A DNA stretch of 64,000 nt. Origin: Aliidiomarina sedimenti (GTDB lineage: Bacteria; Pseudomonadota; Gammaproteobacteria; Enterobacterales; Alteromonadaceae). The position numbers were made by a program, and so were the translations under genes. The stretch lies in the NCBI RefSeq assembly GCF_003986955.1, contig NZ_PIPN01000005.1:1-64000 (forward strand), written 5' to 3'. This document shows, in pieces, positions 1 to 64,000 of this stretch. The notes below the pieces were generated by a model, which worked only from the letters and a program-made list of their open reading frames with translations, had not been told where the DNA came from and ran no database searches. The stretch's first letter is position 1. The number at the start of each line of letters is the position of its first letter.

Positions 1-151
1 CGTTGACTTCCATACCAGCGTATTTACTGCGCCAGTTGTAAAAAGTGCCATTGGATATGCCTAGGCGACGGCAAATGTCCTCGACCTTGGCTCCAGCCTC
101 GTGCTCTTTGATGGCCTTGATGATTTGATCTTCGCTGTAACGTTTTTTCAT
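1..151 (-). CDS. IS3 family transposase OrfA, N-terminal part
   Basis: The minus-strand frame from ATG at 151 reads MKKRYSEDQIIKAIKEHEAG and continues with an IS3 OrfA helix-turn-helix (EDICRRLGISNGTFYNWRSK). OrfA binds the element ends and normally joins OrfB by programmed frameshifting to make the active DDE transposase. Only about 50 residues are present because the gene runs off the window. The family is clear from the helix-turn-helix; whether the copy is intact cannot be judged. Confidence 0.85.
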   Translation of the reverse strand, partial: MKKRYSEDQIIKAIKEHEAGAKVEDICRRLGISNGTFYNWRSKYAGMEVN

Positions 152-225
152 TTTGAGATCTCCACTTGACCCATTTTAATGGAAATCTCATCGATGTCAT
201 GGTTCTATTCGTGGGGGAGAGGTCA
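1..225 (-). mobile_element. IS3 family (IS407 group) insertion sequence, left end, cut by window
   Basis: The minus strand holds the start of an IS3-type OrfA and, upstream of it, a terminal sequence. Read on the minus strand the end begins TGACCTCTCCCC at position 225, the TGA-type terminus typical of the IS407 group. The rest of the element, including OrfB and the other inverted repeat, lies beyond position 1. The exact end is inferred from the terminus type; the other end and a target duplication cannot be seen. Confidence 0.7.
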
Positions 226-345
226 CATAGACTCCAGCAATAACAACGAGGGTACATACAAAGTACACCGGTAAATTTAGCGATTTCGTTAGCTTAATTT
301 CAGTCATTTATTAACGGGTCTCCTACCCAAATTCTGATATAAAAT

Positions 346-804
346 CTATTTCTCAATGAGCGTTACCCATCCTAGCTCATCGATAATCAACTTTAGATCT
401 TTTGATGCCAACTCACAGCCATAAAGTGCTTGAGGAAAGAAAATTGAAGTACAGCCCCTAAGGTGACCATTATTCTGCTCAATATTTAAGCTAAAAGAAC
501 CCTCTTTTGCAGTGATAACCAATCGTTTCTCGTCCACACCTAATTTGATTTCAGCTGAGTCTGTCATTACTAATCGTCGCTTAAGATCTACTTGAGCTTC
601 ATCCGGCGCCGTCCAATAATGGTAAAGAGACCGAATCGTGAAGATAATCAAGAACGGTAGTGCAAATGCGGCAATTAGAGGACCAGCCCGATACTCAGGG
701 GGTGGAGGGAAGGTCATAAACCAGTATAATATGAGCAGATAGAGTACAAAATACCCACCAACCAACTTAGGATTAAGCTTTTTGTTAAACTTAATTTTCA
801 TCAT
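346..804 (-). CDS. Hypothetical two-helix membrane protein
   Basis: A 152-residue protein that I do not recognise. Two hydrophobic segments (about residues 15-31 and 42-60) are separated by a proline-rich turn (FPPPPEYR). A soluble domain of about 85 residues rich in beta-type sequence follows. The layout resembles small bacterial membrane proteins with a PH-like cytoplasmic domain, but I cannot assign a family. Two adjacent ATG codons (804 and 801) are possible starts, and no strong ribosome binding site precedes either. It lies in the accessory block beside the IS element, with no operon partner. Confidence 0.55.
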   Translation of the reverse strand: MMKIKFNKKLNPKLVGGYFVLYLLILYWFMTFPPPPEYRAGPLIAAFALPFLIIFTIRSLYHYWTAPDEAQVDLKRRLVMTDSAEIKLGVDEKRLVITAKEGSFSLNIEQNNGHLRGCTSIFFPQALYGCELASKDLKLIIDELGWVTLIEK

Positions 805-935
805 AATTGAATTTCAGTTGCGCATTCATGTTGATGGATTCCTTTATCACTTGGCTATTTCCTTCAACCAGAGCTTTGTTTCTGAAGTCAATCTTGCCCA
901 GTGAAATGATTTATTACAACAAAAAACCAAAGCCC

Positions 936-1202
936 TTACCTTATTCTTCGTACTAGATTAATTATCAACCAAGCTATATAGGTAACGACCAAGAAAACGG
1001 TTCCCCATAGAAAATATATGATTTCAACCATGTACAAACTACCTGGTCTAGCTGCGATTAATAACAGGGTGATAATTAAAACAGGCGTCACTATGCCTAC
1101 TTTAATCACCACATTTTTACTTTTATTCCGTAGTATAAAGGCCGTCAATAAAGGCAGTGGAAAGCAAAATACTATCAGTAAAGCATAGTCAAAATAAGTC
1201 AT
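936..1202 (-). CDS. Hypothetical small membrane protein
   Basis: An 88-residue protein made almost entirely of three hydrophobic segments (about residues 5-25, 32-50 and 55-82), with basic residues at the loops and the C-terminus (LVRRIR). This fits a small inner-membrane protein. No family is recognised. It shares orientation with the genes on both sides but is separated from them by more than 100 bp. The ribosome binding site is weak, so the start is uncertain. Confidence 0.5.
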   Translation of the reverse strand: MTYFDYALLIVFCFPLPLLTAFILRNKSKNVVIKVGIVTPVLIITLLLIAARPGSLYMVEIIYFLWGTVFLVVTYIAWLIINLVRRIR

Positions 1203-1460
1203 CTCACACCCTGCCTATAAGCTTTTCATGAATTAAAGTAATATCGCCTTCGCGAAAATCCGTTATAGAATATCTACCTTAAGTTTCCCCGGAGCCAGCG
1301 TTCCTTTGCATTAAATTGATCTTGGAGAATTGGATCTGGCCTCACCGAAACCGCCGCCGAGTCCGATCTTAGTAAAATCTCTGGTAGAGGTCACTGGCTA
1401 CAAGGTGTGACCTGTATTTGAGCAAACTAAGGGACTTAGTTCTGAGCTAGGGTGTTGAAT

Positions 1461-1483
1461 AAAAAAGGGCGCTAGGAGCGCCC
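1461..1483 (-). terminator. Rho-independent terminator
   Basis: On the minus strand a GGGCGCT / AGCGCCC stem with a three-base loop is followed by six T. It lies directly after the stop codon at 1502 and should end transcription of the secreted-protein gene 1502-2293. Confidence 0.85.
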
Positions 1484-1501
1484 CCTGATTTAAGTCAGTA
1501 A

Positions 1502-2293
1502 TTAGTATGGGCGAATAGCGACTGGACAAGTTGGGCAAGCCTGCCAAGTCTTGTCAAGTGGTATAGCGCCTGATGACTCTCGATAAGCAAACCTGCGCTG
1601 TTGAGGGCGAAGCGTATCAGTAACTCTTATAACTACTATCAGCGGCTGCGAATACGGGTGGTAAATACCAGTATCTTGAATTATTTCGGTAGCTCCCAAT
1701 CTGACGGAAAGCGAACTGCTTCCCCAATCATCAACCTGATGAGCTCTAACCTCAATTATTTCAAAATCCTCCTCCTCTTCTTCGTCGTCGCTTAGTATCA
1801 CAAACTGAGTTGTTTCTAGTTCGCTTTGCGCTTCCACAAACTCAATATATCGGCGGTAATTATCTAATCTAACTTCAACTTCGTCCGGCTCTACACCCAG
1901 TGCACTAGCGAGCAGTTCCTGTCGACTCTCGAATACCGCCTCCATCTTAGTCGCAAGTTCGGGTGGAACTGCTTGACCACGGGCGACATACTCTGAGGCT
2001 TCAATAAATTCCTCAGTTTCGTAAATAGGCTTAATATCAACTGCTGACTTACCGGTTGCTAATTCACGCTCAACAACTTCGACGAAATGGAGATATTGAG
2101 GCAAGTCGCGAAATCCCAACAGCCGAGCACGGTTCTGATCCTCCCTACATTGCTGTGCATATTGCACAGACTGATTACATTGCCTTTCTGCCTCCGCTAC
2201 GGTGAGGCTCTCAAAAGCTTGTGCGTTAACTCCGCTCGTCCCTAGAACAAGCAAGCTAAGTGGTAGTGCTGTTAAACCTACTTTAATCAACAT
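1502..2293 (-). CDS. Hypothetical secreted protein with acidic stretch
   Basis: A 263-residue protein starting at ATG 2293, chosen because AAAGGA stands seven bases upstream; earlier in-frame starts have no such signal. The N-terminus is a signal peptide (MLIKVGLTALPLSLLVLGTS, cleavage likely after VNAQA). The mature part has a helical region with several Gln/Glu-rich segments, then a run of acidic residues (DDEEEEEDFE) and a beta-rich C-terminal domain with a CPTC pair near the end. The family is unknown. It is probably periplasmic or exported, is monocistronic, and has its own terminator. Confidence 0.6.
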   Translation of the reverse strand: MLIKVGLTALPLSLLVLGTSGVNAQAFESLTVAEAERQCNQSVQYAQQCREDQNRARLLGFRDLPQYLHFVEVVERELATGKSAVDIKPIYETEEFIEASEYVARGQAVPPELATKMEAVFESRQELLASALGVEPDEVEVRLDNYRRYIEFVEAQSELETTQFVILSDDEEEEEDFEIIEVRAHQVDDWGSSSLSVRLGATEIIQDTGIYHPYSQPLIVVIRVTDTLRPQQRRFAYRESSGAIPLDKTWQACPTCPVAIRPY

Positions 2294-2584
2294 GATGAAA
2301 TCCTTTATAATCATTTTGAAATATGACATTCAATTGAATGCAGACACATAATTACAACAAAAAAGCAACAGTTCAAGTTTTTATTTATATCATTTATCGT
2401 TTTTTGTTGTGTTTATTGCGTCCACCATTTAAAACTAACTTCAGGCTGCAGTGGTTTATTGAGTTCTGGCGATTTTTAATCGTTACAAGCACATCCCCTA
2501 CCCTTTGTGGCAGATTTTACTTTTCGCTATAAAACTGTCACCGCAGGCCTTACCTGTAGTACAAGTTCGACAGCATCGTGTTTG

Positions 2585-2770
2585 CTAGATTTGAGAACCG
2601 TCAGTTAGTTGGCTTACGGTTTCCCCTGCGAACCCAGCGCAGTCACCAGCATCCAGCTGAACAACAGTCTGATCGATTTGGAAGGAATTGATTGGGTTGG
2701 TTTCTTCGGCTTAAACTGCCGTCATCGTGAACCAAAGTGCGAGACTCAAAACCATGAGTGAGATTTTCAT
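2585..2770 (-). pseudogene. Small secreted protein with in-frame stop
   Basis: The minus-strand frame from ATG 2770 has a strong ribosome binding site (AGGAAACAAC before ATG) and encodes a signal-peptide-like start (MKISLMVLSLALWFTMTAV). A TAA at 2713-2711 follows at codon 20. The same frame then continues (AEETNPINSFQIDQTVVQLD) to TAG at 2587-2585, as expected for the mature part of a secreted protein. A single substitution would restore a 61-codon gene. It could also be the decayed head of a longer gene. The family is unknown. Confidence 0.5.
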
Positions 2771-3447
2771 GTTGTTTCCTGTCTTTGTGTCGAACGCAAA
2801 TCCAGTACCACACTCGTGACCTCAGAGTGCCAGCCTTTTTCTCACCTACCTACTATTTAACCATCACCCTGTATTTTCAACGAAATCTTGTGTGTAGTAC
2901 TGCGTATAAAAAACCACTTCGCGAACCATGCCTTTTTTATGCCTGTTTCATTAACACATGTGTCCCCATAAAAACTCATTAGCCCCCCAAATTAGACCTC
3001 GTAATCGCGGCTACTTGGTTGCTGTGAGTGTAAAAATAAGCAGGCGGGTTTGGCCACCCGTCTTAGGAAGACCGGTCTTCAGTCCTTTCAACTAAAATTA
3101 GGAACTGAAATGAAAAAATGTAAAAGCGACGGTTTTGTGATAACTCACCGAGTTCATACGGACAAGGAACCAAGACAATTCGAGCTACCTGGCACCCGAA
3201 TCTAACGCGGACAAAGAAGTTATAAACTCCACGATTGAGGAAAGCAGCGATAAATTGCTCATCATTTACTCTGAGAAAAACTAGCGACTAATGTTAAAGC
3301 CGAGGGCCAAAGCTGCGCTAATCTCATTTACCAAGGTAACTAGAGAATAAATAAAAACAAATGATATATATATGTTGCAATATAGTTTTTTAGTTGTTAA
3401 AAAACTATAGAGTCAATGATGATTCGTATACTTCAAAGGAAATTTTG
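2771..3447. other. Stretch without a convincing gene
   Basis: No open frame here has a credible start and composition. The only structure seen is a perfect 14-bp palindrome (GAAGACCGGTCTTC, 3067-3080). The DNA is AT-rich with scattered stops in all frames and looks like decayed accessory sequence. It ends in the upstream region of the gene at 3448. Confidence 0.4.
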
Positions 3448-4314
3448 ATGAAATTATTAAAGACAGGACTTTTATTTCTATTCATAGCTAGCGCGACTGC
3501 CGCAGCGTACGAACCTGAACGCAATGCCTCATGCTACGCCTGTTCAGCTTACGAAAAACAAAACATAGCTCTTACTAAAGCATATAGCCTAGGGGCCGCA
3601 TAAAGTAGGATAAATGTTATTGACCTATCAAATGCTTCTGTAATTACTTTTCGTTATCAAAGCGCCTCATATCAAGACGGATTTGGAGATGTCTTAGGCC
3701 CTGGAAGCGAAAGCATACTTATAGCCCCTTCTAGTCAGTCGGTAAGGAATGCAACCCGAGAAGCGGCTGACTTCGTCGCAAGTCAAGGGATAGTATACCC
3801 AAGTGGAAGAGAAGGCATTCGAAATTCTGCCGATTTCGTAAATCACGCTCAAAAAAACAGAGTGATTGATGATTGGATTAATGATGAAAATCGATTTACT
3901 TGGTACGCGACTAATCTGCTTTCAATATTTGGAGGAGCTGCCTTTGATATTCTCAAGGGAATACAAATCCGAGTAAGATTTGAAGATGGATCCGAAATAG
4001 AAATCAAGAGCTTCGACTGGAATGGTCCAAATAAGACCTTTAATATGGTATATGTCGAGGGTTCAGCTTTAGATGCTGATAGTAACGAAGTTCCAACTAG
4101 GATCGGTGATTATACCAAGACTTTTTTTCTAACTGAAAGGCACGTAGAATCCTGGATAGAGAATGCCCAACGCAATGGCGTAAGCGTAGTACGAAGCTAT
4201 ACTCGCACGGGCACGCCTGATCGACCACTTCAAACGTCATGTCCGCCAGTCGGGAATAACAGATATAGATGTGAGATAGTCCCTCGTTCAGAAGATGCTA
4301 TAGGACCGGAGTAA
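3448..4314 (+). pseudogene. Secreted protein gene interrupted by one TAA codon
   Basis: ATG 3448 is preceded by AAGGAAATTTTG and opens a clear signal peptide (MKLLKTGLLFLFIASATAAA). The next residues contain CYACSAYEKQ, after which TAA stands at 3601-3603 (codon 52). The same frame then stays open for 236 more codons to TAA 4314, with protein-like sequence throughout (for example YRCEIVP near the end). The first open stretch and the one starting at GTG 3862 are therefore parts of one 288-codon frame. No family is recognised. Recent inactivation is the simplest reading; read-through or a sequencing error are alternatives. Confidence 0.65.
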
Positions 4315-4321
4315 TTAATTT

Positions 4322-4554
4322 ATGAACATTATTGAATTAACTAGAAGCGGAGACATTTCTTATCTATGGTTATGGCTTATTGGAAACTTAATTTTTATCA
4401 CTCCAATAGCGCTACTCGTAGCAAAGAAAAAAATCGTTTAACTCCGAGTATTATATTATTAACTGTTTTACCTGGAGTAAATATATATACGCTATTTTTC
4501 CTGATGCTAATGAGGAAAGCTCCCAAGTCTAATAATGAAGTGGCTCCGCATTAG
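4322..4554 (+). pseudogene. Two-helix membrane protein split at an A7 run
   Basis: From ATG 4322 a frame encodes a first membrane helix (SYLWLWLIGNLIFITPIALL, then VAKKK) and stops at 4441. The frame one base back continues with a second helix (IILLTVLPGVNIYTLFFLML) and a basic tail ending at 4554. The switch falls at a run of seven A (4427-4433). Restoring one base gives a protein of about 77 residues with two helices. It starts 7 bp after the broken secreted gene, so the two were probably co-transcribed. Slippage that rescues the frame is possible, but mutation or sequencing error is equally likely. Confidence 0.5.
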
Positions 4555-4666
4555 CGATAGTCGTGCTTTTAAAATGATCTATATATGACTTATTAACCCC
4601 TGAATTCAGGATTAATAGCTTTATCCCAAACATTTTAGGCAAACAAGATTAGTATTTTAGCTCTTT

Positions 4667-4698
4667 AAATAATGCCGCTGCATGCGGCATTATTTTTG
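4667..4698. terminator. Strong hairpin terminator
   Basis: A 12-bp perfect stem (AAATAATGCCGC / GCGGCATTATTT) with loop TGCAT and flanking A and T runs. It can act in both directions and closes the 3448-4554 transcription unit. Confidence 0.85.
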
Positions 4699-4893
4699 GG
4701 TTTTCTTAATATCACTTAACGAATCCCGAAACGCCGCATGATGCAGGCTCAAGACTCGTTGAAGGAAAGCGAAAGCGACACCTAAAGCTGGGTATCAATT
4801 TTTCAGATAGTCCGAGATCCCCCCAAAATCCCCCCCCAAAAAAGTAGCTAGGTTTGGCTGTTCTACATAAGACTGTATTTTACTACAGGCAAT

Positions 4894-4919
4894 AAAAAAC
4901 CCAGCAATTACGCTGGGTT
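4894..4919 (-). terminator. Terminator, probably the original ssrA terminator
   Basis: On the minus strand ACCCAGC / GCTGGGT is followed by six T. It lies 31 bp outside the left 31-bp repeat, in the position that directly followed the ssrA 3' end before the element integrated. I therefore infer that it is the displaced native terminator of ssrA. Confidence 0.75.
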
Positions 4920-4949
4920 AGTAGACAATATAAGACTTGTCTGGTCTTT

Positions 4950-4980
4950 GATATGGTGGAGCTGGCGGGATTTGAACCCG
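4950..4980 (-). repeat. Attachment site repeat, distal copy
   Basis: A 31-bp sequence identical to 11537-11567, which is the 3' end of ssrA. Here it is followed by unrelated DNA (AATACGAATCC) instead of the rest of tmRNA. It therefore marks the far junction of the element, produced by site-specific recombination. Confidence 0.9.
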
Positions 4981-5038
4981 AATACGAATCCTTTTAACGA
5001 CGATGCATTCGAGTTCTTATTCTCTAGTTTCAAGGAGC

Positions 5039-5078
5039 CATGTTACTTGGCGTGTTACTTTTGGCTGGCGCGTGTTTC
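5039..5078. repeat. Putative integrase arm sites, distal end
   Basis: Copies of the (A/C)GTGTTAC-type motif occur at 5039-5046 (CATGTTAC), 5051-5058 (CGTGTTAC) and 5071-5078 (CGTGTTTC), within 100 bp of the distal attachment repeat. The same motif clusters beside the integrase end at 11369-11416. Matching motifs near both ends are what integrase arm-binding or excisionase sites look like. Confidence 0.5.
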
Positions 5079-5108
5079 TTTTAACGTGTCGGAAAACACC
5101 CTTTGCTT

Positions 5109-5468
5109 TTAACGGCCTAGCCTTGTTTCCATATTGCTTTTATTGAAGTGGTACTCTTTAACTTTTCTTTCAGAGTCGAACCAAATTTGTAGCATTTCGA
5201 TATCAGTATTTGAGCCGCCAGCAAACAAACCAACTACAGGAATAAATGTCGCTGCATTAGTGGTCGAACGTGCAAAGGTGTAGACGTAAAAAAGCTCACC
5301 TTCTGCTGTAATCCCGCTTGAATTGGGGCTGCCAAACATGTTTTTCACTTCCTGCTCAGTCGTAACTCCCTTTTCAATATCTTGGATTTGAGCAGGATCA
5401 ATTTGAACACCTGCGCTAGCGCATCCTGTTAGCCAAATAATAGTGAGTATTGCGATTATTTTCTTCAT
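5109..5468 (-). CDS. SmpA/BamE-like lipoprotein, element cargo
   Basis: A 119-residue lipoprotein with a signal peptide and lipobox LTGC (Cys16). The start at ATG 5468 is supported by AAGGGA eight bases upstream. The mature part has the pattern of small SmpA/OmlA (BamE-like) domains: IQDIEKGVTTEQEVKNMFGS, then a strand-rich half with YVYTF and IWFDSERKVKEYHF. The real BamE is a subunit of the outer-membrane assembly machine. This protein lies alone at the distal end of the mobile element, separated from the replication genes, so it is probably cargo. A surface or exclusion role is conceivable but unsupported. Confidence 0.75.
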   Translation of the reverse strand: MKKIIAILTIIWLTGCASAGVQIDPAQIQDIEKGVTTEQEVKNMFGSPNSSGITAEGELFYVYTFARSTTNAATFIPVVGLFAGGSNTDIEMLQIWFDSERKVKEYHFNKSNMETRLGR

Positions 5469-5537
5469 AAAGATTCCCTTCTGCTTAGTTGTTAATTTTT
5501 CTGATTGTGAATGCTTAACTTCAAGCCATCCTCTCAC

Positions 5538-5819
5538 TTTTTACGGGTACTGAAAACACCCATTTTTTATAGTCAGGAAACTAACCCTAAGATAACCCTA
5601 AGGGTGCTAAGGTTTCACTAAGGGTAGCTCTCGCGCGTAAAGATGTCCGAAAACACCCGTTTGGCTCGCGTAGTGACTCTGCAAAAATCTTCACTTGGCT
5701 TTTGCATGACCTCTGAAATGATCCAAAGCATTGAGGTAATCTTGAGGTACTCAGTCACTCCCGCGCGCGTACTGGTAGTAAAACACCCTTTTTCCATCGC
5801 GTAGCGGCTTCCAAAAGCC
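5538..5819. other. Non-coding repeat region of the element
   Basis: This 280-bp stretch separates the lipoprotein gene from the replication-type genes. It contains three of the GAAAACACCC repeats and a cluster of AACCCTAAG direct and inverted repeats (5583-5625). A short minus-strand frame here (5618-5845) has no protein-like composition and is treated as chance. A cis-acting site such as a replication origin or control region is the best guess. Confidence 0.45.
5583..5625. repeat. AACCCTAAG direct and inverted repeats
   Basis: AACCCTAAG occurs at 5583-5591 and 5594-5602, spaced 11 bp apart, with the reverse form CTAAGGGT at 5598-5605 and 5618-5625. The one-turn spacing suggests a protein-binding array. 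Confidence 0.5.
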
Positions 5820-6074
5820 TTACCCCTGCTTGTTGACTTGTCCATCCAACTCAGCTTTAACCCCGTGTAAACCTGAATAACCCAGCCGTTGTAAAAACCT
5901 TAACAGGCGTTGCGGTGTCCATTCGTTACCCCATGTTGTTTTTAACTGCTGAGCATTGAGCGCGGCGGCGACTTGTTTGTAACTTGGCGGGCTGTATTGG
6001 TGTGAACTACTAACGATCAATTTAACCGCGCTCAGAGCGGCATCACGGCGTCTTAATTGCTCATCCCTTGTCAT
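5820..6074 (-). CDS. Small element protein, recombinase-like helical domain
   Basis: An 84-residue protein. The segment SYKQVAAALNAQQLKTTWGN followed by EWTPQRLLRFLQRLGYSGLH matches the pattern of the small helical 'recombinase' domain found in large serine recombinases (A..LN..G..T..G..W....V...L...Y.G). No resolvase catalytic domain is present, so it is not a recombinase itself. It probably binds DNA in the element. It follows the 6123 gene by 48 bp in the same direction. The function is inferred only from the fold-like pattern. Confidence 0.6.
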   Translation of the reverse strand: MTRDEQLRRRDAALSAVKLIVSSSHQYSPPSYKQVAAALNAQQLKTTWGNEWTPQRLLRFLQRLGYSGLHGVKAELDGQVNKQG

Positions 6075-6122
6075 GCTTCACCTCAGAATAAAGGCGCTCA
6101 GCGTTCGCCTTGCGCCGTGTGT

Positions 6123-6536
6123 TTACTTGGTGGCTTTCAGTAACCAGCTATTAGCAGAGAATCGGGCTTTACCTTCTTTCCGTTGCTCCAGCGGCTCGGT
6201 ATCATAAACGGCTTTGAAGCGCTCGGCATATTCAGCGGCGAGCCTAAGCCTCTCTGCTTTGCTTTGGATTCGTCGAAGTTTTCCAGCTATCCATTCACGA
6301 TCACCAAAACGCCAGCCGTTTGAGCCTCCATCATAGAAATGAACAGGCATTCCATCATGGGTAACTAAGTCGTTTGCTAAGTCATCATTAGCGGCGCGCT
6401 CAGGTTGTCGGATGTGTCGATTTGTCGGAAACGCTGATTTATTCGCTGCTGGTAATGTCGGAATGGTGTCGGAATGTGTCGGAAAGTCAGTAAAGCCGTT
6501 ACCTTGCTTAATTTTCTGAGCGATTTTAAGCCCCAT
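6123..6536 (-). CDS. Hypothetical element protein
   Basis: A 137-residue protein of unknown family. The N-terminal 50 residues are polar and low in complexity, and are encoded by DNA carrying the CCGACA repeats. The C-terminal part (HFYDGGSNGWRFGDREWIAG, then a basic helical stretch) looks like a conserved folded domain. The start at ATG 6536 overlaps the end of the upstream 49-codon gene by 11 bp, so translation is likely coupled. The repeats may explain the low-complexity N-terminus: the DNA could be conserved as a cis site rather than for the protein. Confidence 0.6.
   Translation of the reverse strand: MGLKIAQKIKQGNGFTDFPTHSDTIPTLPAANKSAFPTNRHIRQPERAANDDLANDLVTHDGMPVHFYDGGSNGWRFGDREWIAGKLRRIQSKAERLRLAAEYAERFKAVYDTEPLEQRKEGKARFSANSWLLKATK
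6406..6482 (-). repeat. CCGACA iterons, array 1
   Basis: On the plus strand TGTCGG occurs at 6406, 6423, 6456, 6467 and 6477, with TGTCGA at 6415. The last three are 10-11 bp apart, one helical turn. The motif (CCGACA on the minus strand) recurs in array 2 at 10022-10100 and once at 5087. The array lies inside the start of the 6123-6536 gene. Confidence 0.65.
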
Positions 6537-6675
6537 GATTCACCTCACTGGCTGGCGCGCTGTGATACTCCAAAGCCAGCTCGAAAGCTGGCGATAAGTC
6601 TAGCGGTGGTAACCTAAAATCTAACGGCTCGAAAGTGGTTAAGTCGATTTGCGGCAGCGTTTCAAAGTCAATCAT
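6526..6675 (-). CDS. Small hypothetical protein in the element operon
   Basis: A 49-residue frame from ATG 6675 to TAA 6526. It begins MIDFETLPQIDLTTFEPLDF and is acidic and proline-rich, with an amphipathic C-terminal half. It is supported by its position. A strong GGAGG lies upstream, its start overlaps the stop of the DUF3987 gene (TGA at 6670-6668 lies within the first codons), and its end overlaps the start of the 6123-6536 gene. This tight coupling argues for a translated gene. No family is recognised. Confidence 0.6.
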   Translation of the reverse strand: MIDFETLPQIDLTTFEPLDFRLPPLDLSPAFELALEYHSAPASEVNHGA

Positions 6676-8173
6676 TAGCGGCCTCCAATGCACGGCGATT
6701 CAATCGCCAGGCTTCGCGCGCCTTTTCACCATTCAAAAGCGTGTCACTCGATAACGGAAAAAGCCAGCCGTTTTCCTCTAGCAATCGCAATGTTTCGCGC
6801 GCGTGCTGTGCGCTCTTAACTTTGCGTGTTCCCTTGTTTACTTGGTTTACTGTGATCACGTCCAAGCCCTTACTCATGATCCATTGAATAACATCCTGAG
6901 CGGCTACATACTCAGCGCCAGCATTGCCTTGCTTAGTTAATCTCAGCGCCTCGGTTAAATACCAGTCACCCAGAATAATTGCGCGGCTCATGGTGTCACC
7001 TGTAACCCGTTCGGCGTTCTGGTTGTCGATAATCGTTAGCACCCCAGCAATGCGTGCGATTTGCTCGGCCACCTTTGCAGCGGTTGCTTTAATCTCGGAG
7101 TAGTCACCCGACGGAGCAAGCGCCAGCTCGATCTCGTTGTAAGCATCCACCCAAAGCGCTTTAGCTTCGCCCGTAACTTGCAGATCGCGCGGCTCTAATG
7201 TTCCGTCTGTATCTTTGGGTTGCTCAGCTTCCAGTAAGCGCGTCATAAGCTGCTGGTAGCGCTTAACTGTTTGGTTGGTAGTTAGGTCGATTTCTTGGTA
7301 TTTGCGTCGTCCTGCGAGGCTCTCAGGGGCAGCCATGAGAAAGCGAGCTAAGAACCCTTGACCAGACAACAATCCATCAGAGAGAACTCGCTGAGCAATG
7401 ACAGGCTGAACCATTAAATGAATGCTCAGACGCGGGTTTTTGATGCTCATGCTTTCACCTTCGCCAGCTCGCAAGCGGTGAATGTCTTTTCCATCCCAAA
7501 AGGTTGAAAGCCCAGCAATGCTTTTTTGTGCGTTATCCTTGTTCATGGCATGGCCGCCGAAAAACGTACCGCCTTCATCACTGAATAAACCTTGCGAGCT
7601 TTGGCCGCCTGAGAAGCTCTTTTGCAATCCTTCCAGCGTCGGCTCTTGGCATATCAAAGTAGGTGCAAGTGGTGGCTCAGGCGGTGCGCCCAGCTCCATG
7701 AGCGCTTTTGCGATTTCCTCGCGCCCTTCCTTACGCTTGGTTTTCAAAACCTCTTGGCGGGCTGCGCTAAAAGCCTCTCGCTCATTCAAATAATAATCGT
7801 AACTTTCCTTGTAGCTCTCGAATAATTCGCGCTGGCGCTTGGCATGGGGTTGCGTTGCGACGTTATCCGTTCCGCTCTTTCGGTCGCCGCTCTCACTGAT
7901 TGTCAGACAAAACAAATTGAGCGGATAGGTGCGCCCGTCAATAATCACGTTTGCGAATGGTTGCGCGGCCAATGCAGCGGCAGCCAATACGCTTTGACCC
8001 GCCGTTGCTGGCGCTACCTGAACACCATCAGCGATTGCATGAGCGGCATCACCCAAAACAGCGCCCAGAGCTTCCAGCGGGTACGGCTCAGGCTTCAATT
8101 TTTCAGGCGTTAATGGTTGCGGCATCGGATCGTTAAATTCGCTTGGTGGTTTAATAACGGCTGGCTGATTCAT
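6668..8173 (-). CDS. DUF3987 (YfjI-type) ATPase-like protein
   Basis: A 501-residue protein of the DUF3987 family, common in phages, satellites and integrative elements. It has a variant P-loop (SESGDRKSG, about residues 93-101) after a strand, and an acidic Walker-B-like motif (LFSDEGG, about residue 196). The C-terminal part resembles a small winged-helix domain. These proteins are thought to act as helicase or ATPase partners of Toprim primases in element replication; that role is inferred. Start and stop codons overlap the neighbours: ATGA with the Toprim gene upstream, and the 49-codon gene downstream. This places it in one operon. Confidence 0.85.
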   Translation of the reverse strand: MNQPAVIKPPSEFNDPMPQPLTPEKLKPEPYPLEALGAVLGDAAHAIADGVQVAPATAGQSVLAAAALAAQPFANVIIDGRTYPLNLFCLTISESGDRKSGTDNVATQPHAKRQRELFESYKESYDYYLNEREAFSAARQEVLKTKRKEGREEIAKALMELGAPPEPPLAPTLICQEPTLEGLQKSFSGGQSSQGLFSDEGGTFFGGHAMNKDNAQKSIAGLSTFWDGKDIHRLRAGEGESMSIKNPRLSIHLMVQPVIAQRVLSDGLLSGQGFLARFLMAAPESLAGRRKYQEIDLTTNQTVKRYQQLMTRLLEAEQPKDTDGTLEPRDLQVTGEAKALWVDAYNEIELALAPSGDYSEIKATAAKVAEQIARIAGVLTIIDNQNAERVTGDTMSRAIILGDWYLTEALRLTKQGNAGAEYVAAQDVIQWIMSKGLDVITVNQVNKGTRKVKSAQHARETLRLLEENGWLFPLSSDTLLNGEKAREAWRLNRRALEAAND

Positions 8174-9075
8174 GCGGCCACCTCCATAAAAACTTTAGAA
8201 ATAACCTGTAATCCTTTTTGCTGAGCCAGATCGTTAAAATCCGTTCCCTCGTCGGTGTCGAATTGCGGAATAACAACAAAAGCGCCAGCATCACGCGCGG
8301 CAGCCTCGGCTTTTTGAACGCCCACGTTACCAATACTGGTAAAGCGGTCATTGTCGGCGGCTATGATGATTTGAGCGGCTGGCGCTCTCATGCGTAGCGA
8401 CGTCGCAACGGGATTTAAGTTATTAGCATTAAACGCCACCAAAACAGGTAAACCTGTCGCCTCATGGATGCTTGCGCCAGTAGCAAAGCCCTCGCATACA
8501 ATCCAAGTTTTTGAATTGGCATGCGTCGAACCTCCCAACGGGCAGAATGAGCCGCTGATTTTTCCACCCTTGCGGAATGTCTTACCGCCGTTCGGGTTGA
8601 TGAATTGCAGGCTGGTAATCGTCATATTGAAGTCAACCAAAGGGATCACTAATGAATCATCCCAGCAACGGGCAATATGCGGCTGAATGCGTTTAACGGT
8701 TAAATAGGGATGCAAGTCGGCGCTTGCCAGTGACTCCCATATTTGCGCGCATTTCTCGGCCACCTCGCGCTGCTCCTGCTCTTTTCTCAATCGCGCTTGG
8801 CGTTGCGCTTGCTCGATAATCTGGCGCGTTTCAGGGGCAATCTGAGAGCCTCCACCCTCGATAACGGTATGACTTGCGCCAGCCTTCCACGATCCAAAAA
8901 CGTGAACGGTAGGTGCGTCGGTATTGTAGTAACTAACCAGCCAGCCGTTTCTTGTTCCGCGTTTGTCGCTCGCTACTTGATAGCGTTGCAGCTCGCCACT
9001 ATTGAGAACTTCGAGAGGCTCAGCGGGAACTAATCCCGCCGCCTCCATTTCTTGCATTAGTTGATTATTCATCAT
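8170..9075 (-). CDS. Toprim domain protein (P4-type primase-like)
   Basis: A 301-residue protein with an N-terminal region resembling the P4-family primase-associated segment. A Toprim domain follows from about residue 185: VCEGFATGASIHEATG (catalytic Glu) and IIIAADND (acidic pair). No zinc-finger cysteines or helicase motifs are visible, so the separate DUF3987 protein probably supplies the ATPase function. The predicted role is primer synthesis or nicking for element replication. It overlaps the start of the DUF3987 gene by ATGA and the end of the upstream gene by ATGATGA, which means tight translational coupling. Confidence 0.85.
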   Translation of the reverse strand: MMNNQLMQEMEAAGLVPAEPLEVLNSGELQRYQVASDKRGTRNGWLVSYYNTDAPTVHVFGSWKAGASHTVIEGGGSQIAPETRQIIEQAQRQARLRKEQEQREVAEKCAQIWESLASADLHPYLTVKRIQPHIARCWDDSLVIPLVDFNMTITSLQFINPNGGKTFRKGGKISGSFCPLGGSTHANSKTWIVCEGFATGASIHEATGLPVLVAFNANNLNPVATSLRMRAPAAQIIIAADNDRFTSIGNVGVQKAEAAARDAGAFVVIPQFDTDEGTDFNDLAQQKGLQVISKVFMEVAA

Positions 9076-9440
9076 TGATTGGCCGCCTCCATGTGCTTAC
9101 GGATGGTGCGGCGCAAGTCTTTGCGTATTGGTTTTTGTAAAGCGATGTAAACAGGTTCTAAGTACCAGCGCCAGCTTTCACTTGGTTGGCCTGAGCGGTA
9201 CTTACTTATTACCCATCCAAGCCGAATAATTCGAGGGTTAAAGGCTTGGGTTACATTGTGGTGGTTATTCGATTTGTAGCCGAATTTTTCGCCTAACTCA
9301 TGCGTTAAAATCCCTTGATGCTCCCATACCAGCATCAGAATGCGGCATTCTCTCGATGTGCGAGCCACGCGCATAAGTTGAGTAGGCGGGTAGTCCATCG
9401 ACGCTTTACAATCGGCAAAGTTTAGTTTAGTGTTATTCAT
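9072..9440 (-). CDS. Putative winged-helix DNA-binding protein
   Basis: A 122-residue protein of unknown family. A helix-turn-helix-like segment (RILMLVWEHQGILTHELGEK, then FGYKSNNHHNVTQAF) is followed by a basic C-terminal half (KPIRKDLRRTIRKHM). This composition suggests DNA binding. It lies between alpA and the Toprim gene, overlapping the latter, so a regulatory or origin-binding role in the element is plausible. It is one of two candidate regulators in the element, the other being AlpA. Confidence 0.6.
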   Translation of the reverse strand: MNNTKLNFADCKASMDYPPTQLMRVARTSRECRILMLVWEHQGILTHELGEKFGYKSNNHHNVTQAFNPRIIRLGWVISKYRSGQPSESWRWYLEPVYIALQKPIRKDLRRTIRKHMEAANQ

Positions 9441-9484
9441 GATCTGTAGCCTCCTTGTAGGTCAGGATCGCTTGGAGAGAAATG

Positions 9485-9523
9485 AAAGCCAGTAATAGTG
9501 TTCCCGCACTAGCTGGCTTTTTT
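9485..9523 (+). terminator. Hairpin between alpA and the replication genes
   Basis: AAGCCAG...TAGTG / CACTA...CTGGCTT forms a long stem followed by six T on the plus strand. On the minus strand the T tail is poor. It lies downstream of alpA and upstream of the 9072-9440 start, so it may instead attenuate minus-strand transcription, or end an unseen antisense transcript. Confidence 0.5.
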
Positions 9524-9536
9524 CTTGTCTGAGTTT

Positions 9537-9746
9537 TCATGCGGCTTCCTCCTTCGCCTTTTCGATTTGCTCCCGAATAAAGTCCTGAATCTGTGTGCGT
9601 ACCCAGAACACGGAACGGCCACCCAAAGTAATAGGCTTTGGGAACTTGTTTTCATTCATTAGCCGATAAATTGAAGCGCGACTGTAACGCACGGCGTCCA
9701 TCACTTCATTTAATCGCATCAGCTCGTTTTCAGGTTGGTTTTGCAT
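9537..9746 (-). CDS. AlpA family transcriptional regulator
   Basis: A 69-residue AlpA-type protein with a MerR-like winged-helix. LMRLNEVMDAVRYSRASIYR is followed by LMNENKFPKPITLGGRSVFW, both classic for the family. AlpA/Vis proteins activate or repress the integrase and excision genes of P4-like elements. The start is ATG 9746: AAGAAGG lies eight bases upstream and covers the alternative GTG at 9755. It is the first gene downstream of a promoter at 9801-9829 carrying a palindromic operator. A hairpin separates it from the replication genes. Confidence 0.9.
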   Translation of the reverse strand: MQNQPENELMRLNEVMDAVRYSRASIYRLMNENKFPKPITLGGRSVFWVRTQIQDFIREQIEKAKEEAA

Positions 9747-9800
9747 AATTTTCACCTTCTTGTAAGTAATTCAGAACACCGAAAATCTCGATGTATGAAT

Positions 9801-9829
9801 AGACTACCTAGCTGGTCAGACCAGATCAA
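9801..9829 (-). promoter_or_regulatory. alpA promoter with FadR-like palindrome
   Basis: On the minus strand TTGATC (9829-9824) and TAGTCT (9806-9801) are spaced by exactly 17 bp and fit a sigma-70 -35/-10 pair. The spacer contains CTGGTC-A-GACCAG, a perfect 6+1+6 palindrome. The 17-mer AGCTGGTCAGACCAGAT (9810-9826) closely matches the known FadR operator form (CTGGTNNGACCAG). A repressor bound there would block RNA polymerase. Whether host FadR or an element protein binds is not known. Confidence 0.6.
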
Positions 9830-10021
9830 ACATAAAACATGATAAAATTAGCGGTTATGATACCGAGGGATGCTGCAAAAGTTTTCATAAAACAGAGGCT
9901 TTAATCTTGAATGCACGTATGCTTTGGCTTACAAGCTAAACGCTTGTTTAAAAAAAATTAACGCAATTTCAATTAGAACATTTTGGAATAAATGTGTACT
10001 TTTTTATTTCTTTGGGTTTTA

Positions 10022-10100
10022 CCGACACCCACCCGACAAGCTCCCGACACAAAAAAGCCCGCATAAATGCAGGCTTCCGACGTTTACGACACTTCCGACG
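10022..10100 (+). repeat. CCGACA iterons, array 2
   Basis: CCGACA occurs at 10022, 10033 and 10044, exactly 11 bp apart, and CCGACG at 10077 and 10095. The motif is the same as in array 1 (6406-6482), where it reads on the opposite strand. It lies in non-coding DNA just after the integrase gene, beside its terminator. Confidence 0.65.
10051..10075 (-). terminator. Integrase gene terminator
   Basis: On the minus strand AGCC-TGCAT / ATGC-GGGCT with a short loop is followed by six T, about 30 bp after the integrase stop at 10103. Confidence 0.8.
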
Positions 10101-10102
10101 GG

Positions 10103-11344
10103 TTAAACGGCTTTCAAATTGCGTCGGCCTTTACCGATTGCTAGTGAGCCCTGAGCGGCTTGCTCGATAAACTCACTCCACCATTGCATCATCAGGCGTC
10201 GGCGTTGCAGGTAATCGGCGCGATTGTATGCGGCTCTCACTGAATCTTTATCGCGATGCGCCAGCGCTGCTTCGATAATGTCAGGGTCAAAGCCCTGTTC
10301 ATTTAACGTCGTACTGGCAATAGAACGTAATCCATGAGCAACAAGGCGGTTTTTATAGCCCATACGTTTCAGCGCCATGTTTGCGGTTTGCTCGTTGGTT
10401 GGCTTCATTGGGTTTCTGTCACCTGTGAAAATAAACTCACCCGCGCCGCTGATTGGTTTCATTTCAGCCAAAAGAGAAAGCACCTGCTCAGTGAGCGGTA
10501 TGCTGTGATCATTTCGCATTTTCATGCGGCTGGCAGGAATTACCCAGAGCTGGTTTTCAAAGTCGATTTCATCCCAGCGCGCGCCCGCTGCTTCACTTGG
10601 TCGTGTCATGGTGTGAAGTTGGAACTCAATTAAACAGCGGGTAGTGAATTTAATGCTGGCGCGCTGAAGTGTGTGCATCAGCTCAGGCAATTCATCAGGC
10701 TTTAAGGCGGGTTGATTTTTGACGGTAGGTGCGTCAAATGCTTTGGCGATACCTTGCAGCGGGTTATGGTGGATAACGCCCGTATTGGTAGCCCAGATCA
10801 TAATCTCATTGATGCGCTGGCAAAGGCGGCGCAATGTTTCCAGAGAGCCTTTAGCCTCGATTGGTCGCAAAGCCTCAATGACTTGCGGCGCGGTCAGTTT
10901 GGCAATCGGGAATTTACCCAGCTTAGGGAAAGCGTGATTTCTCAGTGAGCGCTCTATGTCGTCGGCGTAGTCGGCCGTTACCTTTTTCCGCTTCTTGGTC
11001 ATCCAATCCATAGCGACGGTTTCAAAAGTAGCTTCATGTAGCTTCTTGTTAGCTTCCTGCTGCTGGCGCTCATGCTCCTGTGGATCGATGTTATTACCTA
11101 GCAAGCTGGCAAACTTTCGGCGGCGCTCTCTCGCTTCACTCAGTCCAGTTGCAGGATAATCACCAATCTTTAAGTTTGCGCGTTTTTTGGTGTATGGCCG
11201 ATAGTAATTAAACAGCCAGATTTTAGCTCCCGACGGTTTAACCCTAAGGTAAAGCCCGCCACCATCAGCAAGGTTAAACTCCTTTTCTTTTGGCTTGGCG
11301 TGTTCAACCTGTTTCGCATTGAGTAACTCTTTTCCTCGCGCCAT
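10103..11344 (-). CDS. Tyrosine recombinase integrase, P4 type
   Basis: A 413-residue site-specific recombinase of the P4 integrase group. The N-terminal arm-binding domain is DUF4102-like (LADGGGLYLRVKPSGAKIW). A core-binding domain and the catalytic domain follow, with Arg in HTMTRPSEAAG, the HGLRS box, AHRD and the nucleophile Tyr near AAYNRADY. It recombines the ssrA 3' end with the element attachment site. The gene starts about 190 bp inside the ssrA-side repeat, the usual place for an integrase, with putative arm sites just upstream of its start. It looks intact, so excision may still be possible. Confidence 0.95.
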   Translation of the reverse strand: MARGKELLNAKQVEHAKPKEKEFNLADGGGLYLRVKPSGAKIWLFNYYRPYTKKRANLKIGDYPATGLSEARERRRKFASLLGNNIDPQEHERQQQEANKKLHEATFETVAMDWMTKKRKKVTADYADDIERSLRNHAFPKLGKFPIAKLTAPQVIEALRPIEAKGSLETLRRLCQRINEIMIWATNTGVIHHNPLQGIAKAFDAPTVKNQPALKPDELPELMHTLQRASIKFTTRCLIEFQLHTMTRPSEAAGARWDEIDFENQLWVIPASRMKMRNDHSIPLTEQVLSLLAEMKPISGAGEFIFTGDRNPMKPTNEQTANMALKRMGYKNRLVAHGLRSIASTTLNEQGFDPDIIEAALAHRDKDSVRAAYNRADYLQRRRLMMQWWSEFIEQAAQGSLAIGKGRRNLKAV

Positions 11345-11368
11345 TTCCTTAGCCCCTTAGTTGATTTG

Positions 11369-11416
11369 GTAACACGGAATTTAGTAACACGTTAGCCGTG
11401 TTACCAGTTATGTTAC
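11369..11416. repeat. Putative integrase arm sites, proximal end
   Basis: GTAACACG occurs at 11369-11376 and 11384-11391, and the inverted form CGTGTTAC at 11397-11404 with TATGTTAC at 11409-11416. This pair of direct plus inverted copies lies between the integrase start and the attachment repeat, and matches motifs at the distal end (5039-5078). Confidence 0.55.
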
Positions 11417-11502
11417 TAAAAAACTAAGAAATAGCGAGGCCAAATAAGACCTTAAAATAGCAATATGGACTGTAAGTTATTGATTTTACTTTCTATTGGG
11501 CA

Positions 11503-11528
11503 CAAAAAAAGACGCCCTAAGACGTCTT
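11503..11528 (-). terminator. Replacement ssrA terminator supplied by the element
   Basis: On the minus strand AAGACG / CGTCTT with an eight-base loop is followed by seven T, only 12 bp after the ssrA 3' end. The sequence belongs to the element and takes the place of the displaced terminator at 4894-4919. Confidence 0.75.
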
Positions 11529-11536
11529 AATTTGTC

Positions 11537-11567
11537 GATATGGTGGAGCTGGCGGGATTTGAACCCG
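11537..11567 (-). repeat. Attachment site repeat, ssrA copy
   Basis: A 31-bp sequence identical to 4950-4980. It covers the acceptor stem and T-arm of tmRNA and extends four bases past CCA. Integration into it keeps ssrA intact, as usual for elements that target tRNA or tmRNA genes. Confidence 0.9.
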
Positions 11568-11895
11568 CGTCCGCAATAACTCCGCTCTCGGTCCTACATG
11601 CTTAGCCATCTCATTTAGTTAACTGCGTAAGTCGCCGAGTGGCAGGCTACTTAGCAGCGATCTCGATTAGTTTTAATGCTTCAGCTACGAGAGAAGCTTC
11701 CACACGAGTCTGATTTAGATGACTATCCGAACCTCGTCTCCCAGACTAAGCGCGAGTGGATAGTTAGCGGGTCTTAGGCCGCTAAAGCGTAGTTGTCGTC
11801 GTTTGCAACTATAAAGTTGAGGCTTTTTACGAGGCCAGCCTCACCTCGGCATGCACCTTAAGTTTCATTTATCCCGTCGAATCCAGATCAGCCCC
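11541..11895 (-). ncRNA. ssrA: Transfer-messenger RNA (tmRNA)
   Basis: A single-chain tmRNA of 355 nt. The 5' end GGGGCTGATCTGGATTCGAC is at 11895 and the 3' end GCTCCACCA is at 11541. The tag frame (11806-11774) reads ANDDNYALAA followed by TAA. It rescues ribosomes stalled on broken mRNAs and marks the peptides for proteolysis. The tRNA-like 3' half is the target of the integrated element. The mature ends are intact, so the gene should work. Confidence 0.97.
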
Positions 11896-12057
11896 GAATT
11901 CTGGTATAACTTACTTAAGACTGGTCAAGTGTACCTGAGCGCCAGCTATAACGCCAGATGATTCCGCTCAAGTGCATACTCTGTAACCGTATATATGGAC
12001 TATAAATTGCCGTTCAAGTTCCATTAGTAAATAGAATGGCGAAAAAATAACCTTGGC

Positions 12058-12441
12058 TCACAAACTGCAGTCATCACAGCGCGACTGGCCGGTCAGCAAA
12101 CGGGAAATTTTGTAGCGGTTGCGGGCGAAGAACAGATAGGCTTTATCTGCCAGCCAGCGGATCCCGGGCCAACGCAAGGGAGCAGTTAACCAGCCCCGGC
12201 CAACCAACGACCAGGCGGCGTGGGTTACATCCAGACCGTAGAGCATCTCAGCGTTGTCTGTCTTGCCATGCAAAATGCTATCCGCCGCCGTTTTGTCGAT
12301 GTCCGGATAGCGGGCAGCAAAGCCGTCGGCGTGAATATCTTCAAATGCCATCTGACTCTGTGTGTCCAGTTTGCGTAACTTACGCATTTCATGCACGCAC
12401 AGCGGGCAACCACCGTCATAGAATATAGTTAATCGGCTCAT
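12058..12441 (-). CDS. DCC family thiol-disulfide oxidoreductase-like protein (DUF393)
   Basis: A 127-residue protein with the family-defining N-terminal motif YDGGCPLC, where two cysteines flank a short loop as in thioredoxin-like folds, followed by EMRKLRKLD. DCC proteins are small and often lie beside redox enzymes; substrates are unknown. A second cysteine pair occurs at the C-terminus (CDDCSL). It is 20 bp from the OYE-type oxidoreductase gene and in the same direction, and WrbA follows in the same direction, so the three probably form a redox cluster. Confidence 0.85.
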   Translation of the reverse strand: MSRLTIFYDGGCPLCVHEMRKLRKLDTQSQMAFEDIHADGFAARYPDIDKTAADSILHGKTDNAEMLYGLDVTHAAWSLVGRGWLTAPLRWPGIRWLADKAYLFFARNRYKISRLLTGQSRCDDCSL

Positions 12442-12461
12442 ACTACCTCGCCATCCCCTCC

Positions 12462-13565
12462 CTAGTCAGAGAGGTTGATTTTACGCCAATTCAGCTCATG
12501 TTGGAGTGTTGCTTTGGGCTCCAGCATGGTCGGGTCCAACTCATGGATATCAAGACCGTCTTTTAACCGTAGCGGCAGGTCCTGATGCACCAGGGCTTTA
12601 CGAGCAACCGCAAGCAATGCATCCGGGTACTGCTCTGCCAAATCTTCCATATTGTTCTCGGTAATACCACCATTGATAATCAATGACAGCCCTTCCACTT
12701 CGGAGGCTACTTGCGCCAGCGACTTGTCACTGTCTTTAAGGGCTTTGCGGTTGACCGCTGTATCGGTGGTGTGGACATAGGCCAGCCCGGCATCACGCAA
12801 TTTCTCTAGCAGGTAACGGAAACCGTCTTCACCCTCTGGCCATTGATAATCGTGGTCAGTGACCGTAATCTGGCTCAAACGCATACCAATTACGAAATCT
12901 TCGCCACAGGCATCATGCACGGCTTTCACCAGCAGCAACAAGAAGCGCATGCGGTTGTCGAGGTTACCACCCCATTGATCTTTACGATCATTAAATTCCG
13001 TGCTTAAAAACTGGTTCAACAAATAGCCATTTGCCGCATGCAGTTCAACGCCATCAAAGCCAGCGGCTTTTGCGCGTTTAGCCGCACCTACAAAGCCATT
13101 CATGATCTGGTTGATATCCCCTTCATCCAGAGTTTCCGGCTTCGTCCAGTGTTCGAGCTTGCCATACATCGACAAGGGCACACCTTTGGGGCGAGCTTCG
13201 GATACTCCTTTAGGGTGCTCATAAAACCGGTTGTACTGCATTTGCGCCCCAGCATGCATCAACTGGCAAATAAAAGCGGCACCCGCGCCGTGCACTTTTT
13301 CGACCACGTTTGCCCAACCTTCCTGCTGGCTGTCGTCGGTAATACCTGGCTGGTACTGATAACCCTGACTGGCTTTGCGGTCGGTGTACACGCCTTCACT
13401 GATGATAAGATCGAAACCACCATCCGCGAACCTTGTGTAGTAGTCTTCCATTAGCTCTGTGGGTTCGCCTTCATGCTCTGCACTGATGCGGGTCATGGGG
13501 CCTACCACTAAACGATTTGATAATTCAATATTGCCTAAGGTCGCGTGCTTAAATACTTCTGACAT
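12462..13565 (-). CDS. NADH:flavin oxidoreductase, Old Yellow Enzyme family
   Basis: A 367-residue FMN enzyme of the OYE/YqjM type. The barrel is recognisable from the N-terminal SNRLVVGPMTR, the LMHAGAQ strand, HAANGYLLNQFLS (substrate/FMN site) and the INGGI strand near the end. Such enzymes reduce activated alkenes or aldehydes with NAD(P)H. The start at ATG 13565 is preferred because AGGAGA stands five bases before it. It lies between the DCC gene downstream and wrbA upstream, in the same orientation. Confidence 0.9.
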   Translation of the reverse strand: MSEVFKHATLGNIELSNRLVVGPMTRISAEHEGEPTELMEDYYTRFADGGFDLIISEGVYTDRKASQGYQYQPGITDDSQQEGWANVVEKVHGAGAAFICQLMHAGAQMQYNRFYEHPKGVSEARPKGVPLSMYGKLEHWTKPETLDEGDINQIMNGFVGAAKRAKAAGFDGVELHAANGYLLNQFLSTEFNDRKDQWGGNLDNRMRFLLLLVKAVHDACGEDFVIGMRLSQITVTDHDYQWPEGEDGFRYLLEKLRDAGLAYVHTTDTAVNRKALKDSDKSLAQVASEVEGLSLIINGGITENNMEDLAEQYPDALLAVARKALVHQDLPLRLKDGLDIHELDPTMLEPKATLQHELNWRKINLSD

Positions 13566-13617
13566 GGACTCTCCTGAGTTCTGTTCCAATCCAATACTAA
13601 CTGTCGTTTAACGTGCC

Positions 13618-14217
13618 TCAAGCACTTAATTTTTTAGCAATTTTTGCGATGTGTTCGCCCTGAAAACGAGCACCATCGAGTTCGTTTTCGGATGGCTGGC
13701 GTGAGCCGTCACCGCCGGCGATGGTACTGGCACCATAGGGGCTACCGCCGCTAATTTCATCCATGGTCGACTGGCCGGCAAAACTGTATGGCAATCCAAC
13801 CACAACAAACCCTAAATGCAGTAACAAGGTGTGGAAGTTAAGAATGGTACTTTCCTGGCCGCCGTGTTGAGTGCCTGTCGAGGTAAATACGCCCCCTACT
13901 TTGCCAATCAGCGATCCGTTCGCCCATAGCCCACCGGCCTGGTCGAGAAAGTTTTTCATTTGCGACGCCATCATGCCAAACCGCGTCGGCGTACCGAAGA
14001 TTACGGCATCGTAGTTTTTCAGGTCATCGACCTTGGCGATGGGGGCGCTCTGTTCGACTTTATAGCCAGATTTCTTTGCGACCTCTTCCGGAACCAGTTC
14101 AGCAACGCGCTTTATGTCAACGTCCGCGCCACCCTTACGGGCGCCTTCTGCCACCGCCTTGGCCAAGGTTTCGATATGACCATAACTTGAATAATAAAGA
14201 ACCAGAACTTTTGCCAT
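13618..14217 (-). CDS. wrbA: NAD(P)H:quinone oxidoreductase WrbA
   Basis: A 199-residue flavodoxin-fold quinone reductase. The FMN site is [12 protein letters not shown] at the N-terminus; [10 protein letters not shown] and [10 protein letters not shown] are hallmark WrbA segments. It performs two-electron quinone reduction under stress and assembles as a tetramer. The start at ATG 14217 has GAGG five bases upstream. It heads the redox group with the OYE-type gene 52 bp downstream. Length and motifs are typical and no oddities are seen. Confidence 0.95.
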
Positions 14218-14279
14218 GTTGCCTCGCAATTCGAATAAGTAATAATAAGTGCATTACTTCAGAAGCTTAGCAGACGGTT

Positions 14280-15392
14280 TCAATCGGGCAACATGCCCTG
14301 ACCTAAAACTACGGCCGCACGTAAACGTTTGCTGCCATAGCCAAATGCACGGGAAAAGATTTCCCGCGGGATGGGCAAGTACTGACGAGCGGCCGGGCTT
14401 TGCCAGGGCGTATCGTCTTCATCGGGGTCATTGATATACACAAAATCATCATCAATGGCCGTGATCAGAACCCAGTGCGGGGCTTTAAACTGATCAAACT
14501 GATAGGTACTGATAAGCGTAATGACCAGCTTACCCTGCTCCAGATCCTGTTCCAACTGGGTCATGTAGTAGTCACTGACATGCACCGGCACTCTGGCCCG
14601 CTCCAATGCTTCAATATCAGCCTGCTGAATTTTAATCATCACTTCGCGCTTGCTGTTATTTCGCACCGAATCCAGCAATACCGGACCGGGCTGACTTATC
14701 CACAGTTCAACCGCCATGCCGCGTTTGTGCGCGGCTCGGGCCAGGCCGTGCGGGCCGCACCCTCCGTGCCCCGACGTCATATAAATGGTGGTCGCTTCGC
14801 GCCATAGCTCGAGCTCTTCCAGTTCCGGGTTATGCAGCGGATAGCCAAAATACTTCATCGCCATCAGCAGGCTGGCGGGACCACAGGTAAACGGGGTGGT
14901 CTGAGTTAAATAAGGGACTTGTCGCGGTAAGCGCTCGCTATCAAAGAAATGCAGCTGTTTTTGCAGCACACAGGCGGCGGAATGGTCATCAAAATAGTCG
15001 TTCTTGAGGCCAATATCCTGATAACCACGCTGATGAAAGAAGGTCAGCGCTTCGTTGTCGTCAGCTTTTACTTCGAGCCGCATAAATAAACTATGCTCGC
15101 GCTGAGCTAAGCGCTCCATATGAGTGAGCAGACGGCTGCCATGCCCTTGCCGACGCTGGCTTTGTTCAATTGCAAAGGAGTACATCCGCGCCAGTTTGGT
15201 CGCCTGCCGGTACAGCATAATGGCGTAACCAAGCAGACTCCCCTGATTATCCAACACCCATACTTCCGCTTCGCCCAATTTAATAAAGCGGCGAAAACTG
15301 CGTTCGCTTAAAGCGTCGTAGGGAAAACTCTGGGCTTCAAGGGTCGCTAGGGCGGGTACATCAGCTAAGGATGCGAGACGGATCATAGTCAT
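14280..15392 (-). CDS. GNAT acetyltransferase fused to a C39-like peptidase domain
   Basis: A 370-residue fusion. Residues 1-150 form a GNAT N-acetyltransferase with the acetyl-CoA loop QRRQGHGSRLL, typical of RimI-type enzymes. Residues about 155-350 resemble the C39/papain-like peptidase fold of DUF3335: the Cys in TTPFTCGPASLLM, and the His in KAPHWVLITA followed by Asp in YINDPDEDD. It may acetylate and process a peptide or protein N-terminus; the substrate is unknown. The chosen ATG 15392 lacks a strong ribosome binding site and a longer start at 15473 is possible. It is divergent from purM. Confidence 0.8.
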   Translation of the reverse strand: MTMIRLASLADVPALATLEAQSFPYDALSERSFRRFIKLGEAEVWVLDNQGSLLGYAIMLYRQATKLARMYSFAIEQSQRRQGHGSRLLTHMERLAQREHSLFMRLEVKADDNEALTFFHQRGYQDIGLKNDYFDDHSAACVLQKQLHFFDSERLPRQVPYLTQTTPFTCGPASLLMAMKYFGYPLHNPELEELELWREATTIYMTSGHGGCGPHGLARAAHKRGMAVELWISQPGPVLLDSVRNNSKREVMIKIQQADIEALERARVPVHVSDYYMTQLEQDLEQGKLVITLISTYQFDQFKAPHWVLITAIDDDFVYINDPDEDDTPWQSPAARQYLPIPREIFSRAFGYGSKRLRAAVVLGQGMLPD

Positions 15393-15556
15393 ACTGCTAT
15401 TTGACGCGCTTTCCGTTGTTTGCGCAAGTAGCCGCTGGAAAAAAATGCTGTTAAAATACGCGCCAAATTCCACCCCGTTGAACTGGCTGAGCTGATTCTT
15501 GTTTCAGCCACGACAGCAACCGCACAACCTACACCCAAGTATTGCGAGGACCAGCT

Positions 15557-16606
15557 GTGAGCGAGCAAAAAAAATCGTTAAGTTATAAAGACGCGGGCGT
15601 TGATATCGACGCCGGAAACGCATTGGTAGAGCGCATCAAAGGCGTCACCAAGCGCACTGCTCGCCCTGAAGTTAAAGGCAATATCGGTGGTTTCGGTGCT
15701 TTATGTGAGCTGCCATCAAAGTATAAAGAGCCACTGTTAGTCTCTGGTACCGACGGCGTCGGAACTAAATTACGTCTGGCCATTGAAGCTGGTAAACACG
15801 ATACCGTGGGTATCGATCTGGTCGCGATGTGCGTCAACGACTTGATTGTGCAGGGTGCTGAACCGCTGTTCTTCCTCGATTACTACGCCACTGGCAAGCT
15901 GGATGTCGATGTGGCGGCGGATGTCGTGACTGGAATCGGTGAAGGCTGTGTCCGTGCAGGCTGTGCATTGATTGGCGGGGAAACCGCAGAAATGCCTGGT
16001 ATGTACCAAAGCGGCGATTATGACATCGCCGGCTTCTGCGTCGGTGTGGTTGAAAAATCTGAGGTCATTGACGGTAGCAAAGTTGCACCGGGTGACGCCT
16101 TAATTGCTGTGGGTTCCAGCGGTCCGCACTCCAATGGCTATTCATTGATCCGCAAGGTACTGGAAGTCAGCGGCGCTGACTTAAACCAGCCGTTAGATGG
16201 CAAGCCTTTGGTAGAGCATCTGCTCGAACCAACCCGTATCTATGTGAAATCAGTGCTGGCTTTAATGGCTGAGCAGCCGATCCATGCGATTTCCCATATT
16301 ACCGGTGGCGGCTTCTGGGAAAATATCCCTCGTGTTCTGCCAGACGGTACTAAAGCGGTCATCGACGGCTCCAGCTGGCAGTGGCCCAGTGTCTTTAACT
16401 GGCTGCAGGAAGCCGGCAATATCGATCAGCGCGAAATGTACCGCACCTTCAACTGTGGCGTTGGCCTGGTGATTGCGGTGCCAGCCGAAAGCAAAGACGC
16501 GGTAGTCGCCAAGCTCAATAGCGAAGGTGAAAATGCCTGGGTTATCGGCCATATTGAAGCGGCTTCAGCGGATGACGAGCTGGTTGTCATTAATGGTAGT
16601 AAATAA
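15557..16606 (+). CDS. purM: Phosphoribosylformylglycinamidine cyclo-ligase
   Basis: A 349-residue AIR synthetase for the fifth step of purine synthesis, turning FGAM into AIR with ATP. Typical sequences are [21 protein letters not shown], the [13 protein letters not shown] loop, [11 protein letters not shown] and [13 protein letters not shown]. The start is GTG 15557, preceded by GAGG. The earlier TTG at 15542 overlaps that signal and is less likely. purN follows 3 bp after, so both are translated from one transcript. Confidence 0.97.
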
Positions 16607-16609
16607 ATA

Positions 16610-17272
16610 ATGACTGATTCGTCCACAGTACGCAGAAAACGCATCGTGATCCTGATTTCGGGGTCCGGTAGCAATATGGTTAATCTGGCTGAGCATTGCA
16701 AAAACGGCAGCATCAACGCGGATGTTATCGCGGTTATTAGTAATCGCGCGGACGCCGCCGGACTGGCGAAAGCAGAAGCGCTCGGCCTCCTCGCTGAAAG
16801 CTTGCCGCATAAGGACTTTGCGACCCGTGAAGCCTACGATGAGCGGTTGACCGAACTGGTGGCGGGTTATCAGCCGGATCTGGTTATTCTGGCCGGTTTT
16901 ATGCGTATTCTTAGCCCTGTCTTTGTCAATGCATTCAACGGACGCTTGCTCAACATCCATCCGTCGCTATTGCCAAAATACAAAGGTATTCATACTCATC
17001 AACGTGCGTTAGAGGCGGGTGATAAAGAACACGGTGTCAGTGTTCATTTTGTTACCCAGGAACTCGACGGCGGCCCGGTCATACTGCAGGCCAAAGTCCC
17101 TGTCTTCGAAGGTGACGAAATTGACGACCTGCAGGCCCGTGTGCATGAGCAGGAATATCGGATTTATCCGTTAGTGGCAAGATGGTTCTGTGCTGAGCGT
17201 TTACAGCTAACCGCGGAAGGCGTGATGCTCGATGGTCAGTTACTTGGCTTGCAAGGGTATGCGGCTGACTAA
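16610..17272 (+). CDS. purN: Phosphoribosylglycinamide formyltransferase
   Basis: A 220-residue GAR transformylase using 10-formyl-THF. It has the N-terminal ISGSGSNM loop for GAR phosphate, the catalytic NIHPSLLPKYKG strand, HGVSVHFV and QELDGGPVILQ. It starts 3 bp after purM and is co-transcribed with it. It has standard length and motifs; the enzyme acts in the cytoplasm. Confidence 0.97.
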   Translation: MTDSSTVRRKRIVILISGSGSNMVNLAEHCKNGSINADVIAVISNRADAAGLAKAEALGLLAESLPHKDFATREAYDERLTELVAGYQPDLVILAGFMRILSPVFVNAFNGRLLNIHPSLLPKYKGIHTHQRALEAGDKEHGVSVHFVTQELDGGPVILQAKVPVFEGDEIDDLQARVHEQEYRIYPLVARWFCAERLQLTAEGVMLDGQLLGLQGYAAD

Positions 17273-17302
17273 AGCCGCTACCCCGCTCCGCTCATGCGAA
17301 TC

Positions 17303-18046
17303 TTACTCGAACTGCAGGCTGGTTAATTCGATTTGCGCCTGCTCCTTACCTTCTTTTATCTGTTGCATCCGCACCATGGTGTAATTTAACTCGGGTGCAA
17401 ACCAGAAATAGGTCTGCCGGCGGTCGCTTTCACGCACCCGATCGACGCGAATCGCTTCGATCTCGCCATAGGGTAAATTCAGGGTTTCCGTTTTGACCCG
17501 GGCAAACTCATAGTCACGCTGATTCCCTTTCTCATCGACCAGTGAATACATCCAGCTGTCATCGTCGCCAGCAACGTCCAGTTGCAGCTGGTGGAGGACG
17601 GCGTTCGGGTCCAGCAGATCAGCGTCCCATTCAATATCGACTTGATTGCCGCTGGCATCCACAATACGTTCGTTCTCGCGATCGAAGCGTACATTCAACG
17701 CCCGATCCGATCCGGTACCGCTGCGGGAATAGTCAAATGACTCAGGCACCACCCGCCCGTCCTGCATGCGAAATATCGTTTCATTCTCACGATGATCTGA
17801 CAAAAACAGCAACGACGCACTGGTCACTGTGTAATAGCGCCACTTGCCATCGTCTAATTGTTCCAGAATGCGTGAGGCATCGCCACGCTCCGAACCTCGA
17901 CGTGTTAGCACATAGCTGGCTTCATAGGCCAAGGTTTCGGCTCCGGCTGACGCGTCCGCATCGTCCTCTGCCGCCCAGCTTAAGGCTGAGCCCGTTAACA
18001 TCACGCCGCCAAGCGCGGCAATTGACCAGTGTTGAAGTCGCTTCAT
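17303..18046 (-). CDS. DUF3108 periplasmic protein
   Basis: A 247-residue secreted protein of the DUF3108 family. The signal peptide is about residues 1-26 (cleavage near LSWAAEDD). The mature domain has strand-rich patterns of the family: LAYEASYVLTRRG, FDYSRSGTGSD and YWFAPELNYTMVRM. These proteins are thought to have a lipocalin-like or beta-barrel fold; function is unknown. The start at ATG 18046 is favoured because it begins the signal peptide. It converges with purN at the 3' side. Confidence 0.85.
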   Translation of the reverse strand: MKRLQHWSIAALGGVMLTGSALSWAAEDDADASAGAETLAYEASYVLTRRGSERGDASRILEQLDDGKWRYYTVTSASLLFLSDHRENETIFRMQDGRVVPESFDYSRSGTGSDRALNVRFDRENERIVDASGNQVDIEWDADLLDPNAVLHQLQLDVAGDDDSWMYSLVDEKGNQRDYEFARVKTETLNLPYGEIEAIRVDRVRESDRRQTYFWFAPELNYTMVRMQQIKEGKEQAQIELTSLQFE

Positions 18047-18183
18047 AAAGTGTTTTCCCATCAGTCAGATAGCTGAATACCAGCGTGATTTTAGCGTAGC
18101 AGTAATCGCTAAATCTCTCCAAGTTATAGCTTCGAGTGTTTTAAGCAGAAAAAATTCCCTTAGCAGAGGTTGGTAAACTTGCA

Positions 18184-18230
18184 AACTGGTCAGCTTTGAT
18201 CTACCTTGGAGGGTACTGGTCAGACCTCAA
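18184..18230 (+). promoter_or_regulatory. FadR-like operators upstream of fadE
   Basis: The 17-mer TACTGGTCAGACCTCAA (18214-18230) has the FadR core CTGGTC-N-GACCT, and a weaker half-site AACTGGTC lies at 18184-18191. They stand 17-63 bp before the fadE start, where a repressor would block transcription until acyl-CoA is present. Assignment to FadR rests on known operator sequences; no fadR gene is visible here. Confidence 0.65.
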
Positions 18231-18246
18231 AACTGGAGTAAACAAC

Positions 18247-20718
18247 ATGAGTGTCGCAATTTGGATCATCGCTACCCTGCTTGTGCTTGGCGCGTTGATT
18301 TATCATCGCAGTTCACTGCGAGTATTCACCTTAGGTACCCTTGTTATGCTTGGCATCGCAACGGGGTTAAGTATTTTTGGCAACACCACGTTAACTGTAC
18401 TGTGGATTATTGCAGCTGTGCTGTTAGTGCCGCTCAACTTAGGTTTTGTCCGCAAAAACGTGATGACCAAACCAATTCTGGCGATGTACCGTAAAATCAT
18501 GCCGGAAATGTCGGCCACTGAAAAAGACGCTATCGATGCCGGTACTGTCTGGTGGGACGGCGAGATTTTCCGCGGGTCTCCTGACTGGAAAACTCTGCAT
18601 AACATCCCTGCTCCGCGTCTTAGCGCTGAAGAGCAAGCATTCCTGGATGGCCCATGCGAAGAAATTTGCGCCATGATGAACGACTGGGAAGCAACCCACG
18701 AACTTGCTGATATGCCGGAAGACGTATGGCAGTATCTGCGCGAGCACAAATTCTTCGCCATGATCATCAAGAAAGAATATGGTGGCCTTGAGTTTTCTGC
18801 GTATGCACAGTCCCGTGTGCTGCAAAAGCTGGCTGGTGTGAGTACAGTACTGGCGTCAACCGTCGGTGTACCTAACTCATTAGGTCCGGGCGAGTTGCTG
18901 CAGCACTATGGTACGCAACAGCAAAAAGACCATTATCTGCCACGCCTGGCTACCGGTGAAGAGATCCCGTGTTTTGCTCTGACCAGTCCGGAAGCGGGTT
19001 CAGATGCCGGTGCGATTCCAGACAGCGGTGTTGTCTGTAAAGGCGAATTCAATGGCGAAGAAATCCTTGGTATTAAGCTGAACTTCAACAAGCGCTACAT
19101 TACGCTGGCGCCTATCGCTACGGTTGTTGGTCTGGCATTCAAAATGTACGACCCGGATGGCCTTATCGGCGATAAGAAAGAACTCGGTATTACCGCGGCG
19201 CTGTTACCTCGTGATACCAAAGGTATGGAAATTGGTCGTCGCCACTTCCCATTAAACGTGCCGTTCCATAACGGCCCGATCCGCGGTAACGACGTATTCA
19301 TCCCGCTTGACTACATTATTGGTGGTCAGGAAATGGCTGGCAAAGGCTGGCGTATGCTAGTCGAATGTTTGTCAGTCGGCCGTGCGATTACCTTGCCGTC
19401 GAACTCAGCCGGTGGTGCTAAATCACTTGCTCTGGTGACTGGCGCGTACTCTCGCATTCGTCGTCAGTTCAAACTGCCTATCGGTAAAATGGAAGGTGTT
19501 GAAGAGGCGCTGGCTCGTTTAGGTGGTAACGCCTACCTGATGGACTCAGTCACTAAACTGTCAACCACAGGTATCGACCTGGGTGAGAAACCATCGGTAA
19601 TTTCTGCCATTGCTAAGTACCACATGACCGAGAAGCTGCGTACCGCAATGAACGACGCCATGGACATCCACGGCGGTAAAGGTATCTGTTTAGGTCCGAA
19701 TAACTATCTGGGCCGTGGTTACCAGGGTACGCCAGTGGCGATTACCGTGGAAGGTGCCAATATCCTGACCCGTAACATGATGATTTATGGTCAGGGCGCA
19801 ATCCGCTGCCATCCTTTCGTACTGGAAGAAATGGAAGCTGCGCACCATGAAAATGGTAAAGAAGGTCTGCGTCGTTTCGACAAAGCAGTCTTCGGCCATA
19901 TCGGCTTTGTGATGTCGAACTTCGTTCGTTCACTGTGCTTTGGCTTCGGTGGCAGTGTGTTCATCAAAGCGCCGACCAGTGACTCAACCAAGGCTTACTA
20001 CAAGCAGCTGACTCGCTTCAGCTCTAACCTGGCACTGATGTCTGACGTTGCCATGGGTGTATTAGGTGGTTCACTAAAACGTAAAGAGCGTGTATCGGCT
20101 CGTTTAGGTGACATGCTAAGTTACCTCTACCTGGGTTCTGCGGTACTTAAGCGCTTTGAAGACGAAGGTCGTCAAAAAGAAGATCTGCCGTTCGTTCATT
20201 GGGCGATGCAGGATACCCTGCACAAGCTGCAGGAAAGCCAGTTAGCCATGCTTGATAACTTTGGCGGCGTTGGCTCCATGCTAAAAGCTATTATGTATCC
20301 GTTTGGTCGCATCGCGAAAGCACCTAGCGACAAGCTGGATCACAAAGTAGCGCGTTTGCTGATGAGCCCGAACGATGCGCGTGAGCGCCTTGGTGAAGGC
20401 CAGTTCCTGTCTGAGCGTGGCCAGTACGGCTATGTTGAGAAAGTACTGCGCGATATCATCGCGGTTGAGCCTCTGTATGACACAATCTGTAAAGCAGCAA
20501 AACAACGCTTTACCTTCACTCAGCTGGATCAACTGGCGAAGAAAGGTCTTGAGTTGGGCGTTATTAATGCCGAAGAAGCTGCCCTGCTGGAACGTGCTGA
20601 AGAAGGTCGCCTCAATGTGATTAACGTCGACGACTTCGCACACGAAGATCTGCTGGCTGGCCGTGGTGCCCGCGAGCATTTTGAAAAGCAACTGGCGGCT
20701 AAGCAAGACGCTGCGTAA
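18247..20718 (+). CDS. fadE: Acyl-CoA dehydrogenase, long FadE type
   Basis: An 823-residue acyl-CoA dehydrogenase for the first step of fatty-acid beta-oxidation. The N-terminus holds two hydrophobic membrane segments (about residues 3-22 and 28-60) as in E. coli FadE. The FAD domain has [12 protein letters not shown] and the C-terminal half has [11 protein letters not shown] and the [12 protein letters not shown] loop. The start at ATG 18247 has GGAG ahead. FadR-like operators lie upstream, and a strong terminator ends the gene. Confidence 0.95.
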
Positions 20719-20758
20719 TTGCTAAAGCCAGACAACTGGCTTATCTGAACTAAGTAAA

Positions 20759-20786
20759 GGGCCGCTTCGTGTAAGTGGCCCTTTTT
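20759..20786 (+). terminator. fadE terminator
   Basis: A GGGCCGCTT / AAGTGGCCC stem with one G-T pair and a five-base loop is followed by five T, 40 bp after the fadE stop. It separates fadE from the next gene. Confidence 0.85.
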
Positions 20787-20828
20787 CTATCAGGCCTGTC
20801 ATCTGCTTTCATTATTAAGGAGCATACT

Positions 20829-21299
20829 ATGCGTAAATGGATACGCCGTTACATCAGCTCAGCGTCGGGCATCCGCCGCTTGCTGAACTGGTACCGTCCC
20901 TATCGCGGGGCCGCTATCAAAGTAACCGCGCTAAGTAAGGACTTTACCTATGCACGGGTAGAAATGCGCCAGCGTTGGTACAACTCGAACTACGTGGGCA
21001 CCCATTTTGGCGGTTCACTGTACTCGATGGTTGATCCCATGTTCATGCTGCTACTCATGCGCCAGCTGGGACCCGAGTACATTGTCTGGGACAAATCTGC
21101 TCATATCGACTTCAAACGCCCGGGCCGCGGCTGTGTTTATGCTGAATTCCGCCTTACCCCGGCGCAGGTTGACGATATTAAAAAGGCGGCAGACCAAGGC
21201 GAGCGCGTGCTTCCGGAGTGGCAGGTGGAGGTCATGGATGAACACAACAAAGTCGTCGCCCGGGTTGATAAGACCTTATATGTGAAGAAAAAATCCTGA
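20829..21299 (+). CDS. DUF4442 hotdog-fold protein, thioesterase-like
   Basis: A 156-residue protein of the DUF4442 family, related to acyl-CoA thioesterases. The hotdog helix region contains THFGGSLYSMVDPMFMLLLM and the strand HIDFKRPGRG. The start at ATG 20829 is preceded by AAGGAG seven bases earlier. It lies just after fadE, suggesting work on acyl-CoA, but no FadR-like site precedes it and a terminator lies in between. Its substrate is unknown. Confidence 0.85.
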   Translation: MRKWIRRYISSASGIRRLLNWYRPYRGAAIKVTALSKDFTYARVEMRQRWYNSNYVGTHFGGSLYSMVDPMFMLLLMRQLGPEYIVWDKSAHIDFKRPGRGCVYAEFRLTPAQVDDIKKAADQGERVLPEWQVEVMDEHNKVVARVDKTLYVKKKS

Positions 21300-21322
21300 A
21301 TGAATGCATTGCTGCAAAAGCT

Positions 21323-22024
21323 TTAGTCGTAACGCGGCTGACGTTTCGCCAGCCACAACATAAAGCTCACCCCAAGAATGGTAGGAATGGTCCATAAATA
21401 CGGATTAAACGCCAGGGTTGGCATAAACAAAGCGGCGCCGAACGATAAAAAAGCGGAATACGCAGCAATTCCCGCGCCTATCATTGAGGTAAAATGCTGA
21501 TAGAGCCATTCCCGCCGTAAACGCCCCGGTGCGGGCTGAGACTGACGCAGAATAAAACGGATATTGCCCGGGACCATTAGAAAGGCAATAAAAGAGACGC
21601 CGATAAGGAGCAATTCAGAGTGGCTCCAGCCAAGCCAGAAGATCCAGATAGCTAAAGCCGCCAGAGCACCATGTAAGCCAACTATCCAGGTGGTGTTATA
21701 CAGATAATGGCGGCCCTTATTACGCACCGTTTTCAAGCCAAACAAGACCAGTACAGTGGAAAGAAAACCAAGATAGAGCATCATCCAGCCCAGGGTCAGC
21801 CGTGTCTCAGGCGTGCCATTGACCCATTCCGCTGCGGTGAGATGAAAACTGGCGAGGAACATCGCTGTAAGGCCGGCGGCTATCATACTGATAGCAAAGA
21901 CCCGCCCTGTAACACGATGCGTTCGCTGCCCCTTTTTTACCATTAACGGCAGCCAAAACGTCACCAGCGCAACAGACCCTGTTGCGACATGAAAAAATAC
22001 CAGGCCTGCAATTAGCCAATCCAC
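21323..22024 (-). CDS. DUF2306-like membrane protein
   Basis: A 233-residue protein with six to seven hydrophobic segments. The first helix and the HR motif after it (KKGQRTHRVTGRVFAISM) match the DUF2306/DUF1624-like membrane families in layout. The function is unknown. It stands in the minus direction with no partner. The next gene upstream, beyond a candidate RNA locus, also reads minus but is separated by 258 bp. Confidence 0.6.
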   Translation of the reverse strand: MDWLIAGLVFFHVATGSVALVTFWLPLMVKKGQRTHRVTGRVFAISMIAAGLTAMFLASFHLTAAEWVNGTPETRLTLGWMMLYLGFLSTVLVLFGLKTVRNKGRHYLYNTTWIVGLHGALAALAIWIFWLGWSHSELLLIGVSFIAFLMVPGNIRFILRQSQPAPGRLRREWLYQHFTSMIGAGIAAYSAFLSFGAALFMPTLAFNPYLWTIPTILGVSFMLWLAKRQPRYD

Positions 22025-22099
22025 TATTGATTCCCCTTAGTTTCCTTGGCGGGCAGTATGAACCCGATTCAACGAACACATTGCCAGCACTAGGTAAAA

Positions 22100-22266
22100 A
22101 CTCTGTAAACAGCATATACAGTGGCGGGAAATTCGCTATTCTCACTATGCAACTGAGCAACGCTCAAGAGCGCTCACTCTTAATTTTTTGTCATGGATGA
22201 CACCCTGATATGTGTTGCGTTAAGAGTGAGTTTACGGCGCCCCCTCCCCCGGGGCGCTTTTTTTTT
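22100..22266 (+). ncRNA. Candidate small RNA with strong terminator
   Basis: This intergenic segment ends in a plus-strand terminator (22237-22266) although no plus-strand gene lies within 900 bp upstream. Within it CTCACTCTTAA (22173-22183) and TTAAGAGTGAG (22220-22230) form an 11-bp inverted repeat that would fold into a stem enclosing a 36-base loop. AT-rich promoter-like sequences lie around 22110-22150. No known RNA family is recognised and the boundaries are approximate. Confidence 0.4.
22236..22266 (+). terminator. Strong plus-strand terminator without an obvious gene
   Basis: GCGCCCC (22237-22243) pairs with GGGGCGC (22251-22257), followed by nine T (22258-22266). On the minus strand no T tail follows, so it works only on plus-strand transcripts. 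It is the main evidence for the candidate small RNA upstream. Confidence 0.9.
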
Positions 22267-22282
22267 GCCCTGCTTTTAATTC

Positions 22283-22828
22283 TTATACTTGGCCAGCTTT
22301 TGAACTGGCTGTCAACTCATCCAGCGTCAGCGCCCAGTGCTCAACCCAGCCAGGCAATTGCGGCGATTCAAGGTGCGCATTGCCGGTAGCGTCCATCAAT
22401 TGCTGAGGCGTCAGGCCGCCCTTACGGTTCCAGAACATGCCCCGAATCACCACAATAGCCGCCACATTGTTCTTTGCGTCCAATATTTTGTGCTCTATGA
22501 ACGCCCACTTGTGGTTCCAGCCAAGCAAACGCGTCTCCACATAAAAGCGATCGAATGCCTTTAATTGCCGCATATAACGCGCGGTCACATCGCCAATAAC
22601 CGGGATCGCTTTATGTTTACGTGCCACTTGCAGACAGCCGGAACGGATAAACCAGTCTACCCGGCCTAAGTCGGCAAAACTAAGATAACGACCATTGTTG
22701 ACGTGCATATTGACGTCCAGATCATTGGGCAAGGCGCGTGAGCGGACGCGTAAAGTTTGCAGTGGACTCACCCGCCCCTTACGTACCCGTTTAAGCAGTA
22801 TCCAGAGTAAACGTAGTAATAAATTCAT
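22283..22828 (-). CDS. Acyl-CoA thioesterase-like hotdog protein
   Basis: A 181-residue hotdog protein resembling 4-hydroxybenzoyl-CoA-type thioesterases and the 'thioesterase family protein' group. DVNMHVNNGRYLSFADLGR holds the expected catalytic-helix region, and TRYMRQLKAFDRFYVETR follows in pattern. A hydrophobic N-terminus (MNLLLRLLWILLKRVRKG) may anchor it at the membrane. A FadR-like operator at 22885-22901 stands 57 bp before the start. This links it to fatty-acid breakdown; the enzyme's exact substrate is unknown. Confidence 0.8.
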   Translation of the reverse strand: MNLLLRLLWILLKRVRKGRVSPLQTLRVRSRALPNDLDVNMHVNNGRYLSFADLGRVDWFIRSGCLQVARKHKAIPVIGDVTARYMRQLKAFDRFYVETRLLGWNHKWAFIEHKILDAKNNVAAIVVIRGMFWNRKGGLTPQQLMDATGNAHLESPQLPGWVEHWALTLDELTASSKAGQV

Positions 22829-22884
22829 AACTATCTAAATCCGCTGAAATAATGCTTTACGCTAGCATAATCAGGGGGCTATAA

Positions 22885-22901
22885 GCGAGGTCTGACCAGA
22901 A
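22885..22901 (-). promoter_or_regulatory. FadR-like operator upstream of thioesterase gene
   Basis: On the minus strand TTCTGGTCAGACCTCGC shares CTGGTCAGACCTC with the fadE site. The two genes, about 4.6 kb apart, therefore appear to share one regulator. It lies upstream of the thioesterase start at 22828. Confidence 0.65.
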
Positions 22902-23064
22902 ATTACAAACAATTCATTTGGACGTCTAGACAGCCTTACTTCCTTTTGCTAGGCTTGACTGGCTCGATTGAGCGCCGCCGATTTAACACCTGCAACTTGC
23001 GGGCGGCTAATAAATACCGCTAAAGCGCGCATTGCGCGCGAACCAGACATTTTTGGAGTTCGCC

Positions 23065-23472
23065 ATGAGTATACAATTAGAAATATCCCGCCCTACTCAA
23101 CCCGATCAGCACTGTGTGAAGTGCCGTCAGCCTCATCAGGCCGGGCAACACCGGGTGGTCCATAACCAGCAAATTTCACTATTCGCTAATTCGACCCCGT
23201 TGTTTGACCAGCCTTATGGCACCGAAGAAGTACGCCTGAGTGATGGTTGGTTTTATTTAAGTCTGCACTGTCCGGTCAAACCCGTGCTGCAAACGCTAAA
23301 AGCCGAGAAGCTGCCGTGGTTGTGTCCGCACTGCGCCGGCTATGAGGGTATTAGTAACCTCGATGCCCCGGGGGCCACCATTCTTAATGATAACGGTGAG
23401 CAACGGGCGACCGGCGTTCACCATCTGTTCGACAAACAGCGGCATGAACAGCAGGCGGAAAAACTGCTGTAG
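23065..23472 (+). CDS. Hypothetical protein with zinc-type cysteine pairs
   Basis: A 135-residue protein of unknown family. Cysteines come in pairs: CVKC near residue 14, a single Cys in SLHCP, and LCPHC near residue 88. This suggests zinc binding by a compact domain. The start at ATG 23065 has GGAG seven bases before. It shares a bidirectional terminator with the convergent 2OG oxygenase gene. No function can be assigned. Confidence 0.6.
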   Translation: MSIQLEISRPTQPDQHCVKCRQPHQAGQHRVVHNQQISLFANSTPLFDQPYGTEEVRLSDGWFYLSLHCPVKPVLQTLKAEKLPWLCPHCAGYEGISNLDAPGATILNDNGEQRATGVHHLFDKQRHEQQAEKLL

Positions 23473-23500
23473 CCCGTCAGTCGACACTGTCCTGCAGTAC

Positions 23501-23530
23501 AAAAAAGCCTGCAATAATGCAGGCTTTTTT
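23501..23530. terminator. Bidirectional terminator
   Basis: AAAAAAGCCTGCA / TGCAGGCTTTTTT with a four-base loop serves both the plus-strand gene ending at 23472 and the minus-strand gene ending at 23554. Confidence 0.9.
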
Positions 23531-23553
23531 AGGCGGTCTGGGTGACAACGCGG

Positions 23554-24486
23554 CTATTTCAGTAAGCCAATCTCTCGCAACCGCTCATTCAGGTACTCGT
23601 CTGCGGTGATCGGTTCAAACTGCTTTGGGTTATCCTCGCTATGGCAGGTTTCCAGCGCATCAATCACCACATCCGGATTGAAATGAAGGAAAAACGGAAT
23701 CGAATAGCGTGACTTATGGCTGTATGGGGTGGGCGGATTAACTACCCGATGCGTCGTTGAAGGCAGCACACCATTGGTCAAGCGTTGCAACATATCGCCA
23801 ACGTTGCAGATAATGGCTCCGTCAATAATGGTTACCGGAATCCACTCCCCGGATTTTGAAAGCACTTCGAGGCCAGGTTCACGAGAACCCACCAGTAGTG
23901 TAATCACGTTAATATCTTCATGCGCGCCAGCCCGCACTGATGGCGTACCTTCGTCAATAATAGGTGGGTAGTGTAGCGGACGCAGGATTGAATTCCCTGA
24001 GTCGACACGGCTTTCAAAGTAATCGCGCTCTTCACCCAAATACACAGCAATGCCTGCCAACACACGGCGACCAAGCTTATCCAGCTCGTTAAACAGAGAT
24101 AGCATTCGGGTTTTAAATTCGGGCACTTCGGCTGGCCACACATTGGGCTGCAACTGGGGGTATTTTGGTGTGCCTTCAATCTCGCGCCCAACATGCCAGA
24201 ATTCTTTCAGGTCGACATGGGTGGCGTCTTTCGCAATTTCAGTCCCGAATGGGGTATAACCCCGCGCCCCGCCCTGACCAGGCATATGATACTGCTTTTT
24301 TATTTCATCTGGTAAAGCAAAGAGTTCACGGCTAATATCAAGCGCATCATGAATGATGTCGTTATCAAGACCATGCTGAGTAAGAGCGACAAAGCCGTTG
24401 ACTTCATAACCTTCGCCAATCGCCTGAACGAAGCCTTCGAAATCACTATCGTAACGGCTCATGTCAACATGTGGGATAGAATTCAT
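23554..24486 (-). CDS. 2-oxoglutarate/Fe(II)-dependent oxygenase, isopenicillin N synthase family
   Basis: A 310-residue oxygenase of the IPNS/flavonoid-dioxygenase type. The N-terminal DIOX_N region is followed by the catalytic jelly roll with iron ligands His and Asp in AGAHEDINVITLL, the second His in TTHRVV, and the 2OG-binding Arg in SRYSIPFFLH. The substrate is unknown; bacterial relatives act on amino acids, nucleobases and plant-type compounds. It stands alone, convergent with the small cysteine-rich protein. Confidence 0.9.
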   Translation of the reverse strand: MNSIPHVDMSRYDSDFEGFVQAIGEGYEVNGFVALTQHGLDNDIIHDALDISRELFALPDEIKKQYHMPGQGGARGYTPFGTEIAKDATHVDLKEFWHVGREIEGTPKYPQLQPNVWPAEVPEFKTRMLSLFNELDKLGRRVLAGIAVYLGEERDYFESRVDSGNSILRPLHYPPIIDEGTPSVRAGAHEDINVITLLVGSREPGLEVLSKSGEWIPVTIIDGAIICNVGDMLQRLTNGVLPSTTHRVVNPPTPYSHKSRYSIPFFLHFNPDVVIDALETCHSEDNPKQFEPITADEYLNERLREIGLLK

Positions 24487-24595
24487 AAAAATACCTTTGC
24501 TACACTACAAATTTCATCGGCGCATTGTAACCGAATGTGATTCACGGCACACTTGATTCATACTAATTTATGCATTACTGCTGAGTTTTGAAATA

Positions 24596-24976
24596 ATGAG
24601 CGAAACATCAAAGAACCCCTCAATGTTTGAACTGCGTTGGTTCAAAACCTTTATCTGGACCCTGGCGACTTTCTTCGCCATTTTGTTCGTGCTGCCGTTG
24701 GCGTACGAACTGTTCGTCATAGCGACGCCGGAAATGGATGCCAGCGCAGAGCGAAATTCACGTCAACTGGTCCAGTTTACCTCCAATATATTTTCCTGGG
24801 TGGCCCTGTTTTTAGGCTGTCTGGTGGCATGGAACCAGCGCCAGACCCATATCCGCCGGGAACGCCTGCATAAACGGGTGATCGAACGCACTCGCGAAAA
24901 ACGTCGTCAGGCGCGCGAAGCCCAGTACGAAAAACTGTACGGTAAAAAGCCGCCAAAAGGCCGCTCAGCCTCTTAG
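24596..24976 (+). CDS. Hypothetical membrane protein with basic tail
   Basis: A 126-residue protein with two hydrophobic segments (about residues 18-45 and 66-82) and a very basic C-terminal helix (RRERLHKRVIERTREKRRQA). The tail could bind a nucleic acid or a partner, or be a coiled coil. No family is recognised. The gene ends 32 bp before a beta-barrel gene in the same direction, so the two may be co-transcribed. The ribosome binding site is poor. Confidence 0.5.
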   Translation: MSETSKNPSMFELRWFKTFIWTLATFFAILFVLPLAYELFVIATPEMDASAERNSRQLVQFTSNIFSWVALFLGCLVAWNQRQTHIRRERLHKRVIERTREKRRQAREAQYEKLYGKKPPKGRSAS

Positions 24977-25007
24977 ATTAAGCACCATCACCATGCGAGG
25001 ACACATT

Positions 25008-25634
25008 ATGCGCTCTCTGATTAGTTTACTGATCCTTTCTGCTGGTCTGCTATACAGCGGACTGGTTACTGCCCAGGCGACGTTCCCAAACTATGTCGAG
25101 CCCTCGTACAGCAACCTGACTCTGGCGTATACCCAGGCTGATTTCGAAGACTACAGTCCAACCGCGGATGATCTTAGTATCCGTTTTGAACAACGACTCA
25201 TGCCAACTATATATGTCAGCGGCCAGTTCCATGAATTCAGCGAAGCAGTAGACAACCATGCAGTCGGACTTGAGCTGGAAGACGCTCAGCTCGGTATCGG
25301 CTGGATGGACCGCTCGCAGGTTGGGCCTCATGTCGACGCATCCGTGCTGATTGGTCGTGAGACCTACCGACGGCCCAACATGGCCCTGCCCGGCAATCAG
25401 TTCTATGACGAAAGCAATTATTTTGGCTTGCAGATAGGATTACGTGAAGTACATGGCCCACTGGAACTCCATGCGGGCGCCGCTTACCTTTTTCATGACA
25501 GCGAGCAGGACAACCAGATACGCTGGCATGTCACTGGCTATATCAACCTGTGGGCCAACTTGTCAGTTGGCTTACGCTACCAGGACAACGACTGGTATAG
25601 CTTACGCAGTGTAGAACTGCGCTTACGCTGGTAA
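25008..25634 (+). CDS. Outer-membrane beta-barrel protein
   Basis: A 208-residue protein with a signal peptide (residues 1-25, cleavage after TAQA). Alternating aromatic and hydrophobic strands follow throughout, ending in ELRLRW. The terminal aromatic residue is the BAM-type sorting signal, so this is a small barrel of about eight strands. The start ATG 25008 is preferred over 24993 because it opens the signal peptide directly. A second barrel gene follows 88 bp downstream. Confidence 0.75.
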   Translation: MRSLISLLILSAGLLYSGLVTAQATFPNYVEPSYSNLTLAYTQADFEDYSPTADDLSIRFEQRLMPTIYVSGQFHEFSEAVDNHAVGLELEDAQLGIGWMDRSQVGPHVDASVLIGRETYRRPNMALPGNQFYDESNYFGLQIGLREVHGPLELHAGAAYLFHDSEQDNQIRWHVTGYINLWANLSVGLRYQDNDWYSLRSVELRLRW

Positions 25635-25722
25635 CCTTAGCCAGTTTATTGTTGAGAAGCACCGGCAGGCGACATACACTTAGCACTACTTCGATCGCAG
25701 TGACTATGATGTATAAGAGCTT

Positions 25723-26307
25723 ATGAAAAATTTACCTGCTGTTATTTCCCTCAGTGCTTGTCTCGCTTCTGCCGCCTTCTCCGTGTCTGCGCAGTCTCTG
25801 AATCTGACTCAACCGAGTTACACCCATTTCTCCGGCAGCATTGGGGAAAACTCCCGCGGCTATCGCAGTTATAACCTTGATACTGAGTATGAGATTGGCC
25901 ACAAACTGTTCGTTACCGGCACTTATCAGCACGTTCGGCAGCGTTTCAACGATGACACCACCTTCCGTGAAAGCATTATTGACCTTGGCATCGGCCGCTA
26001 CTTTACCGTCTATGATCGCACCACACTCGATGTCTCTGTGTCGCTTGGCAATTTCACCCAAAGCAGCAATCCGTTCAGTGCCTCGGGCAACACCTTCTAT
26101 ACCCTGAACAGTGGCCTCCGCCGCCGGCATGACATGTTCGAATACCGCCTTGGCTACCGTTACATCGATATGGAAAGTTTCGACAGCAACCATGGTATTG
26201 TCGCTTCCGCCCATATCTACTTCACCCCGCAAACTGCTTTAGGTGTTTATTTTAACGACGTTTACTCCAACTCCAACTGGAGTTTGGGCATGCGCTTTTT
26301 GTTCTGA
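25723..26307 (+). CDS. Outer-membrane beta-barrel protein
   Basis: A 194-residue protein with a signal peptide (residues 1-23, cleavage after VSAQ) and regular strands ending in MRFLF. Like its upstream neighbour it fits a small outer-membrane barrel, and both carry LTQPSYTHFSG- or PSYSNLTLAY-like N-terminal strands. The two are probably paralogues or a pair. No specific function is visible. It shares the strand with the AbgT transporter gene, 174 bp downstream. Confidence 0.7.
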   Translation: MKNLPAVISLSACLASAAFSVSAQSLNLTQPSYTHFSGSIGENSRGYRSYNLDTEYEIGHKLFVTGTYQHVRQRFNDDTTFRESIIDLGIGRYFTVYDRTTLDVSVSLGNFTQSSNPFSASGNTFYTLNSGLRRRHDMFEYRLGYRYIDMESFDSNHGIVASAHIYFTPQTALGVYFNDVYSNSNWSLGMRFLF

Positions 26308-26374
26308 TCCGACCTGCTCCAGACAGCTTACTATCATCCCTGAGCGCCATTTAGTCTGGACTTCCACGGTAAAA

Positions 26375-26394
26375 CGGGTACTGGTCAGTACCCG
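26375..26394. promoter_or_regulatory. Perfect inverted repeat upstream of the AbgT gene
   Basis: CGGGTACTG / CAGTACCCG with two central bases, 88-107 bp before the AbgT start. It is a candidate operator for a dimeric repressor. It contains the ACTGGTCAG core seen in FadR-like sites but with different outer bases. Confidence 0.5.
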
Positions 26395-26481
26395 TCAGCT
26401 CATGTATGCTTAGCCAGTTTTGAACATTTACTATAACGATGCTTTGTAAAAGCACTGCGCTATTCATACGGGGAATATCCA

Positions 26482-28053
26482 ATGAGTGATAACAACACCG
26501 TCGCCGAAAATAAAGACGGCCTGCTCAACCGTATCCTGAATAAAGTCGAAGTTATTGGTAACAAACTGCCTGATCCGGCAGTGATGTTTGCCGGACTGCT
26601 CGTCATTATCTGGGTACTCAGTCTAATTCTTTCTCAGCTATCATTCACTGACACACACCCGTTAACGGGTAATGAAGTTGGTGTAAATAACCTGCTGGCA
26701 GCGGAGCCAATGGCAGAGTTTCTGTCTACGATGGTAACTACCTTCATGCACTTCGCCCCGCTAGGTGTGGTTTTAGTTGCTATGCTGGGGGTCGGCGTCG
26801 CAGAACGCAGTGGTTTCATTAATGTAGCCATCAAGCTGATGCTTAACGTGACACCAAAGCTACTACTCACGCCAGTGCTTATTTTAGTGGCGATTATCAG
26901 CCACACCGCAGTAGATGCCGGATATGTATTGGTAATTCCTTTGGGCGGAATTATCTTCTATGCCGCAGGTCGACATCCATTAGCGGGTATCGCCGCAGCA
27001 TTTGCCGGGGTGTCCGGCGGTTTTAGCGCGAACTTTGTGCCGAGTGCCATCGACCCAATGCTAATGACTTTTACTCAGGAAGCGGCGCAGCTCTTCGACC
27101 CATCGGTCGTCCTTAATCCATTAAATAACTGGTACTTTACGGCAGCATCCAGTTTTATCGTTGTTGCTGTAGGTTGGTGGCTGACAGATAAAGTCATTGA
27201 ACCACGCTTACAGGGCACCGAAATTGATGGTGACGTCGACGATATCCCTGTTATTGAAGAAGTCAGCCCCCGCGATCGTAAAGCGTTCTATGTTGCCTCT
27301 ACGGTCATAGTGATGCTGATAGCACTGTTGATTGCCGCAGCCATGCCGGAAAACTCCGCATTACGCGACCCTGTGACTGGCGATCTGGCGGTCGCAGGTG
27401 CCCCGCTCATGCAGTCCATCGTAGCTCTTATTTTCCTGTTCTTCTGGATCCCAGGGATTGTGCATGGTTTCATCGCCGGTGCCTTCACGTCCAGTCGCGA
27501 TGTAGTCATAGCGATGAGTAAAGCGATGGAAGGTATGGCTTACTACATGGTAATGGCTTTCTTCTGCGCACTCTTTATCAAAGCTTTTGGCGACTCGAAT
27601 ATTGGTGTCATTCTCTCAATTAAAGGTGCTAACTTCCTGCAGTCATTGGGAATGCCTGGCGTACTGACCTTAGTAGGAATTATTTTCCTGGTTGGCCTGA
27701 TAAATCTGTTCGTCGGCTCAGCAGCGGCAAAATGGGGTCTGATTGCTCCAATTTTCGTTCCAATGCTGATGCAGCTTGGTCTATCTCCTGATCTGACCCA
27801 AGCCGCCTACCGGGTCGGTGACTCAGCAACTAATATTATCACGCCACTATTGCCATACTTCCCACTCGTTGTTGTTTACTGCCAACGTTATGTGAAGGGA
27901 ACCGGCATAGGTACACTGGTTTCCTTGATGTTGCCATTCTCGGTAGTACTACTGGTAGTCTGGTCAGCGTTCTTAATCCTTTACTGGACCGTCGGTGCCC
28001 AGATTGGCCTGCCTTTGGGTCTGGATGCAAACTATATCTATCCGGCTAACTAA
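26482..28053 (+). CDS. AbgT family transporter
   Basis: A 523-residue transporter of the AbgT family, with about 11 hydrophobic segments. The family moves p-aminobenzoyl-glutamate and, in some members, sulfonamides by proton coupling. Motifs seen are SHTAVDAGYVLVIPLGG, GGFSANFVPSAIDPMLM and WGLIAPIFVPMLMQ, which fit the hairpin regions. The start at ATG 26482 has GGGGAAT ahead. argE follows 115 bp downstream after a terminator. A substrate linked to ArgE-type peptidase activity is possible but not shown. Confidence 0.9.
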   Translation: MSDNNTVAENKDGLLNRILNKVEVIGNKLPDPAVMFAGLLVIIWVLSLILSQLSFTDTHPLTGNEVGVNNLLAAEPMAEFLSTMVTTFMHFAPLGVVLVAMLGVGVAERSGFINVAIKLMLNVTPKLLLTPVLILVAIISHTAVDAGYVLVIPLGGIIFYAAGRHPLAGIAAAFAGVSGGFSANFVPSAIDPMLMTFTQEAAQLFDPSVVLNPLNNWYFTAASSFIVVAVGWWLTDKVIEPRLQGTEIDGDVDDIPVIEEVSPRDRKAFYVASTVIVMLIALLIAAAMPENSALRDPVTGDLAVAGAPLMQSIVALIFLFFWIPGIVHGFIAGAFTSSRDVVIAMSKAMEGMAYYMVMAFFCALFIKAFGDSNIGVILSIKGANFLQSLGMPGVLTLVGIIFLVGLINLFVGSAAAKWGLIAPIFVPMLMQLGLSPDLTQAAYRVGDSATNIITPLLPYFPLVVVYCQRYVKGTGIGTLVSLMLPFSVVLLVVWSAFLILYWTVGAQIGLPLGLDANYIYPAN

Positions 28054-28080
28054 CGAATAGCTTAGAATTTAACCGTTTAA

Positions 28081-28106
28081 AAGAGCGCCCTTGTGGCGCT
28101 CTTTTT
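28081..28106 (+). terminator. Terminator after the AbgT gene
   Basis: AGAGCGCC / GGCGCTCT with loop CTTGT and a run of T. It separates the transporter from argE, so the two need not be co-transcribed. Confidence 0.8.
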
Positions 28107-28168
28107 CATTCTATTTGCATGCTATGATACCGGCTAATGCCCCTTTTGAGTTGAACGAGGTTACCACC

Positions 28169-29335
28169 ATGTCATCCTTGCCCGGTTTTATTAGCATGTA
28201 TTCGGAACTTGTTGCGGCGCCCTCGGTGTCATGCCTCGACCCGTCCTGGGATACCAGTAACAAAGCGGTCATCGACAAACTGGCTGGCTGGTTCGAAAGC
28301 TTAGGTTTTCAGGTTCAGGTTAACCAGCTTGATGCTCAGCAAGGCAAGTTCAATATGCTCGCCAGCTATTGCCCGGCGGGTAACAGTGACGGCGGTTTAC
28401 TGCTGGCTGGCCATACTGACACGGTGCCGTGGGATGAAGGCCGCTGGACCCGGGACCCGTTCAAACTGACAGAAGCCGATGGCAAGCTTTACGGTTTAGG
28501 CAGTGCCGATATGAAAGGCTTCTTTGCCTTTATCCTCGAGGCGTTGCGAGATAAAGATCTCAGTACCCTGAAAAAGCCGTTACGTATTCTCGCCACTGCC
28601 GATGAAGAAACCACTATGGCAGGTGCACGCGAACTGAATAAATTTCCCGACTTAAAGCCTGACTACGCGGTTATTGGCGAGCCCACCAATATGGCGCCCG
28701 TTATTATGCACAAAGGCCACCTGACGGAGTGTGTGCGGGTTACCGGACGCAGTGGCCATAGTTCCAACCCTGCGGCAGGACTCAACGCGATCGAAGTCAT
28801 GCATGAGGTGATCAGCGAACTACTCGCCACCAAGCAGGAGATGGCCGCAAACTACCAGCAACCCGCATTTGAAGTTCCCTACCCAACTCTGAACCTTGGG
28901 CATATTCACGGAGGGGATGCGGCCAATCGTATTTGCGCCTGTTGTGAGCTGCACCTTGATATGCGGCCTCTGCCAGGGATGAACATTGATGACCTTTACA
29001 GCATGCTCAACAGTCGGTTACATGATGTGCAGCAGCGCTATCCTGACGCCATTGCAGTGCATTCAATGCATGCTCCTATACCTGGTTATGCATGCCCGGC
29101 CGACTCGGCTATCGTCAAGCTGGCTGAAGAACTCAGCGGCGAAAAAGCGCAGCCCGCCAACTATTGCACCGAAGCCCCCTTCGTGCAGGATCTTGGCTGT
29201 GAAACCATCATCATGGGTCCAGGGTCAATCCGCCAGGCGCATCAGCCTGATGAATACATTACCTTAGCGGAAATTAACCCTTCACAACAACAACTTAGCC
29301 GTTTAATCGAACGGGTCTGCGGCAACTTAGCATAG
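28169..29335 (+). CDS. argE: Acetylornithine deacetylase ArgE
   Basis: A 388-residue M20 zinc peptidase. It has the zinc motif GHTDTVPWDEGRWT, the metal/base strand ATADEETTMAGA (catalytic Glu-Glu), and MHKGHLTECVRVTGRSGHSS. It hydrolyses N-acetylornithine in arginine synthesis. The start at ATG 28169 has GAGG upstream; longer starts lack a signal. argE stands apart from other arg genes, between a transporter and rnhB. Given this context an M20 hydrolase acting on a p-aminobenzoyl-glutamate-like compound is an alternative, but length and motifs favour ArgE. Confidence 0.85.
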   Translation: MSSLPGFISMYSELVAAPSVSCLDPSWDTSNKAVIDKLAGWFESLGFQVQVNQLDAQQGKFNMLASYCPAGNSDGGLLLAGHTDTVPWDEGRWTRDPFKLTEADGKLYGLGSADMKGFFAFILEALRDKDLSTLKKPLRILATADEETTMAGARELNKFPDLKPDYAVIGEPTNMAPVIMHKGHLTECVRVTGRSGHSSNPAAGLNAIEVMHEVISELLATKQEMAANYQQPAFEVPYPTLNLGHIHGGDAANRICACCELHLDMRPLPGMNIDDLYSMLNSRLHDVQQRYPDAIAVHSMHAPIPGYACPADSAIVKLAEELSGEKAQPANYCTEAPFVQDLGCETIIMGPGSIRQAHQPDEYITLAEINPSQQQLSRLIERVCGNLA

Positions 29336-29350
29336 GAAAAATAACAGAAC

Positions 29351-29932
29351 ATGGATTTTGCAAAGTTCACTCTACTCTGCGGCGTTGATGAAGCTGGGCG
29401 GGGTCCGATTGCCGGCCCGGTCGTTGCTGCCGCGGTCATTCTCGATCCGGCACATCCGATCGAAGGGGTCACCGATTCAAAGAAGTTAAGCGAGAAGAAG
29501 CGTCAGCTACTCAGTGAGAGTATTAAGCAGCATGCACTCTACTGGGCCATCGCGCAGTGTGATGTTGAAGAAATTGACCAGCTGAATATTCTCCACGCGT
29601 CGATGCTGGCGATGAGCCGTGCGGTCGCTGCGTTACCAGTGGCGCCAGAGCATGTGCTCATAGACGGCAACAGACTGCCTGACTTAAAGGTGCCCGCCAC
29701 CGCGATTATTAAAGGTGACGCCAGTGAAGCCTGCATTGGTGCGGCTTCGATTCTGGCTAAAGTCGAACGTGACCGGCAGATGCTCGAATGGCACGCAAAG
29801 TACCCCGTATATGACTTTGCCCGACACAAAGCCTACCCGACCCCGCAGCATCTGCAATTAATCCGTGAACATGGGATAACCCCGATCCACCGTCGTAGTT
29901 TTCGGCCTGTGCGTGAATTATTGACGGTCTAG
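29351..29932 (+). CDS. rnhB: Ribonuclease HII
   Basis: A 193-residue type 2 RNase H. The catalytic Asp and Glu lie in [15 protein letters not shown], the second Asp in LIDGNR, and a third in [16 protein letters not shown]. It removes RNA from RNA-DNA hybrids, including single ribonucleotides in DNA. It lies 16 bp after argE and upstream of a dehydrogenase gene. Confidence 0.96.
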
Positions 29933-29988
29933 TTTCCGTCTAGACGCCGCATAGCCGACTGACCAATAAAAACAAAAGCGAGTTCCTG

Positions 29989-30771
29989 ATGAGTAAAATA
30001 AACGGCAAAACGATTTGGTTAACGGGTGCGTCCTCCGGTATCGGCTTGGCACTGGCGGAGCAATTAGCCGCCGAAGGCGCCAACCTGGTGCTGACGGCCC
30101 GCAATGAAGATAAATTACGCGAGATAGCGAACCGCTTGCCAGGCACTCACCTGGTATTGCCGCTGGATTTATCCCGCCCGGAAAAAGCGGTTAACCGCGC
30201 TGAAGCCTTTCTGGACGACATTAAGGTCGATATTCTGATCAACAACGCCGGCATTTCACAACGCAGCCTGGCGTTGGAGACTGATTTTGAAGTCTACCGG
30301 GACCTGATGGAAGTGAATTATTTTAGTGTGGTGGCGCTGAGTAAGCTGATTGCACCGCGTTTGGTTGACCAGGGTGATGGTCACATTGTGACCGTCGCCA
30401 GTGTAGCCGGCAAAGTTGGCAGTAAACGACGTTCAGGGTATTCCGGAGCTAAGTTTGCGGTTATCGGGTTTATGGACTGTTTTCGTGCTGAACTGGCGGA
30501 CAAAAACGTGCGCTGCTTAACCGTGTGCCCGGGGTTTGTTCACACTCAGATTGCACATAACGCATTAGTTGGCGACGGTTCAGCGCTCGGACAAGCCGAC
30601 CCTGATAATGCAGGGGGTATTTCCGCCGCCCAGTGCGCCACTGAAATAATCGCCGCCATCAAAGCAGATAAAGATGAGATTATTGTCGGCAAGGGACTAT
30701 CGAAAGTTGCCCCTGTGCTACACCGTTTCTTACCGGGCCTGGTACGGCGGATGGTTGCAAAGCGAAACTAG
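29989..30771 (+). CDS. Short-chain dehydrogenase/reductase
   Basis: A 260-residue SDR with the NAD(P) motif TGASSGIG, NNAG, catalytic Ser in VASVAGK and YSGAK (Tyr and Lys active site). The substrate is unknown, though the C-terminal hydrophobic extension (HRFLPGLVRRMVAKRN) suggests membrane association, as in some DHRS7-like or DltE-type reductases. It follows rnhB by 57 bp in the same direction. Confidence 0.9.
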   Translation: MSKINGKTIWLTGASSGIGLALAEQLAAEGANLVLTARNEDKLREIANRLPGTHLVLPLDLSRPEKAVNRAEAFLDDIKVDILINNAGISQRSLALETDFEVYRDLMEVNYFSVVALSKLIAPRLVDQGDGHIVTVASVAGKVGSKRRSGYSGAKFAVIGFMDCFRAELADKNVRCLTVCPGFVHTQIAHNALVGDGSALGQADPDNAGGISAAQCATEIIAAIKADKDEIIVGKGLSKVAPVLHRFLPGLVRRMVAKRN

Positions 30772-30781
30772 TCTTGCGGGT

Positions 30782-31243
30782 TTAAATCCAGCGACGGACC
30801 TTTTGCTGATAAGCCAGATACGCTTCACCGAAGTGTTGCGACAACGCCCGTTCTTCCGGCTGGATCTGAAAACGATTCATATAGAGGACGAACAGCGGCA
30901 ACCACAACACCGCGGTGAGTGCGCCTAACCACAGCGCGAACCCGGTCAGTGCCAGCAAAAACCCCAGATACATCGGATTGCGACTAACCTTGAAGACCCC
31001 TTCGGTTATTAAGGTGTTGCTGTCTTCCGGCTTAAGCGGATTGACCGTGGTCTGAGCCGCATAGCAGGTGCGCACGCCAGAGACTGCTATCTGGAAACCA
31101 GCAATGGCAAACACCAATGCGATAGCAAGCTGACCAGCAAAGGTAACCAATACCAGCGGCACGTATGCGGTAACTAACCACATACAGGCCGCTGTCACTA
31201 CCACCACCAGCAAGGGTGGAATTTTCAGTTCTAGTTTATTCAC
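30782..31243 (-). CDS. Isoprenylcysteine carboxyl methyltransferase-like membrane protein
   Basis: A 153-residue membrane protein with four hydrophobic segments. KVSRNPMYLGFLLALTGFAL is the hallmark of the ICMT/phospholipid methyltransferase group, and EERALSQHFGEAYLAYQQKV follows at the C-terminus. In bacteria such proteins methylate isoprenoid- or lipid-linked substrates of unknown kind. It ends 10 bp from the SDR gene, in convergent orientation. Confidence 0.85.
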   Translation of the reverse strand: MNKLELKIPPLLVVVVTAACMWLVTAYVPLVLVTFAGQLAIALVFAIAGFQIAVSGVRTCYAAQTTVNPLKPEDSNTLITEGVFKVSRNPMYLGFLLALTGFALWLGALTAVLWLPLFVLYMNRFQIQPEERALSQHFGEAYLAYQQKVRRWI

Positions 31244-31271
31244 AAGCTACCCAAACGTTATAAGTCCTTGT

Positions 31272-32423
31272 TTACACCATGGGTTTGACGCCTTTGCCAC
31301 TATGCCCCTGGCGATTCCAGAAACCGATAATACCACCAGAGCGAACCATCAGCCAGGTGAGACCAACCAGAATAAGTCCAAGTATAAAAGCCAGGATGCG
31401 CGAATACCGGGTGCTTGAATAAACCCCACCGTCGCCAACCGGAACCGGGTTTCGTGATGCAATTGGCAGCCCATAGCGCTCTGCCATGTCTTTTACGCCG
31501 ATAAAGTGAATGGCGGGCACGCCCTCGCGTAAAAAGTATCCCATCACTGTATCCACAGCAAACGCTCGTGCCGGGGCGTTACGCAATAAGCCGGGTGCAA
31601 ATAAACTATCGATACTCGGAGGGCCGACGATGGTGGCGCCGCCACCTACGTTGATAAAGGCTTTAAACGGACGACCCGACGAGTGTTCACGATAGAGCGC
31701 AATGCGGTCGGCAACTGCCTCCTGGTAGTTACTCGGCTGAATGTAACTCGCCCCGCTACGTTCAATAGCTTCGCGGATAATACTGCGGCCTTCTGCCGAT
31801 AAATCTGCGCCACGGTCTTCGACACCGCCTATCGAGGCAGCGACAGGCCGTAGCGTCAACAGATCCGCATCACGAAGCTCACGCTCCATATCCAGCCACA
31901 GCAAACCTGGTAAGTTAGCACCATATTGAGAGGACGACCCCGACGCGATAATAACGGCTTCTGCACCTAATGCCTCAATCGCAGCGTAGACAGCTATATT
32001 CAACGCTGGAAACGAACCGGATACAGCGACCGCAACTAAATCCCCCTCTTCCACCTCGGCATCCGCCAATAATTTCACCGCAACTGCGCCCCAATTGGGG
32101 TTGACTGAGGTTTGCTTTGACTCCAGACCGCCGATGGTCGTTGTGACTTCGCTACTCGATGGTCCTATCAAACCTGATCGCTGCGGGTCAGTTTCCGGGT
32201 TTATCGGCCGCAAATTGCTGCGCACCGAACGGATCACATCATAGCTGTCGCGAACCGTGCCTGAGGCCGCCACCATCGTTGAATAATGCTCTTCAATCAC
32301 CGGATCCCGCACCTGGATTTTTTCAGCCGCGAGTAGGATAACAATCGCCATGGCCGCGAGAAAAATAAGTCCCCAGGCTGGAACCTGCGACGAACGCCAG
32401 TAAATCTTGGTGTATTTACTCAT
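31272..32423 (-). CDS. pgsW: Poly-gamma-glutamate system protein PgsW
   Basis: A 383-residue protein with one N-terminal and one C-terminal membrane segment around a soluble region. NPNWGAVAVKLLADAEVEEG and INVGGGATIVGPPSIDSLFA match the PgsW family, which accompanies PgsB and PgsC in some proteobacteria. Its exact role is unknown; it may help export or stabilise the synthase. The start at ATG 32423 has AAGGAG eight bases upstream. It follows pgsC in the same operon by 11 bp. Confidence 0.8.
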   Translation of the reverse strand: MSKYTKIYWRSSQVPAWGLIFLAAMAIVILLAAEKIQVRDPVIEEHYSTMVAASGTVRDSYDVIRSVRSNLRPINPETDPQRSGLIGPSSSEVTTTIGGLESKQTSVNPNWGAVAVKLLADAEVEEGDLVAVAVSGSFPALNIAVYAAIEALGAEAVIIASGSSSQYGANLPGLLWLDMERELRDADLLTLRPVAASIGGVEDRGADLSAEGRSIIREAIERSGASYIQPSNYQEAVADRIALYREHSSGRPFKAFINVGGGATIVGPPSIDSLFAPGLLRNAPARAFAVDTVMGYFLREGVPAIHFIGVKDMAERYGLPIASRNPVPVGDGGVYSSTRYSRILAFILGLILVGLTWLMVRSGGIIGFWNRQGHSGKGVKPMV

Positions 32424-32434
32424 ACTCTGTCTCC

Positions 32435-33010
32435 TTACCAACCTGGCATTTGTATTGTTTGCTGCGCTTCATAGGCCATCAGCGCATCGGGCATCAGAAT
32501 GATTAAAGCCAGACGCACCAGCACCGCGGTAACGGCCAGACCACAGAGGGTCTGCAGTACGCCTTGCCGGTCAAACCAAATCGCAATCAGACCGGGGATG
32601 ATATAACCGATAATGCTGGTTTCCATCACCGCCATCATAAAACCTGACTCCAGCTGAGCGACCTGTGCTTCCGCTTCACCGGTCTGGCCAATCATTTCCA
32701 GATCCGCCCAGGAGACCAGACTACCGAGGAACAAATCGATTAACCCTGCAATCAGGTAACCCGTCAGGATCATAATAATCGTCTGACGACGGCCATAGAT
32801 AACCACATAGGTCGACACCATACGCACAATAAGAAAGGTGACGAACGCGGCGAATAAGGTTACTGCGACGCTGAGCGGACTCATAAGCTGCAGGGCCATA
32901 TAGCCCGGCACAACCAGTCCTCCCGCTGCGAGTCCAAATGTGGTGCTTAGTACCAGGGTAAAGAACAGGCCGATGCCGATGGCAACAGCAAGAATATTTA
33001 GCGCTATCAT
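32435..33010 (-). CDS. pgsC: Poly-gamma-glutamate synthesis protein PgsC
   Basis: A 191-residue membrane protein with five to six hydrophobic segments. The start (MIALNILAVAIGIGLFFTLV) and the LAAGGLVVPGYMAL segment fit the CapC/PgsC family. PgsC is the membrane partner of the ligase PgsB in making poly-gamma-glutamate. Its ATG overlaps the pgsB stop (ATGA), so translation is coupled. It lies between pgsB and pgsW. Confidence 0.9.
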   Translation of the reverse strand: MIALNILAVAIGIGLFFTLVLSTTFGLAAGGLVVPGYMALQLMSPLSVAVTLFAAFVTFLIVRMVSTYVVIYGRRQTIIMILTGYLIAGLIDLFLGSLVSWADLEMIGQTGEAEAQVAQLESGFMMAVMETSIIGYIIPGLIAIWFDRQGVLQTLCGLAVTAVLVRLALIILMPDALMAYEAQQTIQMPGW

Positions 33011-34212
33011 AAGTCTTCCTCTTTCAACGCACGGTTCTGGAAAAAGCGCGCGACGTCTTCACCGCCACCATGAATATTGCACATACCGACAACCAGGGAT
33101 CTATACCCGCATTCTTCAAACAGAGTTTCGATAATGTCAGTCATTGCGCCCTGTTCCATCACCACAATTCGGTTTGGGTCAATCCCGGCTCTGACCGCCA
33201 TACGCACAAACATCAAGGTGCCGGACCCCATCACCACGTACTTATCCGGTGCTGTCCAGTTCACGGCAGCTTCTGCCATTTGTTGAGAGCGATGCGGCCG
33301 GTCCGCGCGGCAGTTAACCAGCGCGATACGCCGACGACCTTCGCCATGACGTTTGATTAAACGCTCCCAGATATGGCCTGTGGATTCGGGATCATTGGCG
33401 GCAAATGCATTGACGAAAATCATATCCCGATTGAAGTACTCAAGGTGCAGGATGCGCATTGCACCGGCTTCAGGTTCAAGGTCGATCATGCCTTGCAACG
33501 CTGCTTGTCTCTCAACCCCGAGGTGTTGGCAGACCTTCAGAGCCAACGCGATATTCTCGGCATGCTCGCTATACTGGAACTGGCTGAGAATATCGTCGCC
33601 AATCGCTTTGACTTCAGTCTCGCTGACACCGTGCAGATCGCTTTTGCGATCCTCGGTTGAAGTGCGAAAGACATGCAATAAGTCTCGTTCAGCCGTAAAC
33701 AAAGCCCCTTTCACTGGTGTACTGCCAGCTAGTGCTAATGCCACGTCTTCCTCACCCGGCCCCATCACATCAAGGTGGTCAGGTCGCGCATTGGTGATGA
33801 CACCAAGGTTTGAACGGACCATTTTCAGTTCAGTGAGCGACTGATAATGAGGCTGCAACGCCATGCACTCAACCACGACAATGTCCGGACGGAACTTTGC
33901 CATTCGCGCCATCAGTCGCATTTGCTCAATAATATTCGCGCCGCTAATCCGGTAGAGTGCAAATTCACGCCCTTCCGGATCAGTGAATGCGGCGGCTGAA
34001 CCAGTGGTTTTTGCACAGACCCGCTTGCCGCCACCGCGTAACCCAGCAGCAATAAGTCTGGTTACGCTGGTTTTGCCGCGGGTCCCGTTGACATGAATAC
34101 GAACTGGTATGGATTTGATTACTCGCCGGTGATGCCAGGCTTCAACAGCACCGGCAACCACCAGCACAAGCCAAAGCGCCGCCATAACCAGCAGTGTGTC
34201 AGGTATGGCCAC
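33007..34212 (-). CDS. pgsB: Poly-gamma-glutamate synthase PgsB
   Basis: A 401-residue ATP-dependent ligase of the Mur-ligase-like CapB/PgsB family. The P-loop is HVNGTRGKTSVTRLIAAGLR, and the central region includes NARPDHLDVMGPGEED, both typical. An N-terminal hydrophobic segment ties it to the membrane. It polymerises glutamate through gamma-linkages with PgsC. It is the first gene of pgsB-pgsC-pgsW. PgsA/CapA and a gamma-glutamyl hydrolase are not seen nearby. The upstream 149 bp are AT-rich and hold the operon promoter region. Confidence 0.92.
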   Translation of the reverse strand: MAIPDTLLVMAALWLVLVVAGAVEAWHHRRVIKSIPVRIHVNGTRGKTSVTRLIAAGLRGGGKRVCAKTTGSAAAFTDPEGREFALYRISGANIIEQMRLMARMAKFRPDIVVVECMALQPHYQSLTELKMVRSNLGVITNARPDHLDVMGPGEEDVALALAGSTPVKGALFTAERDLLHVFRTSTEDRKSDLHGVSETEVKAIGDDILSQFQYSEHAENIALALKVCQHLGVERQAALQGMIDLEPEAGAMRILHLEYFNRDMIFVNAFAANDPESTGHIWERLIKRHGEGRRRIALVNCRADRPHRSQQMAEAAVNWTAPDKYVVMGSGTLMFVRMAVRAGIDPNRIVVMEQGAMTDIIETLFEECGYRSLVVGMCNIHGGGEDVARFFQNRALKEEDL

Positions 34213-34361
34213 ATTGATTCCCCCAAAAAAGTAAATACTGCTCTATGGTTATAACCACTGCTGTCTAAATTGCCAGCGGATATACAAAGTATTTACTTTC
34301 TAAAAAATCAAATATAGCCAATAAATCAAGTTATTAGAGAAGAGCTCTCGGCCACTCCAGA

Positions 34362-34808
34362 CTAGCTGTTTTGGGCCAGATAACGGTCCAACGCATTGGC
34401 GAATTGCTGCCGATCGCGGGCATGCAACGGCGGTGGCCCCCCGGTATGCTCTCCACTGGCGCGCATGGTGTCGTTAAAATCGCGAATATTCAAACGCGCC
34501 CCGACATTACCGGAATCGAGAATTTCACCTCGCGGTGTTATCACCTGGCCCTTTTTCGCTATCACCTCGCTGGCCAGGGGAATGTCCGCCGTGATGACCA
34601 GGTCTCCGGGTTCACAGCGCCGTACAATTTCATCATCTGCTTCGTCAAAACCACCAGCCACCTGAATTGACTTTATCAACGGGGTTTTGGGTGTCGCCTG
34701 ATAGTGGTTGGCGACTAAAATTAATGGCAACTGCTTACGCACCGCAGCACGGAACAGAATATCTTTGATAACACGAGGACACGCATCGGCGTCGACCCAG
34801 ATGGTCAT
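34362..34808 (-). CDS. YaiI/YqxD family protein (UPF0178)
   Basis: A 148-residue protein of the DUF188 family, with a NYN-like nuclease fold. It starts with [20 protein letters not shown], the family signature containing the conserved Asp residues, and has [19 protein letters not shown] further on. RNase-like activity is expected but not proven. Its ATG overlaps the rlmA stop (ATGA) and it ends the operon begun by the lipoprotein gene. Confidence 0.9.
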
Positions 34809-35686
34809 AACCCTGCTCCTTCGTTGATTGAGTGAGTGGAGTCCGGTTGGTAAAGGTTTAGCGTTATGTCGACCGTCACTGTCATCGAGGTAAGCGCAGA
34901 GAGACGTTCAAGGCCGTCTCGCCCGGCTTTGTGCTGATGAGGGGTCATTGCTACCAGATCCTGAATGCTATCCTTAGTGGGTAGAGCAATCGAAAAACAA
35001 AGCCGTTCAGACTCAATCAGCTGCCAGCCCGCGCGGCTATTGGTCGACTCGGCTTCAGCGTCACGCGCGTTGTTATAGAGCACCTGACGCAGTTCATTCA
35101 GATGCCGGCTGGCGGGGTCAACTTTGAGTAAGTATCCGGTTGGCTTCAGCAGCCGCAAAAACTCATTGTCGACTGCAAAGCCAAAGGCGCAAATAATAGC
35201 GTCCAGACTGCCACTGGTTAAGGGAATACGCGCATTTGAGGCAACCAGATAGGTTGCTGTTTTATGCCAGGGTGCAGCAGCGCGCACCGCCCATTTGGAA
35301 ATATCATTGCCCAGTAATTGCAAACCGGGGCGTTTAGCGGCCAGCTGACGAAGATAATAGCCTTCCCCACAGCCCGCATCGAGCACAGCGCCCGGATCAG
35401 CAACACACTGCAACATCCGACCGATAGCATCAGCTAACGGCTGATAGAATCCCTGTTCGAGAAACCGCCGGCGAGCCTGAACCATCGCCTTGCTGTCACC
35501 CGGATCTTTAGAACGCTTGTGCTGGGCAGGCAATACATTGATGTATCCCTGGCGAGCTTGATCAAACTGATGTCCGTGCGAACAACACCAGCTCCCCTGC
35601 CCGAATACCAACGGATTTTCTGCCGCCTGAGTGTGGCCTGAAAAACCACTGTCTAAACAGACCGGACAACAAAGTAATTCTGTCAT
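34805..35686 (-). CDS. rlmA: 23S rRNA (guanine-N1)-methyltransferase, RlmA
   Basis: A 293-residue SAM-dependent methyltransferase. The N-terminal zinc ribbon uses CPVC and CCSHGHQFD, then [15 protein letters not shown] binds SAM and the region after it fits the RlmA family. It methylates G745 in 23S rRNA. The start at ATG 35686 overlaps the upstream stop (ATGA), which supports this start over GTG 35698. It is coupled to the lipoprotein gene before it and to yaiI after it. Confidence 0.9.
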
Positions 35687-36180
35687 TGTTGTGACCACAG
35701 GTGTTCATATTGCTGCCACCAACTTAACGCGATCGCCCGGTTTTGGGGATTCGCCCGGGGGTTTAACACACTTGGCAGACGTAAATAATTATCCCCAATA
35801 TCCTCGGCTAATGCCTCATCCTGGCTTGCCAGTTGCAGGGCGTATAATGCCAGCATCACCTCATACTCGTCCGGCGAGTCTAAACGCTCTATCAACGGAG
35901 GGATTGCCTGCTTGCCGATCTCACCGAGATTCTCCGCAGCGGTGTACCAAATTTTCTCATTCTCACCATCGCCATAGCTGTCTACGAAATCGCGATCAGC
36001 CAGCCGACGCAGGTTATAAGACAACGAATCAGCAGCGGAGTCCGCTGTTGGCGGTGTATCCACTGTGACCTCTGGGTCCTCACTCTGCTCAGACGACGGC
36101 GACGAACCACAGCCTGCAAGTGCGAGGGAACTGACGATGGTTACTCCGAGCAGTAACCGACATAAAGCGCGTTGTTTCAT
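35683..36180 (-). CDS. HEAT-repeat-like lipoprotein
   Basis: A 165-residue lipoprotein with lipobox LAGC at about residue 24. The mature part begins with a serine- and acid-rich linker and then has helices typical of HEAT-type repeats (ENLGEIGKQAIPPLIERLDS, EVMLALYALQLASQ). It probably binds a partner in the periplasm or at the outer membrane. Its function is unknown. Its stop overlaps the rlmA start, so it heads a three-gene coupled operon. Confidence 0.75.
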   Translation of the reverse strand: MKQRALCRLLLGVTIVSSLALAGCGSSPSSEQSEDPEVTVDTPPTADSAADSLSYNLRRLADRDFVDSYGDGENEKIWYTAAENLGEIGKQAIPPLIERLDSPDEYEVMLALYALQLASQDEALAEDIGDNYLRLPSVLNPRANPQNRAIALSWWQQYEHLWSQQ

Positions 36181-36278
36181 TGTTTTCTTGAACCCTTACT
36201 GGTGTGAAGTTAACTGCATCCGGCGCTGGATTTCGTTATACTGAGCCACATAATCCTTAGTTTACAGGTCGACCTTTG

Positions 36279-36671
36279 ATGAAAGTAGTCGTTCGATATT
36301 TTTTTCGCGGTGTCCGCGCCGTTCTCACGCCCGTGATGTTGATTAGTGAAACACTGACGACGCCAAAACCTATGCAGCGAAGTGCACAAGGTCAGCAGGA
36401 GGTCGATAAAGCATGTCGTGATCTGGCGCTCTATCAGTTTCGCGCCTGCCCCTTTTGCATTAAAGTACGCAAAGAAATGCGTCGCCTGAATTTACCGATT
36501 GAAATCCGCGACGCACAACTGGATCCGCGGCACCGGGAAACCCTTATTCAGGGTGGCGGCAAAAGCAAAGTACCTTGCTTACTGATCCGTCATCAGGACC
36601 GCGAAGAGTGGCTGTACGAATCCGATGACATAAAAACCTACCTCAACGACCGCTTTGCAACTATAGAGTAA
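36279..36671 (+). CDS. Glutaredoxin-like protein with N-terminal membrane segment
   Basis: A 130-residue protein with an N-terminal hydrophobic stretch (about residues 5-30) and a glutaredoxin domain. The CPFC active site lies in ALYQFRACPFCIKVRKEMRR, and SKVPCLLI provides the cis-proline part. It probably reduces disulfides or transfers iron-sulfur clusters at the membrane. The start at ATG 36279 is chosen over TTG 36276 as ATG is favoured. It is divergent from the rlmA operon. Confidence 0.85.
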   Translation: MKVVVRYFFRGVRAVLTPVMLISETLTTPKPMQRSAQGQQEVDKACRDLALYQFRACPFCIKVRKEMRRLNLPIEIRDAQLDPRHRETLIQGGGKSKVPCLLIRHQDREEWLYESDDIKTYLNDRFATIE

Positions 36672-36693
36672 ACGGCAGCTTGCGCGGGGAATT

Positions 36694-37053
36694 CTAGCTT
36701 CCATTCGGCCGACTGGCAAAGTATCCCTCGCGCAACGGCAGTCCGGCTCGCAGTAACTCCCTGACTTCATTGAGGACATTGAGCTGGATATCTTCCCAGT
36801 CACTGCGCAGCGCATAACCATAGGACACAAGCAGTTCTTCCAGCTGAATTAAGGCAAACCAGAAGGTCCGCTCCTCGCCAGAGCAAGTCGGCAAGGTCAT
36901 GCCAGCAAAACGGTCACACCAGTCCTCACAAAGCCGATTGAGTTCAGCCAGAACCGATTGATAGCCCCCTTGTGGATGATAGCTCGCATCCAGCAAGGTC
37001 AGTAAACGCAGCCGCTGCTCGTTCATAAAGCACTGATAGTCATCCATGACCAT
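36694..37053 (-). CDS. Hypothetical helical protein
   Basis: A 119-residue protein predicted to be mostly helical, with acidic and aromatic residues (ERTFWFALIQLEELLVSYGY). No family is recognised. Start codons 37053 and 37047 are both possible; GGGGAA lies seven bases before the second. It stands between the glutaredoxin-like gene (convergent) and the cold-shock gene terminator, with no operon link. Confidence 0.5.
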   Translation of the reverse strand: MVMDDYQCFMNEQRLRLLTLLDASYHPQGGYQSVLAELNRLCEDWCDRFAGMTLPTCSGEERTFWFALIQLEELLVSYGYALRSDWEDIQLNVLNEVRELLRAGLPLREGYFASRPNGS

Positions 37054-37142
37054 TCCCCAGGTTTCATCGACAGACTACTTAGTCTAGCTTCAGCGGATCA
37101 AACTGCCTGCAGCAACCTGTAGGTTTCAGCGGATTTCAGGCA

Positions 37143-37171
37143 CAAAAAAAGCAAGCCCGAAGGCTTGCTTT
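37143..37171 (-). terminator. Cold-shock gene terminator
   Basis: On the minus strand AGCAAGCC-TTCG-GGCTTGCT is followed by seven T. A UUCG loop makes it very stable. It lies 22 bp after the csp stop. Confidence 0.9.
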
Positions 37172-37192
37172 CTGGAATCTGTTCAGTCCGAC

Positions 37193-37402
37193 TTACAGCG
37201 GAGTGATGTTTTCCGCTTGAGGACCTTTAGGGCCTTGAGTTACAGTGAACTCAACGCGCTGGCCTTCAGCTAAAGTTTTGAAGCCGTTGCCCTGGATTGC
37301 GCTGAAATGAGCGAATACATCTGGACCGCCGTCTTGCTCAAGGAAGCCAAAACCTTTTGACTCGTTGAACCACTTTACTGAACCTTTGATAACTTCTGAC
37401 AT
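37193..37402 (-). CDS. Cold-shock-like protein (CspA family)
   Basis: A 69-residue nucleic-acid chaperone with the OB-fold RNA-binding motifs [12 protein letters not shown] (RNP1) and VFAHFSAI (RNP2). It melts RNA structure during cold or stress. It has a 205-bp upstream gap with AT-rich sequence, consistent with the long cold-sensing leaders seen in csp genes, though no defined structure was recognised. Length is normal and the gene has its own terminator. Confidence 0.96.
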
Positions 37403-37607
37403 ACTGGTAATTCCCGTATAAAAATTTGAAAAAATCGTGCGGATAAAAATAAAACTACTTGAAACTACAGGACGAAGAAATTACGAGTAATCAGACATCG
37501 AAGTGGAGGATCAATTAAATATTTCTTAACCGACGAGAGTCAGTTTACTCCCTATCGAGCAGAAGTCAAAACTTATTTCTGTATTTATTTCAAGGCGGCT
37601 GTGCACC

Positions 37608-38723
37608 TTAGGCCAGTCCACTGCTTTGCAGCAGGTTGCGCATATGCGATTGCCAAAACTCGACTGGTTGAGCCAATGCGTTGCGCCCCACTGAGATTTC
37701 AAACACGCAATGATTGGCGCCGTGCTGGCGTGGCATGGGTAACATCAGCACGTCATGCTGCCGCGCGTAGGCAATAACCTGAGTCATCAACTGACTCGGG
37801 GGAAGCTCTATGCGGATATGAAACATCGCGCACTGAGGCTCTGCAGGAATTAGTTCAATGCCTTCGATCTCAGCCAGCGCAGGCGCCAGTACAGCCGTAT
37901 AGCTGACCGCTTCGCTGATAGCGTCGAGGTTATCGTCCATGCCCTGCTGTGCAGCCAGCACGTAAGGATAGAACGCGTACAGGTTACCCCCTGCTCGTCG
38001 AGCCCAAACCCGCGCTTTTTGGATGAAGTCCGCATCTCCCAATAAGGCAGCCCCGGCGATACCACCAATGTCTTTGTAAAAAGAAACATACAGCGAATCG
38101 GCTAATTCCGCGATATCCGCCAGGCTACGTTGATAGGCGGCCGCGCACTGCCAAATCCGCGCTCCGTCTATATGCAATGCGATCTGATGTCGTTTCGCCC
38201 ACTGCGCTTGCTCGTGCAGAGACTGCCATGACGGAAGAGCTCCACCAAGTTCGCGCAATGGCAACTCATACACCATCGCGGCGGGTCTTTGCTGGGCTGG
38301 CCAGGCTTTGCAGTCGCTCAGGCGCGCTGGACGGTCTGCCGGACCGTACTGAAGCTTTTGCAACTGCCATAATTTTCGGTAGCCGCTTTCTTCGTGCAGC
38401 AATAAATGACTGCTGGGATGCAACGCCACCCGGTTATTATGTCTCTCATCACAGTGAATACGCAGGGCAAGGGGCTGAGCCATGGTGCCACTAGGCAAGA
38501 ACAAAGCGGCTTCTTTGCCAAATCTGGTAGCCAGATCGTGCTCGAAGCCCTCAATGAGTTCGCCCTGTCCGTAATAGTCCGCCTCAGGCACGTTTTTCGC
38601 CCGTTCACTCAAGCCGAGTAAGACCTCACTCATGCTGCGCTGGGGATGGCGCAAGATAGAAAATTTAACCTGCCGGGCGGCATCTTTATAAGCTTGTTGT
38701 AACCTTGCATCGGCAAAGGCCAT
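37608..38723 (-). CDS. Low-specificity threonine aldolase-like PLP enzyme
   Basis: A 371-residue fold-type I PLP enzyme of the beta-eliminating lyase/threonine aldolase group. LFLPSGTMAQPLALRIHCDE and HIDGARIWQCA are typical, and the PLP lysine is in SLYVSFYKDIGGIAGAAL. Compared with LtaE it has about 40 extra N-terminal residues. It should split threonine or similar beta-hydroxy amino acids to glycine and aldehyde. It has GGAGAC six bases before ATG 38723. Confidence 0.85.
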   Translation of the reverse strand: MAFADARLQQAYKDAARQVKFSILRHPQRSMSEVLLGLSERAKNVPEADYYGQGELIEGFEHDLATRFGKEAALFLPSGTMAQPLALRIHCDERHNNRVALHPSSHLLLHEESGYRKLWQLQKLQYGPADRPARLSDCKAWPAQQRPAAMVYELPLRELGGALPSWQSLHEQAQWAKRHQIALHIDGARIWQCAAAYQRSLADIAELADSLYVSFYKDIGGIAGAALLGDADFIQKARVWARRAGGNLYAFYPYVLAAQQGMDDNLDAISEAVSYTAVLAPALAEIEGIELIPAEPQCAMFHIRIELPPSQLMTQVIAYARQHDVLMLPMPRQHGANHCVFEISVGRNALAQPVEFWQSHMRNLLQSSGLA

Positions 38724-38746
38724 TCTAAGTCTCCGTTAAATTCTGG

Positions 38747-39430
38747 CTACACTGATAAGCCAAACCACGCACCGACTAGCGCGGTGACCAGCATAGCACC
38801 GGCACCCCACAGAGCGACACGCATTGCACCTTTGATGACTGATGCCCCTCCTGTTCGGGCCGCAAATGCGCCCAATAAGGCCAGAAACAATAGACTAGAA
38901 CTGGCAACGCCTGCAACAAGTTGTGAAGGTGGTAACAACCAGCTAGCCACCAGCGGCAACGCCGCTCCGATACTAAACGCCGCTGCCGACGAGGTGGCTG
39001 CCTTTAATGGCCGCGCCTTGAAGTTAGGGTTAATGCCCAGTTCATCACGCGCATGCGCAGCCAGCGCATCCTGGTTCATTAACTGACTAGCCACGTCCCG
39101 CGCCAGAGAACGAGACAAACCCCGGTTGATGTAAATCTGAGTGAGTTCTTCCAGCTCAAACGCGGGATCAGCGTTTTGATGATCCCGCTCAAGCTCGATA
39201 TCTGCTCGTTCCAGATCAGCCTGGGAGCTGACTGAAACGTATTCGCCGGCGCCCATCGACAGTGCTCCGGCCACCGCGCCAGCTACACCGGCCAACAGAA
39301 CAGCCTCTTTGCCCGCGGCTGCGGCAGCGACCCCAATCACCAGGCTGGCGGTTGACAGAATACCATCGTTGGCCCCGAGTACTGCCGCCCGAAGCCAACT
39401 CGCCCGGTGAATACGGTGTCTCTGCTGCAA
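38747..39430 (-). CDS. VIT1/CCC1 family transporter
   Basis: A 227-residue membrane protein with a VIT/CCC1-type fold. It has GANDGILSTASLVIGVAAAA, the family signature, and acidic residues in the cytosolic part (DIELERDHQNADPAFELEEL) that bind iron or manganese. It moves such metals. The start is TTG 39430 with GAGG about eight bases upstream; no ATG fits. It follows a small disordered-protein gene and precedes the threonine-aldolase-like gene in the same direction. Confidence 0.85.
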   Translation of the reverse strand: MQQRHRIHRASWLRAAVLGANDGILSTASLVIGVAAAAAGKEAVLLAGVAGAVAGALSMGAGEYVSVSSQADLERADIELERDHQNADPAFELEELTQIYINRGLSRSLARDVASQLMNQDALAAHARDELGINPNFKARPLKAATSSAAAFSIGAALPLVASWLLPPSQLVAGVASSSLLFLALLGAFAARTGGASVIKGAMRVALWGAGAMLVTALVGAWFGLSV

Positions 39431-39460
39431 TCCTATATACCTCTTATGGTTCGAACCAGA

Positions 39461-39862
39461 CTACTTTTCTTTGTGCTCTCCGGCATGTGGTTTACCCGTT
39501 CCTGGTTCGGCTTCGTGCGGCGTCGTTTTCTGTTCAGCAGCAGGTTTAGGCTGGGTCTTGCGTTGCTCTTCCTTGCTTTTCTTTGGTTTCACAGCGCCCC
39601 CGGCCTTGGCGGCATCAACATCACCACGAGGCTTACTTTCCTTCGGATACTCCTCTGCATCCTGCACAATTTCCCGTGTTTCCGGGTCGGCCTGCTTCTG
39701 TGCCTTGGTTTCTTCGGTTCGACCGCTAAATTTAGCGCCTTCCGACGCCGTTGATTTTTTCTCCTGCGCTTTCATTTTCTGATCACGAGTCGGGTCTACA
39801 CCCACTGTTGAATCTTTGTCTGGCTGATTCGAGCCTGAGAATAAACGTTTCCAGAATCCCAT
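39461..39862 (-). CDS. Hypothetical low-complexity, disordered protein
   Basis: A 133-residue protein very rich in Lys, Glu, Ala and Gln (EKKSTASEGAKFS, EEQRKTQPKPAAEQKT), predicted to be disordered. The N-terminus (MGFWKRLFSGSNQ) resembles a membrane-attaching amphipathic start. The start at ATG 39862 follows GAGG; an upstream GTG at 39865 overlaps it. The opposite strand holds a longer hydrophobic open frame that is a shadow of the repeat-like codons. Function unknown. Confidence 0.5.
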   Translation of the reverse strand: MGFWKRLFSGSNQPDKDSTVGVDPTRDQKMKAQEKKSTASEGAKFSGRTEETKAQKQADPETREIVQDAEEYPKESKPRGDVDAAKAGGAVKPKKSKEEQRKTQPKPAAEQKTTPHEAEPGTGKPHAGEHKEK

Positions 39863-39937
39863 CACTGTACCTCATTTTTCACTAAGAACATCCTTTAAAA
39901 GGCTAGTGCAATTCACAAAAATGGCGAATTGAAGACA

Positions 39938-39967
39938 CAAAAAAGCACACCCGAGGATGTGCTTTTA
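39938..39967 (-). terminator. Terminator of the bkd operon
   Basis: On the minus strand AAAGCACA / TGTGCTTT with an eight-base loop is followed by T. It lies 33 bp after the E2 stop at 40001. Confidence 0.85.
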
Positions 39968-40000
39968 CATTCAGTGATGACTGGCGCTAAGCGAGTTGAC

Positions 40001-41581
40001 TCATGCCATTTCAACTAACATGCTGGAGGGGTCTTCAAGAAACTCTTTCCAGCGATTATTGAAATTCGCCACCGTCGCGCCATCAATAATCCGATGATCG
40101 CCTGACCAGCTTGCCGTCATGATATCGCGGGCAACCACTGCGCCCTGCTCATCAAAACGAGGCAGACTTTGCACCTTACCTAAGGCAACAATAGCGGCTT
40201 CGGGCTTATTGATAATGGGCGTGGTGACCGTACCGCCTACCACTCCGATATTAGAAATGGTGATAGTACCGCCTTTCATATCAGCCTGAGCGACTTTGCC
40301 GTCACGCGCTGCATTGGTCAGCCGGGTGACTTCCTCCGCCACCTGCAACAAGGTCATATTCTGCACACCTTTGATGTTTGGCACCATGAGTCCAATTTTG
40401 GTCGCCACAGCCATGCCGATATTGTGATCCTCGAAATAGGTAATCTCACTGGCTTCATCGTTCAACTGAGCATTCATAATCGGGTATTCTTTAAGCGCCA
40501 GCGACAGCGCTTTGATAAAGAATGGCATCAACGTCAGTTTAACGCCTTTGTCGGCGTACTTCGCTTTCAGCTTCTTATGCATGGCACGAAGTTCAGTTAA
40601 ATCAAACTCTTCAGCATAAGTAAAATGCGGAATGGTACGCACCGATTCAGCCATTAATTTGGCCATCGCCGCTTTAACCCCTTTCAGTGGTTCAGTGCGG
40701 CTGCCACCTGTGGCTTTAGACGGACTCGAGGTCGCTTGCGCTGGGGCTGGTTTATCCTTGCCGCCCTCAACATAACTCTGAATATCTTCTTTCAGAACGC
40801 GCCCTTTGCTACCACTGCCAGGTACTGCCGCAATATCAATGCCAGCTTCGCGGGCACGCCGGCGTACCGCAGGGCTCGCCAGTGCCTTACCTTGCGAAGC
40901 TGCTTTAGGCGCTTCTGTGGCCGACGCTGCTTTGTTGCTGGCCGCGGTGTCAGAGGATGCTTTAGCAGGTGCATCAGCGGCGACATCTCCAGTACCCTGT
41001 AAGGCAAATAAAGGGTCGCCCACTTTGGCGATTTCACCTTTAGCATGGTAAAGCTTGCTCACCACGCCATCTGTCTTCGCCGGGATCTCGACCACGGCCT
41101 TATCAGTCATGACTTCAACCACAACCTGATCTTCTTTTACCTGGTCGCCCTGTTGAACATGCCATTCAACGATCTCGCACTCGACAATGCCTTCACCAAT
41201 ATCCGGCAATATAAAGTCATTGCTGTGACCACTGCTTTGAGGGGACTCCTCACTAGCGGTCGCTTTTATTTCGTCGGCGCTGGAATCCGCAGGTTCTTTT
41301 GGCTGTGGCTTACTCTCAGCAGTCTCTTCTGATGATGACGAGCCTTCTTCATCGATCGCAAACAATGCCTCACCGACTTTCGCGACGTCACCTTTCGCAT
41401 AATAATGCTTAACCACAACGCCATCAGACTTCGCCGGAATTTCTACCACGGCTTTATCGGTCATCACCTCAACCACAACCTGATCTTCTTTCACGCTGTC
41501 GCCTTCAGCTACCACCCATTCAACGATTTCGCACTCTACAATGCCTTCGCCAATGTCAGGTAAGATAAAATCTGTACTCAT
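40001..41581 (-). CDS. bkdB: Branched-chain keto acid dehydrogenase E2 (dihydrolipoamide acyltransferase)
   Basis: A 526-residue acyltransferase. Two lipoyl domains (residues about 1-77 and 120-198) each carry VMTDKAVVEI with the lipoyl lysine. An Ala/Ser-rich linker and an E3-binding domain (ASPAVRRRAREAGIDI and GSGSKGRVLKEDI) follow. The catalytic domain ends with SWSGDHRIIDGATVANF (His and Asp). Many enzymes of this type have one lipoyl domain; two is a normal variant. It receives acyl groups from E1 and passes them to CoA. It is the last gene of the bkd operon. Confidence 0.93.
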   Translation of the reverse strand: MSTDFILPDIGEGIVECEIVEWVVAEGDSVKEDQVVVEVMTDKAVVEIPAKSDGVVVKHYYAKGDVAKVGEALFAIDEEGSSSSEETAESKPQPKEPADSSADEIKATASEESPQSSGHSNDFILPDIGEGIVECEIVEWHVQQGDQVKEDQVVVEVMTDKAVVEIPAKTDGVVSKLYHAKGEIAKVGDPLFALQGTGDVAADAPAKASSDTAASNKAASATEAPKAASQGKALASPAVRRRAREAGIDIAAVPGSGSKGRVLKEDIQSYVEGGKDKPAPAQATSSPSKATGGSRTEPLKGVKAAMAKLMAESVRTIPHFTYAEEFDLTELRAMHKKLKAKYADKGVKLTLMPFFIKALSLALKEYPIMNAQLNDEASEITYFEDHNIGMAVATKIGLMVPNIKGVQNMTLLQVAEEVTRLTNAARDGKVAQADMKGGTITISNIGVVGGTVTTPIINKPEAAIVALGKVQSLPRFDEQGAVVARDIMTASWSGDHRIIDGATVANFNNRWKEFLEDPSSMLVEMA

Positions 41582-41592
41582 GCTCAGGCTCC

Positions 41593-42570
41593 TTAGTAAT
41601 TCAGTGAACGCTTAATGGCTTCGTAGGTTTTCAGGTGGTCTGCCATGTACTCTTTCTCGTGCGCCAGTGGGTACGGCGTATCGAGGCCCGAAACCCGCGC
41701 AATCGGCGACTCCAGGTAAAGGAATGCTTTTTCCTGAATAGTAGCAGCCACTTCTGAGCCGAACGCCATCGTATGCGGCGCTTCCTGAGAAATAACCAGG
41801 CGACCGGTTTTCATCACTGACTCAGCGACGGTATCCGCGTCCCATGGCAAAATGCTACGCAGATCGATAATTTCACAGCTAACACCATCTTTCTCAGCCA
41901 GCTCTGCTGCTTTCTCAATCACTTCGATCTGCGCACCCCAGCCAACCAGAGTAATGTCGCTACCTTCTTTCACCACCTCGGCTTTACCCAGCGGAATGGT
42001 ATATTCCTCTTCCGGCACTTCACCAACCGCGGCACGGTACATCCGCTTGGGCTCCATAAAGAGCACTGGGTTCGGATCGAAAATCGCACTTAGCAACAAG
42101 CCTTTCGCTTCATATGGGTTGCGTGGAATAACAATTTTCAGGCCAGGAGTATGGGCAAAGTAGGCTTCTGGTGACTGCGAATGGTAGTGACCACCATGGA
42201 TACCACCGCCATAGGGTGTACGTATAGTCAGGCCACCCACATCAAATTCGTTGCCCGAACGGTAACGAAACTTCGCCGTCTCGTTGACGATCTGATCGAA
42301 TGCCGGAAAAATATAGTCGCCAAACTGAATTTCCGCGACTGGCAGGCCACCCTGAGAGGCCAGCCCGTTAGCAAAGCCAATAATACCCTGTTCAACCAAT
42401 GGGGTATTAAAACAGCGGCTACGCCCGTATTTTTCTTGCAAACCACTGGTGGCACGGAAGACGCCGCCGAAATGGCCGACGTCTTCGCCAAATACAGTGA
42501 CTTTTTCATTCTTTGCCATCGCCACATCAAGGGCACTATTGATGGCCTGTAATAAATTCATCTTCGCCAT
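41593..42570 (-). CDS. bkdA2: Branched-chain keto acid dehydrogenase E1 beta
   Basis: A 325-residue transketolase-like E1 beta subunit. Recognised by [37 protein letters not shown] and [19 protein letters not shown]. With E1 alpha it decarboxylates branched-chain 2-keto acids with thiamine diphosphate. It overlaps neither neighbour but follows E1 alpha by only 2 bp and precedes E2 by 11 bp. All three genes form one operon. Confidence 0.95.
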
Positions 42571-42572
42571 TA

Positions 42573-43757
42573 TTATTTCACCCCTTCTGATGTCTTCGGA
42601 TACGCGTCCGGATACTTACGAACGTGCTCTTTCAGTTGCTCAAGCTGCTCTTTCAGCTGCTCGGTGGGGGTGTCATACACATCATTGATGATTTCATCAA
42701 TGTGCGGAACTGGAACCTTCTCTGCTTCTTTCAGCGCCGCCAGTACTGCTTCTTTTACTTCCTGCTGCTGGGCATCGGCATCGTCTTCATTAATCCAGCC
42801 TTTGCTCAGCAGGTAATTGCGAAAACGCTTCAACGGACACTTATCACGCCAGGCCTGTTCTTCATCACGGGTACGATAACCGGTCGGATCATCAGAGGTA
42901 GAATGCCCGGCCATACGATACGACATCGCTTCAATCAGCACAGGTTCGTTTTCCTCAACCGCTAAACGGCGTGCTTCCTGCGTGGCTGCATAGACAGCCA
43001 GAATATCATTGCCGTCGACACGAATAGTTTTCATACCATAGCCAACACCACGCGGTGCAATACCGTCACCAGCCAGCTGTTCGCTGATCGGCGTGGAGAT
43101 AGCGTAGCCATTGTTGCGGCAGAAGAAAATTGCCGGCACTTTCAGCACCGAGGCCATATTCAGCCCCGCATGGAAGTCACCTTCTGACGCCGCACCTTCA
43201 CCAAAGTACACCAGCGTGCATAAGCCTGAGTCTTCATGCTTTTGCCCATAGGCGTAACCTGTGGCCTGCGGGATCTGTGTGCCCAGCGGCGATGAGATAG
43301 TCATAAAGTTCAAATCGGCACAGCCGTAGTGAACTGGCATCTGACGTCCTTTACCGAGGTCTTCCGCATTTGAAAACAGCTGGTTCATGAACTGCTTAAT
43401 GGTGAATCCGCGAAAAGCCAGTGACCCTTGTTCACGGTATTGACCCATGATCATGTCGTCAAACTTAAGTGCCGCTGCAGAGCCTATGCTTGCCGCCTCT
43501 TCGCCCAGTGACGAAAGGTAAAAGCTAATCCGGCCCTGGCGCTGAGCGGCAATCATGCGCTCATCAAGGACCCGAATAAACTGCATGGTACTGAACATTT
43601 TCAGTGCCAGGTCTTTATCTATTTCAGGCAGAGTAACGCCTTCGTGAGGTTTGCCATCTTTATCCAGCAACTGGAACATCGGAATGCGCAGTGCATGACC
43701 GTCGATAACCTCAACTGAGGTCACCACATCAGGCTGTTTCGTTGTTTGTGTAGCCAT
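42573..43757 (-). CDS. bkdA1: Branched-chain keto acid dehydrogenase E1 alpha
   Basis: A 394-residue E1 alpha subunit with the ThDP signature [19 protein letters not shown] and [10 protein letters not shown], and the phosphoryl-loop-like [20 protein letters not shown]. It forms the E1 alpha2beta2 heterotetramer. The start ATG 43757 has GAAGG just before. It is first in the operon; no lpd (E3) gene is in the window, so E3 is presumably shared. Confidence 0.95.
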
Positions 43758-43974
43758 AACCTTCTCTCTTTCGATCCGCAGTGCAGCGAAAGCCGTGCTG
43801 CGGTCTGAACGTGGATGCTGTTACAAATGTGCGCAACTTTACCTTTACGTCAACTTGGTTGCAAACGGATTCGGGCTTTGCCCCATGCGCCAGGTGTTCA
43901 CTGCGCAATACAGTTCACAGCAAGCCCCCAAGCGCCGCGCCATGCGCCATTGTTGGCTGAAACTGGCAGACTGC

Positions 43975-45033
43975 TCAGACCAGATTTAGTTGCCCGGGAT
44001 CTACTTCTTTTACCGTGATCAACGCGCGTTGACCGAGCGCAACCTTGGCATTCGGAAAAATAATGGCCTCGCCTTTTTCCAGCACCGGGTACGCTTTGCC
44101 GCCATCACGGGCGAGAATGTAACCGGGTTCGAATTCAGTAAAGTTTGCCACGTCATCAGCGAAATTGAGTTCAAAGTCCTGCTGGGTACGATTTATACTG
44201 CGCAGCACCTGATAGATATGGTGCCGGGCCGGGTCAAACTCACCCATGGCAAGGTCCTGACCGGCAATCAACTGGCGCAATGTGCTGCGGCAGGCGGCAA
44301 AGCTCTCTACTGGATTTTCACCAAAGGGGCGGACTTTCCCTAACTCGACCGTAAAGGCATCCGCATCGAACTGCCGCACACTAAAATACGAAAAAGTCGT
44401 GGTGGGGCCTTCGTGCAGTAGCACAGTATCCACGCCCATGGCAGCCAATAGCTGTAGTTGCGCCTTCTTATAGGGCTTGCCATGGGTGAACGGGTAGACT
44501 GCAAACTTTTCGTGCTGTGAATCGCGAATCGCGGTGTGCATGTCATAATGCAGCCGTTGCCGCTCGCCAGCGGGCGCCTGTTCGAAAAAACGCTGCACAT
44601 AGCCTTCAATCGCTTTAGCGCGTACACGTTCATTGTTGCTCAGGCCCTCACCTTCGCTATGAGCACCACTGAACAGACGGTTCATGTTTTCATCGACAAA
44701 GCGCTTACCGATATTAATCGCTGCCGGATTGGCAATAATGAACATCACCCGCACCGCAGGCGTAAGTGATTGCTCACGAATGGCTTCAATCAATTCATCA
44801 CAAATCTCGATTGGAGCCGTTTCATCACCATGCACTGCGCAGCTCAGCACCAAGTCGAGTGGACCCGTTGTTGCTGGCGTAGAATTTGCCGGGGTAAACA
44901 CAATCACCCCGCTGTCCCAGACTTCGACTCCAACACCATTGTCCAGGGTGGTGGCAGTGAGTAAGTCGGCGGTACTTTCAATGCCCCATTCGTTGGCGCG
45001 GGTAAACTGCAAAAAATTCTCGTTGTTGAGCAC
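43975..45033 (-). CDS. astE: Succinylglutamate desuccinylase
   Basis: A 352-residue zinc aminoacylase of the AstE/ASPA family. It has AVHGDETAPIEI (zinc His and Glu) and YDMHTAIRDS (third ligand). It performs the last step of the arginine succinyltransferase pathway. The start is GTG 45033 with AAGGGG upstream. The other ast genes are not here, a common arrangement in this lineage. It follows the DUF599 gene by 7 bp. Confidence 0.9.
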   Translation of the reverse strand: MLNNENFLQFTRANEWGIESTADLLTATTLDNGVGVEVWDSGVIVFTPANSTPATTGPLDLVLSCAVHGDETAPIEICDELIEAIREQSLTPAVRVMFIIANPAAINIGKRFVDENMNRLFSGAHSEGEGLSNNERVRAKAIEGYVQRFFEQAPAGERQRLHYDMHTAIRDSQHEKFAVYPFTHGKPYKKAQLQLLAAMGVDTVLLHEGPTTTFSYFSVRQFDADAFTVELGKVRPFGENPVESFAACRSTLRQLIAGQDLAMGEFDPARHHIYQVLRSINRTQQDFELNFADDVANFTEFEPGYILARDGGKAYPVLEKGEAIIFPNAKVALGQRALITVKEVDPGQLNLV

Positions 45034-45039
45034 GCTGAT

Positions 45040-45843
45040 CTAGTCCCCTTGTTTGCTATCTTTTAATTCATTTTCAAATTCTTCCAGTCGGGTACTGGTT
45101 GCCTTCAACTGCGCTTTACGCTCGTCTTCCGGCATCGGTCCGGGTTCAAAACCTTTGGTCGCCAACAGGGCCCGCAACACCCGCGAACGATATTCACGGC
45201 GATACAACACACCCACAACCACGGCACTGGCAACAATAAAGAATAGCGGATTGGTAAACCAACAGAGGTAAGCCAGAGCAAAGTAATAGGCGCGCAGGCC
45301 ATAGTTGTATTCATGTCCGGCCTGATCGAGGACTTTCGCTGTGTTGCGCGCATAGCGGTCGCGAGCTTCTTCACTCACCGTGGAACGACTCATGTTAGGC
45401 GCCATACCGAGTAACACAGAGACAAAACCAAACTGGCGAATGGACCAGGTGAACTTGAAAAACGCGAACACCAAAATAGCAGCAAGGCCGGCGAGTTTAA
45501 GAATAACCAGATTGGCGGTCTGTTCGGCGGTGAAAGGTAACTGGTTGATAACACGCACAAACGCATCACTTGAAGCTAACACGGTGAAAACACCTGCCAG
45601 TACCAGAACAGTGGATGACGCAAAAAAGGTGACATTGCGCTCAACGTTACCAATCAGGCTGGCATCCGCGATGTGGTTATCTTTGTGCGTCACTGCATAC
45701 ATCCAGTCGACCCGCAGGCTGCGCAAAATGCTGGAGAGGCAATGGATATGACGGGCTCGTTTTTTAGCGAACAATGAATAGCCAACCCACAGCACTACAA
45801 ACCAGGCTAAGGCGACAATATCGATCAGGGGAAGCTCATTCAT
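45040..45843 (-). CDS. DUF599 family membrane protein
   Basis: A 267-residue membrane protein with four hydrophobic segments and a C-terminal polar region (RKAQLKATSTRLEEFENELK). The family signatures are the N-terminal DIVALAWFVVLWVGYSLFA and the central LGMAPNMSRSTVSEEARDRY region. The function is unknown. It precedes astE in the same operon, separated by 7 bp. Confidence 0.8.
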   Translation of the reverse strand: MNELPLIDIVALAWFVVLWVGYSLFAKKRARHIHCLSSILRSLRVDWMYAVTHKDNHIADASLIGNVERNVTFFASSTVLVLAGVFTVLASSDAFVRVINQLPFTAEQTANLVILKLAGLAAILVFAFFKFTWSIRQFGFVSVLLGMAPNMSRSTVSEEARDRYARNTAKVLDQAGHEYNYGLRAYYFALAYLCWFTNPLFFIVASAVVVGVLYRREYRSRVLRALLATKGFEPGPMPEDERKAQLKATSTRLEEFENELKDSKQGD

Positions 45844-45926
45844 GCGGGGGTCCTTGCGCTTAGGTTGATGCCTTTATTATGCTTTCGCATCATAGACCTA
45901 AGCGCCCCCCGCATCAAGGGCTGAAG

Positions 45927-48900
45927 CTAGTTAGAGGAATCCGTCCCCGGCTGATTCAACGGCTGGCTTAAGGGCTGATCGGCGGGCCCTGGCCGGGACT
46001 TCCTGAACAGACGCTTAACGTCATCCAGAACCAGGTATAAGCATGGGATCAGTAACAGCGTAATAACCGTGGCAAATAAAATACCAAATGCCAGTGATAT
46101 CGCCATCGGAATCACCAGTTGTGCCTGAATGCTCCGTTCGAGAACGATCGGAAGCAGACCAGCAAAGGTCGTCAGCGAGGTCAGTACGATCGCACGAAAA
46201 CGTGCACAACCCGCATCCACTACCGATTGTTTCAGGCTCATACCGTCTTCCCGCGACTGATTGACATAATCAACCAAAATCAGGCTGTCGTTGACCACAA
46301 CCCCCGCTAACGCAATGATACCAAACAAGGACAGAATACTAACCGGCATACCGATAATCAGATGCCCGGCGACCGCCCCGATGATACCGAACGGTATCAC
46401 CGACATGATAATCAGCGGCTGGCTGTATGACCGCAAGGGAATGGCCAGCAGTGCATAGATACCAAACATCGCAAATACAAAGCCTATTGCCAATGCGCCT
46501 AAGGCGTCCTGCTCGTCCTGACTGGCGCCTTCGAGGCCGAAGCGAACATTGGGGTACTTCGCTAAAATATCATCCAGCTGTTCGCTGCGAATATCACCAA
46601 TAATCGCGAAAGGTTCGACCCGGGACTTATCGACCCGTGCCCGCACATTCACCGAGCGCACACCATTGACCCGATTAATCGAACTGTAGCCGTCGGCTTC
46701 AATAGCTTCGGCAACCGCAGTAAATGGCACTTCACGACCATCGGCGGTACGCACTTTCAGTGCTTCCAAATTACCAATCGACTGTCGCTCAGACAGTGGG
46801 TAACGAACCATCACCCGCACTTCCTCGTCATCACGCTGGATGCGTTGCGCTTCTGCACCATAAAACGCGTAACGAACCTGGGTCGCCAGATCCTGCAAGG
46901 TAATGTCTAATTGATCGGCCGTTGGCTTCAGTACCAGCTGAATCTCTTGCTGGGGTGCGCCGAACGTATCTGAAATATCAAATACCCCATCGTACTCCGC
47001 CATGGCCGTTCGCAGTTCCAGCGCAGCTTGTGATAACTGATCCAGATCAGATCCACTTAACTGAAACTCAATGTCGTAACCACCGCCTCCGCCGATACTA
47101 CCTTCAAAGTTGAGGCTCTTAATCCCAGCCATTTCCGGTACTTTCTCGCGCCACTGGTTCACAATCATAAAGCCATCGATTTCACGTGACTCACCTTTTT
47201 CCAGCTCGACAAAAATGGTTCCCTGTTCGGCCGAATTAATAAAGGTATTTACATGGCGTACTGCAGGTTCGCCATGTTCCTGCTGATACTCTGAGTCGAT
47301 GTCGTACAGCGCATTGCGGATTTGGCTGAGCGACTGAATGGTTCGCTCTTCGTTTGTGCCGGGCTGCATTTCCAACGACACCTGAACGAAGTCACTGGGA
47401 ATATTGGGGAAAAACACCCAGCGCACCACGCCGCTGTTTATCAGTCCAATCATTAAAATAAACAAAGCGAGAAACGTCGCCAGCGTGGTATAGCGGAAGT
47501 CGACACATTTTGCCGCAAATGGGCGGTAGCGTGTTTCAACGAAATGTTTCAGTTTGTCTGCAAAGCCGTTGCGAAAGCGCTGAAAACCATTCTGCTTTGC
47601 TTCTGCCGTGCGCGAGAACTTCATATGGTTAATATGCGCAGGCAGGATCCACTTCGATTCAATCAGCGAGAAACCAAGGCATAAAATAACCACCCAGGCG
47701 ATCGACTGCCAGATCCCGGCCATAGCCCCATCCACCATTAGCATGGGGACAAACGCCACTATCGTCGTTAACACGCCAAAAGTAGCCGGAACGGCCACCC
47801 GCTTGGCTCCACGAATGACGTTTTCCTCACTTTTGCCATACTTCTCTATTTCCGAGTACGTGCTCTCGCCAATGATAATCGCATCATCGACCACAATACC
47901 GAGAACCAGAATAAAGCCGAATAAGGAGATCATATTGACCGACACATCAATCGCCGATAGCTGCATTAGCATAAAGGCGCCAAGAAAACACACCGGCAGC
48001 CCCACCATGACCCAGAACGCCAGGCGAATTTGCAGGAACAGGCTAAGCGCGAGAAACACCAGTAAGACACCGATGTACATATTGTTCAGCATCAGGTCCA
48101 GGCGCCCTTGCAGGTAGTACGAACTGTCGCCCCAGTGGGCCAGTTCAACGCCCGCAGGCAGGTCATTGCGTTTATTGTCGACGTAGGATTTCACCGAACG
48201 GGCAATCGCCAGATCGTTCTGATCGCCGATTGATTCAACGCGAACAAAGGTTGCTGGTTTATCGTCAAACTCGGCAAAACTACGTCGCTCGACAAAGCCA
48301 TCCTGAACCCGTGCTATATCGCTTAGCAGCAGTCTGGTACCGTCATCCCTGCGTACCAGCACAATGCGCTCAAACTCATCTCCGATATAGCTTTGGTTCT
48401 TGGCGCGCAGTAAAATATCGCCATTGGGGGTACGGATCGACCCGCCAGGCACATCCAGTGACGTGCCGCGGATGGCTGCGGTGATATCGTTAAAGGTTAA
48501 TCCATAGCGCTGCAAATCCGCTTCGGCCACCTCGATCGAAATTTCGTACTCGCGAGCCCCTACCACTGCCACCTGACTTATTCCAGGCTGGCTGCGCAGT
48601 TCATCACGGACTTCATTTGCCAGTAATTTACGCGCCCGTTCGTCGAGATCTCCATATACCGACAACCAGATAATTTGCCTTTGCATGCGGGTACGGTAAA
48701 TATTCGGCGGTTCTATCTGCGCCGGAAAGCTGGTGATACTGTCGACCCGCATGCGGACTTCGTCCATCACTTCCTGAATCGGATAGTCGTTCTCCAGTTC
48801 AACTGAAATCGATGCCAGGCCTTCGCGCGCTGTACTGCGCAGTTTCTTGATTCCCTGAGTGTTATCCAGCGCATCTTCGATCCGAATGATAACCCCCTGC

Positions 48901-49115
48901 TCCACTTCCTGGGGCGCGGCGCCCGGAAACGGCACCTGGATCGTGATCATGTTCAGCTCGACAGTCGGGAACATCTGCTTACGAATGGTCAGTACCGACA
49001 TGATGCCGCCAATAATAATGAACGCCATCAATAAATTGGCAGCTACCGTATTACGGGTGAACCAGGCAATAAGACCCCGCTCAGGCGGACGCTGATTTGG
49101 CTGTTGCTCACTCAT
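45927..49115 (-). CDS. RND efflux permease (HAE1 group)
   Basis: A 1062-residue inner-membrane permease. Features are the N-terminal membrane helix (NTVAANLLMAFIIIGGIMSV), the periplasmic porter loops, and the TM4 proton-relay pair in GIVVDDAIIIGEST. The second half has GIIALAGVVVNDSLILVDYV. It works with the adaptor encoded just upstream; a TolC-type partner is elsewhere. The two genes overlap by 8 bp. The substrate group cannot be told from sequence. Confidence 0.95.
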   Translation of the reverse strand: MSEQQPNQRPPERGLIAWFTRNTVAANLLMAFIIIGGIMSVLTIRKQMFPTVELNMITIQVPFPGAAPQEVEQGVIIRIEDALDNTQGIKKLRSTAREGLASISVELENDYPIQEVMDEVRMRVDSITSFPAQIEPPNIYRTRMQRQIIWLSVYGDLDERARKLLANEVRDELRSQPGISQVAVVGAREYEISIEVAEADLQRYGLTFNDITAAIRGTSLDVPGGSIRTPNGDILLRAKNQSYIGDEFERIVLVRRDDGTRLLLSDIARVQDGFVERRSFAEFDDKPATFVRVESIGDQNDLAIARSVKSYVDNKRNDLPAGVELAHWGDSSYYLQGRLDLMLNNMYIGVLLVFLALSLFLQIRLAFWVMVGLPVCFLGAFMLMQLSAIDVSVNMISLFGFILVLGIVVDDAIIIGESTYSEIEKYGKSEENVIRGAKRVAVPATFGVLTTIVAFVPMLMVDGAMAGIWQSIAWVVILCLGFSLIESKWILPAHINHMKFSRTAEAKQNGFQRFRNGFADKLKHFVETRYRPFAAKCVDFRYTTLATFLALFILMIGLINSGVVRWVFFPNIPSDFVQVSLEMQPGTNEERTIQSLSQIRNALYDIDSEYQQEHGEPAVRHVNTFINSAEQGTIFVELEKGESREIDGFMIVNQWREKVPEMAGIKSLNFEGSIGGGGGYDIEFQLSGSDLDQLSQAALELRTAMAEYDGVFDISDTFGAPQQEIQLVLKPTADQLDITLQDLATQVRYAFYGAEAQRIQRDDEEVRVMVRYPLSERQSIGNLEALKVRTADGREVPFTAVAEAIEADGYSSINRVNGVRSVNVRARVDKSRVEPFAIIGDIRSEQLDDILAKYPNVRFGLEGASQDEQDALGALAIGFVFAMFGIYALLAIPLRSYSQPLIIMSVIPFGIIGAVAGHLIIGMPVSILSLFGIIALAGVVVNDSLILVDYVNQSREDGMSLKQSVVDAGCARFRAIVLTSLTTFAGLLPIVLERSIQAQLVIPMAISLAFGILFATVITLLLIPCLYLVLDDVKRLFRKSRPGPADQPLSQPLNQPGTDSSN

Positions 49116-50355
49116 CCGCAGCGCCCTCTACCGCTTCGTCTGACTCTGTGGAGGCGTCGCTGGGGTCTTGTTCTTCAGCTGCTTCCTCTACTTCCTCATC
49201 CCCTTCGATACGCACTCGCTGACCACTAATCGGATTATCCAGTTGGGTCAGCATGACCCGTTCGCCAGCCGCCAGACCTTCTCTGACAAAAACCGTATGG
49301 CGGTCCCGCCGCTCGACCACAACTTCACGTTGCTCCAGTGTGCGTGGGGCCTCATCTGAAATCACCCAGGTCATATTATTTGAATTCACAGCGTAGCGCG
49401 GAAGCTCAACCAGATTCTCGACTCGGATCCCTTCGACCTCTGCTTCAACAAAACGACCAAAATTAAGCACCCGCTCGTGGCTGGACCCCTGGCGGTTATA
49501 AGGGTCCTGCACCTCGACTACGGCATAGGTGACCTGACTGCCGGCATCAACTACCCCTTCGGTTCTGACTATTGTCCCTGGCCATTCATAGCGGCGTCCT
49601 GAAATCGACGCTTTCAGCGTCACCGCCGGCCCTGATTTGTCTTCAACCAGACCCGTTGGAATATCGAGAAATGCCATGTCCTGATCGGTTAACGGCAAGC
49701 GAATTTCTGCGATATTGGTGCCGAGTATGTTGCCAACCACTGAATTGGTGGAGACGTATTGACCCAGGGTAACCTCGCGGCTTTGCAACACACCATCAAA
49801 AGGCGCCCGGATCCGCGTCCGCTCAAGATTTCGCTCCGCCTGTGACAACCGCGCGTCCGCCGATTGCAGTTCAGCCAGTGCACTGGCCAGTTGTGGTTCT
49901 CGTAATCCCAATGACGGAATCTCTCCGGCCTCGATAGAGCGCCATTCTGCTTCTGCTACGCGGCCCATTGCACGCTCTTCCGCCACCGCGGCCTGGGCGC
50001 GGGCCAGATTTGCCCGCGCTTCTTCGCGTGCGACTTCGTAATCAGAGGGGTCAATCTGCAAGAGCACATCACCAGCGTTGAAAAAACCACCCACCACGAA
50101 ACGATTATCGACATGAACCACCTGACCACTCACTTCGGCGACCAAAGTAGTGTCATATTTAGGTAATACGTTGCCCTGCGCAGCAATGCTAAACTGATGA
50201 CTGTCTGGTTGTACCACCTGAAAGTCTACCAATACAGGGAGTCGCTCAGCGCCCCCTCGCTCAGGTGCCTGGCGCATACTGGCCAGCAGAACCGCGATCA
50301 GGATCGCGACAACGAGAATGACAATGGGTAAAATAATGCGTTTCTTAGAGGCCAT
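49108..50355 (-). CDS. RND efflux adaptor (membrane fusion protein)
   Basis: A 415-residue HlyD-like periplasmic adaptor. An N-terminal anchor helix (IILPIVILVVAILIAVLLAS) is followed by lipoyl-like and helical-hairpin regions (EVAREEARANLARAQAAVAE) and beta-barrel parts. The C-terminus is unusually acidic (EGDEEVEEAAEEQD). It links the permease to an outer-membrane channel. It is the first gene of the pump pair, divergent from the patatin gene. Confidence 0.92.
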   Translation of the reverse strand: MASKKRIILPIVILVVAILIAVLLASMRQAPERGGAERLPVLVDFQVVQPDSHQFSIAAQGNVLPKYDTTLVAEVSGQVVHVDNRFVVGGFFNAGDVLLQIDPSDYEVAREEARANLARAQAAVAEERAMGRVAEAEWRSIEAGEIPSLGLREPQLASALAELQSADARLSQAERNLERTRIRAPFDGVLQSREVTLGQYVSTNSVVGNILGTNIAEIRLPLTDQDMAFLDIPTGLVEDKSGPAVTLKASISGRRYEWPGTIVRTEGVVDAGSQVTYAVVEVQDPYNRQGSSHERVLNFGRFVEAEVEGIRVENLVELPRYAVNSNNMTWVISDEAPRTLEQREVVVERRDRHTVFVREGLAAGERVMLTQLDNPISGQRVRIEGDEEVEEAAEEQDPSDASTESDEAVEGAADE

Positions 50356-50466
50356 GGCGTTATACTATTATTAGAAGTTGAAGGTATTATGAATGAGTTA
50401 CCCATCCTGTGTCAGCCGACAAGGCGTAACCATTTGTAAATCAGACAAGGAAAGATGTAACTAACT

Positions 50467-51621
50467 GTGTCAATTGTCCAACACTCATACGAACCTGCTC
50501 TCATGCTGACAGGTGGCGGCGCCCGCGCAGCCTACCAGGTCGGCGTATTAAAAGGCATCGCCAGCATGGTGCCTCGTGCTCATCCCCTGCCATTTCGGAT
50601 TCTGACCGGTACCTCGGCTGGCGCACTGAACGCAGCCAGTCTGGCCTGCTATTCATCCAATTTTCATCTGGCGGTGAAGAAACTAGAGCAGGTATGGAGC
50701 AACTTTTCCACCGATCAGGTCTATAAATGCTCGACCGGCGAAGTCTTCGGCCATCTGATGAGTCGGGTCGGTCGAATTTTTCAGTCCGAAACCGCTGAGA
50801 ACCCTGCCTCCAGCCTTTTTGACAATCAACCGCTGCGGGAACTTATTCATCGGGTGGTCGATTTCAGAAAAATTGACCGCCAGATACAGCGTGGCTACCT
50901 GCGCGCTATTGCCATCAACGCGTCCTGTTATAACAGTGGCCACTCGATCTCGTTTTTTGAGGGCGCATCCCATTATAAGAACTGGAAACGCGCCAACCGC
51001 GAGGGTGTTCGCAGCCGGCTGACGGCTGAGCATCTGATGGCATCTGCCGCTATTCCGATGATTTTCCCCGCTATCGAGCTGCAACATAAGTTTTACGGCG
51101 ACGGCGCTATTCACCAGATATCGCCATTAAGCCCGCCAGTGCACTTGGGGGCGAGTAAAATCCTGGTGATAGGTGTCGACCAGCCGCACATGGAGGATCA
51201 TCTGCAGCGGCATTACGTGCCGTCCAGCGCCACTATTGCCGGGCACTTACTGGATACTATCTTTGCCGATACCCTGAATTCCGACGTCGAACGTATGCAA
51301 CGTATCAACAGCACCATTCGTCAATTGCAACGGGCTGGCAGTGAACACCCGGAATTACGCCTGGTTGATACGCTGATTGTCAAACCGGAACTGGATTTCA
51401 ATCAAATGGCGCACAGTCATTTTGAGCGTATGCCCAGTGCAGTGCGGCGCCTGCTTGGGCTGGTTGGAGTCGACCAGGATACCCCCTCCAGCATCGTCAG
51501 CTACCTGCTCTTTGAAAAAGAGTACTGCCGGGAACTAATCGATATTGGTTACCAGGATGCGCTGAAACAGAAAGATGAAATTCATCACTTTCTTGAACTT
51601 GGCGGCCGGCCCATACGATAA
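50467..51621 (+). CDS. Patatin-like phospholipase
   Basis: A 384-residue patatin-type lipid acyl hydrolase. The oxyanion loop GGGARAAYQVG, nucleophile GTSAG and the catalytic Asp in DGAIHQIS are all present. The C-terminal half is helical with hydrophobic segments. It should release fatty acids from lipids. The start is GTG 50467, with AAGGAAAG about 15 bases upstream, which is a long spacing; no better start fits. Confidence 0.9.
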   Translation: MSIVQHSYEPALMLTGGGARAAYQVGVLKGIASMVPRAHPLPFRILTGTSAGALNAASLACYSSNFHLAVKKLEQVWSNFSTDQVYKCSTGEVFGHLMSRVGRIFQSETAENPASSLFDNQPLRELIHRVVDFRKIDRQIQRGYLRAIAINASCYNSGHSISFFEGASHYKNWKRANREGVRSRLTAEHLMASAAIPMIFPAIELQHKFYGDGAIHQISPLSPPVHLGASKILVIGVDQPHMEDHLQRHYVPSSATIAGHLLDTIFADTLNSDVERMQRINSTIRQLQRAGSEHPELRLVDTLIVKPELDFNQMAHSHFERMPSAVRRLLGLVGVDQDTPSSIVSYLLFEKEYCRELIDIGYQDALKQKDEIHHFLELGGRPIR

Positions 51622-51963
51622 ACCATATAGCTTGCGCTGGCTCAATAACAACTACGCAAACTTTGCTAGATCTTTACACAGCCTGATCTACAATTAACGT
51701 TTACTTTCTATACTCTAACTATGTGCACCTACGAAAAAACTCCTAGGAACCATCTTGTTCATAGGACGTTTAGGGGGCTAACCGATCATCGGCCTTTTAA
51801 GATAAAGGGTACGATAAAGATCATAGTGTGCAGGATTGTGAGGTCAGGGTATCAGGCAAGGCTGCTTAAAATGTCCGCAGGGCACACCCCACCCACAATG
51901 ATGTATGAATGTATAACAATGCCTCGGTAAAGCAGTATAAGTTGTAAAGCAGGCTCTATAGGG
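51622..51963. other. Intergenic stretch before the diguanylate cyclase
   Basis: The 342-bp gap holds promoter-like sequences around 51698-51722 (TTAACG and TATACT) and several small inverted repeats, including ATCGGCC-type pieces near 51780. No gene or known riboswitch was recognised. A short plus-strand frame (51721-51930) has no protein-like composition. Confidence 0.4.
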
Positions 51964-52860
51964 ATGGACAAGCTAGTGAATGCATCAGCAACACACACCG
52001 ACTTTGCAGGCAATACGTATTCAGGTACTGAGCTGTTATTGCAGCAACTGCAAAAAAGCCTCGAGTTAGAATCTATTTTAAACTCGTACTATACCTTTAT
52101 CCAAAGCGAGCTCGACCTGCTTAGCCTCAGCTACCAACACCAGGATATTCAATCGGTATTAATGCGCCATGTGGCGGGGCTGGAAGCACCTTGCAAGGTC
52201 CATCAACTGCGCTTGAATGGCAACTTTCTCGGTGAACTGCATTATTATTTTTCCACCAGCCCGAGTAAGCAGCAGCTCAGTTGGCTTAAACACTGCGAAG
52301 TAAATTTGCTTTATCCGTTGCACAACGCGCTTCAATTTCGCCGCTTACGCTTTCAGGCAGTGCGCGACCACCTGACCAACCTGGGCAACCGCGTCTTACT
52401 GGACGAAGTGCTACAGCAACTACTGACCGAACACGAACGCCACAATCAGCGCCATGCGCTGGTATTACTGGATCTGGATAACTTTAAAGCGGTGAATGAT
52501 ATCCACGGGCATCAGTGCGGCGATCATGTACTGGCTGAATTCGCCGCGATCCTGCAACAACAGTTGCGTGGCAGCGACCGGTTGTTCCGCTATGGTGGGG
52601 ATGAGTTTCTGGTCATTGTTGACAGCCCGGATGAAATTACCTTGCAGAGGATCTTCCGTCGTTTACAGCTATCCATCGACAGCCATCCGTTATTACGCGA
52701 GCATGCTATCACCTGCTCGGCTGGCGCAGTATTCGTCAAGCCCTCACATGATGCAGAAAGCCTTCTTGAAGATGCCGACAAGTCGCTTTACTGCGCCAAA
52801 CGAAACGGTCGTAATCAGTTAGTAACGCCGGCTACGCTTGCCCTGACCCAGTTCGGGTAA
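51964..52860 (+). CDS. Diguanylate cyclase (GGDEF domain)
   Basis: A 298-residue GGDEF protein. The N-terminal half is a soluble input region of unknown type. The catalytic half has LVLLDLDNFKAVNDIHGHQ, RLFRYGGDEF and an inhibitory I-site (RGSD five residues before GGDEF). It makes cyclic di-GMP, controlled by product feedback. The start at ATG 51964 has poor spacing; GTG 51976 is an alternative. Its 3' end overlaps tilS by 46 bp in convergent orientation. Confidence 0.92.
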   Translation: MDKLVNASATHTDFAGNTYSGTELLLQQLQKSLELESILNSYYTFIQSELDLLSLSYQHQDIQSVLMRHVAGLEAPCKVHQLRLNGNFLGELHYYFSTSPSKQQLSWLKHCEVNLLYPLHNALQFRRLRFQAVRDHLTNLGNRVLLDEVLQQLLTEHERHNQRHALVLLDLDNFKAVNDIHGHQCGDHVLAEFAAILQQQLRGSDRLFRYGGDEFLVIVDSPDEITLQRIFRRLQLSIDSHPLLREHAITCSAGAVFVKPSHDAESLLEDADKSLYCAKRNGRNQLVTPATLALTQFG

Positions 52861-54167
52861 ATATGTCGCCGGGCCCGTTGCGCGCACTCAATTTGATGAT
52901 TGATACCGAGTAACGGCACCCATAACAGCTGGTGGCCGTCGGTAACAACCGGCCAGCGTTGGCGTTGCCATTGTGCAATGCCCTGCTTTTTTAATAAGCG
53001 ATGCGCTTTATGCAAAGTACCACCTGGCCGACGCTGAAAACTATCAGAATGGCGCAACAACCGCACCTGCAGCGACGCGTCTGCGTCCACCATAACTTCC
53101 TGCGTTCCGCTGGCTGTCAATTCGCCTAGTCCATCCGGCAATTGGAGCGTCTCTTCACCATCCCAGGCCAGACTAAACTGGCTTAAGTCCGCGAATAACG
53201 GAAGTACCTGCACACGGTCACGATGACTGCGCAATTGCCACTGCGACCAGCGCACCTCAACCTTGCTGCCCTGCATCTGCTGCAGCATCTGCGAGAGTAC
53301 CGCTTCGCTGGGCATCGCAGCGCCCTGACGCTGAATGAACAAGCGTAACAACGCGGCCTGGTGAACAGGTGACAGCTTGTCGAATCCGCTGCTATCTAAA
53401 CCGTTCTGATCCAGGCGTAACTGCAAATCCGACTCCAGCAGGCTCTCCAACAGCGCCTGTTGTTCCCCGCACAGCCGTGCAGAACGTGCTACGGTTTGCT
53501 CGAACTGCGGCCAGCGGGCGCGCAATTCAGGGACAATCTCGTGACGCAAAAAATTACGGTCAATGCGGGTATCCAGATTGGTATCATCCTCCACCCACTG
53601 CAGTTGACGCGCCTTCGCGTACTGATAAATTTCATTTTTACTGTGCCCAAGCAATGGGCGACACAGCCGGCGCTGCCCGCTGAACGGTGCCACAGCCGCC
53701 ATCGACGCGAGTCCTTTCGGCCCGGAACCGCGTTTAAGCTGCAATAAAAATGTTTCAGTCTGATCACTGAGGTGCTGACCAAGCAGAATCACGGCGTTGT
53801 CGTCAGTCAGTTCGGTCAGGCGCTGATAACGGGCATCACGCCCCTGCGCTTCTTTACTCTGGCGATTGCTGAGCGGAACATCCAGTGGCTCGACAATGTA
53901 GTCAATGGAGGAACGCTGGCAGTACTCACGCAGAAACTGCGCCCACTGCGGCGAGTCCGGGTGAAAATAATGGTCCAGATGAATAGCAAGGTAATGATGT
54001 TGAGGGTGTTGCTGCCGGTAGCGCAGGGTTAAATCAAGCACCGACTGGGAGTCAGCGCCACCACCTAACGCAACGACAATGGAGGACGGCCCTTGCAGTT
54101 GCAAACTGTCAAGGGCCGCACAATAACTTTGATAAAACTGGTCACTAATGGACTTAACAGTAGCCAA
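52815..54167 (-). CDS. tilS: tRNA(Ile)-lysidine synthase
   Basis: A 450-residue enzyme with an N-terminal PP-loop (GGGADS at residues 35-40, a variant of the usual SGGxDS) and C-terminal TilS domains. It adds lysine to C34 of tRNA-Ile(CAU). The start is TTG 54167, which overlaps accA by 14 bp; no ATG is suitably placed. It is the third gene in dnaE-accA-tilS order. Confidence 0.93.
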
Positions 54168-55110
54168 AATTCATTAGTTTCTGGTAACGGCTGTCAAGCA
54201 AACTGTCGGTATCCTGCCCCTGCAGACGGTCAAGATCATTCAGTAGTTGTGCTTTTAAACGACTCGCCACTTCAATATGGTCACGATGCGCACCGCCCAA
54301 AGGTTCTGCAATAATGGTATCCACCAGACCCAGTTCGTGGGAACGCTGAGCAGTAACACCCATGGCATCGGCAGCCAGTTCGGCCTTACTTGCACTTTTC
54401 CACAAAATCGAGGCACAGCCTTCCGGAGAAATAACGGAGTAAGTGCTGTACTGCAGCATATTAACTTTGTCACCAACGCCTATCGCCAGCGCGCCGCCCG
54501 AACCACCTTCACCGATCACGGTACAGATTGTTGGCACTTTCAAACGCGACATTACTTTAAGATTACGCGCGATGGCCTCACTCTGACCACGTTCTTCGGC
54601 TCCGACACCCGGATACGCACCAGGGGTATCGATAAATGTCAGAACAGGCATCTTAAAACGTTCCGCCATTTCCATCAGACGCAATGCTTTTCGATAACCC
54701 TCTGGTTTCGGCATGCCGAAGTTACGACGTACTTTTTCACGGGTTTCGCGGCCTTTCTGCTGACCAATCACCATCACCGGTTTGCCATCCAGACGGGCAA
54801 TGCCACCTACGATGGCTTTGTCATCCGCAAAGGCTCGATCACCTGCCAGCTCATCAAAATCGGTGAACATATGCTGAATATAATCCAGCGTATACGGACG
54901 CAATGGATGACGAGCCAACTGCGCAACCTGCCAGGATGACAGGTCAGAAAAAATCTTTTCGGTCAGCTCAATACGCTTCTTTTGTAACTGTTTCACCTCT
55001 TTTTCAAGGTCAATGTTCAGATCACCTTTAGCGCTGACACTGCGTAATTCATCGATCTGCGCTTCTAATTCAGCGATAGGTTGTTCAAAATCCAGAAAAT
55101 TCAGGCTCAT
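54154..55110 (-). CDS. accA: Acetyl-CoA carboxylase carboxyltransferase alpha subunit
   Basis: A 318-residue alpha subunit of the carboxyltransferase. The conserved core includes [40 protein letters not shown] and [12 protein letters not shown]. It makes malonyl-CoA with AccBCD. The start at ATG 55110 is chosen for length and alignment with other AccA; longer starts run into dnaE. It lies 21 bp after the dnaE stop, so co-transcription is expected. Confidence 0.97.
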
Positions 55111-55130
55111 CAGTACATTCCAACTTTCGA

Positions 55131-58100
55131 TTAAAAGACCAGCTTGACCTGGCTGGTGCCCAGTATATCCCATAGTTCGTAAAGGACATCGTCTTTCGGT
55201 TCAATAAACCAGTTACCACCTGGTTTCAGATCCACACTGGCATTCTCTAACTGACATTGTAAAACAATTGGGCAGGTTCCCCCAGCCGCACTTTGCAATG
55301 CCTGTTCGATACGAGTCAGCTGCGGTTTAGCCAGTGTGGCAAGATCGAGCTGAATACTCAGACCTTTAACGTATTGGGCACGCGCCTGCTCTACTGTCAT
55401 TACTTCATAAGCGGTCATTGTATTGCCACCACTGAAGTTATCAAATCGGACTTCTCCTTTTACCCACAAAATTGAGTCTTTTTGCAGCAAGTCCTCATAT
55501 TTTTCAAACTCCTGGCTATACAGTCGCATATCCATTCGCATACTTCTATCATCGAGCGTCACGATGGCCCAGCGCTGGCCTTTCTTATTGACCATCATCC
55601 GCACATCCAGCACCAGCCCCGCCGCACTGACGTAATTACCACGCCCGGTTTCACCCAGATCGGCTAAACGGCCACTGGCATAATGTTTCAGCTCGCGCCG
55701 ATAGCGGTTAATTGGGTGACCCGTTAAATAGAGTCCTAACGTCTCTCGCTCAGCCTCAAGCCACATCGGTTCCGGCCATTTTGACACCTGTACAAATTCA
55801 GCATCAATGTCATCTGTCGACTCAGCGCTTAATACGCCAAACAGATCTGCCTGCCCCATGGCTTCGTTTTTCGCTGCCTGATCCGCCTGTTTCATTGCTT
55901 TTCCGAGTGTTGCCATAAGCGTCGCCCGGTGCGGTCCAAGGTTATCCAAAGCACCCGCTTTAATCAGTCGCTCCATAACCCGGCGATTCAGTTTTTTGAG
56001 GTCGACCCGACGGCAGAAATCAAACAAATCCCGAAATGGCCCGTCCTCATTACGCGCGGTAATAATAGACTCTATCGGCCCCTCGCCGACTCCCTTGATA
56101 GCGCCAATGCCATAAACAATACGCTGCTCGTCATCGACACTGAATTTATGTTCGCCTTTATTCACATCGGGCGGCAAGATGGTTAACCCCATGCGTTCAC
56201 ATTCGTCGACCAGGGTAACAATCTTATCGGTGTTATCCATATCGGCCGACATCACCGCGGCCATGAACTCTGCGGGGTAATGAACCTTCATCCACAAGGT
56301 TTGATAGGAGACCAGCGCATAAGCTGCAGAATGCGACTTGTTAAAGCCGTAACCGGCGAACTTCTCTACCAGATCAAAGATTTTAATTGCAAGTTCCGGG
56401 TCAATTCCATTATCAGCCGCGCCTTTTTCGAACACTGCGCGTTGCTTTTCCATTTCTTCCGGTTTTTTCTTACCCATCGCCCGACGCAGCAAGTCAGCGC
56501 CACCCAGGCTATACCCGGCCAGCACCTGAGCGATTTGCATAACCTGTTCCTGGTAAAGAATAACCCCATAGGTCGGTTCCAAAATCGTCTTCAGGGAGTC
56601 GTGCTGATATTGTGCATCGGGGTAAGAGATTGCTTCCCGGCCGTGCTTACGGTCAATGAAGTTGTCGACCATCCCTGATTGCAGAGGGCCCGGCCGGAAC
56701 AGCGCCACTAAAGCGATAATGTCTTCGAAACTATCCGGCAGCAGGCGCTTGATCAGCTCTTTCATTCCGCGTGACTCAAGCTGGAATACAGCAGTCGTCT
56801 CGGCTTTTTTCAGCGACCGGAAACATTCCTTGTCATCCAGGGGAATCGCCACAATATCAACGGGTTCACGGCCTTCCTTACGCAACCTCGGGTTCACCAT
56901 ATCCAACGCCCACTGGATAATGGTCAGGGTGCGTAAACCAAGGAAGTCGAATTTAACCAACCCGGCAGTTTCAACATCGTTCTTATCAAACTGAGTAACC
57001 GGAAAGTTTCCATCTTCATCGCAATAGAGCGGTGAAAAGTCGGTAATTTTAGTCGGCGATATCACCACCCCACCGGCGTGCTTACCAGCATTTCGGGTTA
57101 CACCTTCAAGACGCCGGGCCATATCAATGACCTCTTTAACGTCTTCGTCTTCGTTGTATAACTGAGGCAGACGAGGCTCTTCTTCAAAGGCCTTGGCCAG
57201 AGTCATCCCGGGAGCGCCAGGAATAAGCTTGGAGATTCGGTCAACAAACCCATACGGATGCCCAAGTACCCGGCCAACGTCACGCACCGCTGCTTTTGCG
57301 GCCATAGTACCGAACGTAATGATCTGAGACACCGCATCGCGGCCGTATAGATCAGCCACGTGGTCAATTACCTCGTCACGCCGATCCATGCAGAAATCGA
57401 CATCGAAATCGGGCATCGAAACCCGCTCCGGATTCAGAAAACGCTCGAAAAGCAAATCGAATTCAAGCGGATCGAGATCGGTAATTTTCAGCGCATAGGC
57501 GACCAGCGACCCCGCACCCGAGCCCCGCCCCGGCCCCACCGGAATATTGTTGTCTTTACTCCACTGAATAAACTCCATCACGATCAGGAAGTAACCAGGG
57601 AAGCCCATGTCATTGATAACTTTCAGCTCGATTTGCAGGCGCTCATCATATTCACCGCGTTGAGCGGCCCGTTGCTGAGGGTCCGGAAAAAGAAATTCGA
57701 GCCGTTCTTCAAGCCCCTTCTGCGACGCCTGAACCAGATAATCGGCAATGCTCATATCGCCAGTCGGAAAGTCCGGTAATACATACTCATCGAGCGTCAC
57801 GGTGACATTGCAACGCTTGGCAATTTCGATCGTGTTGGCGAGTGCTTCCGGAATATCTGCGAATACCTCTGCCATTTCAGCTGCACTGCGCAGATACTGT
57901 TGTTCGCTGTATTGCTTGGGCCGTCGTGGGTCGCCGAGGGTATAGCCGTCATGAATTGAGACCCTGATTTCATGGGCATCGTAGTCTTCAGCATCGAGGA
58001 AAACCACTTCGTTCGTGGCTACCACCGGGAGGTCGTATTGACTCGCCAGATCAACCGCCAGATGCAAATAGTCTTCTTCCTGCGGCCGTCCGGTGCGGAT

Positions 58101-58613
58101 TAATTCAAGATAAAAATGGTCGGCGAAATGGGTTTGATAAAATTGCAGGCTTTGCTGCAACGCTTTCTCATTACGCTGCAGCAATGCCTGGCCGACATCG
58201 CCGTCTTTGGCGCCAGAAAGCACAATCAAACCTTCTGCTTTATCAGCCAGCCAGCTTTGCTCGATACACGGCCGCCCGCAACGATGACCTCGAAGGTAGG
58301 CATCCGATATCAGCAGGGTCAAATTCTGATAGCCCGTGTTATTTGCTGCCAGTACCGTCAGACGGAACGGGGTATCCGGCCAGTCATCGCTGAGCACCCA
58401 CAAATCAGCCCCGATTAATGGTTTAAGACCGAGGTCTTCTGAGGTTTTGTAATAACGCACCAAACCACACATATTCATCTGGTCGGTCAATGCCACAGCA
58501 GGCATTGCCAGCTCAGACGCTCGCTTACACAGCGGTCCTACTTTTTGTACGCCATCGATCATGGAAAAATCGCTATGCACACGCAAGTGAATAAAAGCAG
58601 GTGTTGATGTCAT
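55131..58613 (-). CDS. dnaE: DNA polymerase III alpha subunit
   Basis: An 1160-residue replicative polymerase. The PHP domain starts at [13 protein letters not shown]. The catalytic acidic residues are in [16 protein letters not shown], and the thumb, fingers and C-terminal OB region follow in the usual order. It has normal length for a gammaproteobacterial DnaE. It starts the dnaE-accA-tilS cluster. Confidence 0.98.
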
Positions 58614-58797
58614 TAAATAGGTAACCTTTTGCAGCTAAAACGCGGTCAAACGCAGACGGCTAAACATACACAAACAGACCTGTTATTGTGCCTTAAAGAC
58701 AAGCGGATCGCCACCGATGAAAAGGGTCCAACCAGGGCCGGAAATCTGTTACCCTTTTAGGGTATAAGGGACTACAAACAAAGAGTTAAAAAACACT

Positions 58798-60366
58798 ATG
58801 CGCAACAACCTTCCGGTAAGTGGAAAAGAACACCGTTACCCAGAGCATTATCGATTAATTTCGTCCACTGATACCCGCGGTATCATTACTCACTGCAATG
58901 ACGCTTTTGTCGAAGTTTCGGGCTTTAGCGAAGAGCAACTGATTGGTGCCCCTCATAACCTCGTGCGCCACCCCGATATGCCCCCAGCTGTCTACAAAGA
59001 CATGTGGGAATGTTTACGCAGCGGTAAAGCCTGGATGGGGGTGGTTAAAAACCGCTGTAAGAACGGCGACCACTACTGGGTAAGTGCGTATGTGACCCCG
59101 ATTAAAGACGGTTCAACCATTGTAGGCTATGAGTCCGTTCGGGTGAATGCGGATGAAGCTTCGAAGCAACGCGCACAGCGGATGTATGATCGTATCCGCG
59201 CCGGAAAATCTGCCCGTACCGGCATGCAACAAGCGCTTAGCTACGGTCGCGAGATGCTACCTGTGGCAGTGCCCGGTTTAGTTGGTAGTGCCATTCTGGC
59301 GGCGATTGCTGGCCCTACTGCAGCCATCGTCGGTCTGGCCACTGGCGCAGCCGCCCTGGCCTGGCAACAGGCGCATTCAAATAGTTGTCTGCGTGCCATG
59401 TTAGCGCAACGTCCGGACGCCTATCAGGACCCGTTGGTCGCACAAAGCTACAGTGACTGGCATGGTCTGCGCGCGCAATTGAACCTGGTACTGCTAAGTG
59501 AGGCAGCTCGTGCCCGCACCGCCTTGACCCGAATTGAAGATGCCGCCACTCAGTTGCATCACATCGTCGCGCAAACCCGTACCCAGGCTCAGTCCAGTAA
59601 CCAGTTGATCGAAGAGCAGAACAACGCGACCGAGAATACCGCTTCAGCAATTAATGAAATGGCGACCTCAATCGGCGAAGTAGCAGATAAAGTTGAGAGC
59701 AATGCCGCCCAGGCAGATGTCGCCAGCAAGAGTGTCGACAGCAGCACCGAAACGGCGGCTGAAGCGCTGCTTGCAATTGAGAATCTGAATAAATCAGTTC
59801 ACAGCATTGCAGCGACGGTGAAAGCACTGGCTGAATCAACAGGCAGCATTGGACAGGCCGCTGACCTGATTTCTGACATTGCTGAGCAAACTAATTTACT
59901 TGCGTTAAATGCAGCGATCGAAGCGGCACGCGCCGGTGAGCATGGTCGTGGATTTGCAGTCGTCGCCCAGGAAGTTCGCGCATTAGCGCAACGCACACGC
60001 GAATCAACGCAGAATATCCATTCGATTGTGAATAACCTGAAAGAACGTGCAGAGGACGCCGTCAGTGTTTCTCTGGCCGGTGAAGAAACAGCCCTGGCTG
60101 GGGTAAGTAAGGTTGAGCAAACAGAAAGCGCGTTGCGTGATATTGCACGTGCCATCAACGATATCACCGACGCTTCGATGCAAATGGCGACGGCTGTTGA
60201 AGAGCAAAGCAATGTAGCAGAGCATATTAATCAGCAAATTACCGCTATTTCCGATATCGCTCAGCAGAGTAAACAGAATGCGCAAAATACATTCGACTCA
60301 AGCGAGCAACTGTCCACCACCACGGAAGAGCTGTATTCACTGATTAAGCGGTTTGCAGCGCGTTAA
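58798..60366 (+). CDS. Methyl-accepting chemotaxis protein, Aer-like with PAS domain
   Basis: A 522-residue chemoreceptor. A PAS domain (about residues 15-125; [20 protein letters not shown] and [19 protein letters not shown]) is followed by a hydrophobic pair near 155-195. The signalling domain has [20 protein letters not shown] and [18 protein letters not shown]. This matches Aer-type energy or redox sensors that bind FAD in PAS. The ribosome binding site is poor. Confidence 0.9.
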
Positions 60367-60476
60367 CCGGTTTTATCAGACGTCGATTCTGTCTACGTGA
60401 ACAGGTAAAGGGATATGGCGCAGACCACCAGCAATGGTGGTTTGTGCTCTAGCCATCTGGTACGAATTTCAGGCAC

Positions 60477-60500
60477 AAAAAAATCGCCTGAAGGCGATTA
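60477..60500 (-). terminator. Terminator of the tRNA-Asp cluster
   Basis: On the minus strand ATCGCC-TTCA-GGCGAT is followed by seven T, six bases after the last tRNA. Confidence 0.85.
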
Positions 60501-60505
60501 TTAAG

Positions 60506-60582
60506 TGGCGGAGCGGACGGGACTCGAACCCGCGACCCCCGGCGTGACAGGCCGGTATTCTAACCAACTGAACTACCGCTCC
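60506..60582 (-). tRNA. tRNA-Asp (GTC)
   Basis: A 77-nt tRNA with encoded CCA. The anticodon loop reads CCTGTCACG on the minus strand, giving GTC. All four stems pair. It is identical to the other two copies in the cluster and is the last in transcription order. Confidence 0.97.
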
Positions 60583-60662
60583 ACACGGTACTTTCTATCC
60601 GAAAGCTTGTTCATCTTTGTGCATGTTTTTTCTGCTTGCTGCTTGCGTTTGCTCAGTTCAAG

Positions 60663-60739
60663 TGGCGGAGCGGACGGGACTCGAACCCGCGACCCCCGGC
60701 GTGACAGGCCGGTATTCTAACCAACTGAACTACCGCTCC
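60663..60739 (-). tRNA. tRNA-Asp (GTC)
   Basis: A 77-nt tRNA identical to its neighbours, with encoded CCA and anticodon GTC. It is separated from the third copy by 41 bp and from the first by 80 bp. Confidence 0.97.
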
Positions 60740-60780
60740 ACATACCTGAGCTTACGCTAACATTGCATCAAGAAACGAAT

Positions 60781-60857
60781 TGGCGGAGCGGACGGGACTC
60801 GAACCCGCGACCCCCGGCGTGACAGGCCGGTATTCTAACCAACTGAACTACCGCTCC
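60781..60857 (-). tRNA. tRNA-Asp (GTC)
   Basis: A 77-nt tRNA, first of the three identical copies, with encoded CCA and anticodon GTC. Its 5' end is about 110 bp from the TIGR03503 gene. Confidence 0.97.
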
Positions 60858-60969
60858 GCTGCATACAGCGTTCGCTCTCAATGCGGCGAGGATAATACGA
60901 GTCGCCCGCGTCGCCGTCAACCCTTTTTTCCGCCTTTGCGTCTGTTTGCGCACGAAATCGCCAAAACGT

Positions 60970-62253
60970 CTACTTTTTAGCTTTTCCGCTGTTCTTTCCT
61001 TGCCCACGGCGACGGAAAAGCATCACGCCGATCCAGCCGAGTACCAGAACCAGATTCACCCCTACAATCAACCAAAGCATGACCCGTTGTTTGCGTAGCC
61101 GTTCACGTTCTGCTGCAACCTGTGCGGCAATTTCAGCCTCACGCTGCTCTGCCCGGATCGCTGCCAGTTCTTCGTCTGTAGGGCCCGCAGGCTCAGGCTG
61201 ACGCGCCATAAAGTCATAGGTCGCCACGGTAGCCTCGATTTCACGCCCGTCTGTTGTGGTCGCAAACAAGGTTAAATCAATGGCAAAATTTCCATTCACA
61301 TAATTTGGGATCCGTTCCCGCAATCTGTCACCCATCGCTGTACGGATATCTATCCGCTGAATTTCGCCATTGGGGTACTCAACATCGCCGCGTAAGACCA
61401 GATCATCAACCTGCAGTTGTTCCTCATCGACGTGAATATCAAGCACATGGGGCACGCCCTCAGTGGCGGACACCCGCACCTCCAGTTCAACCGGCAATTC
61501 AGCCAACATGACCGGCGACTGCTCGAAAGTGCGTTGGTACAGCGGCGTGATCGCCTGATACGACGGCAAATACGGCCCCGACGGTGCATTGAACCAAATT
61601 TCACCGGTAAAGATACCATCCCTGGCCCGTACGTCATGACCACGACCATCGTCGAGAAAATCCCCTAAGTGCCGCGGATTAATACCAAAGTTGTTGTGGT
61701 TCTCATCGTTGGTACTGACCAGATGAAGCTGCATCTCGATAGCACTGCGAAAATCGCGTTGCTCAATGGGTTCACCAGCCTCGGTGAATCGCCCTTCAAC
61801 GCTGATGGTCTCGCCCCGGAAGATGCGTGGCGGCAATGGCTCCGCATGAAACTGCAGATCAGAGATAACCATCAACCGGCTTTCAGGTCGTAGTGCCCCG
61901 GACACCTGCCAGGGACCGCGCATAGGCGATTCGATACGCACCTGGTCAAAACCGGCACCCGACTCCCATTGCACATCGTCCGGATGACGCGAGCTATACC
62001 ACTTACTGCCATCCGGTAAAATAAGCACCACAGGGTCCGTCCCGTGATCACGAAAGAAGACCATGGTGATCTCATCTACATGATCGTCAATACGGAACCG
62101 GTCACCAAGCAACGGTAATTGATTATCAGGTGCCATTTCGGTTAACCGAAAGGCGTCATACGGATTAGGTAAAGATTCAGCCACCGCTGCTGGCTGGGAT
62201 GCCAGCAAGACAGTAAGTGCTAAACCACAACGAATTAACCAGACACGGGCCAA
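60970..62253 (-). CDS. TIGR03503-like membrane-anchored protein
   Basis: A 427-residue protein with a signal peptide (residues 1-26), a large extracytoplasmic strand-rich region, a basic helix (EREREAEIAAQVAAERERLR-like) and one C-terminal membrane segment (VMLWLIVGVNLVLVLGWIGV). The layout and gene order before dnaQ match the TIGR03503 family of marine gammaproteobacteria, whose function is unknown. It overlaps the dnaQ end by 19 bp. Confidence 0.75.
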   Translation of the reverse strand: MARVWLIRCGLALTVLLASQPAAVAESLPNPYDAFRLTEMAPDNQLPLLGDRFRIDDHVDEITMVFFRDHGTDPVVLILPDGSKWYSSRHPDDVQWESGAGFDQVRIESPMRGPWQVSGALRPESRLMVISDLQFHAEPLPPRIFRGETISVEGRFTEAGEPIEQRDFRSAIEMQLHLVSTNDENHNNFGINPRHLGDFLDDGRGHDVRARDGIFTGEIWFNAPSGPYLPSYQAITPLYQRTFEQSPVMLAELPVELEVRVSATEGVPHVLDIHVDEEQLQVDDLVLRGDVEYPNGEIQRIDIRTAMGDRLRERIPNYVNGNFAIDLTLFATTTDGREIEATVATYDFMARQPEPAGPTDEELAAIRAEQREAEIAAQVAAERERLRKQRVMLWLIVGVNLVLVLGWIGVMLFRRRGQGKNSGKAKK

Positions 62254-62972
62254 AGAGACTCCCCTCCCTTCTTAAGAAGCTTTGCGATGCGTTGCTGATG
62301 TGCTGCTTCTTCTTCGGCAGATGCAGGTAAAACCTTTAGCGCTGGCCGCTGATCGGGTAAACGTCGGATGGCGGTGAGGTCAGTCAGCTGACCATCTTTG
62401 TCTTTATCTGCCAGCGACAGTTTGCGCTGGCCACCAGTCATCCACAGATAGACATCAGCCAGGATTTCGGCATCGAGTAACGCGCCATGCAGGGTACGGT
62501 GTGAATTATCAATGTCGAAACGTTTACACAGCGCATCCAGGCTGGCCCGTTGCCCGGGATACAACTGCCGCGCCAGCGCCAGGGTATCCAATACCCCGGC
62601 AATGTCTTTGGTTAAGCCGTATGGCGCATTAATGCGGTTAAACTCAGCATCCATGTGGCCGACGTCGAACGGCGCATTATGAATAACCAGCTCAGCGCCA
62701 CGGATAAATTCAACAAACTCATCAACGACTTGCGAAAAAACTGGTTTGTCTTCCAGAAACTCATTGGTAATCCCATGCACGCGGATGGCATCTTCCTCAA
62801 CCAGGCGCTCCGGGTTCAGGTAGGCGTGAAAATGGCGCCCCGTCAGTTTACGTTCGATTAACTCAACGCAACCGATTTCGATGATACGATGACCCTGCTT
62901 AGGGTCGATACCTGTGGTTTCTGTATCCAGCACAATTTGTCGTTGTGATTTGGAATCAATCAGTTCATGCAT
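62235..62972 (-). CDS. dnaQ: DNA polymerase III epsilon subunit
   Basis: A 245-residue proofreading 3'-5' exonuclease. It has exonuclease motifs I (IVLDTETTGIDP) and III (HRTLHGALLDAEIL), and a C-terminal clamp-binding region. It lies divergent from rnhA, the standard order in gammaproteobacteria. The two starts are 109 bp apart and share the promoter region. Confidence 0.96.
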   Translation of the reverse strand: MHELIDSKSQRQIVLDTETTGIDPKQGHRIIEIGCVELIERKLTGRHFHAYLNPERLVEEDAIRVHGITNEFLEDKPVFSQVVDEFVEFIRGAELVIHNAPFDVGHMDAEFNRINAPYGLTKDIAGVLDTLALARQLYPGQRASLDALCKRFDIDNSHRTLHGALLDAEILADVYLWMTGGQRKLSLADKDKDGQLTDLTAIRRLPDQRPALKVLPASAEEEAAHQQRIAKLLKKGGESLWPVSG

Positions 62973-63081
62973 ATCATCAACCTTTTATTTTTGCTGTCGG
63001 GCTGCGTATACTCGACGCTTTCACTGCACCGGCATATCTGTCAGAGCGCTATAGTAGCAACATCAAAACCTGAGAAGAAGC

Positions 63082-63552
63082 ATGCAGACAAAGGACGTAA
63101 CAATATTTACCGATGGCTCCTGTCTAGGCAACCCCGGACCTGGCGGCTACGGGGCGATTTTACGCTACGGAAAACATGAAAAAGAACTGGCTCAGGGTTT
63201 CCGCCTGACCACGAATAATCGAATGGAGTTGATGGCCACAGTGGTCGCACTCAATGCGCTGACCAAAGCCTGCAAAATCGATGTCTACACCGACAGCGAA
63301 TATGTCCGCCAGGGCATTACTAAGTGGATTCAGGGCTGGAAAAAGAAAGGCTGGATGACCAGCGCGAAAAAACCAGTCAAAAACCAGGATCTATGGCAGG
63401 CACTGGATAGCGCAATCGCCCGCCACAAAATTGAATGGCACTGGGTTAAAGGGCATTCAGGTCACCCCGAGAACGAGCGTTGCGATGTCTTAGCACGAAC
63501 CGCCGCCGAACGTGGCCCTCATGATGAAGACCACGGATATCAGCCGGACTAA
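63082..63552 (+). CDS. rnhA: Ribonuclease HI
   Basis: A 156-residue type 1 RNase H. The catalytic residues lie in [17 protein letters not shown] (Asp), [13 protein letters not shown] (Glu), VYTDSEYV (Asp) and [15 protein letters not shown] (His and Asp). It degrades RNA in RNA-DNA hybrids. The start ATG 63082 fits the length of E. coli RNase HI. It is divergent from dnaQ. Confidence 0.97.
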
Positions 63553-63554
63553 CC

Positions 63555-63962
63555 TTACAGGCGCGCTTTGCGCGCCGCGAACCAGCCGATTATCATCATC
63601 AGCACAAAAACCAGCGTAGCGACGCTACCCGATGTCAGTGCCGCTATCGCCGGACCCGGGCAATAGCCGACCAGTCCCCAGCCTAAACCAAACAGCAGCG
63701 CTCCAATCACCAGTGACTTGTCAATGCGATTGCTTTTTGGCAGGTGAAATTGAGTATCACAGACTGGTGCTTTACGCTTACGGATAAGCAAAAACCCGGG
63801 TAAAAAAACTGCCAGTGCCCCTCCCATCACCAATGCCAGGCTTGGGTCCCAGCCCGGACCCAGGTGCAAAAAGCCAAGCACTTTATTGGGGTCGATCATC
63901 GCTGACACCGCAATCCCCGCCGTCATCAGAAGTCCGCTTAGAAAAGCCATTAAAATTACCAT
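63555..63962 (-). CDS. DUF6691/YeeE-type membrane protein
   Basis: A 135-residue membrane protein with four hydrophobic segments. It contains GLGWGLVGYCPGPAIAALTS with a conserved Cys, the hallmark of the YeeE/YedE half-transporters for thiosulfate and related sulfur compounds. The start ATG 63962 has GGGGG upstream and overlaps the stop of a preceding gene. The two form a split pair, as usual for this group. Its 3' end is adjacent to the rnhA end. Confidence 0.85.
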   Translation of the reverse strand: MVILMAFLSGLLMTAGIAVSAMIDPNKVLGFLHLGPGWDPSLALVMGGALAVFLPGFLLIRKRKAPVCDTQFHLPKSNRIDKSLVIGALLFGLGWGLVGYCPGPAIAALTSGSVATLVFVLMMIIGWFAARKARL

Positions 63963-64000
63963 GTGGCTGCCCCCTGAGTGAATAAGGTTGCAATGAGGAA
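63956..64000 (-). CDS. Partial gene, probable YeeE/YedE partner
   Basis: The minus-strand frame at the window end reads FLIATLFTQGAATW before TAA at 63956, overlapping the next gene's start by seven bases. The coupling and position suggest the first half of a YeeE/YedE pair. Only 14 codons are visible, so the identity is inferred. Confidence 0.45.
   Translation of the reverse strand, partial: FLIATLFTQGAATW

Follow-up and report, generated by a model that had tools for sequence, protein, structure and literature searches.

Within the window (the whole stretch of DNA analysed, 64,000 nt from Aliidiomarina sedimenti), exact 31-bp direct repeats enclose a unit of 6,587 bp that adjoins the 3′ end of ssrA, a gene left intact. 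The reading favoured here, with a probability of roughly 0.6, is that of a compact integrative element that lives as PICMIs do, in dependence on a helper, as a minimal satellite. Its genes all lie on one strand, in the order integrase, AlpA, small protein, Toprim primase, DUF3987, three small ORFs and lipoprotein:

10103..11344, minus strand: tyrosine integrase of the IntA/CP4-57 type, 413 aa (Pfam PF00589 and others; NF007246, 511 bits; 52 % identical to E. coli CP4-57 IntA)
9537..9755, minus strand: AlpA-type excisionase/regulator, 72 aa (PF05930, 1e-15; 28 % to CP4-57 AlpA)
9072..9440, minus strand: 122-aa protein between alpA and the primase gene, with an ATGA overlap with the next gene (ORF)
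8170..9075, minus strand: DnaG-type Toprim primase, 301 aa (PF13362, 5e-17; phrog_2249 DNA primase, 7e-71; 39 % to the phiAH14b topoisomerase-primase)
6668..8173, minus strand: DUF3987 ATPase, 501 aa, predicted replicative helicase (PF13148, 1e-91; phrog_2373 helicase, 1e-71)
6526..6693, minus strand: 55-codon ORF (49 codons from an internal ATG), overlapping both neighbours (ORF only)
6123..6536, minus strand: 137-aa protein (phrog_852, 4e-10)
5820..6074, minus strand: 84-aa putative helix-turn-helix protein (weak PF20552 match, 2e-5, below its cut-off)
5109..5537, minus strand: BamE/SmpA-like lipoprotein, probable start at internal Met24 (PF04355, 5e-8; phrog_3135, 2e-20)

The named genes are open frames and tightly packed. 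Profile HMMs support each member of the gene set named in the original prediction (integrase, AlpA, Toprim_3, DUF3987 and BamE-like lipoprotein), the two ATGA overlaps are found at 9072–9075 and 8170–8173, and the hidden 49-codon gene can be read from the internal ATG of the 55-codon frame. The claim that capsid, tail and packaging genes are lacking likewise held: no capsid, tail, portal or terminase family was matched with Pfam (nine ORFs) or PHROGs (ten ORFs), and neither a packaging signal nor a known hijacking gene was found in the element.

Residues E195, D241 and D243 of the Toprim primase are invariant in 10 sequences, and S95/G96/R98/K99 and D199/E200 of the DUF3987 protein are invariant among its relatives. 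The predicted structure of the latter (pLDDT 88) has MCM complexes as its top Foldseek matches, and its modelled fold thus appears to resemble that of MCM helicases; this agrees with the prediction elsewhere, in the available part of PMC5862659, that DUF3987 is a replicative helicase. The 122-aa protein has no match in Pfam, PHROGs, PADLOC or NCBIfam, and its single-sequence structure model (pLDDT 43) is useless; the 55-codon ORF has no match in Pfam or PHROGs. Among the ORFs of the relatives' loci, the 122-, 84- and 55-residue proteins have no relatives except for a 23-residue match (E 0.009) of the last. The C-terminal motif of the 137-aa protein is common to the gene directly downstream of DUF3987 in two relatives (L104 and L106), with weak phmmer matches (E 0.002 and 0.03, respectively). 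The lipoprotein is 48 % identical to an Alteromonas phage P24 protein, has relatives that phages carry as a moron, and looks like cargo related to such morons.

The boundaries are defined by the following features:

4950..4980, no strand: distal 31-bp direct repeat, the far end of the attachment-site core (exact copy of 11537–11567)
11537..11567, no strand: proximal 31-bp direct repeat, overlapping the 3′ end of ssrA (exact repeat)
11541..11895, minus strand: ssrA (tmRNA), intact target gene, tag ANDDNYALAA (ARAGORN and Rfam RF00023, 236 bits)
11509..11528, minus strand: terminator-like hairpin just beyond ssrA, supplied by the element (consensus match only)

As had been proposed, the repeats bound an element at ssrA: allowing ≤3 mismatches, the 26-bp core of the repeat has 2 matches in the 64 kb and 0 in each of 100 shuffles. 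The suggested comparison with related genomes revealed an exact, uninterrupted ssrA junction in 2 of 16 congeners, where the left flank joins ssrA directly (from 4819 in G005 and from 4782 in G004), so that empty sites do show an insertion boundary. In a third congener (G003) the left flank is conserved over no more than its final ~95 bp, at 79 % identity. Used as a DNA query against 17 genomes of the genus, its own included, the element matches itself and has no second copy; the other 16 genomes are without it. In thirteen of these the match is almost always confined to the ssrA repeat, and three give none; besides the repeat, one genome (G008) matches in part of the integrase gene (63 %) and over a stretch of ~36 bp. 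By blastn, 13/16 congeners have one repeat copy at ssrA, with a second copy bounding other islands in two (G008 and G011) and an imperfect second copy 175 bp away in another (G016). A target-gene repeat at both ends, an intact integrase and an uninterrupted junction elsewhere together characterize an integrative element of the tyrosine recombinase type. Because the paired repeats enclose only the element's own genes, the integrase does not belong to a larger prophage.

Several families of short repeats are found inside the element:

5039..5058, minus strand: two GTAACAYG repeats, 12 bp apart, candidate integrase arm sites at the distal end
11369..11404, no strand: three GTAACAYG repeats, candidate integrase arm sites at the integrase end
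5538..5819, no strand: 282-bp stretch between named genes, candidate replication origin, with three GGGTGTTTT repeats (a fourth at 5093) and CTTAGGGT repeats
6456..6482, plus strand: three TGTCGG repeats at spacings of 11 and 10 bp, with a further TGTCGGAA at 6423
10022..10049, minus strand: three TGTCGG repeats at a spacing of 11 bp, upstream of alpA

Five of the seven GTAACAYG copies in the 64 kb lie at the two ends of the element, which was reached in 0/2000 shuffles; such placement is as expected for the two arms of one attP, and the copies are candidate arm sites. The motif is not shared as an arm site with other ssrA-linked or IntA-type islands, since none of the eight considered (L079 of G008, CP4-57, L098, L105, L205, L216, L320 and L322) is enriched for it at its ends. 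For GGGTGTTTT, 4 of the 5 copies in the 64 kb fall within ~700 bp (0/2000 shuffles), and two phased TGTCGG triplets were likewise obtained in 0/2000 shuffles, or in 1/200 when any hexamer is allowed.

From these parts a life cycle can be proposed. AlpA would switch the integrase to excision, and the excised circle would be replicated by the Toprim and DUF3987 proteins from the repeat-rich DNA. Lacking packaging and capsid genes, the element would leave packaging to an infecting phage, which would take up its DNA, probably as concatemers; on reaching a new cell, this DNA would re-integrate at ssrA. By changing the cell surface, the terminal lipoprotein probably excludes competing phages. Dependence on a helper phage, also part of the original prediction, is plausible, on the basis of the relatives phiAH14b and PICMI rather than of the element's own sequence. 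A helper resident in the genome was not found with three portal/terminase families: neither portal (PF04860) nor Terminase_6N (PF03237) has a match, and the two matches to phrog_2, presumably a terminase family, are RecD and TmcA and not helper genes. Any helper would therefore come from outside.

By size and gene order the nearest system is the PICMI of Vibrio, described in the available part of PMC10803314 as an element of ~6 kb with int, alpA and a DUF3987-type primase gene, lacking packaging genes and transduced as concatemers. The 6,587 bp of the present element compare with 6,110 bp for PICMI115 and a Vibrionaceae average of 6.7 kb (PMC10803314). Both have int, alpA, a small gene and a DUF3987-type gene in this order with variable cargo at the opposite end, and neither, as far as that description extends, has a capsid-remodelling or packaging gene. 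The PICMI model calls for neighbouring genes for integrase, AlpA and a DUF3987/DUF5906 primase (PMC10803314); here PF00589, PF05930 and PF13148 occur together within 6.6 kb. In contrast, the target is ssrA here and fis in PICMI; integration in fis is called the PICMI hallmark by its authors, who, in the part consulted, report complete PICMIs only from Vibrio genomes (PMC10803314). The Toprim primase is a separate, DnaG-type protein here, whereas a fis-linked locus (L324) has a Prim-Pol domain fused to DUF3987. Another fis-linked locus (L323), taken as a PICMI stand-in, has an integrase 23 % identical to that of the element, and its prim has no significant BLASTP match to the window's DUF3987, which falls in a separate and distant clade of 89 rows in the tree, although that join involves long branches. 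Membership of PICMI was rejected on the site, the DUF3987 clade and BLASTP.

The nearest satellite with experimental support is Pseudomonas phiAH14b, whose genome is indicated to be packaged in AH14a particles (PMC4936722, in part). It has the integrase (34 % identity), AlpA (27 %), a stand-alone Toprim (39 %) and then a helicase gene in the same order; it differs in being 16.8 kb long, in carrying a tail-assembly homologue and many other genes, and in a helicase gene without similarity to the window's DUF3987 (BLASTP, E 1). That the nearest experimentally supported mover with integrase, AlpA and Toprim is a phage satellite, and that none of the nine ORFs scanned encodes a relaxase, makes it improbable, although less so than the other alternatives, that the element is independent of phages and moves by conjugation in trans (oriT-only), transformation or vesicles. 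For such movement speak the missing packaging or hijacking gene and the relatives of DUF3987 (41) and Toprim (4557) on plasmid records at E 1e-5.

The description 'P4-like' was rejected as a class assignment on gene content. P4-like satellites have a fused primase-helicase alpha protein and sid/psu/delta-type capsid and polarity genes. Here the Toprim and DUF3987 proteins are encoded by separate ORFs overlapping by ATGA with no fused alpha protein, the helicase is a DUF3987, and no sid/psu/delta-type or other capsid-sizing or polarity family was matched in Pfam (nine ORFs) or PHROGs (ten ORFs). What stands of the name is the kinship of integrase, AlpA-type regulator and Toprim-type primase (PMC4936722, in part), together with a suspected helper dependence. 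Unlike PICIs and cfPICIs, the element matched no packaging-redirection, packaging or head family.

The E. coli island CP4-57 shares the ssrA site, the IntA-type integrase and AlpA, and has a DUF3987 of the same Pfam family (YfjI, 25 %) in the same order, as would be expected if the element were a CP4-57-type island trimmed to its ssrA-proximal arm with the distal part lost. This is very unlikely. CP4-57 is ~22 kb, has no annotated Toprim gene, carries YfjJ and others such as RnlAB, and its DUF3987 is of another clade. CP4-57-type loci pair YfjI with YfjJ (11/17 loci annotated in the order and 8/16 in genus g38), and no Toprim relative appeared in any of them, whereas the ORFs after the window's DUF3987 match other families or none; the distal repeat is moreover intact. 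The Pseudomonas tmRNA islands I23, I44 and I55 similarly lie immediately downstream of tmRNA with a tyrosine integrase and AlpA and no recognised transfer genes in the available account (PMC12595487), and I55, which carries intY and alpA, moves by transduction with a jumbo phage (PMC12595487). They range from <20 kb to >70 kb and often have RadC, YqaJ and Gp2-like genes; a search of the main text on them finds neither DUF3987 nor Toprim nor primase (PMC12595487).

Relatives of the replication proteins are common in viral contigs, many of ~35–48 kb, which yielded 333 Toprim relatives (80 kept) and 49 DUF3987 loci; Toprim and DUF3987 alone are therefore no mark of a satellite. One of these loci, L435, encodes integrase, AlpA and DUF3987 and, ~3.5 kb downstream, a portal and the large terminase subunit. 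The element could accordingly be imagined as a longer temperate phage stripped of its head, tail and lysis genes and left as a dead-end remnant; complete phages, too, can carry the lipoprotein. Such a reduced prophage is unlikely, given open frames, tight packing, both att repeats, both arm-like repeat sets and no virion family match, and given that compact, repeat-bounded DUF3987 elements of 6.4–10 kb recur across many genera. Terminal repeats or concatemers were found in 0/66 viral-contig loci (49 DUF3987 and 17 picked of the 80 Toprim), a count of little weight because many are excerpts of longer contigs.

Among the relatives' 81 loci, 32 have DUF3987 enclosed by a repeat of ≥14 bp from a tRNA gene, spanning ≤10 kb in 21 of the 32. 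Simple arithmetic, rather than a shuffled control, leads one to expect an exact 14-bp match by chance in ~1 % of loci, and tRNA genes present in several copies could give further false pairs. In this census the only queries for AlpA, integrase and Toprim were the window's proteins, and their counts are lower bounds. One bounded relative (L108) carries an HK97 major head protein. A significant bounding repeat was seen in 0/10 tmRNA-linked relatives (L098, L105, L115, L121, L128, L130, L135, L140, L142 and L151). No fis-linked element occurs among the 17 PF13148 and 12 PF19263 loci annotated in the order, and PF13148 has a match in 0/11 genomes of the genus of G034; in genus g38, probably Vibrio, 23/227 genomes have a match, and 2 of the 16 DUF3987 loci retrieved from them are fis-linked.

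That an element of PICMI size and gene order lies at ssrA in a different genus, and has compact relatives in many Pseudomonadota, suggests a wider range of minimal satellites than a definition based on fis allows. The PICMI authors already counted int/alpA/prim elements outside the Vibrionaceae: their first model, in which fis was optional, gave 135 in complete genomes, 67 of them in Vibrionaceae and the rest larger (PMC10803314, in part). More tentatively, and with somewhat less than even odds, the element may belong to a widespread group of minimal satellites, as yet without a name, that play the part in Gamma- and Alphaproteobacteria that PICMIs play in Vibrio. The group would combine a DnaG-type Toprim primase (usually a separate gene) with an MCM-like DUF3987 helicase, where PICMIs have DUF3987 fused to an archaeo-eukaryotic-type primase, and would use tRNA/tmRNA sites rather than fis. 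If so, minimal satellites arose more than once from the same few parts. Through this element one can test directly which small set of genes is enough to exploit a phage particle.

Outside the element, two features lie in the left flank:

4782..4949, no strand: remnant, the end of a further island with ssrA as its integration site (~87 % identity to the part of the G005 and G004 islands that lies next to ssrA)
4898–4919: terminator-like hairpin in this remnant (consensus match)

The left flank (4782–4950) was thus rejected as plain host sequence. It resembles the part of a different ssrA island that adjoins ssrA, and islands therefore appear to be stacked at this gene.

A direct repeat of 31 bp, exact at both ends, bounds the element at ssrA, as the original prediction had proposed, and the 3′ end of the tmRNA gene falls within its right-hand copy.

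4950–4980 and 11537–11567: exact 31 bp direct repeat, left and right copies
11541–11895, minus strand: tmRNA gene (ssrA), intact

With up to three mismatches tolerated, the 26 bp core of the repeat has two occurrences in the 64 kb window, and 100 shuffles gave none. The genes between the copies share one strand, the minus strand, as predicted. They comprise an integrase of IntA type, AlpA, a protein of 122 aa, a Toprim primase and DUF3987, together with three small ORFs and a lipoprotein resembling BamE. Both of the anticipated ATGA overlaps are present, joining the 122 aa protein to Toprim and Toprim to DUF3987. Virion genes had been described as missing, and no virion, terminase or relaxase family was matched by Pfam (nine ORFs) or PHROGs (ten ORFs). 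A short C-terminal motif (phrog_852) is common to the protein of window 6123–6536 and those of two related loci (L104:11302–11958 and L106:11407–11997), each encoded just downstream of DUF3987; this placement suggests that the motif-bearing protein may belong to the replication set as its third component.

Searched at the DNA level, 16 further genomes of the genus all lacked the element. Thirteen of them gave matches, nearly always to the ssrA repeat only, and three gave none at all; congener G008 additionally matched over part of the integrase gene (63 %) and one stretch of ~36 bp. The comparison with related genomes that had been proposed to look for empty sites gave an uninterrupted junction in two: in G005 and G004 the left flank of the window (from 4819 and 4782, respectively) joins ssrA directly, with a single repeat copy. 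The junction supports the predicted element boundary, but is not proof of a virgin site, because the flank there separates ssrA from another integrase (identity to the window integrase 32 and 28 %, the second broken by stops), with alpA further on in both genomes. As these counterparts lead to another integrase and alpA, 4782–4950 appears to be one end of an older ssrA island of another kind, with islands stacked in the window. Horizontal arrival of this flank is pointed to by its identity in G004 (87 %), which exceeds that of ssrA itself (81 %). In the window no integrase lies next to 4782–4950, unlike in G005 and G004, and for this reason the left-flank island looks like a remnant; ORFs 346–804, 1502–2329 and 3862–4314, within window 1–4780, had no Pfam match.

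Several other congeners carry a different common flank of ~115–180 bp beside ssrA, with no relative of the window integrase nearby in the stretches fetched (only ~1.2 kb for G013). A separate ssrA island of ~15.5 kb is present in G008 (L079:3599–19187). Its integrase is 52 % identical to that of the window, and it carries alpA at least twice, along with genes for a subtilase and an NA37 nucleoid-associated protein; no relative of the window DUF3987 or Toprim protein was found in it. In G011 (locus L080) the ssrA repeat recurs ~4.7 kb from ssrA, enclosing a 544 aa ORF and smaller ORFs, none a relative of the window integrase.

Terminator-like sites number 17 against 9.0 (SD 3.3) in shuffles, with no excess of promoters (2 against 8.3). 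One hairpin lies inside the element at its ssrA end and another just beyond its far end, and several repeat families occur within the element.

11528–11509: terminator-like hairpin supplied by the element to the ssrA end
4919–4898: older terminator-like hairpin, now 6.6 kb from ssrA
5039 and 5051: GTAACAYG copies, distal end
11369, 11384 and 11397: GTAACAYG copies, integrase end
6456–6482, plus strand: TGTCGG triplet, 10–11 bp spacing, inside the 137 aa gene
10022–10049, minus strand: TGTCGG triplet, 10–11 bp spacing

Of the seven GTAACAYG copies in the 64 kb, five are thus terminal in the element, a distribution that fits candidate integrase arm sites in the two arms of a single attP. Four of the five copies of GGGTGTTTT fall within 5093–5788, between named genes. 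None of 2000 dinucleotide shuffles reached the GTAACAYG, GGGTGTTTT or TGTCGG patterns, while two phased triplets of any hexamer were reached in 1 of 200; the latter figure is the fairer test because the motifs were chosen after inspection. The motifs are candidates for arm sites or origins.

The DUF3987 model predicted from 22 sequences (pLDDT 88, pTM 0.85) has MCM-complex chains as its best PDB matches (top E 2.7e-5), with RuvB accounting for two of the 44 matches at E ≤0.001. TM-scores on the query are ≤0.39 in the listed rows, so the modelled relation to MCM is a remote one of fold; this fits the published prediction that, in primase proteins, DUF3987 takes the place of MCM or DnaB (PMC5862659). 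Residues S95, G96, R98, K99, D199 and E200 of DUF3987 are invariant in 22 sequences, as are E195, D241 and D243 of Toprim in 10.

Identity to the E. coli ssrA island CP4-57 is 52 % for the integrase (IntA), 28 % for AlpA and 25 % for DUF3987 (YfjI). A quick tree built on 131 DUF3987 rows places the window in an 89-row clade (support 99), inside a 27-row set (support 95), separate from the CP4-57 rows and distant from the fis-linked rows, where long branches meet and leave the deep joins unsure. Relatives of the window DUF3987 occur in 1 of 58 near relatives, the genome itself, and in 26 of 369 genomes of the class, its own included; PF13148 (DUF3987) is present in 21 of 394 genomes of the order, again including its own. 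CP4-57-type loci with YfjI and YfjJ make up 11 of 17 annotated loci of the order and 8 of 16 in g38, a genus with fis-linked loci.

Among the best 80 of 162 confirmed genome loci plus four viral loci (84), the DUF3987 ORF was annotated automatically in 81. An exact repeat of ≥14 bp from a tRNA gene to the far side of DUF3987 bounds 32 of these 81, 21 of them spanning ≤10 kb; of the 21, integrase, AlpA and DUF3987 were all found in 10, and 13 have no other ORF of ≥400 residues. None of 10 tmRNA-linked relatives tested had a significant repeat. Among the cargo of relatives are type IIG restriction enzymes (in L161 and L174) and, in the 14.6 kb L106, a methyltransferase together with a helicase; L108 carries an HK97 major head protein. 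Of 10 cargo proteins submitted, 7 had no Pfam match. L108:5698–15306 (Stutzerimonas stutzeri A563/77) is a 9.6 kb tRNA-Leu element with integrase, Toprim, DUF3987 and the head protein; no terminase or portal was seen among the part of its ORFs scanned, and it is perhaps a capsid-modifying or capsid-forming satellite. A 19 249 bp circular Pseudomonas putida record listed as a plasmid (NZ_CP043577.1, L094) carries restriction-modification genes besides those for a DUF3987 protein (38 % identity) and a protein with an integrase domain, and may be an excised island of related kind.

Relatives of the replication proteins are also common among viral sequences (Toprim, 333 confirmed and 80 of these retained; DUF3987, 49 loci), many on contigs of 35–48 kb, which counts against a pure satellite reading. 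On one such contig (L435) integrase, AlpA and DUF3987 are followed ~3.5 kb further on by terminase and portal.

The Pseudomonas satellite phiAH14b shares 34 % (integrase), 27 % (AlpA) and 39 % (Toprim) identity with the element; only virion proteins encoded by its helper AH14a were found, an indication that AH14a particles carry its genome (PMC4936722). PICMI115, a phage-inducible chromosomal minimalist island of Vibrionaceae, is 6.1 kb with six genes (int, iolg, alpA, up1, prim, up2); excision requires int, iolg and alpA, and replication requires prim. It lacks any identifiable packaging gene and moves as concatemers in a virulent phage (PMC10803314). In that study a first model, with fis as an option, returned 135 elements from complete genomes (67 from Vibrionaceae, the rest larger), the authors reporting no complete PICMI outside Vibrio or without fis. 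Of two fis-linked loci compared here, L324 encodes a Prim-Pol domain, with AlpA adjacent, and in L323 Pfam finds DUF3987 and an integrase and recognises no AlpA. The window Toprim and DUF3987 proteins show no significant BLASTP similarity to the L323 prim and the integrases are 23 % identical, so a PICMI-like lifestyle, but not PICMI membership, is proposed for the element. A tmRNA island with integrase and AlpA is transduced by a jumbo phage, those elements being larger than that of the window (PMC12595487).

The helper search covered three families in the host genome: portal (PF04860) and Terminase_6N (PF03237) gave no match, and the two hits to phrog_2, a terminase family, were RecD and TmcA. 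Any phage used by the element thus probably comes from outside, as in PICMI.

The lipoprotein, read from an internal start, matched 13 phage records (best 48 %, Alteromonas phage P24), of which eight contexts were viewed. It lies beside or near an annotated repressor in three (PhiR26_1, P54, S107) and perhaps in P52, where the genes are unnamed, adjoins the integrase in two (Lodos, D14L) and is in the head–tail region in two (P24, RAH1). This placement matches that of morons, and a role in superinfection exclusion may be envisaged; PADLOC gave no match.

In the literature searched, the PICMI paper (PMC10803314) was the sole hit to connect DUF3987 with satellites, integrases and phages, and among the further papers listed on ssrA islands, satellites, VEIMEs, genomic islands and PICIs no title or abstract opening described compact Toprim-plus-DUF3987 elements as a group. 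Such elements could be included among VEIMEs and tycheposons, and earlier coverage may also lie in PMC6174562 and PMC9964261 (DUF3987 and ‘genomic island’ in each), PMC10111431 (helper-embedded satellites with AlpA) and PMC8628076 (P4-like satellites). Elsewhere in the window, three tRNA-Asp (gtc) genes lie in a row (60506–60857) and a cspA thermoregulator match is located at 37143–37533.
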